From NCBI GenBank assembly GCA_028693155.1, contig JAQUVY010000005.1, positions 1-49,479 of the forward strand: 49,479 nt of DNA, in the 5' to 3' direction. This document shows positions 1 through 49,479 of the stretch, in pieces (within the stretch, counting starts at the first letter, position 1; every line of letters starts with the position of its first letter). Origin of the DNA: Eubacteriales bacterium. GTDB taxonomy: Bacteria > Bacillota > Clostridia > Christensenellales > UMGS416. The notes beneath the pieces were generated by a model. The model was given only the letters and a program-made list of their open reading frames with translations. It was not told the DNA's origin and did no database searches. A program made the translations under genes and the position numbers.

Positions 1-249
1 AAAAACAGCATCATTATATTATGAAAGTCCTCTTTTAAACAGAGGGCTTTTCTCTCACCCTCGGTTGAATCGAGGGTGCTCTATGGTAAACTAATCGAAA
101 AACGATAGCCAAGTCAAAAAACGAATTAAAGGGCATATGTGGTGATTGATCAAGAATACACACTGCGTAAAATACTATATATTGTGGTTCATAAAGAACA
201 GCGGGTGCATTGATTTGATGAAAATCCCAGTGTTACAGCCTTTTCTGGT
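1..249. other. AT-rich non-coding stretch
   Basis: I see no supportable gene here. The base composition is much more AT-rich than the surrounding coding DNA. Two hairpins stand out: a 9-bp stem at 24-32/42-50 (one G-T pair) and an 8-bp perfect stem CACCCTCG/CGAGGGTG at 56-63/71-78. The first may be the terminator of a gene left of the window. The stretch lies just past the 3' side of a tRNA-Leu gene, a common integration target, so it could be a scar of a lost element, but no integrase remnant is recognisable. Confidence 0.5.
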
Positions 250-298
250 CATAAAAAAACGTTAAGGTAACTGATACGATTGTATCAATTACCTTAAC
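250..298 (-). terminator. Intrinsic terminator of tRNA-Leu
   Basis: A long inverted repeat pairs GTTAAGGTAA (261-270) with TTACCTTAAC (289-298) and continues inward with GATAC/GTATC. Read on the minus strand it is followed by a run of seven T. It begins 6 bases beyond the encoded CCA of the tRNA. Confidence 0.9.
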
Positions 299-303
299 TG
301 TTA

Positions 304-390
304 TGGTGCCGAAGACGAGATTTGAACTCGTACGCTCTATCGAGCGGGGGATTTTAAGTCCCATGCGTCTGCCGTTCCGCCACTCCGGCA
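304..390 (-). tRNA. tRNA-Leu (anticodon UAA)
   Basis: The reverse complement is an 87-nt tRNA with encoded CCA. The 7-bp acceptor stem TGCCGGA pairs with TTCGGCA, with one G-T pair. The anticodon loop contains TAA (loop CTTAAAA). There is a long variable arm typical of class II tRNAs (Leu/Ser), and the T-loop reads GTTCAAATC. Leucine is assigned from the anticodon and the class II shape. The gene stands alone with its own terminator downstream. Confidence 0.97.
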
Positions 391-437
391 CAAAATCGGC
401 GATATTTATTATAAGGCGAATGCGGCTTTGCTGTCAA

Positions 438-1187
438 CTAATACAACAGCTCGCAGCCCGCGGAAAACACGGCTTTTTGCATGGCGGGGGTGGGCAGCGC
501 GTCGGTGAGCACTGCGGAAAACTGAGAAAAGGGTGCCAGCTTGTAAAAATAGGAATGGCCGAACTTGCTGCTGTCGCACAGCAGAATGGCGCTCTTGGCG
601 TTGCGCAGCATGCGCTGCTTGATCCACGCCTGCGAGGAATCGGCCTCGTAGCTGCCCTGTTCATCCAGCCCCCGGCAGGAGACGATGGCCAGGTCGGCGC
701 GAAAGCCCTCTACAAAGCCGCCCGCAAATTCGCCCAGCAGCGAGGTGGAGCCGTTTTTCAGGTGCCCGCCGGTAATAAAGGCGTCCACCTGACTGCTTTC
801 GTTGAGCTGCAGCGCCGTGCGGATGCCGTTGGTGACCACGGTGATGTTGCGGTAGCGCTCCAGATAGGGGCAGATGCGCAGCACCGTGCTGCTGGAGTCT
901 AAAAACAGCGTCATGCCGTTGGCCAGAAAGTCCAGCGCGATGGCGCAGATGGCCTCCTTTTGGGCGATGTGCTCGTTTTCGCGGAAGTCGGATGAGTATT
1001 CCGTATTGCCGGGGGGGAGCGAAACGCCGCCGTGCGTGCGCCGCACCAACCCCATCTTTTCCAGGTGGATCAGGTCACGGCGCAGGGTAGAGGGGCTGCA
1101 GTAAAGCGCTGCGCACAGCTCGCCCACGCCAAGACGTTTTTTTGCCTGCAGCAGCTCCAGAATAACATCGTGTCTGGGAGAATCCAT
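438..1187 (-). CDS. DeoR-family transcriptional repressor, probably of the fucose operon
   Basis: This 249-residue protein has the DeoR architecture. An N-terminal winged helix-turn-helix spans about residues 5-60, with the family-typical STLRRDLIHLEKMGLVRRTHGG. A DeoR C-terminal sugar-phosphate sensing domain follows, with LDSSSTV and an ITGGHL segment. The ATG at 1187 is chosen because AGGAGGG lies just upstream; a longer reading frame to 1262 would overlap the promoter. The gene is divergent from the fuc genes, and its own promoter carries three phased direct repeats. The inference is an autoregulated repressor that senses a fucose-pathway phosphate such as L-fuculose-1-phosphate. The effector is not shown by the sequence. 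Confidence 0.88.
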   Translation of the reverse strand: MDSPRHDVILELLQAKKRLGVGELCAALYCSPSTLRRDLIHLEKMGLVRRTHGGVSLPPGNTEYSSDFRENEHIAQKEAICAIALDFLANGMTLFLDSSSTVLRICPYLERYRNITVVTNGIRTALQLNESSQVDAFITGGHLKNGSTSLLGEFAGGFVEGFRADLAIVSCRGLDEQGSYEADSSQAWIKQRMLRNAKSAILLCDSSKFGHSYFYKLAPFSQFSAVLTDALPTPAMQKAVFSAGCELLY

Positions 1188-1200
1188 GGTGCCCTCCTGA

Positions 1201-1228
1201 TGAACGAATATGAACGAAGTTGAACGAA
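1201..1228. promoter_or_regulatory. Putative DeoR operator: three TGAACGAA repeats at 10-bp spacing
   Basis: TGAACGAA occurs exactly at 1201-1208, 1211-1218 and 1221-1228, one copy per helical turn. It lies between the regulator's -10 box and its ribosome site. A related half-site, GAACGA in inverted orientation, lies at 1262-1267 near the fuc promoter. DeoR-family proteins commonly bind short repeated sites, so this is the best operator candidate. Binding is inferred. Confidence 0.7.
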
Positions 1229-1257
1229 TTATACCATGATATCGGCGCATATTCCAA
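1228..1257 (-). promoter_or_regulatory. Sigma-A-type promoter of the deoR gene
   Basis: On the minus strand the -35 is TTGGAA (1252-1257) and the -10 is a perfect TATAAT (1228-1233), with an 18-bp spacer. Transcription would start inside the TGAACGAA repeat array, which fits autorepression. Confidence 0.65.
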
Positions 1258-1292
1258 TACATCGTTCTGATCTATCCGGATAACATCCAAAT

Positions 1293-1301
1293 TGCTATAC
1301 T
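1293..1301 (+). promoter_or_regulatory. Extended -10 promoter of the fuc operon
   Basis: TGC followed by TATACT (1296-1301) forms an extended -10 box about 28 bp upstream of fucA. No good -35 is visible at normal spacing. The inverted GAACGA half-site falls at the expected -35 region. Confidence 0.5.
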
Positions 1302-1328
1302 AAGGGGGAAAAACGGAGAGGAAGTGCC

Positions 1329-2015
1329 ATGCAAATGACCTATCAGCAGGAACGAGAGCAGATCTGCGACATCTGCAACAAAATGTGGCAGTTGGGATGG
1401 GTGGCCGCCAACGACGGCAACGTCTCGGTCAAGCTTACGCAGGATGAGATTCTGGCCACGCCCACGGGCATCAGCAAGAGCTTTATCACCCCCGAAAAGC
1501 TGGTGCTGCTGGACGGCGACGGCGCGGTGCGCGAGGCGCAGGACGGCTATCGGCCTTCCAGCGAGATCAAGATGCACCTGTGCTGCTATCAGGAGCGGGA
1601 AGATGTACACGCGGTTTTGCATGCCCACCCGCCCACGGCCACCGGCTTTGCCGTGGCGCATCGGCATATGGACGAATATATCATGATCGAATCGGTCATC
1701 GCCATTGGCAGCGTCCCCGTGACGCCCTACGGCACGCCTTCCACCGCCGAAGTGCCCAACGCCATCCGGCCTTATTTGCAGGAGCACGACGTGCTGCTGC
1801 TGGAGAACCACGGCGCGCTGACGGTAGGCGCCGATCTGCTGACCGCTTATTACCGGATGGAAAGCCTGGAGCTGTGGGCGAAGATTCAGCTCAACGCCGA
1901 GCTGCTGGGCGGCGCGGTGGAGCTGCCGCGCAAGGAGATCGACCGGCTCATTGGTATGCGTGCGCAATACGGCGTGACGGGTCGTCACCCGGGCTATAAA
2001 AAGTATAATAAATAG
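1329..2015 (+). CDS. fucA: L-fuculose-1-phosphate aldolase (class II aldolase)
   Basis: A 228-residue class II aldolase/adducin-family protein, close to the E. coli FucA length of 215. It carries the zinc-site pattern: Glu79 in SSEI, His98 and His100 in HAHPP, and His161 in ENHGAL. The family cleaves L-fuculose-1-phosphate to dihydroxyacetone phosphate and L-lactaldehyde in the cytoplasm. It is the first gene of a four-gene operon with a mutarotase, an FGGY kinase and L-fucose isomerase, which sets the substrate as fuculose rather than ribulose or rhamnulose phosphate. GGAGAGGAAG precedes the ATG. TAG is the stop, followed 12 bases later by the next gene. Confidence 0.9.
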   Translation: MQMTYQQEREQICDICNKMWQLGWVAANDGNVSVKLTQDEILATPTGISKSFITPEKLVLLDGDGAVREAQDGYRPSSEIKMHLCCYQEREDVHAVLHAHPPTATGFAVAHRHMDEYIMIESVIAIGSVPVTPYGTPSTAEVPNAIRPYLQEHDVLLLENHGALTVGADLLTAYYRMESLELWAKIQLNAELLGGAVELPRKEIDRLIGMRAQYGVTGRHPGYKKYNK

Positions 2016-2027
2016 AGGAGGCTGCAC

Positions 2028-2471
2028 ATGCTGAAGGGAATTCCCGCTTTGCTGCCGCCTGAGCTTTTGAAGATCTTGGCGGAGATGGGGCACGGTGACG
2101 AGATTGTGATCGCCGACGCGAACTTCCCGGCGGCCAGCGTGGCGCAGCGGCTGGTGCGCTGCGATGGCGCCCCGGCTTGCCCCCTGCTGGAGGCCGTGCT
2201 GACCCTGCTGCCGCTGGATCAGTACACGCAGTGCGCGGCCGTGCTGATGGATGTGGTGGAGGGCGACGATGCGGTACCGGTGATCTGGGATGACTATCAG
2301 GCCATCATCGCCCGGCAGGAGGAGACCAACGTGGAGTGGATGGAGCGCTTTGCGTTCTACGAGCGGGCACGGCAGGCCTATGCCGTGGTCATCACCGGGG
2401 AGACGGCGCAATATGCCAACATTATTTTGAAAAAAGGCGTGATTGCGCCGGGAAAGGGGCTGCCGGAATGA
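2028..2471 (+). CDS. fucU: L-fucose mutarotase (RbsD/FucU family)
   Basis: A 147-residue protein of the RbsD/FucU family, the usual length. The N-terminal MGHGDEIVIADANFP contains the conserved His22 of the active site. FucU interconverts alpha- and beta-L-fucose, feeding the isomerase. Family assignment is secure; the choice of fucose over ribose rests on the operon context. GAGGAGG lies just upstream of the ATG. Its stop overlaps the next gene's start (ATGA), so the two are probably translationally coupled. Confidence 0.9.
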   Translation: MLKGIPALLPPELLKILAEMGHGDEIVIADANFPAASVAQRLVRCDGAPACPLLEAVLTLLPLDQYTQCAAVLMDVVEGDDAVPVIWDDYQAIIARQEETNVEWMERFAFYERARQAYAVVITGETAQYANIILKKGVIAPGKGLPE

Positions 2472-3949
2472 AAAACGTATTGGCCATTGATTTGGGAGCG
2501 TCCAGCGGGCGAGGCATCCTGGGTACCCTGGACAACGGAAAGATCACACTGACAGAGGTATGCCGGTTCGACAATGAGCCTGTCCGCGTGGGCGGAACGC
2601 TTTATTGGGACATTTTGCGGCTGTATCACTGCATCAAACAGGGGTTGATCCAGGCCGACCGCATGGGCGGCTTTGACAGCGTGGGCATTGACACCTGGGG
2701 GGTGGATTACGGCCTGATCGCGCCGGATGGCGCACTGCTGGAAAACCCGGTGCATTACCGCGACACCCGCACCGACGGCATTGCCGACGAGGTGATTCAG
2801 CGAATCGGCGCGGAGGCGCTGTATGCCCAAAGCGGCACGCAGGTTTTGACCTTCAACACCCTTTTTCAGCTTATCGCGGGGCAGCGGCGTGCGCCCGGGC
2901 GGCTGGATGGCGCGCAGTGCATGCTGTTCATCCCCGATCTGCTCAACTATTTTCTAACCGGCAATCAGGTGGCCGAGCGCACCATCGCTTCCACCAGCCA
3001 GCTGTTGCGGGCCGACACCCGCGGATGGAACACGGAGCTGATGGAACGCATGGGCATCCCCACCTCCGTTTTGCCGCCGCTGGTGCCGCCGGGCACACAG
3101 GTGGGCATGCTGCAGGACGCGCTGTGCGAAGAGCTGCAGATCGCGCCCAGACCGGTGATCGCTGTGGCGGCGCACGACACGGCCAGCGCCGTGGCAGCCG
3201 TGCCCACCCGGGAGCGCGATTTCATTTACATTTCCTGCGGCACTTGGTCGCTGTTCGGCACCGAGCTGGACAGCCCCGTGTTGACGGCGCAGGCGCAGGC
3301 CTTTAACCTGACCAACGAGATGGGGTATCCCAACACCACGCGTTTTTTGAGCAACATCATCGGCATGTGGCTCATTCAGGAAACACGCCGGCAGTTCCGC
3401 CGCGAAGGGCGGGAATACAGTTATTCCCAAATGGAGCAAATGGCGCGGGGTGCCCAGCCCTTCCTGTGCCTCATCGACCCGGACGCCGCCGAGTTTGTGC
3501 CCCAGGGCAACATCCCCCGGCGCATTCGGGAGTATTGCCGGCGCACCGGGCAGACGATCCCCGAGGGGGATGCGCAGGTGATCCGCTGCATTTACGACAG
3601 CATTGCGCTGAAATATCGCCTTGCGCTGGGACGGGTGGAAAAGTGCACCGGACGCAAATATCACACCATCCACATGGTGGGCGGCGGCACCCAGGCCGAG
3701 CTGCTTTGCCAGCACACGGCCGATGCCACGGGCTGCCGCGTGGTGGCGGGGCCGGTGGAGGCGACTGCCATTGGCAACGTGGTGGTGCAGCTGATCTCTC
3801 AGGGTGCGCTGCGCGACCTCGCCGAGGCGCGTCAGGTGATCGCCGATTCGTTCGGTGTGAAGGAATATCTGCCGGATACGGCGCAAAAGGAGCTGTGGGT
3901 ACAGACCTTTGACCATTACCGGCATGACATCATAAAGACGGAAGAATAA
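2468..3949 (+). CDS. FGGY-family kinase, RhaB-like, probably acting as L-fuculokinase
   Basis: A 493-residue FGGY carbohydrate kinase starting at the ATG that overlaps the fucU stop. The sequence resembles rhamnulokinase throughout: DLGASSGRG near residue 10, [39 protein letters not shown], and a C-terminal [12 protein letters not shown]. In this operon it most likely phosphorylates L-fuculose, with a RhaB-type enzyme replacing the classical FucK. No rhamnose isomerase or rhamnulose-phosphate aldolase is present. The upstream in-frame extension to 2336 lies inside fucU and is not the real start. Substrate preference between fuculose and rhamnulose is not decided by sequence. Confidence 0.85.
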
Positions 3950-3962
3950 GGAGGAAATTAAT

Positions 3963-5744
<1,782 letters not shown>

Positions 5745-5758
5745 ACAAAAAAAGACAG

Positions 5759-5790
5759 AAAAGGAGAGCGCCGCGCGTTCTCCTTTTTTT
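5759..5790 (+). terminator. Terminator of the fuc operon
   Basis: A stem of AAAAGGAGA and TCTCCTTTT, extended inward by further G-C pairs, ends in a T-run, 15 bases after the fucI stop. Confidence 0.9.
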
Positions 5791-5880
5791 GCGTATAAAA
5801 GCCCGGGGGAACCTTGTTTACAAACCCCGGCTCTTGTGATAGCCTGAAAGCGAGAAAAGCTGCGAAAGGGGAAATGAAGC

Positions 5881-6885
5881 ATGTCACTGTTTGATCGGGC
5901 GCTGCCCATCTCAGAGATCGCCTGTATCCCGGAGGAAAACTACGCCGCCTTTATGGACGGCACGGTGCAGCCCGCGTTGGCTGAAATTCGCCGCAGCGGG
6001 TATGTGGAGCGGGTGCCGGGTCAGCCCATTTATTGGGAGCATTATCCGCTCAAAGAGCCCCGGGCTACCGTTCTCATCAGCCATGGCTTTACCGAGTCGG
6101 CGGATAAGTTTCGGGAGCTGGCGTACTATTTCTTGATGGCCGGCGCGCAGGTTTACGCGGTGGATCACCGCGGGCACGGCAACTCTTACCGCGTTTCCGA
6201 GGATATGTCGCTGACTCATGTGGATCGCTTTGAGGACTACATTCTGGATTTTCGCGCGTTTATGGAACAGGTGGTTCTGCCAGAAAAGCCTCCCGTCCCC
6301 GTGGTGCTGTATGGGCATTCCAGGGGCGGTGCCATTGCGGCGCGCCTGGCGCAGGAGTATCCCGAACTGTTTGACCGCGTGGTGCGCAACGCACCCATGA
6401 TCCGCGCCAATTCGGGCAACACGCCGAAATTTTTAGCCATGTGGCTGTCCAATCTTAAAATCCTGGCAAAGCACGACCGGGATTACATCTTTATCCATAA
6501 GCCCTTTGACCCGAAAAGCCCGTTTGAAGGGGCCTGCTGCACCTCCCGGGCGCGCTACGATTATTACCATGCCCGGCAGCGCGCCAACCCCCACCTGCAA
6601 AACTCGGCCGCCAGCTATCGGTGGATGAACGAGTCCCTGAAGATCACCAAGGTGATTTTGAAGCAGGAAAACTGCGCGCGGGTGACCATGCCGGTGCTGC
6701 TGCTGCAGGCCGAGCTGGACACGCTGGTGCTTCCCCGGGAGCAGCAGATGTTCATCGACCGCATTGCCGACGGAAAGCTGGTGCAGGTAAAGAACGCCAA
6801 GCACGAGATCTACCGCAGCACCAACGATGTGCTGCAGCCCTACCTGAAAACGCTGCTGCGCTTTGCGCTGGAGGGGAAGCGCTGA
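5881..6885 (+). CDS. Alpha/beta hydrolase, lysophospholipase/monoacylglycerol lipase type
   Basis: A 334-residue alpha/beta hydrolase of the Hydrolase_4/PldB type. The nucleophile elbow is GHSRGG with Ser147. An oxyanion-side segment SHGFTES lies near residue 65, AELDTLVLP supplies the acid Asp, and NAKHEIY supplies the His. There is no signal peptide, so it is cytoplasmic. The family hydrolyses lysophospholipids or monoacylglycerols; the substrate here is unknown. It stands alone between two terminators with AAAGGGGA as ribosome site. Confidence 0.82.
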   Translation: MSLFDRALPISEIACIPEENYAAFMDGTVQPALAEIRRSGYVERVPGQPIYWEHYPLKEPRATVLISHGFTESADKFRELAYYFLMAGAQVYAVDHRGHGNSYRVSEDMSLTHVDRFEDYILDFRAFMEQVVLPEKPPVPVVLYGHSRGGAIAARLAQEYPELFDRVVRNAPMIRANSGNTPKFLAMWLSNLKILAKHDRDYIFIHKPFDPKSPFEGACCTSRARYDYYHARQRANPHLQNSAASYRWMNESLKITKVILKQENCARVTMPVLLLQAELDTLVLPREQQMFIDRIADGKLVQVKNAKHEIYRSTNDVLQPYLKTLLRFALEGKR

Positions 6886-6890
6886 CAACG

Positions 6891-6922
6891 AAGCCTTCGG
6901 AATTTTTTTCCGAAGGCTTTTT
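6891..6922 (+). terminator. Terminator after the alpha/beta hydrolase
   Basis: A perfect 12-bp stem (6891-6902 with 6908-6919) with a TTTTT loop and a trailing T-run, just after the stop codon. Confidence 0.93.
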
Positions 6923-6963
6923 GTAAAGTCCCGTCATTTTTTGGTGGAACGCGGGCGGATTTA

Positions 6964-7006
6964 TGGTATGATAGAGTAGAATAAAAATGCGGCGGTAAAA
7001 CCGCCG
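6964..7006 (+). promoter_or_regulatory. Extended -10 promoter and leader hairpin before the MBL gene
   Basis: TGG followed by TATGAT (6967-6972) forms an extended -10. Downstream, a 7-bp hairpin CGGCGGT/ACCGCCG (6990-6996/7000-7006) lies in the predicted leader, ending 24 bases before the ATG at 7031. It does not cover the ribosome site. Confidence 0.5.
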
Positions 7007-7030
7007 TTTCGAATGATGGGGGACTTTTTT

Positions 7031-7867
7031 ATGAAGCTTCAGTATTTGGGTACGGCGGCGGCCGAGGCATTTCCCGCGCTGTTTTGCCAGTGCGAAACCT
7101 GCAAACGCGCCCGTGAAAAGGGCGGAAAAGACATCCGCGGGCGTTCGGGAGCGGTGCTGGATGATACGCTGATGATCGACTTTCCGCCGGACGTTTATCT
7201 GCACAGCCTGCGTTTCGGCATTGACCTGACCAAAATTGAGAATCTGATCGTGACGCACAGCCACATGGATCATTTTTGCCCGGTGGAGCTGAGCACGGCA
7301 TCGCCCGATTATTACGCCCACGGGATGCATCCCATCCATGTGTTCGGCAACGGGAACGTGGGCAAAAAACTGGAAAACGCCATGTTCGGCGAGTTCAAAA
7401 AGCCCGTGGATTTTGTGCCCTTTCAGCGCGTATACGGGTATCAGCCCTTTTCCGTGGGCGGTTATGAGGTAACGCCGCTGCCCGCTCTTCACGGCATGGG
7501 AGACCCCAGCGAGGACGCGTTTTTCTATCTCATCCGCAAGGACGGAAAAACGCTGCTGTATACCCATGACACGGGGATCTTTTTTGAACCGGTGTTTGCG
7601 TATCTGAAGGCGAACGCCGGGCATATTGATCTGGTCAGCCTGGATTGCACCTTTGGCAAGCTGCCAGACGGAGCAAACCATATGGGCATTCCCGATAATT
7701 TGGTGGTGAAGGCCCGTTTGGAGGAGCAGGGCAATGTGGACGCCTCCACGCGCTATATCATCAATCACTTTTCCCACAATTGCCACTCCATTCACGAAGA
7801 GCTGGAGGAAGAAGCGGCGAAGCACGGCTTCCTGGTGGCGTACGACGGAATGACTGTGGAAATTTGA
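7031..7867 (+). CDS. MBL-fold metallo-hydrolase (PhnP/Lactamase_B_2-like)
   Basis: A 278-residue metallo-beta-lactamase-fold protein. The metal motif THSHMDH is at residues 75-81, TALL-type strands follow, and YTHDTG gives a further metal ligand. HFSHN near the C terminus supplies the last His. A Cys pair near the start (CQCETCKRA) resembles the zinc-binding N terminus of PhnP-like phosphodiesterases, which points to a phosphoester substrate, but this is only family-level. ATG 7031 is used because GGGGGA lies before it; an in-frame ATG at 7013 has no ribosome site. The DUF1846 gene follows after 16 bases, so they are probably co-transcribed. Confidence 0.8.
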   Translation: MKLQYLGTAAAEAFPALFCQCETCKRAREKGGKDIRGRSGAVLDDTLMIDFPPDVYLHSLRFGIDLTKIENLIVTHSHMDHFCPVELSTASPDYYAHGMHPIHVFGNGNVGKKLENAMFGEFKKPVDFVPFQRVYGYQPFSVGGYEVTPLPALHGMGDPSEDAFFYLIRKDGKTLLYTHDTGIFFEPVFAYLKANAGHIDLVSLDCTFGKLPDGANHMGIPDNLVVKARLEEQGNVDASTRYIINHFSHNCHSIHEELEEEAAKHGFLVAYDGMTVEI

Positions 7868-7883
7868 GGGGGAGAGCAGAAGG

Positions 7884-9368
7884 ATGAAGATCGGATTTGA
7901 TAAAGACCTATATATGAGCCGCCAAAAGGAGGCCATTTACAAGCGCATCGAGCAGTTCGGCAACAAGCTGTATTTGGAGTTCGGCGGCAAACTGTTTGAC
8001 GATCTGCACGCGGCGCGCGTGCTGCCGGGCTTTGAGTCCAATGCCAAGATTAAGCTGCTGCAGGAGCTGAAGGATCACGCGGAGATCGTGTTTGCCATCA
8101 ACGCCAACGACATCGGCAGCGGAAAAATTCGTGCAGACCTGGGTATTCCCTATGATATGGACGTGCTGCGCCTGATTGACAACATCCGCGCCATGGGGTT
8201 GTATGTTTCCAGCGTGGTCATCACGCGCTATCAAAACCAGCCCGCGGCGGCGGCTTTTCGCCAGATGCTGGAAAACCGCGGAGAAAAGACCTATCTGCAC
8301 TATCCCATTGAAGGCTACCCGCACGACGTAGACCATGTGGCCAGCGACGAAGGCTTTGGGAAAAACGATTATGTCCCCACCACCCGGCCGCTGGTGGTGG
8401 TAACTGCGCCCGGGCCGTGCAGCGGAAAGATGGCCACCTGCCTCTCCCAGCTGTACCACGAATATAAGCGCGGCGTGCAGGCCGGCTATGCCAAGTTTGA
8501 AACCTTCCCCATCTGGAACCTGCCCCTGCGCCACCCGGTGAACCTGGCCTATGAGGCCGCCACCGCCGACCTGAAGGACGTCAACATGATCGACCCCTTC
8601 CATTTGGAGGCGTACGGCGTCACCACGGTGAATTACAACCGCGATGTGGAAGTGTTCCCCATTGTAAAAAAGATGCTCAGCCGCATTATGGGCAGCGATT
8701 CGGTTTATCAGTCGCCCACCGACATGGGTGTTAATATGGCCGGATACGGAATTTTTGACGACGAAGTGGTGCAGGAGGCGGCGCGGCAGGAGATCATACG
8801 CCGCTATTACCGCGCGCGCTGCGATCTGGCGCAGGGGCGCAGCGATGAGGAGACCGCCCGCAAGGTGGAGATGATCCTCAACCAGCAGGGTCTCAAGCCC
8901 GAGGATCGCTCGGTGGTGCTGCCCGCGATCCACAAGTCTCAGCGCAAGAATGCCCCGGCGATGGCCATAGAGCTTCCGGACGGCATGATCATGACCGGAA
9001 AGGCCAGCGAGGTGATGAACCAGGCGGCCAGCTGCGTCATCAATTCCATCAAGTATATGGCGAATATTTCTGAGGACATCCATCTGCTGTCGCCCATCAT
9101 TTTGGAGCCCATCCATCAGATGAAGCGGGATGTGTTCCGCAGCCGGGACACCGTGCTCAATTTGCAGGAGGTGCTGCTGGCGCTGAGCATCTGCGCCGCC
9201 ACCAACACCATGGCCGAGCTGGCCATGCGCAAGCTGACCGATCTGCGCGGCTGTCAGGCACATTCCAGTCATATTATGGCGGCGTCCAGCGAGGCCATGC
9301 TGCGCAAGCTGGGCGTGGAGATCACCAGCGAGCCCGTCTTCCCATCCAACGATCTGTATTTGGTGTAA
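7884..9368 (+). CDS. DUF1846 domain-containing protein
   Basis: A 494-residue protein matching the DUF1846 family in length and sequence (KIGFDKDLYMSRQ start, the ...SRIMGSDSVYQSPTDMG... core, and a C-terminal HSSHI segment). The family is widespread in Firmicutes and structurally known, but I know of no firmly assigned reaction. A PGPCSGKMATCLSQ segment near residue 175 looks like a phosphate-binding loop (GxCxGKMATC). Probably soluble. It shares a transcript with the upstream MBL-fold gene and ends at a strong terminator. Confidence 0.85.
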   Translation: MKIGFDKDLYMSRQKEAIYKRIEQFGNKLYLEFGGKLFDDLHAARVLPGFESNAKIKLLQELKDHAEIVFAINANDIGSGKIRADLGIPYDMDVLRLIDNIRAMGLYVSSVVITRYQNQPAAAAFRQMLENRGEKTYLHYPIEGYPHDVDHVASDEGFGKNDYVPTTRPLVVVTAPGPCSGKMATCLSQLYHEYKRGVQAGYAKFETFPIWNLPLRHPVNLAYEAATADLKDVNMIDPFHLEAYGVTTVNYNRDVEVFPIVKKMLSRIMGSDSVYQSPTDMGVNMAGYGIFDDEVVQEAARQEIIRRYYRARCDLAQGRSDEETARKVEMILNQQGLKPEDRSVVLPAIHKSQRKNAPAMAIELPDGMIMTGKASEVMNQAASCVINSIKYMANISEDIHLLSPIILEPIHQMKRDVFRSRDTVLNLQEVLLALSICAATNTMAELAMRKLTDLRGCQAHSSHIMAASSEAMLRKLGVEITSEPVFPSNDLYLV

Positions 9369-9379
9369 AACCAACGCAA

Positions 9380-9408
9380 AAAAAGGCCGGCAGCTGCCGG
9401 CCTTTTTC
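9380..9408 (+). terminator. Terminator after the DUF1846 gene
   Basis: A perfect palindrome around GGCCGGCAGCTGCCGGCC, flanked by an A-run and a T-run, 11 bases after the stop. Confidence 0.94.
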
Positions 9409-9420
9409 TTTTTACTGCGG

Positions 9421-9637
9421 AGTGTGGGGCTGGGTCAGTCTGCCTGATCGGCGGAAACCACACTGCGTCTGCTTTCAGACAAGTGGAACGCTGTGATCCT
9501 GCGCGATCTGCTTCGCTTGGGCACTTTGCGCTTTGGTCGGCTGCGCAGGAGCGTGGGAATGTGCCCAAGAAGGTGCTGGCGGCCAGCCTGCGTGGGGTGG
9601 GGCGGACGATCAAGCACGCGGGCAGCACAGGCCAAAC
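9421..9637. other. Gene-free stretch with extensive self-complementarity; possible structured RNA
   Basis: No credible protein is seen in either strand. Several perfect complementary blocks occur: AGTGTGG 9421-9427 with CCACACT 9458-9464; GTCTG/CAGAC hairpin at 9467-9480; TCCTGCGC 9497-9504 with GCGCAGGA 9543-9550; CTTGGGCAC 9516-9524 with GTGCCCAAG 9561-9569; and GCTGG/CCAGC at 9575-9587. The third and fourth pairs interleave, as in a pseudoknot or two alternative folds. A strong terminator follows at 9639-9676. It does not match tmRNA, RNase P, SRP RNA or a riboswitch that I recognise. Confidence 0.4.
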
Positions 9638-9638
9638 A

Positions 9639-9677
9639 AAAAACAAGGACGGGTATGTGCCCGTCCTTGTTTTTTGT
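9639..9677. terminator. Bidirectional terminator
   Basis: A stem AACAAGGACGGG/CCCGTCCTTGTT with a short loop has A-rich and T-rich flanks on both sides. It can end the minus-strand ABC operon and any plus-strand transcript of the preceding gene-free stretch. Confidence 0.88.
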
Positions 9678-9701
9678 TCATGAACCTTGCTTCGCGCTGG
9701 G

Positions 9702-11462
9702 TTACGTGCTTTCCTCCAGACCGGAAAACTGCGCTTCGTTCAGCCGCGCATAGATCCCCTTGGCGGCCATCAGCTCCTCATGGGTGCCGTGTTCGGCCAG
9801 GCGGCCGTGCTCCATAACCAGAATCTGGTCGCAGCTGCGAATGGTAGAGAGGCGATGGGCAATGATGATGGTGGTGCGCCCGGCCGACACGTTTTGAATG
9901 GAGCGCTGAATGAGCAGCTCGGTGCGCGTGTCGATGTTGGCCGTGGCCTCGTCCAGCACAAAAATGGCCGGGTCGTGCGCAATGGCGCGGGCAAAGGAGA
10001 GCAGCTGGCGCTGCCCCGCCGAGAAGGTGCTGCCGCGCTCGGTGACCGGGTGCTCCATGCCGTCGGGAAGCTCGCTGATGAATTCATCGGCGCAGCTCAA
10101 CTTAAGCGCGCGCTGAACCTCTTCGTCGGAGATGGGGGAGTTCAGGCGAACGTTGTCGGTGATGGTGCCGGAAAAGAGAAACACATCCTGCAGCACCACT
10201 GAAATGTACTTGCGCAGGTCGCACAGTCGGAAAGCGCAGATGTCCGTATCGTCGATGAGGATCTGCCCTTTTTGAATGTCGTAAAAGCGGGAGAGCAAAC
10301 TGATGATGGTGGTTTTCCCCGCGCCGGTGGCACCCACAAAGGCGATGCGCTGCCCGGGCTGTATGGTAAAGCTGACGTCCTTGAGGATCCAGTTTTCGCC
10401 CTCATAGGCGAACTAGACGTTGCGGAACTCCACCTTGCCCTGGAAACGAGGGGCGGGCCCGCCCTCCTCCAGCTTTTCCTGCTCGCCCTCCTGATCCAGC
10501 AGCTCGTAAATGCGGTCGGCGGATACGGAGGCGGACTGAATGGTGTTGTACTTTTCCGCCAGGTCGCCGATGGGCTGGAAAAACTGCTTTACATAGTTGG
10601 TGAAGGCGTACAGCGTGCCCAGCGCCAGCGCGCCCACACCCAGCTGGCGCAGACCCCACCAGATCAGAAGGGCGATGACCAGATTGTTGATGATGTCGAT
10701 CACCGGCATCATCAGGCTGTTGAGGGTGATCTGGATCATGGTACCGCGGTATTAGCGTTTGTTGAGCTGGCGGAAGGCCGTGAGCTTTTCCTTTTGCCGG
10801 TTGAAGATCTGCACCAGGCGCATACCCGAAATGTTTTCGGCAAAAAAGCCGTTGATCTGGCCGATGAGGGATTTCACCACTTGAAAATTGCGGCGCAGTT
10901 TGGTGCGTACCAAAAAGGTGAACACAGCAATGAGCGGCAGCGCCGTGAAGGACAGCAGCGCCAGACGCCAGTCCAGCTCCACCATGACCACGACCAAACC
11001 CAGCAGCAAGAAAATGTCCTTAAAAAGGTTGATGACCACATCGGTAAAGAGCTCGTTGAGCGCTTCCACGTCGTTGGTGGCGCGGGTGATAAGCCTGCCG
11101 GCGGAAAACTTGTCCAGCAGCCGCAGCGGCATAAGCTGAATGTGGCGGAACACCCGCTGCCGCAGCGCCATCATGATTTTCTGAGCCACGCCGTTGATGA
11201 GGTTGGCCTGCAGCACCGTCATCCCCGCGGCCAGAATGACCGCGCCCAAATAAAGCACGGACATACCGCCGATGGAATACCAGCCGGCTTCCTGCGCGCT
11301 GCCCAGCAGAAAGTCGTCCATGATGATCTTCTGAATATAGGGCTTGGCCAGGTCGGACAGGTTGACCAGCAGCACGCAAACCACACACGCAAGCATGGTG
11401 GGCCAATAGTTCAGCATCATCAGCATGACCCGCTTTAAATTTCCCTTGTTTTTGCGTTTCAT
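9702..11462 (-). pseudogene. ABC exporter subunit (permease-ATPase) broken by two in-frame stop codons
   Basis: The frame from ATG 11462 would encode 586 residues of a fused membrane/ATPase ABC exporter half. It is interrupted by TAA at 10752-10754 (codon 237) and TAG at 10413-10415 (codon 350). The frame does not shift, and the sequence after each stop continues the family pattern: ...LNKR*YRGT... in the membrane domain and ...FRNV*FAYE... at the start of the ATPase domain. The stops replace positions where the family often has Tyr and Trp/Tyr. The ATPase domain is otherwise intact: Walker A GATGAGKTT, signature FSAGQRQ, and a canonical FVLDEAT with the catalytic Glu. It overlaps the partner gene by ATGA. 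Alternatives are sequencing error or readthrough. Confidence 0.8.
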
Positions 11463-13198
11463 GCGTTCACCTCCCGCTCGGTCTTGTTTGCCTGCTGGCG
11501 GTACAGCCGGGCATAGCGGCCGTCCAGCGCCATCAGGCTTTCGTGGTCGCCCTCTTCCGCAATGCGGCCGTGCTCCAAGAAGATGATATGGTCGCAGTGT
11601 TGCACCACCGAAATGCGGTGGGCGATGATAATGCCGCTGCGGCCGGAAAGCTCGGTGTGCAGATTGCGCAGAATCTCCTCCTCGGTTTCCGTATCCACCG
11701 CGCACAGCGCGTCGTCAAACAGGTAGAGGGCGGGGCGCTTGATGAGCGCCCGGGCAATGGAAATGCGCTGCTTTTGACCGCCCGAAAGATTCACGCCGCG
11801 GTCGCCCAGCATGGTTTCATAGCCCTCGGGGAAATCCATGATGTTATCGTGGATCCGGGCGATCTTCGCGGCGCGCTCCACGTCCTCATGGGTATAGCCC
11901 TCGGTGAAAAAGCGGATATTCTGCTCGATGGTATCGGAGAAGAGAAAGTTGTCCTGCGGGACGTAACCCATGTTTTCCCGCAGGCTGGCCAGCGGGTAAT
12001 CCATAATATCTTCGCCGTCCAGATAGATGGTGCCGCGCGGCACGTTGTAAAGCTTGAACAGCAGGCTGGCCAGGGTGGTTTTTCCGCTGCCGGTGTAGCC
12101 CAGAATGCCCAGCGTCTTGCCGGGCTCCAGGTGAAGGTTGATGTCCTTGAGCGCGGGAATGTCGCTATCGGGGTAGCAGAAGGTCAGGTGGCGAATGTCA
12201 ACTTCGCCGCGGGTCACCTGATGGGATGCATCGCCCGGGCCGTCAATGACCATCGGCTTTTCGCTCAAAATGGCATTCAGACGCTGATAGGAGGCCATGC
12301 CGCGCTGGAATACGTTGATGATGCGGGAGATGGACATGATGGGCATCATGATCATGGTCAGATACCCGTTGAAGGCCACCACGTCGCCCAGGGAGATCTG
12401 CCCGGCCTTGGCCAGCGCCGTGCCGTAAAAAATGCTGATGGCAAAGCTGATGCCGAAAAAGACCTGCACCAGGGGGTTGAACAGGGCGGAAATGCGCACC
12501 ATGCGGATGTTTGCCCGCTGCACCTTGCGGTTGAGCGCGCCAAAGCGCTCCACCTCGCTTTCCTCCTGCACATAGGTTTTGATCACGCGGATGCCGTTGA
12601 TGTTTTCATTTACCCGGTCGCTGACCTCGGAAAAGGTTTCCTGAACCTTGCGGAAGCGAATGCGCACCTGCTTGCCCATGAGCACAATGAACAAAATGAT
12701 GAACGGCACGGGGATCAGCGATACCAGCGTCAGCTTGAGGTTGATGCTGCCGGCCATGGAGGCGATGGACAGGGAGGCCACAGCCAGGCCGTTAAAGGTC
12801 ATGGCCATGCCCGGGCCGAAGGTCATGCGCACGGCGTTGATGTCGTTAATGGCGTAGGCGATGAGGTCGCCGGTTTTCTTGTGCTGAAAAAAATAGGGGT
12901 TTAGCGTTTGCAAATGAGAAAACAGCTCTTCCCGCAAAAAGCATTCCATGTTGCGCGCGTTGCCGTTGATGAAATGCCGCCAGCAAAAGCGAGCCAGGAA
13001 CGCGCCCACCGCCAGCCCCAATAGCAAAAAAATGCCGCTGCGCACGGCAACGTTGTCAATGGGTGACCCTTCCAGCAGGTCGAAAATTCGCCCCAGGGCT
13101 TTGGGAGTCTGGGTTTGCAGATAGCTGGAAATTGCCAGGAACAGCAGCCCGGGGATATACCTCCAGCCGTACTTTTTCAGGAATTTGATCAGAACCAA
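11459..13198 (-). CDS. Heterodimeric ABC exporter, half with degenerate ATP site
   Basis: A 579-residue type IV ABC exporter half (YheI/TM287-like). The N-terminal membrane domain spans about residues 1-310 and the ATPase domain about 330-575, with Walker A GYTGSGKTT and signature LSGGQKQR. Walker B reads LYLFDDALCAVD, with Asp in place of the catalytic Glu, which is typical of the degenerate half of heterodimeric exporters. The canonical site lies in the downstream partner, which here is broken. I prefer a TTG start at 13198, with GGGAGG five bases upstream; an ATG at 13234 has only a weak site. Substrate is unknown; drugs or lipids are common for the family. Confidence 0.88.
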   Translation of the reverse strand: MVLIKFLKKYGWRYIPGLLFLAISSYLQTQTPKALGRIFDLLEGSPIDNVAVRSGIFLLLGLAVGAFLARFCWRHFINGNARNMECFLREELFSHLQTLNPYFFQHKKTGDLIAYAINDINAVRMTFGPGMAMTFNGLAVASLSIASMAGSINLKLTLVSLIPVPFIILFIVLMGKQVRIRFRKVQETFSEVSDRVNENINGIRVIKTYVQEESEVERFGALNRKVQRANIRMVRISALFNPLVQVFFGISFAISIFYGTALAKAGQISLGDVVAFNGYLTMIMMPIMSISRIINVFQRGMASYQRLNAILSEKPMVIDGPGDASHQVTRGEVDIRHLTFCYPDSDIPALKDINLHLEPGKTLGILGYTGSGKTTLASLLFKLYNVPRGTIYLDGEDIMDYPLASLRENMGYVPQDNFLFSDTIEQNIRFFTEGYTHEDVERAAKIARIHDNIMDFPEGYETMLGDRGVNLSGGQKQRISIARALIKRPALYLFDDALCAVDTETEEEILRNLHTELSGRSGIIIAHRISVVQHCDHIIFLEHGRIAEEGDHESLMALDGRYARLYRQQANKTEREVNA

Positions 13199-13260
13199 GA
13201 AGCCCTCCCGTCCGGCCGCGCGCCCGCGCGGCATCTCTCTTTTTTCTTTATGCAGGTTTT

Positions 13261-13288
13261 AGTATACCGCAATTGTAAAAAATGTTAA
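13261..13288 (-). promoter_or_regulatory. Sigma-A-type promoter of the ABC exporter operon
   Basis: On the minus strand TTAACA (13283-13288) and TATACT (13261-13266) are separated by 16 bp. It is back to back with the sigK leader. Confidence 0.75.
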
Positions 13289-13363
13289 ATACTTATATCT
13301 TTAGAATTCGAACATTTTTTATTTGCCGCCCCGGCACGCCGTTCCCCGGGGGTAAAGGCTTCG

Positions 13364-13408
13364 TTTTGCGCATAAGAATAAAAGGCGCAAAATCCAAAAA
13401 AGGAGAGG
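13364..13408 (+). promoter_or_regulatory. sigK upstream region: inverted repeat and ribosome site
   Basis: An 8-bp perfect inverted repeat TTTTGCGC (13364-13371)/GCGCAAAA (13385-13392) surrounds CATAAGAAT (13371-13379). That sequence loosely resembles a sigma-E -10 (CATACAAT), but no convincing -35 is visible. AGGAGAGG (13401-13408) is a strong ribosome site 8 bases before the ATG at 13417. The promoter call is tentative; the ribosome site is clear. Confidence 0.4.
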
Positions 13409-13416
13409 GGAATACT

Positions 13417-14154
13417 ATGTTGATTACGGCGGAAATGCTGCTGGGGATCCTGCAAAAGCTGACGCTGGTGACGTCGGGCATCGAAAAGACTTCGTTTTTT
13501 CCGCAGCCGCTGTCCAGCGAAGAGGAAAAGGACTATGTGCAGCGCATGCTGGCGGGGGATAAGTGGGCTGCGGGGCAGCTGGTGGAGCGCAACCTAAGGC
13601 TGGTGGCGCACATCGCAAAAAAATATCGCGGCAACGGGCGCGACATGGACGATCTGGTGTCCATCGGCACCATTGGCCTGATGAAAGCGGTGAATACCTA
13701 CGACCCGGCAAAGAATATCAAGCTGGCCACCTACGCCGCCCGCTGCATTCAAAACGAGGTGCTCATGAGCATTCGCTCCAGCCGCAAGCTGCGCCGGGAG
13801 GTGTATATGGATGAGCCTATCGGCACCGACCACGAGGGCAACGAGATTTCATTGGCTGATGTATTGGGCACCGAGCAGGACGAGGTGGTGGAGTCGGTGG
13901 ATCTGCGCATCCGCACCGACCGGCTGGTCGACCTGGTGCGTCGGCTTCCGCCCCGGGAGCGGCGCATCATCAAAATGCGCTACGGGTTGGACGGCTGCCG
14001 CCGCATGACGCAAAAAGAAGTGGGCAGCGAGCTGGGGATCTCGCGCTCCTATGTTTCGCGGCGCGGATATGGCAAGCAGAAGAAAAAAGCCCCGGCGAGC
14101 CGGAGCTTAGCAAAGAACGGGAAACTGCGCATGAGGGCGGGCGCTTCGGCATAA
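13417..14154 (+). CDS. sigK: Sporulation sigma factor K, 5' part, interrupted by a DNA element after codon 215
   Basis: Residues 1-215 are a clear pro-sigma-K. A hydrophobic pro-sequence leads to FPQPLS at residues 28-33, the same distance as in B. subtilis. Region 2 (NLRLVAHIAKKYRG, LVSIGTIGLMKA, KLATYAARCIQNEVLM) and region 4 up to ISRSYVSR follow. Beyond Arg215 the family pattern stops and a 30-residue basic tail (RGYGKQ...) is read from the inserted element. This removes the last helix of region 4.2, so the integrated product should be inactive. The missing end (IEKKAISEL...) is encoded at 23506-23578. Excision would give a 238-residue protein, like the B. subtilis 241. ATG 13417 is chosen for its ribosome site. 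Sigma-K directs late mother-cell sporulation genes. Confidence 0.95.
   Translation: MLITAEMLLGILQKLTLVTSGIEKTSFFPQPLSSEEEKDYVQRMLAGDKWAAGQLVERNLRLVAHIAKKYRGNGRDMDDLVSIGTIGLMKAVNTYDPAKNIKLATYAARCIQNEVLMSIRSSRKLRREVYMDEPIGTDHEGNEISLADVLGTEQDEVVESVDLRIRTDRLVDLVRRLPPRERRIIKMRYGLDGCRRMTQKEVGSELGISRSYVSRRGYGKQKKKAPASRSLAKNGKLRMRAGASA
14031..14076 (+). other. Left attachment site of the sigK element
   Basis: The crossover core GTTTCGCG is at 14053-14060. The left half belongs to sigK. The right half, starting at 14061, contains GCGCGG (14061-14066) and TATGGCAAG (14068-14076). These are the inverted partners of sequences at the other end of the element. The site lies in sigK codons 213-215. Confidence 0.88.
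14083..14107 (-). terminator. Terminator of the element's minus-strand genes
   Basis: On the minus strand an 8-bp stem AGCTCCGG/CCGGGGCT (one T-G pair) with a CTCG loop is followed by six T. It lies inside the false tail of the interrupted sigK and shields sigK from convergent transcription. Confidence 0.8.
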
Positions 14155-14177
14155 ATTACCGGGGCGCTCATTCTTGC

Positions 14178-14399
14178 TTATCGGTGTGCTTTTGTTTTGA
14201 TCAGGTTTATCAAGAAAAACACCAGAAAAGCGGCAAGATAGCCAACAAGAAAATAGATAACAGCCTGTTTCCAGATGGGTGGCCATGTTTCGTTACAGAG
14301 ATTGCCGAAAAACAATCGCGGAAGCAGGCAGCCTCCTATCGTCGTTCCCACAGCAATTCCTGCCGCACTTTTCAGCGAAGCAATCAGTATTTTTTTCAT
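14178..14399 (-). CDS. Small membrane protein of unknown function
   Basis: A 73-residue protein with two predicted membrane segments, about residues 5-28 (glycine- and alanine-rich) and 43-66 (VIYFLVGYLAAFLVFFLIN), and a basic C terminus (KTKAHR). The ATG at 14399 has AAAGGA six bases upstream; an in-frame TTG at 14417 lies too close to its own purine-rich site. I do not recognise a family. It is the leftmost gene of the sigK element. Its DNA is more AT-rich than its neighbours. It could be a small holin-like or stress protein, but nothing proves this. Confidence 0.55.
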   Translation of the reverse strand: MKKILIASLKSAAGIAVGTTIGGCLLPRLFFGNLCNETWPPIWKQAVIYFLVGYLAAFLVFFLINLIKTKAHR

Positions 14400-14458
14400 A
14401 GCAATTCCTTTGACCAAACTCCTCGCGCAGGGCAGCGGTGCGGAGAAATGCTGCTTTT

Positions 14459-15118
14459 TTACACAAGCCCGAACGCTTTTTCGATGGCTTGCAGCATCTC
14501 CTCCACGGTGCCGTCTTGGGTGCGCACATAATAAGGCAGGCCGTACCGGGCAACTTCACCGGGCAGGAGAAGGGTTTTCCGCGGCGTGTCCCCCAACGCG
14601 ATCTGCCGCAGGCGCTGCGCCTTGGCCTCTTTTTGGGCGGGGGTCAAATCGGCGCGCCCGTAAATGTTTTCCAGCATGTTTGCGTGATCCGGCCGGTCGA
14701 AAAATTCTCGCTGCCCGATGGAGGGAGAAACAAACAGGCAAAACACATGCCCGGGAGGCGCGGCGGCGCAAAGCAGCGCCAAATCAATATCTCCCTCGCA
14801 AAGCACGCTTTCATGCTGCGCGGCCAGCTGCATCAGGTCGCACAGCATCATGGGCGTCATTTCGCGCACAATGTCCTTTTCCCACGCGCGCGCCTGGGCG
14901 GGGGTCAACGTGTCGGCGTCGGGCCGGGTCATGCAGGGCTGCCAGCGGCGCTGGGCGCGGGCAAAGTGCTCCCGGCGCATGGCGTCGCTGTCGTAAACGT
15001 ACATTCCGTATTTCTCCCGCAGCGCGCGGGCGGCGGTGCTTTTTCCCGCGCAGGAATCGCCTGTGAGGAAAAACACGTTTTGCAGGTGCTGGCGCAGGAT
15101 GTTGTTGGGAATGTTCAT
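14459..15118 (-). CDS. P-loop NTPase, kinase-like
   Basis: A 219-residue protein with a Walker A loop GDSCAGKST at residues 20-28 at the N terminus and YVYDSDAM as the next conserved strand. It resembles small-molecule kinases of the AAA_33/shikimate-kinase type, which transfer phosphate to a metabolite. The substrate cannot be read from the sequence. The start overlaps the stop of the upstream UroD-like gene by ATGA, so they are translationally coupled and may act on the same compound. It is the last gene of the sugar operon in the sigK element, after nagB-, pfkB- and GH4-type genes. Confidence 0.7.
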   Translation of the reverse strand: MNIPNNILRQHLQNVFFLTGDSCAGKSTAARALREKYGMYVYDSDAMRREHFARAQRRWQPCMTRPDADTLTPAQARAWEKDIVREMTPMMLCDLMQLAAQHESVLCEGDIDLALLCAAAPPGHVFCLFVSPSIGQREFFDRPDHANMLENIYGRADLTPAQKEAKAQRLRQIALGDTPRKTLLLPGEVARYGLPYYVRTQDGTVEEMLQAIEKAFGLV

Positions 15119-16176
15119 GCCAACCGGCCTTTTTCCGCAAAGCGTTCATAGACGCGGCGCACGTTTTCCGGGCGGGCGCCCGGGCCAAACTCGCATTGGG
15201 CAATGACACCGCCGTCTGCCCAGAGGGCTTCGTATACGGCATCCACCGCCTGCTCCACGTCCTGCGGGCTACCGGCGGGCAGCAGGTGCTGGCGGTCCAT
15301 CTCGCCCCAGAAGGTGATCTTTCCCCGGAAAGGCGCCAGATTTTTCACGCCCATGCAGAAAATTTGGCAATTGATGGCGTCCAGCCCGGCGTCAATGAGC
15401 TGCGGCAGGATCTTGAGTGTGTTGCCGTCCGAATGCATGAATGCCTTTTTGCCGTGCCGGTGGGCGATGTCGATATAATCGCGGTACAGCGGCAAAAAGA
15501 GCTTTTCCCACAGCGCCGGCGGGATGAGCAGATTGTTCTGCGCACCCCAGTCGTCCATGAAAAACAGCGCGTCGATGTCCGTTTGGGCATAGCGGGTGAG
15601 AAGCCTGCAATAAAAATCGTGCATCTGCGCCAGAAAATCCAGCATTTTCGGCGGCGGATCCATCAAATCCATATAAAGCAGGGGAGATGTGCGCAAAAAT
15701 TGCAGCCGCTCAAAGGGACGGGGCGTGACCGGGGTCAGCATGAATTTTTCCCCGGTGCACTGGGCATTGATGCAGCCCGGCTCAAAGCGCAGCCACTCTT
15801 CGGGAATGTGTACGTCGCAGGCGTCACTCCAGTCGTCGGCGCGGATCAGCGGCTCTTTCACCTCGCCGATGACGCCGCCGTGGATGTTGACAAAGGTGCA
15901 GCCCCAGGCGTCGCGGTATTCACCGACGGCGTAGGGATCTCCCGAAACGGCCGCTTCGTCCTGGCGGGCGTCTTTGCCGTGGGTCACGGCGGAAACGTCA
16001 GCCTGCGCGTTCAGCTGCGGATCGGGAGAAGAAAAATCCCAGGTGAAGTCACGCTGCAAAGCAGCAATGGCTTCGGGGTAGCGTGCCTGTGCCCAGGGCA
16101 GCGTCCATAAATCGCGGGGAACGCGCGCGGGGTTGGCACGGTTCAGCGCCGCGCAGACCAATTCACGGGAAGTCAT
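15115..16176 (-). CDS. Uroporphyrinogen decarboxylase-like (URO-D superfamily) protein
   Basis: A 353-residue URO-D superfamily protein (PF01208). The diagnostic C-terminal half is present: DDWGAQNNLLIPPALW and KKAFMHSDGN, followed by a GLDAINCQ strand. The N-terminal PVWxMRQAGR substrate motif of true HemE is absent, so this is not heme synthesis. Superfamily members include corrinoid methyltransferases such as MtaA, but no corrinoid protein is encoded nearby. Genes of this type often accompany sugar operons in Clostridia with unknown role. ATG 16176 has GGAGG eight bases upstream. It lies between nagB and a kinase-like gene. Confidence 0.8.
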   Translation of the reverse strand: MTSRELVCAALNRANPARVPRDLWTLPWAQARYPEAIAALQRDFTWDFSSPDPQLNAQADVSAVTHGKDARQDEAAVSGDPYAVGEYRDAWGCTFVNIHGGVIGEVKEPLIRADDWSDACDVHIPEEWLRFEPGCINAQCTGEKFMLTPVTPRPFERLQFLRTSPLLYMDLMDPPPKMLDFLAQMHDFYCRLLTRYAQTDIDALFFMDDWGAQNNLLIPPALWEKLFLPLYRDYIDIAHRHGKKAFMHSDGNTLKILPQLIDAGLDAINCQIFCMGVKNLAPFRGKITFWGEMDRQHLLPAGSPQDVEQAVDAVYEALWADGGVIAQCEFGPGARPENVRRVYERFAEKGRLA

Positions 16177-16204
16177 GGCAAGAACCTCCGTTATCATTAT
16201 TTTT

Positions 16205-16945
16205 TTAAGTACGGCGAATCTCCGGGGGAAGCTGCGCCGCCGCCGCTTCGTCTAAAAATACGCGCAGGTCGGGATGATCTGCAAGCAGGGATGCGGGAAC
16301 GGCGTCGGTGGGCGGCTGCGCCAGCGCGCGGTGCAAAATGGGCGCTTTGCGCGAGCCATCGGCCATGAGCACCAGCGTGCGGGCGGCCTTGAGCGTGCCC
16401 GCGCCGATGCTGACGCCCCACTGCACCGGCATAGGGGTGTCAAAATATTTGGCGGAAACGCTGCGCGTGGTGGCGTCCAGCTCTACGCGGATGCAGCCCA
16501 AGGACAGGCCGGTGCCGGGCTCGTTGAAGCCCACGTGGCCGTTCATCCCCAGCCCGAGCACGGTAAAGCCGATGCCGCCATGCGCCTCAATAAAGGCGCT
16601 GATGCGTGCGCACTCGGCTTCGGCGTCAGCATGGCCGTTCCATACGGCGCGCCGCTCCTCGGGAATGTGTGCCGGCTGGTAGAAATGCGCATCCATCACT
16701 TGCCGGCAGGAGCCGCGGGTCTCGCTGCCCAGCCCCATCCATTCGTCCAGCCCCACGTAAAACACGCTGGACAGATCGACCTCGCCCGCCGCCTGCATGT
16801 CCACCAGGCAGGCGTAGGCCGGCAGCGGGGTGTCTCCCGCGGCCAAACAAAGCAGGGAACCCGGGTTGCACCGAATAAATTCCGCGGCGCACCGGGCGAC
16901 GCGGACGGCATTTTCCCCGGCAGTGGGGCTGATAAACAGCTGCAT
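16205..16945 (-). CDS. nagB: Glucosamine-6-phosphate deaminase family protein
   Basis: A 246-residue NagB/6-phosphogluconolactonase-superfamily protein, near the 260 typical of NagB. It has SPTAGENAV, LAAGDTPLP, the active-site strand YVGLDEWMGL, and GLGMNGHVGFNEPG, which is diagnostic for NagB. The enzyme converts glucosamine-6-phosphate to fructose-6-phosphate and ammonia. The start at ATG 16945 follows AAAGGGA; longer upstream frames overlap the pfkB-like gene. Located in the sigK-element sugar operon, it suggests that the operon degrades an amino sugar or amino-sugar glycoside. Confidence 0.85.
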   Translation of the reverse strand: MQLFISPTAGENAVRVARCAAEFIRCNPGSLLCLAAGDTPLPAYACLVDMQAAGEVDLSSVFYVGLDEWMGLGSETRGSCRQVMDAHFYQPAHIPEERRAVWNGHADAEAECARISAFIEAHGGIGFTVLGLGMNGHVGFNEPGTGLSLGCIRVELDATTRSVSAKYFDTPMPVQWGVSIGAGTLKAARTLVLMADGSRKAPILHRALAQPPTDAVPASLLADHPDLRVFLDEAAAAQLPPEIRRT

Positions 16946-16965
16946 AAGAATCCCTTTCCGGCCTG

Positions 16966-18042
16966 TCAGGCCCACAAATCGGCGCACAAGGTCAGCTCCG
17001 CACCCAGCGCGCGGCGGGTGGGGGAGGCGGCGTTGCGCACATACAGCGAGGAGGAGGCGTTGCCCAGCGCCAGGCACGCGGCGGTATCCAGCCCGTAAAG
17101 CAGCCCCAGCAACACACCGGCGTTAAAATGGTCGCCGGCCCCGGTGAGGGTGAGGGGGCAGTCCGTGTAGCGGGTGGGCAGCGCAAAGCGCCCTGCGGCG
17201 TCGGCTGCCCAGGCAAAATGCGCGCTGTGCAGGATGACCAGATCGGCAACGCCCCAGCCAAGCAGCGCGGCGGGGCAATCTCCGGGCTCCTGCGGCGCGC
17301 TGCCCAGCGCCGCGCACAGGCGCTGGCTTTCTCCCTGGTTGGCCGAAAGCACCACCCGACCGTAGGGTCGGAAGCGCGCCAGAGCGAGCGCGTATTCCCG
17401 CACCTCGCCGTCGGTTCTGCCGCTCAGATCCGAGGGGTCAAAGAAAAAAAGTCGGGGAGCATTGGGCAGCCCGGGCAGCACGTCGCGCAAAACGCCGTTC
17501 AGCACATCCTGCATCCCGTCCAGCTCGCCGAAGTTAAAAATGCCGATGAGCGACGCCTGCGCATAGAGCCTGCGCAGCGTATCCAGCCCGGGATCGCGGC
17601 ACAGCGACGCCCAGTTCAGCGCGCTCAGGCAGCCCGGTTCGCCCAGAAACAGTTTGCCCTGGCCAAACTCCAGCGCCAGGGTAAGCCCGGGGTCGCCGAA
17701 ACTGAAAACTTCGCAGCCCTGCGCCAGCGGCGCAAAGGCCGGGTGTACCGCCGGCTGCCCCAGCGCACCCACGCAGGCCGCGTCGCAGCCAAAGCCGGCC
17801 AGCCCCAGCGCGGTGTTGGGCATGTTTCCTCCGGCGCGTGTCTGGGCGTTTTCCAGATTGACGGTAAAGCTGTGCTCCTGCCGGGAGAGTAAAACGTCGC
17901 CCAGCTCCTTCATCGTGTTCATCCGGCAGGGGCGGGTGATGCGGTCCACAAAGGCGTCAAACCCCAAAACGGCCTTGCCGATGGGCGCGCCGTCGCCCAG
18001 CAGACCGATCAGCGCGGGAAGACGCGCGGAAATGTTATACAT
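16966..18042 (-). CDS. PfkB-family carbohydrate kinase
   Basis: A 358-residue ribokinase/PfkB-family protein. The N-terminal GFDAFVDRI and GGNMPNTALGLAGFG (glycine-rich sugar-binding region) are followed near the C terminus by TGAGDHFNAGVL, the PfkB signature 2 with the catalytic Asp. It phosphorylates a sugar or nucleoside at the expense of ATP; the substrate is unknown. It sits 6 bases after the GH4 gene and is followed by nagB, so it may phosphorylate the monosaccharide released by the glycosidase. It is longer than ribokinase (about 310), with an extended N terminus. Confidence 0.82.
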   Translation of the reverse strand: MYNISARLPALIGLLGDGAPIGKAVLGFDAFVDRITRPCRMNTMKELGDVLLSRQEHSFTVNLENAQTRAGGNMPNTALGLAGFGCDAACVGALGQPAVHPAFAPLAQGCEVFSFGDPGLTLALEFGQGKLFLGEPGCLSALNWASLCRDPGLDTLRRLYAQASLIGIFNFGELDGMQDVLNGVLRDVLPGLPNAPRLFFFDPSDLSGRTDGEVREYALALARFRPYGRVVLSANQGESQRLCAALGSAPQEPGDCPAALLGWGVADLVILHSAHFAWAADAAGRFALPTRYTDCPLTLTGAGDHFNAGVLLGLLYGLDTAACLALGNASSSLYVRNAASPTRRALGAELTLCADLWA

Positions 18043-18048
18043 GGCGGC

Positions 18049-19440
18049 TTACCAGTGCAGCGGGGGCAGTATCTCGGCCTGCCGCGCGCACATTTCGTTG
18101 ATGAGGGCTACCGCGTTTTGATAATTGGATACGGTGGGATCCAGCAGCATGGCCTGCAGCAGTTTATTGCGCGACTGCTCCTCGTAGGCCTCGATGAGCA
18201 GCCGATGGATGGTGCCCTGGGTCTGTATCATGGAGGAGACGGCCAGCGGCAGCGCGGCGGTCTTTTGGGGGTGGATACCCGCGCCGTCCACCAGGGCGGG
18301 CAGCTCGATGACCATGCCTTGGGGCAGCGTGGGCGCGTAGCCCAGGTTGGGCATGTTCACCGCGCCGATGTGGGTGGGGATGTCAAAGGCGATGGCTTCG
18401 GCAATGGGGATGCCGTATTCGTTGGAGCCGGTCAGCTTGCCGTCGGCCAGCGTGAAGCGCTCGCGGAAGTCGGCCTGATCCGCCGCGGCACGGGCGCCTT
18501 CCTCGGGGAAAAGCGGGCGCGCCGTGGGGTTGGAGGAGAAGCTGTACACAAATTCTGGCACCTCGCCCCCCGCCCACGGGTCGCTGCGCACGGGGTCAAA
18601 GAAATACTGAATGCGGGTGCTGGCCAGCATTTCGTCGCTCCAGGCGATGTACTCGCCGATGTGATTGGTGCCGGGATAGGGATACAGCCCATAGGTGCGG
18701 AACATGAGGCGGCTTAAGCCCAGCTCATCCCAATGGGCGAGCCAGTCCATTTTTCCTTCCTTTTCACGCAGCAGCGGGTACAGATCCTCCCCGGTGCCGC
18801 GCCGCTCAATGCGGGTGAACCAGCCGAAATGATTCAGCCCCACCACATCGGTGTCCAGCTCTTCCTTGGGCATCTCCAGGATCTCCGCAAGCTGATCGCG
18901 CCCCATGCCTTCGCCGTGACACAGGCCCACCACCTTGATGGTGCTCAGCCGGGAGATGGCCTCCACCAGCTTGGCTTCGGGATTGGTGTAGTTAAGCAGC
19001 CACGCCTGGGGGCAGATTTTTTCCATGGTGTGGGCAATGTGCAGCATGGGCGGCAGATTGCGCAGCGTGTGAAACATCCCGCCGGGGCCGCCGTTTTCTC
19101 CGTATACCTGACGGAAGCCATAGCGGCGGGGAATGTGAAAGTCCATGGACCAGTAGCGATAACGATCCACCTCAATGGCGGTGATCACGAAATCCGCATC
19201 CTCCAGCGCGTCCTCCAGGCAGGTGGTAGCGCTCAGCGTCACGTCGCGCTTGGCAAAGGCGATGGCCTGGCGGGCAAAGGTTCCGCTGACCTTCAGCGCC
19301 ACCGGGTCGATGTCCATCAAAGCGATGGAAACCGGAACGGTGTGGATGCGGTCGCGCAGCAAAATGTCGGACAGGGTGGCGGGGCAGAAGCACACACTGC
19401 CGGCGCCGATGATGGCAAATTTGATCTTCTTCAGAGCCAT
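18049..19440 (-). CDS. Glycoside hydrolase family 4 (NAD- and metal-dependent)
   Basis: A 463-residue GH4 enzyme of typical length. The Rossmann motif IGAGSVCF is at residues 11-18. NYTNP (150-154), LCHGEG (with Cys174 and His175) and GLNHFGW (202-207) supply the metal and sugar-binding residues. GH4 enzymes cleave alpha- or beta-glycosides, sometimes phosphorylated, through NAD-dependent oxidation at C3 and Mn2+. CHG rather than CHS is seen in non-phospho alpha-galactosidase/alpha-glucuronidase-like groups, so an unphosphorylated substrate is possible, which would fit the kinase downstream. Cytoplasmic. It follows the ROK regulator by 30 bases. Confidence 0.88.
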   Translation of the reverse strand: MALKKIKFAIIGAGSVCFCPATLSDILLRDRIHTVPVSIALMDIDPVALKVSGTFARQAIAFAKRDVTLSATTCLEDALEDADFVITAIEVDRYRYWSMDFHIPRRYGFRQVYGENGGPGGMFHTLRNLPPMLHIAHTMEKICPQAWLLNYTNPEAKLVEAISRLSTIKVVGLCHGEGMGRDQLAEILEMPKEELDTDVVGLNHFGWFTRIERRGTGEDLYPLLREKEGKMDWLAHWDELGLSRLMFRTYGLYPYPGTNHIGEYIAWSDEMLASTRIQYFFDPVRSDPWAGGEVPEFVYSFSSNPTARPLFPEEGARAAADQADFRERFTLADGKLTGSNEYGIPIAEAIAFDIPTHIGAVNMPNLGYAPTLPQGMVIELPALVDGAGIHPQKTAALPLAVSSMIQTQGTIHRLLIEAYEEQSRNKLLQAMLLDPTVSNYQNAVALINEMCARQAEILPPLHW

Positions 19441-19470
19441 GTCGGGTTCTCCTTCATCGTTTTGTTTGGG

Positions 19471-20598
19471 TCACATGGAAAATTTCTTCAAAAAGGGAAG
19501 TCCCTGCTGGCGCAGGGTCTCCAAAAAGCGCTGCCGCAAAGTAAGGTTCAGGCCAAAAAGACCTGCGTGCGGGCACCGCGCCGTTTCCACCTGCAATTCC
19601 AGCGGCACCAGGGGTTGCGCGTCGGCCTGTATGCGCTGCGCAAGCGCGTCCCCCAGCAGATCGGTCAGCTCGCCGCCCAAGGTGATAAGGGGAATATCCC
19701 CTGCGATGGCCAGCCCGGCCACACAGGGAGAAAGCGCCTGGGAAATATAGCGCAGCAGCGCTTCGCGCTGCTCCTGCGTGGGCGCGCGCAGCGCCTTGGC
19801 GCCAAAGCGTTCCTCCAGGGCGCTGCGGCAGACGCTCTCCTGAAGCGTGCCGGTGGGCAGGCGCATATAGCCGATTTCTCCGGCCAGGTTTCGCCCGCCC
19901 CGGCGCAGCTTGCCGGATAAAATGATGCCGCAGCCCACACCTGCGCCCAGCGTGACAAAGGCCATGTCGCTGTCCGCCGCCAAATCTCGAAAGGCGAACT
20001 CACCCAGCGCTTGGGCGTTTACGTCGTTTTCCAGCCGCACCGGCGCTTCCAGCTGCGCCGAAAGCGTCTCGATCCAGGGATGAAGATCGGCAGGCTGGGA
20101 CAACCCTAAAATATCCGTATCCAGCAGAAAATCTCGCTGAGGATCCAGCGCGGCGGGCAGCCCGATGCCCAGACCCGCCAGGCGGCGCGGCGAAACGTCT
20201 GCTTCGGCCAACATGCCCGCCACCAGATCGGGAAGCTGCTCCAGCAGCAATCCACGCAGATCGCGCCAGGGAGACACGCGGCGGCAGGCCAGCATTTGCC
20301 CGCGCAGATCCAGCAGACCGGCCTGCAGGCGCTCGCCCTCGTGCAGCACGGCGGCCTGCACGGCAAAGCCGGTGCGCAGGTGCAGCGCGGTGGGGCTGCG
20401 CCCCACCCGCTTCAGGCGCGTTTCCTCCTCGGTAACCAGACCGCAGGACGTAAAGTCTTCGATGATGCGGGTCACGGTGGCGGCGCTGATGCCGGTGAGA
20501 TGACTCAGCTCGACCTGGGAAACGCCGTCCCGCTCCAGCAGATGCTTAAAAATGCGCACACGGTTGTCGTTGCGCAAATGAATGGCGCCCTGTCCCAT
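19471..20598 (-). CDS. ROK-family (NagC/XylR-type) transcriptional regulator
   Basis: A 375-residue ROK repressor. The N-terminal winged helix is at about residues 10-65 (VSQVELSHLTGISAATVTRIIEDF). The ROK domain follows, with LENDVNAQALGEF and GAGVGCGIILSGKLRRGGRNLAGEIGY segments. The usual ROK zinc motif (CxCGxxGCxE) is absent: only ESVCRSAL remains, so it is probably a sensor without kinase activity. ATG 20598 follows GGGAGGTGA. The longer frame to 20649 reads through the operator. It probably represses the GH4/pfkB/nagB operon and itself, with a sugar or sugar phosphate as inducer. Confidence 0.87.
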   Translation of the reverse strand: MGQGAIHLRNDNRVRIFKHLLERDGVSQVELSHLTGISAATVTRIIEDFTSCGLVTEEETRLKRVGRSPTALHLRTGFAVQAAVLHEGERLQAGLLDLRGQMLACRRVSPWRDLRGLLLEQLPDLVAGMLAEADVSPRRLAGLGIGLPAALDPQRDFLLDTDILGLSQPADLHPWIETLSAQLEAPVRLENDVNAQALGEFAFRDLAADSDMAFVTLGAGVGCGIILSGKLRRGGRNLAGEIGYMRLPTGTLQESVCRSALEERFGAKALRAPTQEQREALLRYISQALSPCVAGLAIAGDIPLITLGGELTDLLGDALAQRIQADAQPLVPLELQVETARCPHAGLFGLNLTLRQRFLETLRQQGLPFLKKFSM

Positions 20599-20612
20599 GG
20601 CGATCACCTCCC

Positions 20613-20637
20613 GAAAATAATTACTTTCATCATGAAA
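20613..20637. promoter_or_regulatory. Putative ROK operator: two overlapping palindromes
   Basis: GAAAATAATTACTTTC (20613-20628; palindromic except one base pair) overlaps the perfect TTTCATCATGAAA (20625-20637). They lie just upstream of the ribosome site of the ROK gene, in an otherwise GC-rich setting. The ROK regulator is the obvious binder, by inference. Confidence 0.6.
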
Positions 20638-20687
20638 TGAATATAGCAAAGCGCAGTGCGCTTGTCAAGTGGGCTGCGGGGGAACAG

Positions 20688-20723
20688 CACTGCGCCACCC
20701 CGGAGGCGGGATGGCGCAGCGTG
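20688..20723 (-). terminator. Strong hairpin after the right-hand UroD-like gene
   Basis: CTGCGCCA (20690-20697) pairs with TGGCGCAG (20712-20719), with CCC/GGG inside. It lies immediately after the stop of the UroD-like gene but lacks a T-run on the minus strand. It may be an attenuator or an RNA-processing stem that sets different levels for the genes on either side. A second small hairpin, AAGCGC/GCGCTT, is at 20649-20663. Confidence 0.45.
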
Positions 20724-20725
20724 TG

Positions 20726-21706
20726 TTACTTCTTTGCCCAGCGGTCGCATGCCAGAAAGGCTTCCAGCATCCAGCGCTTCTTTTCCAGCGGCACGCCGAT
20801 GGCTTCTCCGTCGCCATAATCGCTTAGGATGAAGCCGCCGTTGTCCGTTCCCCAGCGGTCGATCAGCAGCGCCGCCTCTTCCTCAATATCCGCCTTCCCC
20901 TTAAGGGGCAGCGTGTGCTGAATGTCACACAGCGAGACAAAGCACATGCGCCCCGCAAACTGCGCGCCCACTTCCTCAATGCCCAGCACTCTGGGCTGCT
21001 GCAGGTTCATGGCGTCCAACCCCAGGTCGATAAAGGGCTGGATAAACCGGTTGACCTTGCCGCAGGAATGCAGCTTGATAAGCCAGCCGGCCTTGTGGCA
21101 GGCGTCAAAAATGCGGCGGTATCGCGGCGCGAAAAACTCCTCAAACAGCGCCGGCGAAATGAAGGTGTTCAGCTCGGTTCCCCAGTCGTCGGTAAAGCCG
21201 ATGCCGTCGATGGCTCCGGGAAAGCGCGAGGAAATATTTTCAATGATGCGCAGGTCGTACTCCACGATGCGGTCGGCCAGCATCTCGATTTTTTCGCGCT
21301 CCAGATAGAGATCCTCCAGCGTGTTTTGAAACCCGCGCAGCGCGTGCATCCGTTCAAAGAGCACCATGAAGATGGAGGTCTCGATAAACTTGTCGCCTCC
21401 GGCGGCGATGCGCTCCTCCATGCCTTCGTACAGCGAGGGATCGTCAGGATCGGGCCAGCGCAGGTGTGCCAGCTTGTCCCAGCTGTCCAGCGGGTGACCG
21501 GTGACCAGCCCCATGTTTTTGACGTCCGAGCGCTGCCAGACGCAGCCCCATTCGTCCAGCGTTTTTTTCTGGCTGACGTCGCCTGTGCCGATCTGGTTCC
21601 AGTTGGCGCTGTGATAATCGGTGAGACCCAGAAGGGGAATATCCAGCGGGAGGCGCTCGGGGCGCTGAAAGGTCATGGCTGCCCGCACGATCTGTTTGCT
21701 GGTCAT
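20726..21706 (-). CDS. Uroporphyrinogen decarboxylase-like protein (second copy in the element)
   Basis: A 326-residue URO-D superfamily protein with DDWGTELNTFISPALFEEFF, the conserved LIKLHSCGKVNRF, and a GLDAMNLQQ strand. As in its paralogue at 15115-16176, the HemE N-terminal arginine motif is missing. LHSCGK retains Cys where the paralogue has Asp (MHSDGN). In methyltransferase members of this superfamily His and Cys at this place bind zinc, so this copy may bind zinc. The start at ATG 21706 follows AGGAGAGCC. It is the first gene of the minus-strand cargo and is divergent from the recombinase unit. Confidence 0.8.
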   Translation of the reverse strand: MTSKQIVRAAMTFQRPERLPLDIPLLGLTDYHSANWNQIGTGDVSQKKTLDEWGCVWQRSDVKNMGLVTGHPLDSWDKLAHLRWPDPDDPSLYEGMEERIAAGGDKFIETSIFMVLFERMHALRGFQNTLEDLYLEREKIEMLADRIVEYDLRIIENISSRFPGAIDGIGFTDDWGTELNTFISPALFEEFFAPRYRRIFDACHKAGWLIKLHSCGKVNRFIQPFIDLGLDAMNLQQPRVLGIEEVGAQFAGRMCFVSLCDIQHTLPLKGKADIEEEAALLIDRWGTDNGGFILSDYGDGEAIGVPLEKKRWMLEAFLACDRWAKK

Positions 21707-21806
21707 AAAAAGGCTCTCCTTTTGTCTGCGGCAAAGCGCGTTTTTTTTAAGCGTAACCGCACCGGCAGCAGAAATCAATATCTTTGCAAAAAAATGTTGC
21801 CTGCGG

Positions 21807-21837
21807 TCCATCTTCTCCGGTCCCTGCGCGTATAAAT
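21807..21837 (+). promoter_or_regulatory. Possible sigma-E-type promoter of the recombinase unit
   Basis: TCCATCTT (21807-21814) and CGTATAAAT (21829-21837) are separated by 14 bp. This roughly fits the mother-cell sigma-E pattern (about GTCATATT, 13-15 bp, CATACAAT), with mismatches in both boxes. No sigma-A -35 is found at normal distance from TATAAA. Mother-cell expression is what a sigK-element recombinase would need. Tentative. Confidence 0.4.
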
Positions 21838-21864
21838 AAGGAAAAAGCATGGGGGAGGATACCG

Positions 21865-21996
21865 ATGGGAGAGCGTGGGGAGATCAGGGTGGTTTGGGAG
21901 GAGCAGCCACCGGCGCAATGGAAGGAGCTGTTTCGCCGGGGCTTTGCGGCCTACGCAAAGCGGGCGTGGGAGGCGCGCGGACATGAGCGGGAATAG
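21865..21996 (+). CDS. Small 43-residue protein, candidate recombination directionality factor
   Basis: A 43-codon ORF with an excellent ribosome site (GGGGGAGG six bases before ATG 21865). Its last 14 bases overlap the start of the serine recombinase gene. The product is charged and tryptophan-rich (VVWEEQPPAQWKELFRRGFAAYAKRAWEARGHERE) and probably forms one amphipathic helix. I recognise no family. Large serine recombinases need a separate directionality factor to excise, and the C. difficile skin element encodes a small one. Position and coupling make this the candidate here; function is inferred only from that. Confidence 0.6.
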   Translation: MGERGEIRVVWEEQPPAQWKELFRRGFAAYAKRAWEARGHERE

Positions 21997-23578
21997 CTGC
22001 CGACGCGCCGGACTTTACATCCGCCTGTCCCGGGAGGACGCGGGCGAGGGCGAATCCCAGAGCGTTACCAACCAACGCGCGCTGCTGGGGGATGCGGCGG
22101 CGCAGCTGGGTGTCGAGGCGGTGGATACTTATATAGACGACGGGTACAGCGGCACAAACTTTGACCGCCCCGCCTTTCAGCGTATGCTGAAGGATATTCG
22201 CGCCGGGAAGATCGACATGGTGATGACCAAGGATATGTCGCGCCTGGGCAGGGATTACATCGACACGGGGTATTATCTGGAAAAATTTTTTCCCCGCTGG
22301 GGCGTGCGCTATGTATCCCTCCTGGACGGCGTGGACACGGCGGTGGACTCGTCGGCCAACGACATCACCCCCTTCCGCGCCCTTTTGAACGATCTGTATG
22401 CCCGGGATATTTCCCGAAAAATCATCGCCGTCAAGCGGGATAAGCAGAAGCGCGGGTTGTTTATCGGTGGCAAGGCACCCTACGGATACCGCATGGACGC
22501 CCGGCAGAAAAACCACATCGTGCCCGACCCGGAGGCGGCGGAGGTGGTGCGGCAGGTCTTTGCCATGGCCGGGCAGGGGGAGTCGTGCACCGGCATCGCC
22601 CGGCACCTTACAAAGCGCGACGTGCCCTCCCCGGCGGTCTACGCCGGTCTGCGCAGGGATGGGGTGTGGAGCGGCGAGCGAATCGCCGATATGTTGAGAA
22701 ACCGTGTTTATCTGGGCGAAATGGTGCAGGGAAAGAGCCGCCGGCTGAGCTACAAAACCAAGGTGTCCCGCCGCCTGCCGCCCCGAGAGTGGGCGGTGGT
22801 GCCGGGCACGCATGAGCCGCTGGTCGATCAGGCCTGCTTTGCCCAGGCGCAGCGCCGCCTGCAGGCACGGGCGCGCACCCGCCGCAGAACCTACGATCAC
22901 CCGCTGAAGGGCTTGCTGCGCTGCGCGGTGTGCGGCCGCCCGCTGGGGCTGGTCAACCGCCCGGGAAAGGACGGCCGGGAGAAGCTTTATTTTATCTGCC
23001 GTGCCTGCCAGAAAACGGGCAAAGCGCCGCTGGGCGCGGCGCAGCGGATCGCCCGGGCGCTGGCGGAGAAGATGGAGCTGCTGGTGAAGGAGAATTTGAG
23101 CCGGGCCGAGGGCGAGGCGTTGGCGCAGGAGGTGGCGCGGGCGGAAAACGGATGCGGCGATGCCGACCGTACCCGCGCCGAGCTGCAGGCGCTCAATGGG
23201 CAGATTCAGCGCGCCTATTTGGCGCGGCTGGATGAAGAGCTGGAGCAGGCGGACTTTCTTCGCATTTATACGGCGATGAAAAAGCGCAGAGCCGAGCTGG
23301 AAAAACGTGCGCAGGCGGCGCGGGAGACGCCCTGCGCCTCAGACTGGGCGCAGGATACGGTGCGGGCGTTCTTTCGCGGCGGGTATGCGCAGGGGGACTT
23401 TCTGACCGACGTGCTGGAAAAGGCCGAGCTGGGAGCGGATAAAACGCTGCGCCTGACCTTACGCGCCCCTGCCGACTTGCCATACCCGCGCCGCGCAGTT
23501 TCGCGCATCGAGAAAAAAGCCATCAGCGAGCTGAACCGGGCATTTTCCCCCGAGACAGACGGGAACGAAAAGACTTGA
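21983..23578 (+). CDS. Large serine recombinase (SpoIVCA-like), ending in the sigK 3' codons
   Basis: A 531-residue large serine recombinase. The resolvase domain (about residues 9-150) has catalytic Ser16 in YIRLSRED and DMSRLGRD (84-91). The recombinase domain (about 160-265) begins GGKAPYGYR. A zinc ribbon has Cys314/317 and Cys339/342, followed by a coiled-coil region (about 355-450). From codon 508 the frame runs through the attachment core, and residues 509-531 (IEKKAISELNRAF...) are the sigma-K C terminus. After excision, the circular form would instead end in the 30-residue RGYGKQ tail (538 residues). ATG 21983 follows GGGAGG. Upstream in-frame sequence overlaps the small ORF. It probably excises the element in the mother cell. 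Confidence 0.93.
   Translation: MSGNSCRRAGLYIRLSREDAGEGESQSVTNQRALLGDAAAQLGVEAVDTYIDDGYSGTNFDRPAFQRMLKDIRAGKIDMVMTKDMSRLGRDYIDTGYYLEKFFPRWGVRYVSLLDGVDTAVDSSANDITPFRALLNDLYARDISRKIIAVKRDKQKRGLFIGGKAPYGYRMDARQKNHIVPDPEAAEVVRQVFAMAGQGESCTGIARHLTKRDVPSPAVYAGLRRDGVWSGERIADMLRNRVYLGEMVQGKSRRLSYKTKVSRRLPPREWAVVPGTHEPLVDQACFAQAQRRLQARARTRRRTYDHPLKGLLRCAVCGRPLGLVNRPGKDGREKLYFICRACQKTGKAPLGAAQRIARALAEKMELLVKENLSRAEGEALAQEVARAENGCGDADRTRAELQALNGQIQRAYLARLDEELEQADFLRIYTAMKKRRAELEKRAQAARETPCASDWAQDTVRAFFRGGYAQGDFLTDVLEKAELGADKTLRLTLRAPADLPYPRRAVSRIEKKAISELNRAFSPETDGNEKT
23476..23520 (+). other. Right attachment site of the sigK element
   Basis: Core GTTTCGCG is at 23498-23505. The element side contains CTTGCCATA (23476-23484) and CCGCGCCGCG (23486-23495), inverted partners of sequences at the left end. 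The sigK side begins CATCGAGA. All of this lies within the recombinase coding frame. Confidence 0.88.
23506..23578 (+). CDS. sigK: sigK 3' part (codons 215-238), shared with the recombinase 3' end
   Basis: Base 23506 is the third base of the restored Arg215 codon (CGC). Then come 23 codons and TGA, encoding IEKKAISELNRAFSPETDGNEKT. The IEKKA helix matches the end of region 4.2 in sigma-K (B. subtilis has SRIEKRALMK). The frame is the same as that of the recombinase that reads through it. The two sigK parts lie in the same orientation, as needed for restoration by deletion. Confidence 0.92.
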
Positions 23579-23581
23579 TGC

Positions 23582-23610
23582 TTGTTGAACGGGGAAAAAT
23601 CTTTTATAAT
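23582..23610 (+). promoter_or_regulatory. Promoter of the AlkZ-related gene
   Basis: TTGTTG (23582-23587), 17-bp spacer and a perfect TATAAT (23605-23610), ahead of AGGGGAGG.. and ATG 23643. Confidence 0.6.
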
Positions 23611-23642
23611 AAGTAGACCTGCAGCGCAAAGGGGAGGTACCC

Positions 23643-24338
23643 ATGATTCGTACTTATGATGAACTGTGCCGCGCGGTGGCCGAGTACGGTTTCCTCTTTT
23701 TAAGCGATCCCGGCGGCGGCGTGCCTTCTCTGAGCGCGTTGACGGCGGGCAACGCCTGGCACACCGGGGACGCGCAAACCGATCCCTGGTGCTGGAAAAA
23801 CCGCTATGCCGCCGGGCACGACGGCGCGTACGGCGCGCTGCTGCGGAAAAGCCAGGCCTTTATTTCCGGTGAGATGCTGCCGGCCTTTTTCGCGCTGCGG
23901 CGTTGGGAGGCTTCCCGCGAGGCGCTTTATGAGGCGGGGGAGCTGTCCACGGCGGAAAATCTGGTGTGGCAGGCGGTGGAGCGTTTTACGGTGCTGGATA
24001 CGGTGCGCCTGCATGAAATTGCCCGCTCGCAGGACATCTCCCCCGGGCGATGTGACGGCGCGCTAAAAAATCTGCAGGAGCACTTTGTGATCTCCCTCAC
24101 GGGCAGCACCCGGCGGCGCAACGCCAAGGGGGAGCCCTATGGCTGGAGCGTGGGCGTTTACGAAATGAGCCAAAGCTGGCTGCAGCCTTTTTTAAAGAAG
24201 GTGCCCGGCTGCCGGGAGGCGGCGGATCGGGTGCTGCGCGCGGGACGGCGTGCCGCGCCGACGCTCAGCGATGCGCGCCTGGCCGCGCTGCTCGATCTGC
24301 CTGCGCAATACTGTAACGACGGAAAGGAATCCAAATGA
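23643..24338 (+). CDS. AlkZ-related protein (winged-helix, DNA glycosylase-like fragment)
   Basis: A 231-residue protein resembling the 'AlkZ-related' family of Firmicutes: EYGFLFL...PSLSAL near the start, TDPWCWKNRYA at about residues 45-56, then ENLVWQAVERFTVLDTVRLHEIA and STRRRNAKGEPYGWSV, which look like winged-helix elements. The family is named for similarity to part of the AlkZ alkyl-purine glycosylase fold; enzymatic activity has not been assigned to my knowledge. There is no signal peptide. It is the first gene right of the sigK 3' end and overlaps the next gene by ATGA. Family call is from memory of the pattern. Confidence 0.55.
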   Translation: MIRTYDELCRAVAEYGFLFLSDPGGGVPSLSALTAGNAWHTGDAQTDPWCWKNRYAAGHDGAYGALLRKSQAFISGEMLPAFFALRRWEASREALYEAGELSTAENLVWQAVERFTVLDTVRLHEIARSQDISPGRCDGALKNLQEHFVISLTGSTRRRNAKGEPYGWSVGVYEMSQSWLQPFLKKVPGCREAADRVLRAGRRAAPTLSDARLAALLDLPAQYCNDGKESK

Positions 24339-24946
24339 AAAAATATGTTCTGCGTTTTTCCTGGTATCTGGGGTGGAAATTGCTGGCGGTGCTGCTGATC
24401 TTTGCCGCCATGTTTGCCGCGTTTTTTATCGCCATGGACAGCGCAAACGTTTATGTGGTGGTGACCGACGGCCTCAAGGAGAGAGCCTCCGCCGTGCTGC
24501 ACGACGAAGGGACCGGCGGGCTGACCAGCTATTTTGACACGGCCTATCTGGCCGGGGATACCCAGCTCAACGGCCAGACCTACCGCAAATACAACGTGAC
24601 CGATTTTATCTATCACCTGAAAGTGGAGTCGCTGTGGTGCCAGCCCTGGGCGGGCGTGGCGCGGATCACCGTGGTGGAGTCCATCCCGGAGATCAACGGC
24701 ACGCTGAAGGAAAAGAGCAACGACGAGCGCAGCGGGGAAAGCACGCAGGCCGTGCTGCCGGCGTGGACGCGCGGGCGCTATGTCCTGACCTGCCGCAAGG
24801 AGAACGACCGCTGGCTGGTCACCGAAATGGAGCTGACGGCGGTGCTGGAGCCCGAGCCCACGCCTTCGCCCGATCCTGCCGACGCGACAGCCACCCCGTC
24901 CGCAGCGCCTTCGCCCACCGCCTCGGCGCAAGCCGCCGGGGAATGA
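24335..24946 (+). CDS. Predicted membrane-anchored protein with Pro/Thr-rich tail
   Basis: A 203-residue protein with one strong membrane segment at about residues 14-34 (KLLAVLLIFAAMFAAFFIA) after a short basic start. A soluble domain (about 40-170) follows, then a low-complexity C terminus (PEPTPSPDPADATATPSAAPSP). The topology suggests an N-terminal anchor with the bulk outside. No family is recognised. It is coupled to both neighbours by ATGA overlaps, between an AlkZ-related gene and dus, so it is in an operon with housekeeping genes. Confidence 0.6.
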   Translation: MKKYVLRFSWYLGWKLLAVLLIFAAMFAAFFIAMDSANVYVVVTDGLKERASAVLHDEGTGGLTSYFDTAYLAGDTQLNGQTYRKYNVTDFIYHLKVESLWCQPWAGVARITVVESIPEINGTLKEKSNDERSGESTQAVLPAWTRGRYVLTCRKENDRWLVTEMELTAVLEPEPTPSPDPADATATPSAAPSPTASAQAAGE

Positions 24947-25899
24947 GCATGAAGATCAAAGAGGTGTCGGTGCAGGGCAGTGCTGCGCTGGCGCCGATGG
25001 CCGGGGTCACGGATATGCCCTATCGGCATCTGTGCCGGGCGATGGGAGCCGCGTATACGGTGACCGAAATGGTCAGCGCACGCGCCATGCTTTACAACCC
25101 GGATAAGGAAGCCGAGCTGCGGGCGCGCTCCCCGCTGGAGGTTCCCGCCGCCCTGCAAATTTTCGGGGACGACCCCGAAATGATGGCCGAAATGGCGGCT
25201 CGCTACGGCGGGGAATACGCGGTGATCGACCTGAACATGGGGTGCCCGGCACCCAAGATCGTAAAGGGAAATCAGGGCAGCGCGCTGCTGCGCGATCCGG
25301 CACTGGCCGGGCGCATCATCCGCCGGTGCGCCGACACGCTCAAACAGCCGGTCACAGTGAAAATGCGCCTGGGGTGGGACGCGGAGCATGTGTGCGCGGT
25401 GGATTTTGCCCGCATGGCGCAGGACTGCGGCGCGGCGGCGCTTTGCGTGCATGGACGCACGCGGGAGCAGCAGTATGCAGGCCGCGCCGACTGGGAAGAG
25501 ATCGCCCGGGTCAAGCGGGCGGTGAGTATCCCGGTGTGGGGCAACGGCGATATTGCCGGCGGGGCCGAAGCGGTGCGCCGGATGGCGCAAAGCGGCGTGG
25601 ACGGCGTGATGATCGGCCGGGCGGCGCTGGGAGATCCGTGGATATTCCGCCGGGTGGAAAGCGCCTTGCTGGGGCGGGAGGAGCATATGCCCGACACGGC
25701 TGAGAAAAAGCGCGTGATGCGGCAGCATTGCCTGCTGCAAAGTGCGTTTTATCCGCCGCGGCTGGCTGTGCTGCGCATGCGTAAGCATATGGCCTGGTAT
25801 CTCAAGGGGTTTCCCATGGCGGCAAAGCTGCGCCAGCAGGTTTTTGCGCTGGAGGAGATGGAGCAGATTCTGGCGTTTATCGATGCGTTGACCGATTGA
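24943..25899 (+). CDS. dus: tRNA-dihydrouridine synthase (DusB-like)
   Basis: A 318-residue flavoenzyme of the Dus family, typical DusB length. APMAGVTDMPYR forms the FMN-binding start. LNMGCPAPK contains catalytic Cys101, and KMRLGWD, CVHGRTREQ and GNGDIAGG...GVMIGRAALGDPWIF complete the barrel motifs. It reduces uridine to dihydrouridine in the tRNA D-loop with NADPH. The first ATG (24943) overlaps the upstream stop by ATGA; a second ATG at 24949 is possible. A weak terminator hairpin follows. Confidence 0.92.
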   Translation: MSMKIKEVSVQGSAALAPMAGVTDMPYRHLCRAMGAAYTVTEMVSARAMLYNPDKEAELRARSPLEVPAALQIFGDDPEMMAEMAARYGGEYAVIDLNMGCPAPKIVKGNQGSALLRDPALAGRIIRRCADTLKQPVTVKMRLGWDAEHVCAVDFARMAQDCGAAALCVHGRTREQQYAGRADWEEIARVKRAVSIPVWGNGDIAGGAEAVRRMAQSGVDGVMIGRAALGDPWIFRRVESALLGREEHMPDTAEKKRVMRQHCLLQSAFYPPRLAVLRMRKHMAWYLKGFPMAAKLRQQVFALEEMEQILAFIDALTD

Positions 25900-25904
25900 A
25901 AATA

Positions 25905-25941
25905 CAAATCCCGGCTTTGCGTTTCCCGCGGCCGGGATTTG
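25905..25941 (+). terminator. Hairpin after dus
   Basis: An 11-bp perfect stem CAAATCCCGGC/GCCGGGATTTG with a 15-base loop and only a weak T-run. It also lies just before the ftsK promoter. Confidence 0.6.
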
Positions 25942-25966
25942 TTCGGCTATGAAAGTGTGTTATAAT
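25939..25966 (+). promoter_or_regulatory. Promoter of the ftsK-rimO-pgsA-cinA operon
   Basis: TTGTTC (25939-25944), 16-bp spacer, then TGT and a perfect TATAAT (25961-25966), an extended -10. Confidence 0.7.
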
Positions 25967-26039
25967 TAACCATCAAGGATTCTCAGTGATCTGTGCAGGA
26001 CACGGCTGTGAAGGATATCAATAAATACGGGAGAAGAGC

Positions 26040-28862
26040 ATGGCAAGCAGAAAACAAAACAAAACGGCGGCAGCCGCGCCGGCTAAAGGAAGAAGCGCAG
26101 CCAAAGGCGGTGCCAAGAGCACGGCCAAGCGCCGGGGAAAGACCCCCGCCAGCGAGATCGTCGGGCTGATTTTGGCGGTGCTGGGCATTTATCTGTTCAT
26201 TTGTGTGGTCATGAAATCGGCGGGCATTGTAGGAGATGCGGTCAAGCAGGGCATGTACGGCTTGTTTGGCCTGACGGCTTACGTTGCGCCGCTGGGGTTG
26301 GTGGTGCTGGGTGGGTGTTTCATCATGAAGGGCACCAAGCGCAAAAAAAGCGCGGGGCTGTGGGCCTATGTGGCCATTGTGTGGAGCCTTTTTTGCCTGT
26401 TTGGCCTGTTTTTTGCCAACCGATATGACAACGCCACGTTCCGCTCGTTTGTCGCCGACGCCTACGCGTTGGGTCAGCGCTCTTTGGTGGGCGCAGGCGC
26501 GGCAAGCGCGCTGCTGCTGTTTCCGGCGACGAAGTATTTGGGCAATGTAGGCGCCTTTCTTGTGTTTACCACCATTATTCTTACGATCAGCATCGTCAAG
26601 TTTCGCCTTTCCCTGCGCAAAACCGGCGAGGAGATCAAGCAGGTGGGCGGGCGCGTGGCGCAGGCCACCGGGCAGCGGGTGGAGGAATACCGCCAGCGCT
26701 CGGTCGAGCAGCGCGAGATGCGCGTTGCCCAGCGGGAGCACCGTGCCAAAAGCCCTCTTTTTGTGGAATCCATGGCCAGATCCTCGGTGCACAGCGCGCC
26801 GGATGTGGATATTATCCAGCCGGACATGTTTGAGGACGCGCTGCGCAAGCCCGGCGATTCTGTTCCCGAGCCGGATCCGTTTTATGCTTCCAGAAAAGAC
26901 GCCGCCGGGGGTTGGCAGGACGAGGAGCTGTCGGTGCTGAGCGACCAAAACGGCACCTTGTTCGCGCAGGAAGCGCATAGCGATCCCATGGCGGATACCA
27001 TCCGCCTGCCGCACACCGCCGCACAGGAGCCGCCGCAGGAGGAGCACGAGCCGCCGCGGCGCAGCGATGGCCGTCGGGACGGCGATCCCATCCCGTGGGA
27101 GCTGGGCGGAAAGACCCGGGAAGAAGAAACGGATTTGCCTGCGGCGCAGAGCGAGGACACGCCGCAGGACGAGGCCGAAGGGCCGGCGCGCATTTGGGGC
27201 ACGCCTCGCGCCGCCTCCGACGACGGGCTGGAGCCGAATTTCGGCCGCCTTGCCGGGAAAGACAGCCCGGTGACCGCCGCCGCGCCGCCCAGCGCTGCCC
27301 AGCAGGCAGAGCCTGCGCCTAAGCCGGAAAAGACGCCCGAGCCCGAGACGCCGGAGGATGCCGAAAAGCCCAAGGTTTATCAGCTACCGCCCATCACGCT
27401 GCTGGATGAAAACCCGGATCGCAACCGCCGCACCAGTCAGGATGAATACATGGAGGGGGCACACCGGCTGGAGGAGACGCTGCTGAGCTTTGGCGTGAAA
27501 TGCCACGTCATCAACGTCAGCGCCGGCCCCGCCATCACGCGCTATGAGCTACAGCCCGCGCCGGGTGTGAAGATCAGCCGCATCGTCAACCTGTCCAACG
27601 ACATTGCGCTGAGCATGGCGGCTTCGGGCGTGCGCATCGAAGCGCCTATCCCCGGCAAGGCGGCCATCGGGGTGGAGGTGCCCAACGCGCGGGTGGCCAT
27701 GGTGCATCTGCGCGACGTGCTGGATTCGCCTGAGTTTGCCAAGGCCCAGTCGCCCCTGGCCTTTGCGCTGGGCAAGGACATCGCCGGCAAGTGCATCGTT
27801 TCGGATGTGGCCAAGATGCCCCATGTGCTTATCGCGGGGGCGACGGGCTCGGGCAAGAGCGTGTGCATCAACGCGCTGATCCTCAGCCTGCTTTATCGTT
27901 CCACACCCGAGCAGGTGCGCATGATCATGATCGACCCCAAGGTGGTGGAGCTGAGCTCCTATAACGGCATTCCCCATCTGCTCATCCCCGTGGTGACCGA
28001 TGCGAAAAAAGCCGCCGGCGCGCTCAACTACGCCGTGCAGGAGATGACAAGGCGGTACGGCCTCTTCGCCGAAACCGGCGCGCGAGACATTCACCGCTAT
28101 CACGAGATCGTGGCCGACGACCCGCAGGGCGAGCACCTGCCGCAGATCGTGGTCATCATCGACGAGCTGGCCGATCTGATGATGGTAGCGCCCAACGACG
28201 TGGAGGATTCCATCTGCCGCATTGCCCAGCTGGCGCGCGCCGCGGGCATTCATCTGGTCATCGCTACCCAGCGTCCGTCGGTGGACGTCATCACCGGCAT
28301 CATTAAGGCCAATATCCCCTCCCGCGTGGCGTTCGCCGTCTCCTCTCAGGTGGATTCGCGCACCATACTGGACATGGCCGGCGCGGAGAAGCTGCTGGGG
28401 AGAGGCGACATGCTGTTCAACCCCAGCGGAGCCATCAAGCCTCTGCGCGTGCAGGGTGCCTACGTCAGCGATGCCGAGGTGGAGCGGGTGGTGGAGTTCA
28501 TTAAAGGGCAGGCCGACGGGCAGTACGACGCCGACGTGCTCAAAACCATCGACAAATTTGAGATCACGCAAAAAGGCGGCACGGTGCGCGGCCGGGTGGA
28601 GGACGAGGGTGCCGACTTCGGCAACAAGCTGGATCCGCTGCTGAGCGACGCGGTGGATGTGGTGTGCGACCTGGGGCAGGCGTCCATCTCCATGCTGCAG
28701 CGCAAGCTGCGCCTGGGCTATGCCCGCGCGGCCCGCATGATCGACGAGCTGGAGGAGCTGGGCGTCATCGGCCCGTCTTCGGGCAGCAAGCCCCGTGAGG
28801 TCATTGTTACAAGAAACGAAGCAAAAGAACTGGTGGAAGCCAGCAAGGAAGGTCTGTTATGA
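26040..28862 (+). CDS. ftsK: DNA translocase FtsK/SpoIIIE
   Basis: A 940-residue DNA pump. A basic, low-complexity start leads to four or so membrane segments (about residues 38-195), then a long acidic/proline-rich linker (about 230-450). The motor has Walker [10 protein letters not shown] near residue 600, [10 protein letters not shown] (Walker B) and [23 protein letters not shown]-terminal gamma winged helix follows ([24 protein letters not shown]). It moves chromosomal DNA through the division or sporulation septum; in a sporulating cell it would act as SpoIIIE. GGGAG precedes the ATG. It overlaps rimO by ATGA. Confidence 0.96.
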
Positions 28863-30166
28863 AGGTTGCCATGAAATCTCTGGGCTGTCCCAAAAACGAG
28901 GTGGATGCCGAGGTGCTGCTCTACGAACTGGAAAAGGCCGGTTACGCCGTGACCGATCATGAGGAGCAGGCCGACATCATTATCGTCAACACCTGCGGGT
29001 TCATCGGCGATGCCGCGCAGGAGTCGGTCAATACCATTTTGGATATGGCCGAGTATAAAAAGGATCGGTGTCGGCTGCTCATCGTCTCGGGCTGCCTTTC
29101 CCAGCGCTACCAGCAGGATCTCTTTGAGCAGCTGCCCGAGGTGGATCTTATGCTGGGCGTAGCGCAGTACCCGCAGATCGTCAGCTATGTGGAGCAGACC
29201 CTACAAAGCAAAGGCAGGCTGCTGGACTGCGCATTGGCGGACGTGCCCTCGGTCACCTCCGGCCGGCGGCTGGAGCGGGGGCATTTTGCCTATTTGAAGA
29301 TCGCCGAGGGCTGCGACAACTTCTGCACCTACTGCACCATTCCGCGCATCCGCGGGCATTATCACAGCCGCGCGCGGGAGGACATTGTGGCGGAGGCAAG
29401 GATGCTGGCCGACCGGGGCGTTGCCGAGGTGACGCTCATTGCCCAGGATACCACCCGCTACGGCACGGATCGCTACGGAAAGCCGGAGCTGGCCTCCCTC
29501 ATGCGCGAGGTGGCGCATGTGCCGGGCATTCGCTGGGTCAGAGTGCTGTACTGCTATCCCGAGCTGGTTACCCCGGAGCTGCTGGAGACCATCGCCGGGG
29601 AAGAGAATATCTGCAACTATATCGACATTCCCCTTCAGCACATTGACGACAACATCTTGCGGCGCATGGGGCGGCGCTCCACCGAGGCGCAGATTCGCGA
29701 GCTCATCCCCCGCATCCGCGACGAATACGGCATTGCGGTGCGCACCACGTTTATCGTGGGGTTCCCGGGGGAGAGCCGGGAGGCTTCGCGCAAGCTGTTG
29801 GAATTTGTGAAGGAGGCGCGCTTCGCGCAGATGGGCGCCTTCCGCTACAGCCCGGAGGAGGACACGCCCGCCGCGGCCATGCCCGACCAGGTGAGCGAGC
29901 GCACCAAGCAGGCGCGCTACGACCGCCTGATGCTGGCGCAGCAGGCCATTTCGCTGGAAAACATGCGCGTCTATGCGGGCAAGACCTTGCCGGTGATCGT
30001 GGATAAAAAAACGGGGAAGAACACCTGGCAGGCGCGCACCGCGTTTCAGTCGCCGGATATTGACGGCTGTGTGATCCTAAAAGGAGAAGCGCTGCACCCC
30101 GGGCAATTTGTCGACGCGGCCATCACCGGCTGCGATCCTTATGATCTGCAAGGAGAGGTACTATGA
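28859..30166 (+). CDS. rimO: Ribosomal protein S12 methylthiotransferase RimO
   Basis: A 435-residue radical-SAM methylthiotransferase. The UPF0004 domain has Cys10, Cys46 and Cys79 for one 4Fe-4S cluster. The radical SAM triad is CDNFCTYC (Cys152/156/159). A C-terminal TRAM domain follows ([11 protein letters not shown]...). The start [14 protein letters not shown] is specific for RimO rather than MiaB. It adds a methylthio group to an Asp of S12. It overlaps ftsK and pgsA by four bases each, giving a tightly coupled operon. Confidence 0.96.
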
Positions 30167-30714
30167 GCCTGGCAAATAAGCTGACCGTATTCCGCATCAT
30201 CCTCATCCCGGTGTTTTTGATCGTGCTGTATCTGCCCTTTCCGTATATGCGTGCGGTGGGTGCGGTCCTCTTTTTCATCGCCGCGATGACCGATATTCTG
30301 GATGGGTATGTGGCGCGCAAGCAGAAAACCGTCTCGGATTTCGGCAAGATCATGGATCCCATCGCAGACAAGCTGCTGGTGATCGCCGGGCTGCTCATGA
30401 TGGTGCAGTGGGGCGAGGTGGGAGCTTGGGCGGCCATCGTTATCGTGAGCCGGGAGATCCTCATCAGCGGTCTGCGCCTGGTGGTGCTTTCCCGCGGGGG
30501 ACAGGTCATCGCCGCCAGCTGGCTGGGGAAAACTAAAACAATTTTGCAGGACATTGCAGTTATTTGCTTATTGCTTCAAAAGAACTTCCTTTTTCTGGAG
30601 AATTGGTATATATGTAGTGCGTTGCTGCTGGCGGCACTGGTGTTTACCGTCTGGTCGGGCGTGGATTACGCCGTGGCCAGCGCCCGGGCAGTGAAGGAGG
30701 CGGACGCGAGATGA
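30163..30714 (+). CDS. pgsA: CDP-diacylglycerol-glycerol-3-phosphate 3-phosphatidyltransferase
   Basis: A 183-residue integral membrane enzyme with the CDP-alcohol phosphotransferase motif DGYVARKQKTVSDFGKIMD...D (about residues 46-68). It starts with the PgsA-typical LANKLTVFRIILIPVF. It makes phosphatidylglycerol phosphate from CDP-diacylglycerol and glycerol-3-phosphate. It overlaps rimO and cinA by ATGA-type junctions. The rimO-pgsA-cinA order is common in Firmicutes, supporting the call. Confidence 0.94.
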   Translation: MSLANKLTVFRIILIPVFLIVLYLPFPYMRAVGAVLFFIAAMTDILDGYVARKQKTVSDFGKIMDPIADKLLVIAGLLMMVQWGEVGAWAAIVIVSREILISGLRLVVLSRGGQVIAASWLGKTKTILQDIAVICLLLQKNFLFLENWYICSALLLAALVFTVWSGVDYAVASARAVKEADAR

Positions 30715-31946
30715 TCGCCGAGATTTTGGCTGTAGGAACCGAGCTTTTGCTGGGGCAGATCGCAAACACCGATGCCCAGTATCTATCCAGAGGCTTGTCC
30801 GCGCTGGGAATCACCGTTTACCGCCACAGCGTGGTGGGGGATAACCCCGGCAGGCTGCGGGAAGCTTTTTTTCAGGCGCTGGAGCGCTCCGATCTGGTCA
30901 TCGCCACCGGCGGGCTGGGGCCCACCATGGACGACCTCACCAAGGAGACCATCGCCGAGGCGCTGGGACTGCCCATGGAGCGCCACGAGCCGTCCTTTGC
31001 GGCAATGAAAGCGTTTTTTGACCGCCTTGGGCGAGAAATGACGCCAAACAACGAAAAACAGATCTGGTTTCCCCAAGGCTGCACCGTGCTGCGCAACGAC
31101 CGCGGCACCGCGCCGGGTTGTGCCATTGAGCATGAGGGGAAGACCATTATTATTTTGCCCGGCCCACCCCGCGAGCTGCAGTGGGTCTATGACAATCAAG
31201 TGGTGCCCTACCTGGAAAAGCGCTGTGGCAGGAAATTCATTTCCCGCTTCCTGCGGTTTTACGGCATCGGCGAGTCCACGTTGGAGAGCGTGCTGGCTGA
31301 CCTCATCGCCGCGCAGACCAACCCAACCATTGCGCCCTATGCGGGCAGCGGCGAGGTGCAGCTGCGCCTGACCGCCGCCGTATCCGACGCAGAAGACGCC
31401 GACGCGCTGCTGGACCCGGTTCAGCGGCAGATCGAAGCGCGGGTGGGGGAATATTTGTATACCGACCGCTGGGGCTCCATGGCCGAAACGGTGGTGCGCC
31501 TGCTGGCACAGACGGGCAAGACGGTGGCAGTGGCCGAGTCCTGCACGGGCGGCATGATCGCCTCAGCGCTGGTGGATCATCCCGGCGTATCCCAGAGCTT
31601 GCTGCTGGGTGTGGTGTCCTACGCCAACCAGGCAAAGGAAACCGTGCTGGGCGTGCGCGCGGAGACGCTGGAGCGCTATGGAGCGGTCAGCGAGCAGACG
31701 GCCTGCGAGATGGCCGAGGGCGTGCTGCGCATTTCGGGCGCGGATGTGGCCGTGTCCACCACGGGGATTGCCGGGCCGGATGGCGGCACCGAGGAAAAAC
31801 CCGTCGGGTTGGTTTGGATCGGCCTGGCCGAAAAGGGCAAGCCCGTGCGCGCCGTGCGCCATCAGTTTACCAGAGACAGAAACTATGTCCGCAACAGTGC
31901 AACATTGGCGGCGCTGGATATGCTGCGCCGTTCCATTGCAAAATAA
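30711..31946 (+). CDS. cinA: CinA: competence/damage-inducible protein, NMN deamidase
   Basis: A 411-residue two-domain protein. The N-terminal MoaB/MogA-like domain has AVGTELLLGQIANTDAQYL and TGGLGPTMDDLTKE. The C-terminal CinA domain has VAVAESCTGGMIASALVDHPGVS and TTGIAGPDGGTEEKPVG, the NMN amidohydrolase site. It recycles nicotinamide mononucleotide and often precedes recA. Here recA is 4.1 kb away, with other genes between. It overlaps pgsA by four bases. Confidence 0.95.
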   Translation: MIAEILAVGTELLLGQIANTDAQYLSRGLSALGITVYRHSVVGDNPGRLREAFFQALERSDLVIATGGLGPTMDDLTKETIAEALGLPMERHEPSFAAMKAFFDRLGREMTPNNEKQIWFPQGCTVLRNDRGTAPGCAIEHEGKTIIILPGPPRELQWVYDNQVVPYLEKRCGRKFISRFLRFYGIGESTLESVLADLIAAQTNPTIAPYAGSGEVQLRLTAAVSDAEDADALLDPVQRQIEARVGEYLYTDRWGSMAETVVRLLAQTGKTVAVAESCTGGMIASALVDHPGVSQSLLLGVVSYANQAKETVLGVRAETLERYGAVSEQTACEMAEGVLRISGADVAVSTTGIAGPDGGTEEKPVGLVWIGLAEKGKPVRAVRHQFTRDRNYVRNSATLAALDMLRRSIAK

Positions 31947-31971
31947 GCGCATCCTTTAGGAGGCAACCGAA

Positions 31972-33057
31972 ATGACGCATACCGAACGAGTACAGGCCGT
32001 ACTGGAAAGCAGAAATCCTGATCGCATGGCTACGCTGTGCGGCTGGCTGGCCTATCCCCGGCACCTGATCACCATCGCCGGGGCGACCGATGAAGAGTAC
32101 AAGGCCGATCCCGGAAAGGTGTATCACGAAGCTTACCGGCGCATGGGCATCGACGCGCTGGTATGCGGTTATCCCGAGCGCGGCGCCAAAGAGCCCGATC
32201 CCGAGGCCTGGCGTATTGTGGATCATGAGACCTACACCCATGCCAAAACCGGCGTAGAGCTGGAGGATCTGGTCGAGAAGATCGACGCCATGCCCGAACC
32301 GGAGAAGTATGAGGACAATTTCGACCTGGACGGCGAGTATCAGAAGCTGGAAGCGAACATCAAAAAGTGGCGAGCCATGGATCCGGACATCGTGTATCTG
32401 CCGGCGCAGTGGGATCTGGGCAGCCACGTGACGTGGTACAGCGAGTTTGGCTATGAGAACTTTTTCCTGCTGGTGGGGCTTTATCCCGAGCGCGTCCGCA
32501 AGCTGCTGGAGATCGGCGGCGCCGTGGGTCACAGCCGTGCCAAGGTCATCGCGCGGGCGGTGCGCAACGGCATTTTCCCCAAGGCTGTTTTCATGGGCGA
32601 GGACATCTGCACCCAGCGCGGGTGCATGATCTCGGTGGATTTCATGGAAAAGTATTATGCACCCACCTTGAAATACGGTCTGGAACCCCTCAAAGAGGTG
32701 GATTGCCGACCGGTTTGGCATTCGGACGGCGACACCCGCAAGCTCATCCCCATGCTGCTGGAGTCGGGCGTACGCGGCTTCCAGGGCTTTCAGCCCGAGT
32801 GCGGCGTCACGCTGGATTACATCCTGAAATACAAACCCAAGGATGGCGGACGGCTGCTCTTTTTCGGGCCCATGGCCGTCACCACCGAGCTGCCCGTGCT
32901 GGACGAGCAGGGCATTCGCCAGAAGGTGCGGGACGCCTTCAACACCGCCAAGGACAAGGCGGACATCCTGCTTTTCACCTCCAATACGGTCATCCCCGAT
33001 ACACCGGTGGAGAACGTGATCGCTATGTACGACGAAGCGACCAAATGCCGCTACTGA
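31972..33057 (+). CDS. Uroporphyrinogen decarboxylase-like protein (third paralogue)
   Basis: A 361-residue URO-D superfamily protein. VWHSDGDTRKLIPMLLESGVRGFQGFQ corresponds to the HSDGN strand of the paralogue in the sigK element, with Asp instead of Cys. The HemE arginine motif is absent. It starts 26 bases after cinA with TTAGGAGG and ends at a strong terminator, so it may be read with the cinA operon. The function of this URO-D branch is unknown; no corrinoid protein or methyltransferase partner is seen here. Confidence 0.8.
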   Translation: MTHTERVQAVLESRNPDRMATLCGWLAYPRHLITIAGATDEEYKADPGKVYHEAYRRMGIDALVCGYPERGAKEPDPEAWRIVDHETYTHAKTGVELEDLVEKIDAMPEPEKYEDNFDLDGEYQKLEANIKKWRAMDPDIVYLPAQWDLGSHVTWYSEFGYENFFLLVGLYPERVRKLLEIGGAVGHSRAKVIARAVRNGIFPKAVFMGEDICTQRGCMISVDFMEKYYAPTLKYGLEPLKEVDCRPVWHSDGDTRKLIPMLLESGVRGFQGFQPECGVTLDYILKYKPKDGGRLLFFGPMAVTTELPVLDEQGIRQKVRDAFNTAKDKADILLFTSNTVIPDTPVENVIAMYDEATKCRY

Positions 33058-33068
33058 GCATAAAACAC

Positions 33069-33105
33069 AAAGGCCGGAAGAAATTTCTTCCGGCCTTTGC
33101 TTTTT
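33069..33105 (+). terminator. Terminator after the UroD-like gene
   Basis: A perfect 15-bp inverted repeat centred at 33083/33084 (AAAGGCCGGAAGAAA and its complement), then GCTTTTTCG. Confidence 0.9.
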
Positions 33106-33200
33106 CGCTTGACTGAGAGCTGCTCTAACCCTCATAATTGACAGCGAGACCTCCGTGCTTTTTTGTGCGCGGAGCTATTTTTGAGAACGGGAGAAAAAAG

Positions 33201-34334
33201 ATGGAAAAATCGAAGGTTTATTTTTCGGATTTTCGTACCATTGCCTTTGGGGACGGTCTGCCCGCCAAGCTGAAGAAGCTCATCCGCAAGGCCGGCATAG
33301 ACGCCCTCGATATGGACGGGAAATTCGTAGCCATTAAGCTGCATTTCGGAGAGTTGGGCAATATCAGCTATCTGCGCCCCAACTATGCCCGCGCCGTGGC
33401 GGACGTGGTGAAGGAGCTGGGCGGAAAGCCCTTTTTGACCGACTGCAACACGCTTTATCCCGGCAGCCGCAAAAACGCGCTGGAGCATCTGGAGTGTGCT
33501 TGGGAGAACGGCTTTACCCCCTTGACGGTGGGCTGCCCCATTTTGATCGGCGACGGCCTGAAGGGCACAGATGACGTGGCGGTGCCGGTGGCAGGGGGCG
33601 AATACCTCAAAGAGGCTAAGATCGGCCGCGCCATCATGGACGCCGATGTGTTCATCAGCCTGACCCATTTTAAAGGCCACGAAATGACCGGCTTCGGCGG
33701 CACCATCAAGAACATCGGCATGGGCTGCGGTTCCCGCGCCGGCAAAAAAGATCAGCACAGCAACGGCAAGCCGGATATTGACGCCGAGCTGTGCCGCGGC
33801 TGCCGCCGCTGCCAGCGCGAATGCGCCAACGGCGGGCTGGAGTTTGACGAGGCCTCCAAAAAAATGACGGTAAACAAGGCGAACTGCTTGGGCTGCGGCC
33901 GCTGCCTGGGCGCCTGCAACTTCGACGCCATCGAGTTTTCCAACGACGCGGCGGTGGCCGAGCTGAACTGCCGCATGGCCGAATATACCAAGGCGGTGGT
34001 GGACGGCCGACCCAACTTCCACATTTCTTTGGTGGTGGATGTGTCGCCCAACTGTGACTGCCATGGCGAAAATGACGCGCCCATCCTGCCCAACCTGGGG
34101 ATGTTCGCCTCCTTCGATCCTCTGGCGTTGGATCAGGCCTGTGCCGACGCCTGCATGGCCGCCGCGCCCCTGCCCGGCAGTCAGCTTGCCGACAACATGG
34201 CCAAGCCCGGTTTTGTGGATCATCACGATCACTTCACCAACTCCACGCCCGAGTCCGAATGGAAGACTTGCCTGGCGCACGCCGAAAAGATCGGCCTGGG
34301 CAGCCGCGCGTATGAACTGGTTGTCGTGAAGTAA
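33201..34334 (+). CDS. DUF362 protein with two 4Fe-4S clusters
   Basis: A 377-residue protein. An N-terminal DUF362 domain (about residues 1-190) includes LHFGELGN, FLTDCNTLYPGSR and THFKGHEMTGFGG. A bacterial ferredoxin insert follows with CRGCRRCQREC (about 197-207) and CLGCGRCLGAC (about 229-239). A short C-terminal DUF362 part continues. The arrangement is that of DUF362/4Fe-4S proteins of anaerobes, of unproven electron-transfer role. ATG 33201 follows GGGAG; an upstream in-frame start at 33138 lacks a good site. It is alone between two terminators. Confidence 0.85.
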   Translation: MEKSKVYFSDFRTIAFGDGLPAKLKKLIRKAGIDALDMDGKFVAIKLHFGELGNISYLRPNYARAVADVVKELGGKPFLTDCNTLYPGSRKNALEHLECAWENGFTPLTVGCPILIGDGLKGTDDVAVPVAGGEYLKEAKIGRAIMDADVFISLTHFKGHEMTGFGGTIKNIGMGCGSRAGKKDQHSNGKPDIDAELCRGCRRCQRECANGGLEFDEASKKMTVNKANCLGCGRCLGACNFDAIEFSNDAAVAELNCRMAEYTKAVVDGRPNFHISLVVDVSPNCDCHGENDAPILPNLGMFASFDPLALDQACADACMAAAPLPGSQLADNMAKPGFVDHHDHFTNSTPESEWKTCLAHAEKIGLGSRAYELVVVK

Positions 34335-34346
34335 AAAACGTAAAAG

Positions 34347-34375
34347 AAAAAGGCCGGCTGAGCCGGCCTTTTTTT
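34347..34375. terminator. Bidirectional terminator between DUF362 and the solute-binding gene
   Basis: AAAAAGGCCGGC/GCCGGCCTTTTT, with A- and T-runs on both sides, sits between two convergent genes. Confidence 0.93.
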
Positions 34376-35772
34376 CATTGGTTGCCAAACGCGCCTTTTT
34401 CAATGTAGTCCTGCATCTGCTGGACAAAATTGTCCAAACAGCTTTGCACGGAGGAGCCATCCTGATAGTAAGGCATCACGCATGAAAGGAAGATGTCTTC
34501 AACCGCGGGGTTCGGAAGGTATGCGGCGGTGATGTGGGACAGCGCATCGCCGATTTTCTCCGCCGTGGCTTCATCCAGCACAGAGGCGGGGTAGCGCCCG
34601 TTGTGAAACAAGATACGCCCGTCCGTAAGGGGCTGCGCGGCGGCGCGCTGTTGAAGCTCGGCCAGTCGATCCACGCGCACGGGAAGGGGTGTGCCCTCCT
34701 GGGTGGAGGCTTCCAGCGGGCGATCCATGGCTGCCTGCAGCAAAGCCAACGCGGCGTTTTTGTTGCCCGCTTGCGCGCTTACAAAACCGTAGTGCGTCAA
34801 AATGGCGCTGTATTGATCGGGTGTGTTGTACTGCGGCACGGGAACGAAGGAAAGCCCTTCTCCGTAATGCTCATTGTCCACAGAACGATAAAACTGCGTG
34901 GAGGCATAAGGGTTTCGCGTCAAAAAAGCCAATGCGGCGCGATCGGGGAATTCCTGCCAGATCAAAGTGGCGCTGTCGCCGTCCTTTTCATAGTTCTCAA
35001 TGTAGGCCCGCAAAGCCTGCTGCCACACGCCGTAGTCCTCCAGCACTTGGGTCAGCGCGGCTGTATCCGCAGCACTCGTCATGGTGTCGGGATTCAGCAG
35101 CGTAAGATTGGCGGCGATCAGCAGGTCGGTTAAATCGTATTGGGTGGCGCCGCCCAGCGAAACTGCGCTCAGGTTGCCCTGGGTGTTCAGGTCGTTTTCT
35201 AATGCCGGAACCAGTGCACTTAACAGGGAGGAAAGGGATTGAGGCTCGGCGGATATGCCGCATTGCTCCCGCCGCTTGGGGGAGCCGAATTCGCACAGCG
35301 TGGAAAATCCCAAGGGAAGAAAATATTGGCGGCCTTCCACTTTGCCTGCGTCCAGCAGCGCGGAAACGTAGTTATCAGGCTGATAGGAGGCGGTTTGGGC
35401 CAGCTGATCCTGCAGGGGCAAAAGGTATCCTTTGCGAGCCAAGGTCACCACATCCACCTTGCAGTCGCTGGAAAGAAGCACAACATCGGCCTTGATGCCG
35501 CCGCTGTCGGCTTGCGACAGGAGAAGGTCGCACAGAGCCGGTTCGTCGGAATAGGGCGTCGCATGCAGCGTAAGGCCGGGGTTGCTTTGCTGAAATTGCT
35601 CAATGACGTTGGCGTATAAGTTGTCTCCGGTATATTGGGAGGCGTAATAATAGACGGTAAGCTCCCCGGTTAAGCCAGATGAGGTCGACCCGGAGGATGG
35701 GGTGCAGCCCATCATGGCTGCGAGGGTAAGAGCAACCATCAGCGCGCACAGCAGCCTGCGTAAATGTTTCAT
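34375..35772 (-). CDS. ABC-type extracellular solute-binding lipoprotein
   Basis: A 465-residue secreted lipoprotein. The signal peptide (basic start, hydrophobic residues 6-20) ends in the lipobox AMMGC with Cys23. A serine/threonine-rich linker and a family 1 binding-protein domain follow (ELTVYYYASQYTGDNLYANVIEQFQQSNPG, as in sugar-binding proteins). It would capture a sugar or oligosaccharide outside the membrane. No permease or ATPase genes accompany it, so it must work with components encoded elsewhere. It has its own sigma-A promoter and a bidirectional terminator. Confidence 0.85.
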   Translation of the reverse strand: MKHLRRLLCALMVALTLAAMMGCTPSSGSTSSGLTGELTVYYYASQYTGDNLYANVIEQFQQSNPGLTLHATPYSDEPALCDLLLSQADSGGIKADVVLLSSDCKVDVVTLARKGYLLPLQDQLAQTASYQPDNYVSALLDAGKVEGRQYFLPLGFSTLCEFGSPKRREQCGISAEPQSLSSLLSALVPALENDLNTQGNLSAVSLGGATQYDLTDLLIAANLTLLNPDTMTSAADTAALTQVLEDYGVWQQALRAYIENYEKDGDSATLIWQEFPDRAALAFLTRNPYASTQFYRSVDNEHYGEGLSFVPVPQYNTPDQYSAILTHYGFVSAQAGNKNAALALLQAAMDRPLEASTQEGTPLPVRVDRLAELQQRAAAQPLTDGRILFHNGRYPASVLDEATAEKIGDALSHITAAYLPNPAVEDIFLSCVMPYYQDGSSVQSCLDNFVQQMQDYIEKGAFGNQ

Positions 35773-35810
35773 AACGAAACATCCTTATCAATTTGAACTT
35801 CACTAAAACA

Positions 35811-35839
35811 ATAGTAAAACTAAATAAAATTAAAGTCAA
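35811..35839 (-). promoter_or_regulatory. Sigma-A promoter of the solute-binding gene
   Basis: On the minus strand TTGACT (35834-35839), 17-bp spacer, TACTAT (35811-35816). The leader is AT-rich. Confidence 0.8.
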
Positions 35840-35844
35840 TAAGA

Positions 35845-36000
35845 AATTAAAAACTCTGCATAACAAAAATAAAGCGTCTTGCACGCGCCGGTCGGGTCGC
35901 CACGATGCCGGTCTGGGGAAACCAAAGAACGATGAGCGGTGCGGGCACGTGCCTGCCGCACAAAGCGTCGGCAGTGAAAAATTCGAATTAGCTGCGCCAA
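35845..36000. other. Non-coding stretch upstream of recA with alternative hairpins
   Basis: The 302 bases between the solute-binding gene and recA hold no gene. Besides the promoters listed, the GC-rich middle contains two stems that exclude each other: GTGCGG with CCGCAC, and CTGCCG with CGGCAG (about 35938-35972). No T-run follows. I do not recognise a riboswitch class. It lies upstream of the recA promoter, so it would not be in the recA mRNA. Confidence 0.35.
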
Positions 36001-36004
36001 AATG

Positions 36005-36018
36005 CGAAATAATGTTTG
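36005..36018. promoter_or_regulatory. LexA (SOS) box at recA
   Basis: CGAAATAATGTTTG agrees at 12 of 14 positions with the Gram-positive LexA consensus CGAACRNRYGTTYG. It overlaps the -35 of the recA promoter, as expected of a repressor site. Confidence 0.6.
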
Positions 36019-36044
36019 CCTTTGAGAGGGGCTTTGGGTATAAT
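36016..36044 (+). promoter_or_regulatory. recA promoter
   Basis: TTGCCT (36016-36021), 17-bp spacer and a perfect TATAAT (36039-36044), followed by GAGGAGGG and ATG 36075. Confidence 0.8.
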
Positions 36045-36074
36045 GAGGATGTGATTTGAGGAGGGCTTTGCGCA

Positions 36075-37133
36075 ATGGCAGATAAACAGACGAATGACAA
36101 ACAGGCCAACGATAAGCAAAAGGCGCTGGACTTGGCGCTGAGCCAAATTGAGAAGAAATTCGGCAAGGGCGCCGTGATGAAGCTGGGGGAGAGCACTGCC
36201 CTTAAGGTGGACGTGATCCCGTCCGGGTGCCTGTCGCTGGATCTGGCGCTGGGCATCGGCGGCATTCCCCGGGGACGCATTCTGGAGGTCTACGGGCCGG
36301 AGTCCTCGGGCAAAACCACCGTGGCGCTGCATATGATCGCCGAGGCGCAGAAGCTGGGCGGCATGGCCGCGTTTGTGGATGCCGAACATGCCCTTGACCC
36401 CATTTATGCCAAGAATCTGGGCGTGGATGTGGATAATCTGCTGGTGTCTCAGCCCGATACAGGCGAGCAGGCGCTGGATATTGTGGACGCGCTGGTGCGT
36501 TCCTCGGCCATCGACATCGTCGTGGTGGACTCGGTGGCGGCGCTGGTGCCGCAGGCGGAGATCGACGGCGAGATGGGCGACAGCCACGTGGGCCTGCAGG
36601 CCAGGCTCATGGCGCAGGCGCTGCGCAAGCTGGCCGGCGTGGTCAGTAAATCCAGCACGGTGATTGTGTTCATCAACCAGCTGCGTGAGAAGATCGGCGT
36701 GATGTTCGGCAACCCCGAAACCACACCGGGCGGCCGGTCGCTGAAGTTTTACGCCTCGGTGCGGCTGGATGTGCGCCGCATCGATTCCATCAAAAAGGGA
36801 ACCGAATTTCTGGGCAACCGTACGCGGATCAAGGTGGTCAAAAACAAGCTGGCGCCGCCCTTCCGCAGCGCCGAGTTTGACATCCTCTACGGCAAGGGGA
36901 TTTCCCGCGAGGGTTCCATTTTGGACATCGCCGTGGACAACGATATCATCAACAAGTCGGGCACCTGGTTTTCCTATGAGGATAAGCGCATCGGGCAGGG
37001 AAAAGAAAATGCCCGGCAGTATCTCATCGACAACCCGGAGATCTGCAACGAGGTAGAGGCGAAGATACGAGCCAGCATTACCGAGCTGCCCATCGCTGCC
37101 GCGGACGACGACGAATCGGCCGATGACGAATAA
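36075..37133 (+). CDS. recA: Recombinase RecA
   Basis: A 352-residue RecA of normal length. It has Walker [10 protein letters not shown] (residues 74-82), Walker [12 protein letters not shown], loop L2 region [32 protein letters not shown], and an acidic C-terminal tail ([10 protein letters not shown]). It drives homologous recombination and co-protease activation of LexA. It is monocistronic, with its own promoter and terminator; the regulatory protein RecX and the usual neighbour rny are not adjacent. Confidence 0.98.
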
Positions 37134-37150
37134 GAACACGATAAAAATTT

Positions 37151-37180
37151 CGGGAGACTGCCTGGCAGTCTCCCGCTTTG
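37151..37180 (+). terminator. Terminator after recA
   Basis: A perfect 12-bp stem CGGGAGACTGCC/GGCAGTCTCCCG with a one-base centre and a short T-rich tail, 18 bases after the stop. Confidence 0.7.
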
Positions 37181-37196
37181 TATGAAAGGAACGTTT

Positions 37197-37697
37197 ATGC
37201 AGGATTATCTCATGCGCGAGGCACACCCAGAAGATGCGGCAGAGCTGTTGGCGCTGTACCGCGCGCAGGTGGGCACGCCCGGCTGCACCTGGGATGACGA
37301 ATACCCGGGTGCGGAAAACATCCGTGAAGACTTGGACATGGGGGCGCTGTATTGCCTCCGGCAGCCGGATGGCCGCCTTGCGGGCGCCGTGTCTGTGGGC
37401 GCTTTTGATGAGCTGAAAGAGCTGGTTTGGGAGCTGCCCCTGCAAAATCCCTGCGAGTTGGCGCGCATTTGCATTCGCCCCGAGCTGCACGGCCGGGGCT
37501 TGGCCACGCAGTTGCTGAAGGATGCGCTGCGCGATGCGGCGCGGCGGGGCTTTGACGGCGTGCGGCTGCTGGTTGCCGTGTCAAACCCGGCGGCGCTGGC
37601 GCTCTATGCGCACAGCGGGTTTTCCAAGCGGGGAACCGTGCGGATGTACGGCAATGATTATTTTTGCATGGAGCGCGCCTTGCGCGCCGAAAAATAG
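37197..37697 (+). CDS. GNAT-family N-acetyltransferase
   Basis: A 166-residue GNAT protein. The acetyl-CoA motif A is CIRPELHGRGLATQLLKDAL, followed by LLVAVSNPAALALYAHSGF (motif B). It transfers an acetyl group from acetyl-CoA to an unknown amine. ATG 37197 has AAAGGAA five bases upstream, better than the in-frame ATG at 37182. Its 3' end overlaps the convergent gene at 37658 by 40 bases. Confidence 0.85.
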   Translation: MQDYLMREAHPEDAAELLALYRAQVGTPGCTWDDEYPGAENIREDLDMGALYCLRQPDGRLAGAVSVGAFDELKELVWELPLQNPCELARICIRPELHGRGLATQLLKDALRDAARRGFDGVRLLVAVSNPAALALYAHSGFSKRGTVRMYGNDYFCMERALRAEK

Positions 37698-38224
37698 CGG
37701 GAAAGGATGCCCTTTTCGTCCCGGTCGGGAAGGCGGGCGCGGCAAACGAGAAGCAGCTCCTCCATGGCGGCAAAGGAGGCGCACACCGCCGCCGGCACAA
37801 GCGCCGCTCCGCCGGGGAGCAGCTGGCAGGTCAGCGGAAGAAGAAAGAGAAGGAGACCTGTGGCCTTGTTGGCCCAGGTGTGCAGTGCGAAAAAGCTGCT
37901 GCTGCGCAGGGAGCCGATGACCAGCGCCGCCAACCGCACCGCAGCGATGCCGCCCGCCCAGATGGCCAGCCAGCGCTCGATGCGCAGCGTGGGAACAAGG
38001 GCAATTGCCAGCGCGAGAAACACAGCCAGGTCGGCGGCGCTGTCCAGCGCCGCGCCCCGCGCTCCGGCGCAGTGAAAGCGCCGGGCCAAAGGCCCATCCA
38101 ACCCATCGCTTACGCCTGCCAGGCCGTAAAACAGCCAAAAAGCGGGGGAATAGGGCTGCGTGAGCATAAGCCCCAGCGCCCAACCGAAGCGGGATGCCGT
38201 CAGTGCGGTCACAAAATATTTCAT
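37658..38224 (-). CDS. CDP-alcohol phosphatidyltransferase family protein
   Basis: A 188-residue membrane protein with the family motif DGLDGPLARRFHCAGARGAALD...D (about residues 40-65), giving all three motif Asp residues, and four to six membrane segments. It is a second member of this family in the window besides pgsA. Its alcohol substrate is unknown; glycerol phosphate, inositol phosphate or serine are used by relatives. It follows a 79-residue ORF by 12 bases on the minus strand. Confidence 0.78.
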   Translation of the reverse strand: MKYFVTALTASRFGWALGLMLTQPYSPAFWLFYGLAGVSDGLDGPLARRFHCAGARGAALDSAADLAVFLALAIALVPTLRIERWLAIWAGGIAAVRLAALVIGSLRSSSFFALHTWANKATGLLLFLLPLTCQLLPGGAALVPAAVCASFAAMEELLLVCRARLPDRDEKGILSRYFSARKARSMQK

Positions 38225-38236
38225 CGTTTCTTCCTG

Positions 38237-38476
38237 TCAGGGCGAGGGGATCAATCCCTGCTGGTCGTCCTGCTGCAGCTCCTGCTGCGCCGCGATGGTA
38301 AACAGGCTGGAAGACACCACGGAAAGCAGGTTTCCCAGCAGGTTCATTTCGTCGATGTCCAGATCGGTGGACAGGTAGGTCGCGATCAGCGAGCCCAGCA
38401 GCGCCAGCTCCTGCCCGGAGATGTCCTTCAGGCCGATCGGTCTCACCCCCCATAACACAAAATGCTTCGCTTTCAT
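38237..38476 (-). CDS. Small uncharacterised protein (79 residues)
   Basis: A 79-residue acidic, helical protein (GQELALLGSLIATYLSTDLDIDEMNLLGNLLSVVSSSLFTIAAQQELQQ). Similar short proteins of Firmicutes are annotated with DUF6774 to my recollection, with no known function. It lacks a signal peptide. The ribosome site is weak. It sits between the GH38 gene and the CDP-alcohol transferase, likely in one minus-strand transcript. Confidence 0.6.
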   Translation of the reverse strand: MKAKHFVLWGVRPIGLKDISGQELALLGSLIATYLSTDLDIDEMNLLGNLLSVVSSSLFTIAAQQELQQDDQQGLIPSP

Positions 38477-38519
38477 TTTATGCCGCCCGGCTCTTCGGGG
38501 GGAGTGGAAGCGGATTTTT

Positions 38520-40949
38520 TTATGGCATGTCGCGTTCCAGCAGGTCGCAGGGCGTGAAAACGCCGCCGCGGATGCGGAAGGAGCAAAGCTGCTGCGCCCC
38601 CAGGGAGAAGGTGTGCGCGGCGTTCAATCCGGGCAGGGTGATGGTGACGTCGGCGGGCTGCCCTTGGGTCTCCCGGCAGCGCAGCACCAGTCCGTCGCCG
38701 TCTTCGGCCCCCTTCAGGGCGGTCACGGTCACGTTGGGGGCGCTCACCTCAATGCCGCGGAAGATCTGCGGCAGCTCTCCGGCATGGTAGGAGGACAGGA
38801 TATGTTCGGGCGGACAGGCGAGGGCGTCGGCCGCTTGCCGCAGCGCGGTAAGCGCGGGTTCATCGCCCAGCAGCGCCAGCGTAAAGGCATGCTCCCCCTG
38901 ATCGGTAAACTCGCAGTCCTCATCGCGCGCGCCAAAGTGGTCGGCGAAGATGGGGCTGCGCAGCGCGGTGATGCGCAGCTCGCCGTCCAGCGCGTCGTAG
39001 GCGCAGCGGCTGTCGGTGGCAATGCCCATTGCCGCCTCGCCGTCGCACAGCGCCACCCAGTTTTGCATGGGCTGCTCCTTCCCGTCCGCTTCGCGGGCCA
39101 GGAAGCCGTAGGGGATGGAAGCGACGTCATGCGCGCCGCGCAGCGTGGTGGGGAAAGAGAATTTAAGCATTTTGTGCTGCTCCTGCCAGTTGACAAAGCA
39201 GTCCATATACAACCCGGGCAGGTCGCGATAAAGATGAAAACGCTGGCGCACAGAAGAATTCCCGTAGGAGGTGGTGACCTCCAGCGTGCAGCGCACATCT
39301 CCTGCTTCGCACAGGCGCATCCGCGCGCCCGAGAACGCGCCCACCTGCCGCCTGAATTCGAAGATGCCGTGTGCCCAGGTATCGCTGTCGCTTTCGTCCA
39401 TGACCAGCGCTTTGGCGGGCGCGGCCAGCAATTGGCGGCCGCGAACCTTGTCAAACACACCGCACAGCTGCCCCGTTGCGGCATCGAAGGATACGCGCAA
39501 AAACCGGTTTTCCAGCAGCGTCGGGTCGGCGCGCAGCTCCTGCGCCTGGGCGGGGCAGGGGCGCGCTTTTTTATACAGCCAGTAGGTGCGCCAACCAAAG
39601 GCGGGAAGCTCGGCGGTAAACAGCGTGCTCCACTTGTCCCAATCGCCGTTGGTGACGCCGCTGCGGATGCGCTGGCTGGGGACATGGCCGCCCGTTTCGT
39701 CGGCTACATACGCCGTGTCTACGCAGGCGTCTATGGGCGCGGTGAGCGGGTAAGAGTGGGGGTTGAACACGACCAAAGGCGTGCCATGATCCTCCTGCTC
39801 CCACAGCCGGAAATCGTTGTATTTTCCGTGGGGTGAAAACCCCGGGATGGAGGTGTCGATGCGCCACGCCAGCGCCTGCAGGGCGCGGTTGGTGCACTGG
39901 GCAGCATCGTCGGCCGCACCGCCCAGCTGCTGCAGCGCGTCAGGATACGCCGCGCGGATGCAGCAGCCGCCCAAAATATCGTGGAACTGGTTGAAGAGCA
40001 GTTTTTCCCAGGCCGGGTGCAGGTTTTCGGGAAGCCCTCCCAGCGTCATGGCGCGCAGCGCGGCATATTTTTCCGCCGCGATCAGCCGATTTTCCGCCAG
40101 GCGAGCGGCGACCTTCACCGCCATAAACGCCGTGTAGCAGCCGCTGGCGTGGTGCTGCAAATCGCCGGTGAGCACGGGCAGCGCGGTGTTCTCCAGCGCG
40201 TCAAAATAGGTGTCCGGGGAAGAATAGGCATATTCATCGCCTCGGTCGGCAATGAGCGCGTCCAGCGCTTCCAGATTGCGGCGGGTGGGGCCGCCGCCGT
40301 GGTTGCCCACGCCGTAAAAGCACATCACCGGATGCCCTTCTCCATCGGCCATGGCGGCGTGCGCCTGCGCCTTTTCCGCAGCCTGCTCAAAGCCCGCGGC
40401 TCCGTAAGCGTCGGGAATGCGGTAGGTCATAACCCGGCTGCCGTCGGGGGACTCCCAAAGGAAGGCATGGGAAGGAAACGGATATTCCTTTTCCGTTGTG
40501 TCGTTGGGGCGCATGTAGACATACCGATCCATGCCGCTTAGCCGCAGTAGCTGCGGCAGCATGGCGTTATGGCCGAAGGAATCCACGTTATAGCCCGTCC
40601 GGGCGATTTTGCCGAAGCGGCTTTGAAAGTAACGCTGGCTGTAAAGGGCGTGGCGGGCAAACGATTCCCCGCCCGGCGCGTTGCAGTCGGGCTGAATGAC
40701 CCAGCCGCCCACCAGCACCCACCGCCCCTGCCGAATCCGCTCGCCGATCTCGGCGAACATGTCCGGGTCGCATTCCTCCGCCCACTGGTAGTAGCGGGCG
40801 CACGCGCAGGTGAAGATGTAATCGGGGTTTTCTGTCATGCGGTCCAGCACCGAGCGGAAGGTGGCCAGCACCTCCGAATAGCCCTCGGGCCACCGCCATA
40901 GCCACACCGGGTCAATGTGAGCATTGCCGATCAAGTGCACCTTTGCCAT
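38520..40949 (-). CDS. Alpha-mannosidase, glycoside hydrolase family 38
   Basis: An 809-residue GH38 enzyme. The zinc motif HIDPVWLWRW has His11 and Asp13, and the nucleophile is Asp123 in YNVDSFGH. The middle alpha-mannosidase helical domain and C-terminal beta domains (GH38C) follow. It releases alpha-mannose from oligosaccharides or glycerate conjugates; no signal peptide is present, so it acts on imported material. GGAGG precedes the ATG. The upstream GH42 gene is separated by a terminator. Confidence 0.92.
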   Translation of the reverse strand: MAKVHLIGNAHIDPVWLWRWPEGYSEVLATFRSVLDRMTENPDYIFTCACARYYQWAEECDPDMFAEIGERIRQGRWVLVGGWVIQPDCNAPGGESFARHALYSQRYFQSRFGKIARTGYNVDSFGHNAMLPQLLRLSGMDRYVYMRPNDTTEKEYPFPSHAFLWESPDGSRVMTYRIPDAYGAAGFEQAAEKAQAHAAMADGEGHPVMCFYGVGNHGGGPTRRNLEALDALIADRGDEYAYSSPDTYFDALENTALPVLTGDLQHHASGCYTAFMAVKVAARLAENRLIAAEKYAALRAMTLGGLPENLHPAWEKLLFNQFHDILGGCCIRAAYPDALQQLGGAADDAAQCTNRALQALAWRIDTSIPGFSPHGKYNDFRLWEQEDHGTPLVVFNPHSYPLTAPIDACVDTAYVADETGGHVPSQRIRSGVTNGDWDKWSTLFTAELPAFGWRTYWLYKKARPCPAQAQELRADPTLLENRFLRVSFDAATGQLCGVFDKVRGRQLLAAPAKALVMDESDSDTWAHGIFEFRRQVGAFSGARMRLCEAGDVRCTLEVTTSYGNSSVRQRFHLYRDLPGLYMDCFVNWQEQHKMLKFSFPTTLRGAHDVASIPYGFLAREADGKEQPMQNWVALCDGEAAMGIATDSRCAYDALDGELRITALRSPIFADHFGARDEDCEFTDQGEHAFTLALLGDEPALTALRQAADALACPPEHILSSYHAGELPQIFRGIEVSAPNVTVTALKGAEDGDGLVLRCRETQGQPADVTITLPGLNAAHTFSLGAQQLCSFRIRGGVFTPCDLLERDMP

Positions 40950-41011
40950 GCGTATGCCTCCTGCTAATTGCTTACCGCCATGATAGCATGGGCGCAGGGA
41001 GATGAAAAGAA

Positions 41012-41048
41012 AAAGAAGGCCGTCCGATGTGAAAATCGGGCGGCCTTT
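41012..41048 (-). terminator. Terminator after the GH42 gene
   Basis: On the minus strand AAGGCCGCCCGA pairs with TCGGACGGCCTT (one mismatch), followed by CTTTTTCTTTT. Confidence 0.88.
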
Positions 41049-41061
41049 CTTCGCAGAGTGT

Positions 41062-43104
41062 TCAGGTCAGCTCCACCAGAGCCACTCCGTAAGCCGGGAG
41101 GAACAGCCGGTCGTCCTGCACGGGGTTGTTCAGCAGATCCTTTACGGGGCGGCACAGCCCCACCGACACCTCACCTGCGCTGTAGTTGAGCAAAAAGGCC
41201 AGGCGGTGCCCATCCTTTTCCCGCAGGGCGAAGCCTACTTCCGCGGGGATGATCAGCGCATCGTCCGCCGGGCAGTGCAGGGCAAAGGTGTTGAGCAGCT
41301 CATAGGCGGCATCCTCCGATAAGGCCGCGCCGTAATAGCACGCCCATCCCAGATCCAACTCGCGCAGCACGGCGGCGGGTGCGCCGGCATACCAGTCCGA
41401 GGCAAAGGTGGCCAGCACCCGGGCGTCCTGCGCCGGGGTCAGAAGGTCGTGGAACAAAGGCGCCTCCACCTCGCGGCCGTTGATGAGCACCCGACCGGCG
41501 GGATCAAAGGGTCCCAGTTGGGTAAAATCGTGAATGGTGCAGCCCGCCCAGGCCAGCGCGCCGGGCATGGGTGCCATGGGGCAATGCCCCTGAAGGTCTT
41601 TATAGCCGGTGCGCGCGCCGAAGATGACCTTGCCACCTCGGCGAACGTAAGCCTCCAGCGCGTCCGCGCGCTTTTGCGTCATGATGGGCGCGTGGGGGCA
41701 GATGAGCAGCTCGTAGCCCGCCAGCTCTTCGGGGCGGGTGTCATCGGTCAGGTTGAAGAAGTCATAAGGAACATGGGAGCGCTCCAGCGCCAGCAGCCAG
41801 GCGGTCTCGCTGTGCCGGGTCAGCGGCTGCACCCATTGATCCTCTTCGGTGTCAAAGTCGTTGTCGTAGTCCCGCAAGATGGCGCAGGAGGCGACGAAGG
41901 AAGAACCGGCTACGCGCTCCCCAATGGCGGAAAATTCGTCGCGCAGCGTGTCCAGCTCGGCGATGCGGCGGTTATCCAGCGAGTCGTAGTTGAGCAGGCC
42001 GTGCCAATAGATCTCCGTGCCGAAGGCTGCGGTGCGCCAGCGGAAAAACGAAACGGCGTCCGCGCCGGCGGCCACGCTTTGGTAGGCCCACAGGCGCATC
42101 TGCCCGGGCTTGGGGGCGGGCAGCACCATTTTGGAGGTCCAGCCTCCGGGGCCGCTTTGCTGCTCCATCACCATAAAATGGGGCGAGATGGACCGCACGC
42201 GCGCCAAGTTGGCCGCCCAGCGCCGGTCATACAGCCCATCGGCCTGCGCCCCGCGCTGATAGCCGAACATGGGGTAGGAGTCGTAGCTGATGAAATCCAG
42301 GCTTTCCTGAGTCATGCCGTGGTTATCCAGGTGGTTGAAAAGGCCGTTGGTGGTGATGAACTGGCTTTGGGGGATGTATCTGCGCAGCGCGTCGGCCTGC
42401 ATTTTGCAAAAAGAGCGGGCGCTGTCGGAAATGAAGCGCTTTTCATCCAGCAGCGCGTGGGGATTGTTGGAGCCGCTTACGGTGGGGCGGGTGAGGCAAA
42501 CCTGGGACCAGTCGGTGTAGGTCTGGTTCCAGAAAACCGTGCCCCAGGCGGCGTTCAGCGCGTCCAGCGTGGCATATTTCTCGCGCAGCCAGCGCCGGAA
42601 GGCGTCGTGATCGGCCGAGGAATAAAATACGTCGATCTCGCAGTTGAGTTCGTTGTCAATCTGCCAGCCGACGATGGCGGGATGGGCGCACAGCGCCTGC
42701 GCCATGCGCTCGATGAGACGCAGGCAAAACCGGCGGTAGACGGCGGAATTATAGTTATAGTGGCGGCGCATGCCGTGGCGGTACAGCGTGCCGTCGGGCG
42801 CGGCGTTGAGCACCTCGGGGTAGCGCTGGGTCAGCCAGGCCGGGGGCGTGGCCGTGGGCGTGCCGAAGATCACCCCGAGACCGTGCCGCCGGGCGCAGTC
42901 CAACACCCGCAGGAAAAATGAAAAATCGAATTCGCCGGGGCGGGGCTCCATCAAGTTCCAGGCGAACTCGCCGATGCGAATGACGGAGATGCCGTGCTGC
43001 GCCATGCGCTGCATATCGCTGTCCCACAGCGACTCATCCCAGTGCTCGGGGTAGTAACACACGCCCAACACCAGGCGGCCGTCGGTTTGAATGCTCTTTT
43101 CCAT
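41062..43104 (-). CDS. Beta-galactosidase, glycoside hydrolase family 42
   Basis: A 680-residue GH42 enzyme. GVCYYPEHWD starts the barrel, the acid/base Glu152 is in QIDNELNC, and the nucleophile Glu is in MEQQSGPGGW near residue 320. The trimerisation and C-terminal domains follow. It hydrolyses short beta-galactosides inside the cell. ATG 43104 has GGGAGGATC before it; the reading frame upstream of it reaches 43290 but includes the promoter and is not used. TATAAT at 43138-43143 on the minus strand is a probable -10. Divergent from the anion permease. Confidence 0.93.
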   Translation of the reverse strand: MEKSIQTDGRLVLGVCYYPEHWDESLWDSDMQRMAQHGISVIRIGEFAWNLMEPRPGEFDFSFFLRVLDCARRHGLGVIFGTPTATPPAWLTQRYPEVLNAAPDGTLYRHGMRRHYNYNSAVYRRFCLRLIERMAQALCAHPAIVGWQIDNELNCEIDVFYSSADHDAFRRWLREKYATLDALNAAWGTVFWNQTYTDWSQVCLTRPTVSGSNNPHALLDEKRFISDSARSFCKMQADALRRYIPQSQFITTNGLFNHLDNHGMTQESLDFISYDSYPMFGYQRGAQADGLYDRRWAANLARVRSISPHFMVMEQQSGPGGWTSKMVLPAPKPGQMRLWAYQSVAAGADAVSFFRWRTAAFGTEIYWHGLLNYDSLDNRRIAELDTLRDEFSAIGERVAGSSFVASCAILRDYDNDFDTEEDQWVQPLTRHSETAWLLALERSHVPYDFFNLTDDTRPEELAGYELLICPHAPIMTQKRADALEAYVRRGGKVIFGARTGYKDLQGHCPMAPMPGALAWAGCTIHDFTQLGPFDPAGRVLINGREVEAPLFHDLLTPAQDARVLATFASDWYAGAPAAVLRELDLGWACYYGAALSEDAAYELLNTFALHCPADDALIIPAEVGFALREKDGHRLAFLLNYSAGEVSVGLCRPVKDLLNNPVQDDRLFLPAYGVALVELT

Positions 43105-43246
43105 GATAGATCCTCCCTGCGAAGAAGTGTTATCCTGATTATATCCAATCGCGGAGCAAAGAGCGAGAAAAGTTTCAGCCAAAATTTTTTTCGCACCCGT
43201 CTTTCGGATATACAAGTTTTGCCCGGGGGAGTATACTTTAGTCCAT

Positions 43247-44374
43247 ATGAAAGACGCAATGAACAAGATCGGGCACTGGTTGGCCCGCAACCCTGTGCTG
43301 TGGATCGCCGGGCTTTTGGCCGCGGCGTCCTGCTTTTTGGTTCCGCCGTCGGCGGCTTATTGGGGCTATCTGGATGGGAGAACGCTGGCCATTTTGCTTT
43401 GCCTGATGGCAACGGTGGCGGGGCTGCGCGCGCAGGGCGTGCTGGATGCGGCGGCGAACCTGCTTCTGAAGCGCATCCGGGACAGCCGCATGCTCTGCCT
43501 GGGGCTGACGCTGCTGTGCTTTTTTGCGGCCATGTTTATGACCAATGACGTGGCGCTGCTCACCTTTGTGCCGCTGGCGTTGGCCGTGACCGGGGGCTTG
43601 AGCGCCGGGCAGGTCATCTGGATCGTGGTGATGCAGACGGTAGCCGCCAATTTGGGCAGCGCGGTCACGCCCTTTGGCAACCCGCAAAATCTTTATCTGT
43701 ATGCGCACTATGGGATGAGTCTGGGTGCATTTTTTCAAGCGGTGCTGCCCTTAGGCGCGGCGGGACTTGCCGCCTCGGCGGGGCTGGCGCTGCTGCTGCC
43801 TGCGCGGCCGCTGCCTGCCAGGCAGGAAAGCGGCGGGAAGCGAAGCCTTTCCTGGCGCACCTGGCTGTATGCGGGGCTGTTTGCGCTGTGCGTGGCGGCG
43901 GTGCTGCGCCTGGTGCCGCTGTGGGTCATGCTGGCGGGCGTGCTGCTGCCCATCGCTTTTTTGGACACAAAGCTGCTGGCGCGGGTGGACTACGGCCTGC
44001 TGCTCACCTTTGTGTTTTTCTTCATATTCGTGGGCAACCTCTCTGCCTTGACGGCGGTGGGCGGCTTTCTGCAAAAGACCTTGGCGGGGCGCGAGGTGTG
44101 GGTGAGCGCGCTGGCAAGTCAGGCGGTGAGCAACGTGCCGGCCGCGCTCATGCTTTCCAGCTTTACCAAAAACGCGGGCGGGCTGCTGGTGGGCACCAAC
44201 ATCGGCGGCCTGGGCACGCTGATCGCGTCCATGGCCAGCCTGATTTCCTATCAGCAATACGCCCGGGAAGGGGAGGCGCGCCGGGGCAGATATCTGCTGG
44301 TGTTCAGCGCGGTCAACTTTGCCTTGCTAGGGGTGCTGCTGGCCTGCGCGGCGATTTTCGGCTGGGGAAAATGA
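43247..44374 (+). CDS. SLC13/ArsB-like anion permease
   Basis: A 375-residue membrane protein with about 10-11 hydrophobic segments. Typical features of the SLC13/ion-transporter superfamily are TNDVALLTFVPLA and VAANLGSAVTPFGNPQNLYLY, and a symmetric second repeat near SNVPAALMLSSF. The superfamily moves dicarboxylates, arsenite or other anions. The exact substrate cannot be told. The ribosome site is poor for ATG 43247; ATG 43259 is an alternative. Divergent from the GH42 gene, sharing a 142-base regulatory region. Confidence 0.8.
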   Translation: MKDAMNKIGHWLARNPVLWIAGLLAAASCFLVPPSAAYWGYLDGRTLAILLCLMATVAGLRAQGVLDAAANLLLKRIRDSRMLCLGLTLLCFFAAMFMTNDVALLTFVPLALAVTGGLSAGQVIWIVVMQTVAANLGSAVTPFGNPQNLYLYAHYGMSLGAFFQAVLPLGAAGLAASAGLALLLPARPLPARQESGGKRSLSWRTWLYAGLFALCVAAVLRLVPLWVMLAGVLLPIAFLDTKLLARVDYGLLLTFVFFFIFVGNLSALTAVGGFLQKTLAGREVWVSALASQAVSNVPAALMLSSFTKNAGGLLVGTNIGGLGTLIASMASLISYQQYAREGEARRGRYLLVFSAVNFALLGVLLACAAIFGWGK

Positions 44375-44424
44375 AAAGCAAATCGAGCATTGTCGTTTTT
44401 CTTCAATCCCTTATGGGAGTTCAG

Positions 44425-44433
44425 TGTTATACT
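44425..44433 (+). promoter_or_regulatory. Extended -10 promoter of the esterase-MBL gene
   Basis: TGT followed by TATACT (44428-44433), 66 bases before ATG 44500. No clear -35. Confidence 0.5.
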
Positions 44434-44499
44434 AAATAAATATGGCGCGTGCGGGTTCATGCGCGCAGCCCAATGAATGAATAAAAAAGGAGAGACAGG

Positions 44500-46080
44500 A
44501 TGGATAAGTCGAGTTGCGTATGGAAGTCTCAGTATGAACAGCAGGCAAAGGCTTTTGCGTTTGCCGAGGCAAAGGACGATGCGGGAAAAACCCTGCCTTA
44601 TCGCCTGTTTTCGCCCGAAACGCAGGAAAACACGCGCTATCCGCTGGTGTTGGTTCTGCACGGCGCCGGGGAGCGGGGCGACGACAACAACGAGCAGTTG
44701 GAGCAGGTGAGCGCCGTTACCTTTGCCGACCCTGACCTGCAGGCGCAGCACCCCTGCTTTGTGATGGCGCCGCAGGTGCCGCTGGGGAAGAGCTTTTTCT
44801 CGCCGGAGGTGGAAGCGCCGCTGTTTGCCGAGTTGAAAAAGCTGCTCAACGAGCTGCCCGTTGATACCGACCGGGTCTACATCACCGGCCTTTCCATGGG
44901 CGGCATGGGTACCTGGGCTTACATCGCCAAGTATCCCCGCCTTTTTGCGGCGGCCATGCCCATCGCCGGGGCGGGCGATCCTTTTACCGTGCCCCAGGCG
45001 GGAAACATCCCCATTTGGGCGTTTCACGGCGCCGGCGACCCGGTGGTGTCGGTGAGCGAGGGAAAGACCTATTTTTCGGGAACGGCCTCGGGCACGGGCT
45101 TTGGCACGCGCGCTCTGGTGCGCGCCATGCGCAACGCGGGGAACCGTAATGTGCGTTATACCGAGTATGCCGACGGCTATATGGCGCAGCACTACAAAAA
45201 AGGTGAGCATTGGAGCTGGGTGCCGGCCTATACCGATCCCCAGGCCAGGGAGTGGCTCTTTGCCCAGCGCAGAGACAGCCGCACGCGGGTTCGCCAGGTG
45301 CAGCCCGGCCTGTGGTGCATGGATGACTGCTGGAACGATTCGCTTTATCTGGTGCAGGGCAAGGAGCGCGCCGTGCTCATCGACACGGGCATGGGCGAGC
45401 GAAATATGCACGAGTTTGCCGCGCAGTATACCCCGCTTCCCGTGGCGTGCGCCATTACCCACGCTCACGGCGATCACATGATGCGGGCGGGCGATTTTGA
45501 CGAGGTATATGTGTCGCAAAAGGAAGAGCTGCTGCCCGAGCGCATGCGTCCTTCCACCCAGCTGCGCCCCGAAACGATCCGCTACATCAAGGGCGGCGAT
45601 ACCATCGACCTGGGTGGTGTGACGCTGGAGGTCGTGGAAATGCCAGGGCATACGCCGGGATCGGTGGCCTTTGTCGATCACGCCCACAAGGCGATCTTTA
45701 CGGGCGATGCCGTAAGCAGCGGCACCATCGTGCTCATGGCGATCCCCGGCGCGTGGGACGTCAAGCCCTTCCGCGCGGCTCTGGTCGAGTTCCTCCCCGT
45801 GCTGGAGAAGTATGAGGACTACGCCGTCTACGGCGGCCATGGCGTGCAGGAGGCCGGCGTTTGGGAAGAGGCGGATTTCCTGAGCGACAGCCGCGGCGTG
45901 GGCGTCTATAACCCCATCTGCAAAGAAATGGTGCAGGACATGATCGCGCTGTGCGACGGCCTGCTGGACGGCAGCGTTGTGCCGGTGCAGCACGACTGGA
46001 ACGAGCGGTTGGGCAGATACAGCACAAAGGCGCAGCTTGGCCGCGCGGGCATGGTGCTGTTCCCCGAGCAGATCCGCTAG
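44500..46080 (+). CDS. Fusion of alpha/beta esterase and MBL-fold hydrolase
   Basis: A 526-residue two-domain protein. The N-terminal half (about 1-265) is a PHB-depolymerase/phospholipase-like esterase, with LHGAGERGDDN and the nucleophile Ser132 in GLSMGGMG. The C-terminal half (about 270-520) is an MBL-fold enzyme, with THAHGDH (320-326), EMPGHTPGS and FTGDAV. Such pairs are normally separate genes. The two may act in sequence on one substrate, for example an ester then a thioester or lactone; this is inference. No signal peptide. AAAGGAGAG precedes the ATG. It is 9 bases from the lyxose isomerase gene, so probably co-transcribed. Confidence 0.85.
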   Translation: MDKSSCVWKSQYEQQAKAFAFAEAKDDAGKTLPYRLFSPETQENTRYPLVLVLHGAGERGDDNNEQLEQVSAVTFADPDLQAQHPCFVMAPQVPLGKSFFSPEVEAPLFAELKKLLNELPVDTDRVYITGLSMGGMGTWAYIAKYPRLFAAAMPIAGAGDPFTVPQAGNIPIWAFHGAGDPVVSVSEGKTYFSGTASGTGFGTRALVRAMRNAGNRNVRYTEYADGYMAQHYKKGEHWSWVPAYTDPQAREWLFAQRRDSRTRVRQVQPGLWCMDDCWNDSLYLVQGKERAVLIDTGMGERNMHEFAAQYTPLPVACAITHAHGDHMMRAGDFDEVYVSQKEELLPERMRPSTQLRPETIRYIKGGDTIDLGGVTLEVVEMPGHTPGSVAFVDHAHKAIFTGDAVSSGTIVLMAIPGAWDVKPFRAALVEFLPVLEKYEDYAVYGGHGVQEAGVWEEADFLSDSRGVGVYNPICKEMVQDMIALCDGLLDGSVVPVQHDWNERLGRYSTKAQLGRAGMVLFPEQIR

Positions 46081-46089
46081 GAGGAAAGC

Positions 46090-46779
46090 ATGAAGCGTTC
46101 GCAGATCAACCGCGCCATTCGGGAAATGGAAGCGCTCCTTGCGGCGCACCGTTTTGAGCTGCCGCCTTTTTGCGGCTGGACACCCAAGCAATGGCAGGAT
46201 AAGGGACACGAATACGATGAGATCCGGGACAACATGCTGGGATGGGACGTGACCGACTTCGGCGCGGGAAAGTTTGATGAGTTTGGGTTCTCTCTGATTA
46301 CCCTTCGCAACGGCAACCAAAAACGGCCGGGCGATTATCCCAAGCCCTATGCGGAGAAGCTGCTGATGCTAAAACCCGGGCAGTATTCGCCCATGCACTT
46401 CCATTGGAACAAAATGGAGGACATCATCAACCGCGGCGGGGCGGATGTGCTCATCACGCTGTACAATTCGGATGAGGACGGCGGCTTTGCCTGCACCCCG
46501 GTGACCGTGCACAGCGACGGCCGCACCTATCAAGCCCCGGCGGGAACCAAGGTGCGCCTGCGTCCGGGGCAGAGCATCACCATCACCCGCGGGCTGTACC
46601 ATGACTTCTCGTTGGAGGCGGGCAGCGGAGCGGTGTTGCTGGGCGAGGTATCCATGTGCAACGACGATGAAAACGATAACCGCTTTTACGAGCCGCTTCC
46701 CGGCCGCTTCCCCACCTTTGAGGAGGATGAGCCGCCCTACCGGCTGCTTTGCATGGAATATCCCCCAGCAGCGGAATAG
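46090..46779 (+). CDS. D-lyxose/D-mannose ketol-isomerase
   Basis: A 229-residue cupin-type isomerase of the D-lyxose isomerase family (PF07385), the usual length. PMHFHWNKMEDIINRGG provides His103, His105 and Glu110 for Mn2+, and GLYHDF supplies another His. The family interconverts D-lyxose and D-xylulose and also D-mannose and D-fructose. Mannose from the GH38 enzyme could be a substrate. It follows the fusion gene by 9 bases with AGGAGG and ends at a strong terminator. Confidence 0.9.
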   Translation: MKRSQINRAIREMEALLAAHRFELPPFCGWTPKQWQDKGHEYDEIRDNMLGWDVTDFGAGKFDEFGFSLITLRNGNQKRPGDYPKPYAEKLLMLKPGQYSPMHFHWNKMEDIINRGGADVLITLYNSDEDGGFACTPVTVHSDGRTYQAPAGTKVRLRPGQSITITRGLYHDFSLEAGSGAVLLGEVSMCNDDENDNRFYEPLPGRFPTFEEDEPPYRLLCMEYPPAAE

Positions 46780-46783
46780 CGAC

Positions 46784-46816
46784 AAAGGGAACGCAGCAAT
46801 GCGTTCCCTTTTTTGG
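46784..46816 (+). terminator. Terminator after the lyxose isomerase
   Basis: A 12-bp stem AAAGGGAACGCA/TGCGTTCCCTTT with a 4-base loop and a T-run. Confidence 0.95.
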
Positions 46817-46836
46817 TGCGCTCGGATCGCCGGAGG

Positions 46837-47262
46837 TTAGGGCTCCGCCCGCATCCACTGGCACATGCCCGCGCCCTGCCGGTCGTTGGGGCGGGCGGCA
46901 AAGCCGAATGACTCGTAAAAACCCTCCCGATCTTTGGCGGCCATCAAATTGATCATAACGGCCTGCCCCGGCGCGAGCGAACCCCGGATATGCGCCATGA
47001 CCTGCGTCATCATTTGCGTGCCGATATGCTGCCCCTGGTAATCGGGGTGTACGATCACATCGCAGATGAGCGCCGCGTAACCGCCGTCGCCCACCAGCCG
47101 CGCCATCCCCACGGGTAGTGTTCCGTCGCAGGCCACGGTGAGGAACAGCGTGTTGCGCAGGCCGGTGGCGGCCTGGGTCTCCTCAATGGCGTTCCACCCT
47201 ACGGCCAGGCGCAGGCGGTTGTAATGGGCAACGGAGATGTGGTTTTGAAAGTGCAGTTCCAT
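46837..47262 (-). CDS. GNAT-family N-acetyltransferase
   Basis: A 141-residue GNAT protein. The acetyl-CoA motif is VIVHPDYQGQHIGTQMMTQVM and a C-terminal GFYESFGFAARP follows. It resembles small acetyltransferases of the YjcF/YhbS kind with unknown substrate. ATG 47262 has GAGGG six bases upstream; the longer in-frame ORF to 47427 crosses the divergent gene's start and is rejected. Confidence 0.85.
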   Translation of the reverse strand: MELHFQNHISVAHYNRLRLAVGWNAIEETQAATGLRNTLFLTVACDGTLPVGMARLVGDGGYAALICDVIVHPDYQGQHIGTQMMTQVMAHIRGSLAPGQAVMINLMAAKDREGFYESFGFAARPNDRQGAGMCQWMRAEP

Positions 47263-47380
47263 ATCAAGCCCTCTTTTAATGATTTTGTGATAATTGTAGC
47301 ACGCTTTGCGGGGGAAAACATTGTTTCCAACGAAAAAATGACTTATAATGAAAAGCAGAATATACACGGGAGGATCCATT

Positions 47381-47854
47381 ATGCGCGACAGCATTCTCAT
47401 TACCCGCCGGGAGAACGTGGAGCCCATCCATAAGGCCGAACGCCCTCCTTATGAATACCTGAAGTATGAAGTGACGCCGCGCAAGGACTTTGACCAGTGC
47501 TGTGTGGCGGTCTATGAAATTCCCCCGGGCAAGGCAGGCTATCCTTACCATTGCCACCTGGCCAACACGGAAGTGTTCTACGTGTTGGAGGGGGAGGGAC
47601 GCTTGGAAACGCCGGAGGGAACCCGGGCGGTGAAGAAAGGTGATTTTATCGCCTGCCCGCCGGGAGAAAACGGCGCACATCGTCTCTTTAACGCTTCGCA
47701 GGCCGAGCCGCTGATCTATATCGATTTTGACACGGCAAATTCGCCGGATATTGTGCATTACCCCGATTCCAAAAAGGTCGGGATCATTGCCCGGGGAATG
47801 GAATCCAAGTTTTTTCAAATGCGGGACGAGGCGGATTATTATGACGGAGAATAA
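47381..47854 (+). CDS. Cupin-domain protein
   Basis: A 157-residue single-domain cupin. Motif 1 is GYPYHCHLANTEVFYVLEGEG, with His and Glu ligands, and motif 2 is GDFIACPPGENGAHRLFN. Relatives include sugar isomerases and small-molecule sensors. No specific activity can be assigned. GGGAGG lies before ATG 47381. It overlaps the DUF1653 gene by 14 bases. Confidence 0.83.
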   Translation: MRDSILITRRENVEPIHKAERPPYEYLKYEVTPRKDFDQCCVAVYEIPPGKAGYPYHCHLANTEVFYVLEGEGRLETPEGTRAVKKGDFIACPPGENGAHRLFNASQAEPLIYIDFDTANSPDIVHYPDSKKVGIIARGMESKFFQMRDEADYYDGE

Positions 47855-48071
47855 AACGCCGGATCAATCGGTGCTGCCCGGGCGCTACCGCCATTACAAG
47901 GGCAACGAATATGAGGTGCTGTGCATGGCACGCCACTCGGAGACGCTGGAGACCATGGTGGTTTATCGGGCGCTGTACGGGGCGGGGGAGATCTGGGTGC
48001 GCCCGGCGTCCATGTGGAGCGAGTCGGTGGAGAAGGACGGGAAGCAGATTCCCCGGTTTGCCAAAATATAG
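47841..48071 (+). CDS. DUF1653 protein
   Basis: A 76-residue protein with the DUF1653 pattern GRYRHYKGNEYEVLCMARHSETLE..VVYRALYG..EIWVRP..MW. This small SH3-like domain is widespread in bacteria; its function is unknown. The ATG at 47841 lies within the cupin 3' end, indicating coupled translation. Confidence 0.85.
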   Translation: MTENKTPDQSVLPGRYRHYKGNEYEVLCMARHSETLETMVVYRALYGAGEIWVRPASMWSESVEKDGKQIPRFAKI

Positions 48072-48085
48072 CTGCGGCTGAACGA

Positions 48086-48114
48086 AAAAGGAGACCATGC
48101 GGTCTCCTTTTGTT
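48086..48114 (+). terminator. Terminator of the cupin-DUF1653 transcript
   Basis: An 11-bp stem AAAAGGAGACC/GGTCTCCTTTT with a 4-base loop. The same element may end the TlpA-like gene on the minus strand. Confidence 0.85.
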
Positions 48115-48126
48115 TATGGAAACGTT

Positions 48127-48723
48127 TTATTCCATTTTGGCCAGCGCGTCCTGCATCAGCTGGGCGTAGGCCTCTTTGCTGCGCATACCCACGATCACAT
48201 CCGACACCACGTTGCCTTGGGCGTCCACAATGAAGGAGGTGGGCAGTGACTGCACCAGCACCATGAAATCCCGGTTCAGCTGGGCGTCCGGGTAGATGTT
48301 AAGGTAGGTTACGCCTGCGGAGTCTAGGATTTCCTGCGCTTCTTCCCGGGTGCAGGAGGTGCTGTCTACCATGCCAACCACACCCATGCCTTGTTCCTTC
48401 AGTTCTTCGGAGAGCGCCTGCAGACCGGGCATTTCCTGCACGCAATAGCCGCACCAGGTGGCCCATACGTTGACCAGGGTTAGCCTGTTTTGCGAAAACA
48501 CTTCCTGCGTGACGCTGTTTCCCGCCATATCCTGGCTGGTGAAGGGGGGGAGAACGGTCAGTTCCTTGATAGAGGAAGGCCGAACGTAATCCGAGGAAGC
48601 CGTAGCGGCGGGAGCTTGAGAGTCGGCGGGGGTGGAGGCGGAGGGAGCGGCTTGGGGAGATGCCGCGCGGGCACAGCCGCTGAGCATGGCCAAAGCCAGC
48701 AGGACGGGGATCCATTTTTTCAT
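48127..48723 (-). CDS. TlpA-like thioredoxin-fold lipoprotein
   Basis: A 198-residue lipoprotein. The signal peptide ends in the lipobox LSGC (Cys17). An Ala/Pro/Ser-rich linker follows and then an AhpC/TSA-type thioredoxin domain (about 55-195) with the redox motif WCGYC (Cys91 and Cys94). It would oxidise or reduce proteins or peptides outside the cell membrane. It overlaps by ATGA the upstream polyferredoxin membrane gene, which could pass electrons to it across the membrane; this coupling is inferred. Confidence 0.9.
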   Translation of the reverse strand: MKKWIPVLLALAMLSGCARAASPQAAPSASTPADSQAPAATASSDYVRPSSIKELTVLPPFTSQDMAGNSVTQEVFSQNRLTLVNVWATWCGYCVQEMPGLQALSEELKEQGMGVVGMVDSTSCTREEAQEILDSAGVTYLNIYPDAQLNRDFMVLVQSLPTSFIVDAQGNVVSDVIVGMRSKEAYAQLMQDALAKME

Positions 48724-49479
48724 TTCTTGGGGTGCTCCTTATGCGTTGATGTAGCGTTCGGCTGCATCCTGAAACCGGAGGTAATGGCCTGCGTGGGGCA
48801 TACGTCTTTGCACTTGCCGCAGCGGATGCACTCGGCCGAATTGATCTGCCGCGTCACGTCCACCTGCATGGGGCATTGGCGTTCACACGCGCCGCAGGAG
48901 ATGCACTTGTCCCTGTCCAGCTTCATTTGGTAAAAGCTGAAGCGGTTGAACAGCGCATAAACAGCGCCCAGCGGGCATATGTACTTGCAAAACGGCCGGT
49001 ACAGCGCGATGGAGGCGACCACGCAGATCACCAGCACAGACAGCTTCCAAAAAAACAAGCCTCCGACCGATTGCCGCAGCCCCGCGTCCAGCGCAACAAG
49101 CGGAATGCCGCCCTCCAAGGTTCCTGCCGGGCATACCCATTTGCAAAAATACGGAGAAGCAATGCCGAACTCGTTGGTCAGCAGCAGGGGCAGCGCGATA
49201 ACGGCCGCCAGCACCGCGTATTTGACCCAGCGCAGAAGTCGGTCTACCCGCCGGGGTACGCTGCGCTTGGGCAGCGGGATCTTGTGCAGCAGATCCTGCA
49301 CAAACCCGAACGGGCACAAAAAGCCGCACACAAAACGGCCCAGAACAACACCGAACACCAATAGAGTACCCAATACATAAGCCGCAAAATCATATTTTTT
49401 GGAACCGAGCACCGCTTGCAGAGAACCGATGGGGCAGGAGCCGACGGCGCCCGGGCAGGAATAGCAGTTTAACCCCGGC
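48720..49479 (-). CDS. 4Fe-4S polyferredoxin membrane protein (NapH/YccM-like), 5' end outside window
   Basis: The frame is open to the right edge, where it begins ...NCYSCPGAVGSCPIGSLQAVLG, so the true start lies beyond the window. At least 252 residues are present: membrane segments (about four), CGFLCPFGF and CKWVCPAG, then C-terminal clusters CISCGACERQCP and CIRCGKCKDVCP. NapH-type proteins carry electrons across the membrane from quinols or ferredoxin. Its stop overlaps the TlpA-like gene by ATGA. The pair is probably a thiol-reducing system, as seen in many gut anaerobes. Confidence 0.88.
   Translation of the reverse strand, partial: PGLNCYSCPGAVGSCPIGSLQAVLGSKKYDFAAYVLGTLLVFGVVLGRFVCGFLCPFGFVQDLLHKIPLPKRSVPRRVDRLLRWVKYAVLAAVIALPLLLTNEFGIASPYFCKWVCPAGTLEGGIPLVALDAGLRQSVGGLFFWKLSVLVICVVASIALYRPFCKYICPLGAVYALFNRFSFYQMKLDRDKCISCGACERQCPMQVDVTRQINSAECIRCGKCKDVCPTQAITSGFRMQPNATSTHKEHPKK

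Follow-up and report, generated by a model that had tools for sequence, protein, structure and literature searches.

The sporulation gene sigK of the Eubacteriales bacterium studied here is interrupted by 9,445 bp of DNA that is very probably a skin-type sigK-intervening element at codon Val213, which its own recombinase would cut out in the mother cell. It is best read, from its sequence, as a new and widespread clostridial variant of the already known skin-type elements. The window (the whole 49,479-nucleotide stretch of DNA that was analyzed) comes from a draft assembly of 175 contigs with an estimated completeness of 93.9%, in which sigE, sigF, and sigG are present. A sequence-only reading had proposed a skin-like, sigK-intervening element and had named an intact sigK elsewhere in the genome as the finding that would speak against it; the 93.9%-complete assembly yielded no second sigK, and the split, the att dyad, and the recombinase likewise support the proposal as the best reading.

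The 5' part of sigK (13417-14061) and its missing 3' end (23507-23578, downstream in the window) are separated at two copies of the 8-bp core GTTTCGCG, located at 14053 and 23498 and thus spaced 9,445 bp apart. The interrupted 5' ORF continues into the element up to a stop at 14154 and scored 285.0 bits against TIGR02846 (spore_sigmaK), below the curated cut-off of 298.65 bits, with the SigK match stopping at residue 215. Deletion between the GTTTCGCG copies, made on paper, joins 13417..14052 to 23498..23578 in an ORF of 238 aa with the C-terminus SRSYVSRIEKKAISELNRAFSPETDGNEKT, which scored 303.7 bits, above the cut-off. Both parts are in frame and without stops, and the tail still fits the family. 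The earlier claims of a 9,445-bp split, of the 8-bp core at both junctions, of a family match ending at Arg215, and of a 238-residue sigma-K restored by deletion between the repeats were therefore borne out, with coordinates, frame, and repeat exact. The best position for the crossover is the GT of codon Val213 (nt 637 of sigK), with Ser214 and Arg215 coming from the shared core. The features of the locus are:

13417..14061, forward strand: sigK 5' part, codons 1-215 (SigK match to residue 215, then unrelated sequence)
14030..14078, forward strand: attL, with sigK half-site, core GTTTCGCG at 14053-14060, central GT at 14053-14054, and element arm GCGCGGATATGGCAAG (shared core; arm complementary to attR arm)
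14178..14402, reverse strand: small hydrophobic ORF just inside attL, without family match (ORF list only)
14459..15118, reverse strand: cargo, P-loop kinase-like protein (weak AAA_33 / CoaE-like matches)
15115..16197, reverse strand: cargo, URO-D / MtaA-fold methyltransferase-like protein (PF01208, above cut-off)
16205..16945, reverse strand: cargo, glucosamine-6-phosphate deaminase-type isomerase (PF01182 and NCBIfam NagB-type models, below equivalog cut-offs)
16966..18042, reverse strand: cargo, ketohexokinase / PfkB-type sugar kinase (PF25270, PF00294)
18049..19440, reverse strand: cargo, family 4 glycoside hydrolase (PF02056, PF11975)
19471..20649, reverse strand: cargo, ROK-family regulator (PF00480 and winged helix)
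20726..21706, reverse strand: cargo, second URO-D-fold protein (PF01208)
21865..21996, forward strand: 43-aa ORF overlapping the recombinase start, positioned as the ~42-aa ORF of relatives (position; no match in leave-one-out profile test)
21983..23578, forward strand: large serine recombinase with resolvase, recombinase, and zinc-ribbon domains (PF00239, PF07508, PF13408)
23476..23530, forward strand: attR, with element arm CTTGCCATACCCGCGC, core GTTTCGCG at 23498-23505, and sigK half-site (shared core; arm complementary to attL arm)
23498..23578, forward strand: sigK 3' part, V-S-R-IEKKAISELNRAFSPETDGNEKT plus stop (joined product above TIGR02846 cut-off)
23643..24338, forward strand: flanking chromosomal gene, AlkZ-related (PF24741; same order in contig C173 of genome G001)

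The 8-bp repeat was rejected as decisive by itself, since a third copy of GTTTCGCG at 34912 in the same window makes the repeat alone weak evidence; the split site is convincing because of the dyad at the circle junction and the splitting of the same codon in many other genomes. Joined on paper, the element ends give a 46-bp dyad centred on GT, built like a serine-integrase attP. At the repeat-defined centre its arms match in 17/20 positions, a score reached at only 4 of ~49,440 centres in the window. The predicted attB and attP strings are CGCTCCTATGTTTCGCGCATCGAG and CCGCGCAGTTTCGCGGCGCGGATATG, respectively. The same GT dyad centre was found in the related genomes G001 and G054 and in all of the other complete elements (11/11), and in the window element, as in G001 and G054, the central GT falls on the Val codon of SYVSR. 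At this position sigma-E has an Ile codon (AT), a difference by which the central dinucleotide may keep the recombinase off this paralogue of sigma-K.

The recombinase ORF is open and complete, contains the conserved YIRLS motif, and is 48-51% identical to the recombinases of G001 and G054, both of which are located in sigK. By sequence, the nearest solved structures are the TnpX N-terminal domain (2mhc, 8.8e-37) and SprA/YokA (9dxh, 1.4e-28), and the best annotated plasmid match is TndX (34.6% identity); unlike the window clade, TnpX/TndX and SprA-type large serine recombinases are not sigK-specific. That the recombinase came from a phage or plasmid was rejected, as the best matches listed were ~30-40% identical, none of those listed exceeding ~40% and none of all matches reaching 60%. 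The recombinase frame passes through attR into the sigK tail, with one stop codon common to both, a point absent from the sequence-only reading, and such an in-frame fusion was found in the window genome only (0/82 relatives); it might affect recombinase function. Besides the recombinase, the element carries seven mostly sugar-metabolism-type genes. A counterpart of the family 4 glycoside hydrolase at E<=1e-80 was absent from 60 relatives, and a search of the element for phage structural and packaging genes with PHROGs gave a strong match for the recombinase only.

Of the 80 nearest GTDB relatives of the recombinase, 74 lie within sigK genes that are interrupted at the codon used in the window; their elements occur in either orientation, and their unrelated cargo serves metabolism or anti-phage defence. 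Hosts of this codon-213 clade, as sampled here (G001, G054, and L096-L175), span Christensenella-like, Oscillospiraceae, and Lachnospiraceae members and include isolates and dozens of gut bacteria. In at least 12 other loci a single contig carries both sigK halves, among them those of the isolates Blautia wexlerae MSK.20.46 (L144) and Pseudoflavonifractor capillosus An827 (L151). The family is also carried by the isolates Oscillibacter valericigenes An907 (L145), Caproicibacter fermentans EA1 (L100), and Anaeromassilibacillus sp. An200 (L171). The elements move horizontally between lineages, because recombinase identity between L144 (Blautia) and L125 (an Oscillospiraceae MAG) is 96.1%, against only 50.3% for the sigma-K 5' parts. 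The search for uninterrupted sigK in relatives that the sequence-only reading had suggested yielded an intact gene in G029, a congener of G054, in which sigK is split. In G054 itself, contig ends near the att sites were considered as mixed excised and integrated DNA, which was rejected (C8 and C42 abut and share ~6 bp, not a k-mer overlap at the core). The sigK tail in G001 was located using the AlkZ-related gene as a marker.

Just before the recombinase, 71 of 76 relatives encode a previously undescribed protein of ~42 residues, which is likely to be a directionality factor; searches of Pfam, PHROGs, and the PDB with this small ORF gave nothing meaningful. The 43-aa ORF of the window was rejected as a proven homologue, having no match to the family profile in the leave-one-out test; an early match of 5.9e-8 arose because the window ORF was itself included in the seed. 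A CATAnnnT box precedes the recombinase operon in 49 of 60 relatives (6.5 in shuffles), with an upstream GGCAA(A/G) likewise conserved, and this box appears to be a sigma-E/K-type -10 box. A strict sigma-E promoter pattern with a -35 ATA was rejected, with no clear enrichment, and the promoter region of the window recombinase has no clear CATAnnnT box and no clear GGCAA(A/G).

Under the reading that we prefer, the element would stay in vegetative cells and the spore line, where sigK is broken, the split itself being visible in the window. During sporulation, the large serine recombinase would act on attL and attR, joining them at their central GT, which would release a 9,445-bp circle and restore the 238-residue sigma-K predicted on paper. 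Skin biology and the CATAnnnT box of relatives point to the doomed mother cell as the most likely site of excision, and because excision would be confined to this cell, the spore would keep the element and its sugar-use genes. In the relatives, the ~42-residue protein would act as the directionality factor. This control step is tentative for the window element, since its 43-aa ORF fails the leave-one-out test and its CATAnnnT box is not clear.

The departure of this ORF and promoter from the family pattern, together with the fusion of the recombinase C-terminus to the sigK tail, weighs against the preferred reading and would suit a dead insertion, in which sigK is disrupted, the element is unable to leave, and late sporulation is lost in the strain. 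We consider this improbable: a dead split gene should decay, yet the sigK parts remain in frame and stop-free with a family-like tail, the recombinase is open and complete, the att arms are still 17/20 complementary, and the sporulation sigma factors are retained. An ordinary integrative element, excised constantly and without direction or developmental control, such that sporulation relies on the few cells having lost it, is unlikely as well, if somewhat less so; it would agree with horizontal movement between lineages, integrase-type anatomy, and the constitutive expression of C. difficile CD1231 (PMC5025042), but the target is almost exclusively a sporulation gene and a sigma-E/K-type -10 box appears to be conserved before the excision operon in relatives. 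That two unrelated pieces were joined in assembly and sigK only seems split is hardly credible, even in a draft of 175 contigs and with ends having only 8 bp in common, given the same one-contig split in other loci, isolate contigs among them, and a dyad across the two ends that mis-joining would not create.

For the family as a whole, we lean slightly towards mostly non-phage islands specialised on one sigK codon in many Clostridia, which would incur little fitness cost because the element is lost from the mother cell alone, and would thereby have a sheltered berth for exchangeable genes for sugar use, biosynthesis, and anti-phage defence, with the ~42-residue directionality factor co-operonic with the recombinase under mother-cell promoters. 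The skin element has been termed an exception in clostridia (PMC5025042, 2016) and was reported to be absent from them except in C. difficile and one C. tetani strain (PMC3789829, 2013), in contrast to the single recombinase clade that here interrupts one sigK codon in many genomes of Clostridia. Tools scoring sporulation by intact sigK would misread genomes in which it is split. With one site, both orientations, unrelated cargo, and clear horizontal transfer, the family is a natural experiment on why sporulation genes become homes for mobile DNA, and it offers many matched sets of attP, attB, recombinase, and small ORF for studying direction choice by serine integrases.

The skin of C. difficile (~14 kb, 19 genes, called prophage-like) has the recombinase CD1231 and the recombination directionality factor (RDF) CD1234, a 72-aa protein under sigma-E/SpoIIID, and both the excised circle and the restored sigK have been reported (PMC5025042, PMC3789829). 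As in the window element, sigK is split, one large serine recombinase directly precedes the sigK 3' part, and the att sites combine a long imperfect inverted repeat with a short core; compared by published description rather than by codon or clade, the window element differs in its 9.4 kb, its sugar-metabolism cargo, and in that any small protein adjoins the recombinase. The B. subtilis skin (48 kb, prophage-like) also splits sigK, which is restored in the mother cell, and has its own large serine recombinase, SpoIVCA, beside the sigK 5' part (PMC10745906, PMC5025042), whereas the window element is without phage genes and its recombinase, in the sigK direction, adjoins the sigK 3' part; in inverted members of the new family the arrangement is like that of B. 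subtilis. Island IV of the Bacillus cereus group is likewise a non-phage island splitting sigK, 22 kb in size and with excision shown experimentally (PMC10745906), but the insertions in this group lie at nt 195, or at nt 423 in AH820, and size and cargo differ. The gin element of B. cereus ATCC10987, which is sporulation-specific (PMC5595907), is similarly a non-phage gene-intervening element with serine recombination and has a small accessory factor, but it targets gerE rather than sigK, spans 28.6 kb, and carries three recombinase genes.

The sequence-only reading held that a 9,445-bp element splits sigK, and this is borne out in the window. The gene starts at 13417 and matches its family up to Arg215, beyond which the sequence is unrelated, and its terminal part lies at 23498–23578 on the same strand as the 5′ part. 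Copies of GTTTCGCG stand at 14053 and 23498, and in silico deletion of the 9,445 bp between them yields a 238-residue protein that scores 303.7 bits against TIGR02846, above the curated cut-off of 298.65 bits; the interrupted ORF, at 285.0 bits, falls below it, such that the joined form alone passes. Excision would restore this gene, presumably in the mother cell. No second intact sigK, which the same reading had named as a refuting observation, appeared in a genome-wide sigma-70 search, where the split gene was the only SigK at E ≤ 1e-40 among ten matches. The genome also encodes sigE (truncated by a contig end, adjoining sigG) and sigF (alongside spoIIAA- and spoIIAB-like genes), with sigF and sigG named from position and sequence rather than a separate family scan; thus, the organism retains the sporulation regulators that would use sigma-K.

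The element is similar to its flanks in GC content (62.4% and 60.1%), and its recombinase alone has a strong PHROGs match.

Genes of the window element
14178–14402, minus strand: small hydrophobic protein (MKKILIASLKSAAGIAVG...), probably membrane, just inside attL (left element end), no family
Minus strand: P-loop kinase-like protein
Minus strand: two URO-D-fold proteins
Minus strand: glucosamine-6-phosphate-deaminase-type isomerase
Minus strand: ketohexokinase/PfkB kinase
Minus strand: GH4 glycosidase
Minus strand: ROK regulator
Plus strand: one large serine recombinase, three domains all present

Close counterparts of the GH4 gene are absent from 60 relatives, among them the single same-genus genome. 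The recombinase frame reads through attR, the right end, and terminates at the sigK stop codon, an arrangement seen in none of 82 relatives. Closed on paper, the element gives CTTGCCATACCCGCGCCGCGCA-GT-TTCGCGGCGCGGATATGGCAAG, a dyad centred on the GT that forms bases 1–2 of codon Val213. Its arms match at 17 of 20 positions (20 of 25), and 17/20 is attained at only 4 of ~49,440 window positions. Judged from sequence, the dyad is of the form expected of a serine-integrase attP (closed-circle junction), with symmetric arms and a central dinucleotide common to both partners; discussion of the gin element provides a comparison (PMC5595907). Sigma-E has SYISRLEK for the SYVSRIEK of sigma-K, with an ATT Ile codon in place of GTN; AT thus replaces GT as the central dinucleotide, which we infer would help keep the recombinase off this sigK paralogue.

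Among 121 relatives, recombinases of this clade were confined to the window genome, G001 and G054 (481–1133 bits; next 264), and sit in sigK in all three. In G001, the sole other genome of the genus, sigK breaks off at the same codon on contig C192; its tail, VSRIEKKAIAELNRAF, is found on C173, upstream of the same AlkZ-related gene as in the window. The G001 recombinase shares 48%–51% identity with that of the window and occupies the opposite element end, which, together with unrelated cargo (L039, L072; C192, C173), indicates that refilling or rearrangement of the site took place within a single genus. By eye, the G001 cargo includes SLH-like, GGDEF-like, GH26-like, and epimerase genes. A 7.6-kb element splits sigK at the same codon in G054, which belongs to a different family within the order, and its congener G029 has the uninterrupted gene that the sequence-only reading proposed to seek in relatives. 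The G054 element (L060; C42, reverse strand) has its attL GT at 45, an internal dyad at 2727, and its attR GT at 7683. This second complete attP-like dyad (20/25) adjoins a recombinase 3′ fragment, and its right arm is identical to that of attL across 25 bp, suggesting tandem insertion of two elements.

With the three recombinases as queries, a scan across GTDB identified at least 540 relatives, of which the best 80 were analysed. Seventy-four were in sigK: the sigK tail shortly follows the recombinase end in 60, the recombinase is inverted and adjoins the sigK 5′ part in 12, and it lies close to the left element end in L120 and L143. The other six are L102 and L157, where the contig end falls within an att arm, and L135, L160, L166, and L167. 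In L160 (Anaerotruncus colihominis JM4-15), an attP-like dyad at 11603 follows the clade recombinase with no sigK part in the examined flanks, possibly marking a tandem or relocated element. Elements in 11 loci with both ends span 3.8–9.8 kb, a range biased towards short elements by the 10-kb flanks; all 11 dyads have a GT centre, as the script that found them required at both ends, with arms matching at 16–20 of 25 positions and an attP consensus near CGTTTACAATAGGCGCGGCGCTAT-GT-ATCGCGCCGCCGCTAATGTAAACG. Both orientations occur at the same GT (L107, L113, L129 versus L112, L124, L144). Viewed along the recombinase-coding strand, some members thus carry GT at the attP centre and others AC, which offers a natural test of whether orientation is set solely by the central dinucleotide. 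Among 393 evenly drawn Clostridia genomes, 27 had a recombinase match at E ≤ 1e-110; eight of nine recombinases at ≥520 bits adjoined sigK, and none at ≤462 bits had sigK inside the examined flanks.

Recombinases of Blautia wexlerae (L144) and an Oscillospiraceae MAG (L125) are 96.1% identical, whereas their sigma-K 5′ parts, each on the recombinase's own contig, share only 50.3%, for which horizontal transfer is the simplest explanation. Cargo is diverse across the 11 complete elements surveyed, and may benefit the host.

Cargo of other sigK elements
L153: shikimate-pathway enzymes
L126: GH2 mannosidase-type enzyme
L113: LysR regulator and dicarboxylate transporter
Anti-phage protein families: KwaB, Pycsar cyclase (PycC) with PycTM, SoFic, PtuA, SIR2, PDC-type

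Defence families were found in L115, L112, L124, L125, L144, and L151. Given such families, sigK may have been overlooked as a site for defence islands.

Skin elements are on record in B. subtilis, C. difficile, C. tetani, C. perfringens phage phiS63, the B. cereus group, and Alicyclobacillus (PMC5025042, PMC5553647, PMC10745906, PMC13141910), and gene-intervening elements of non-phage type are already known (PMC10745906, PMC5595907). Skin is said to remain an exception in clostridia (PMC5025042). Our search of mostly open-access literature found no paper describing the codon-213 recombinase family. We consider it a variant of known skin-type elements, its relation to the C. difficile skin being judged from published descriptions.

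An ORF of ~42 residues lies directly 5′ of the recombinase in 71 of 76 readable loci (a partly circular count, as many loci served as profile seeds), in two of 21 less closely related clade neighbours, and upstream of none of 17 other serine recombinases from relatives. Its consensus is V-x-C-x-Y-x-x-x-G ... SF-x-x-FL-x-R-EL; G001 and G054 pass a leave-one-out profile test, six non-seed viral loci match, and Pfam, PHROGs, and PDB searches returned no named family. As known directionality factors are small, element-encoded, and unlike one another (PMC10747680, PMC5025042), we propose the protein as a candidate for this role. Upstream of the small ORF, CATAnnnT occurs in 49 of 60 loci compared to 6.5 in shuffles (maximum 15), a significance overstated by relatedness of the loci; the enrichment test was run on CATA[CTG], with the T four bases on (41/49) an independent outcome. 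CATAnnnT is a −10 of sigma-E/sigma-K type, and GGCAA(A/G) lies ~17–21 nt upstream of it. The window's own small ORF and promoter show no clear fit to the ~42-residue consensus or CATAnnnT pattern.

IMG/VR holds a few contigs of the same kind, with the sigK tail visible in L218 and L221, and islands carried in sigK may be counted as phages in error. Family members catalogued as viral include L216, L217, L218, L219, and L221 (IMG/VR) and MT836298.1 (H39), in which the sigK match (2678–3241) stops at residue 215.
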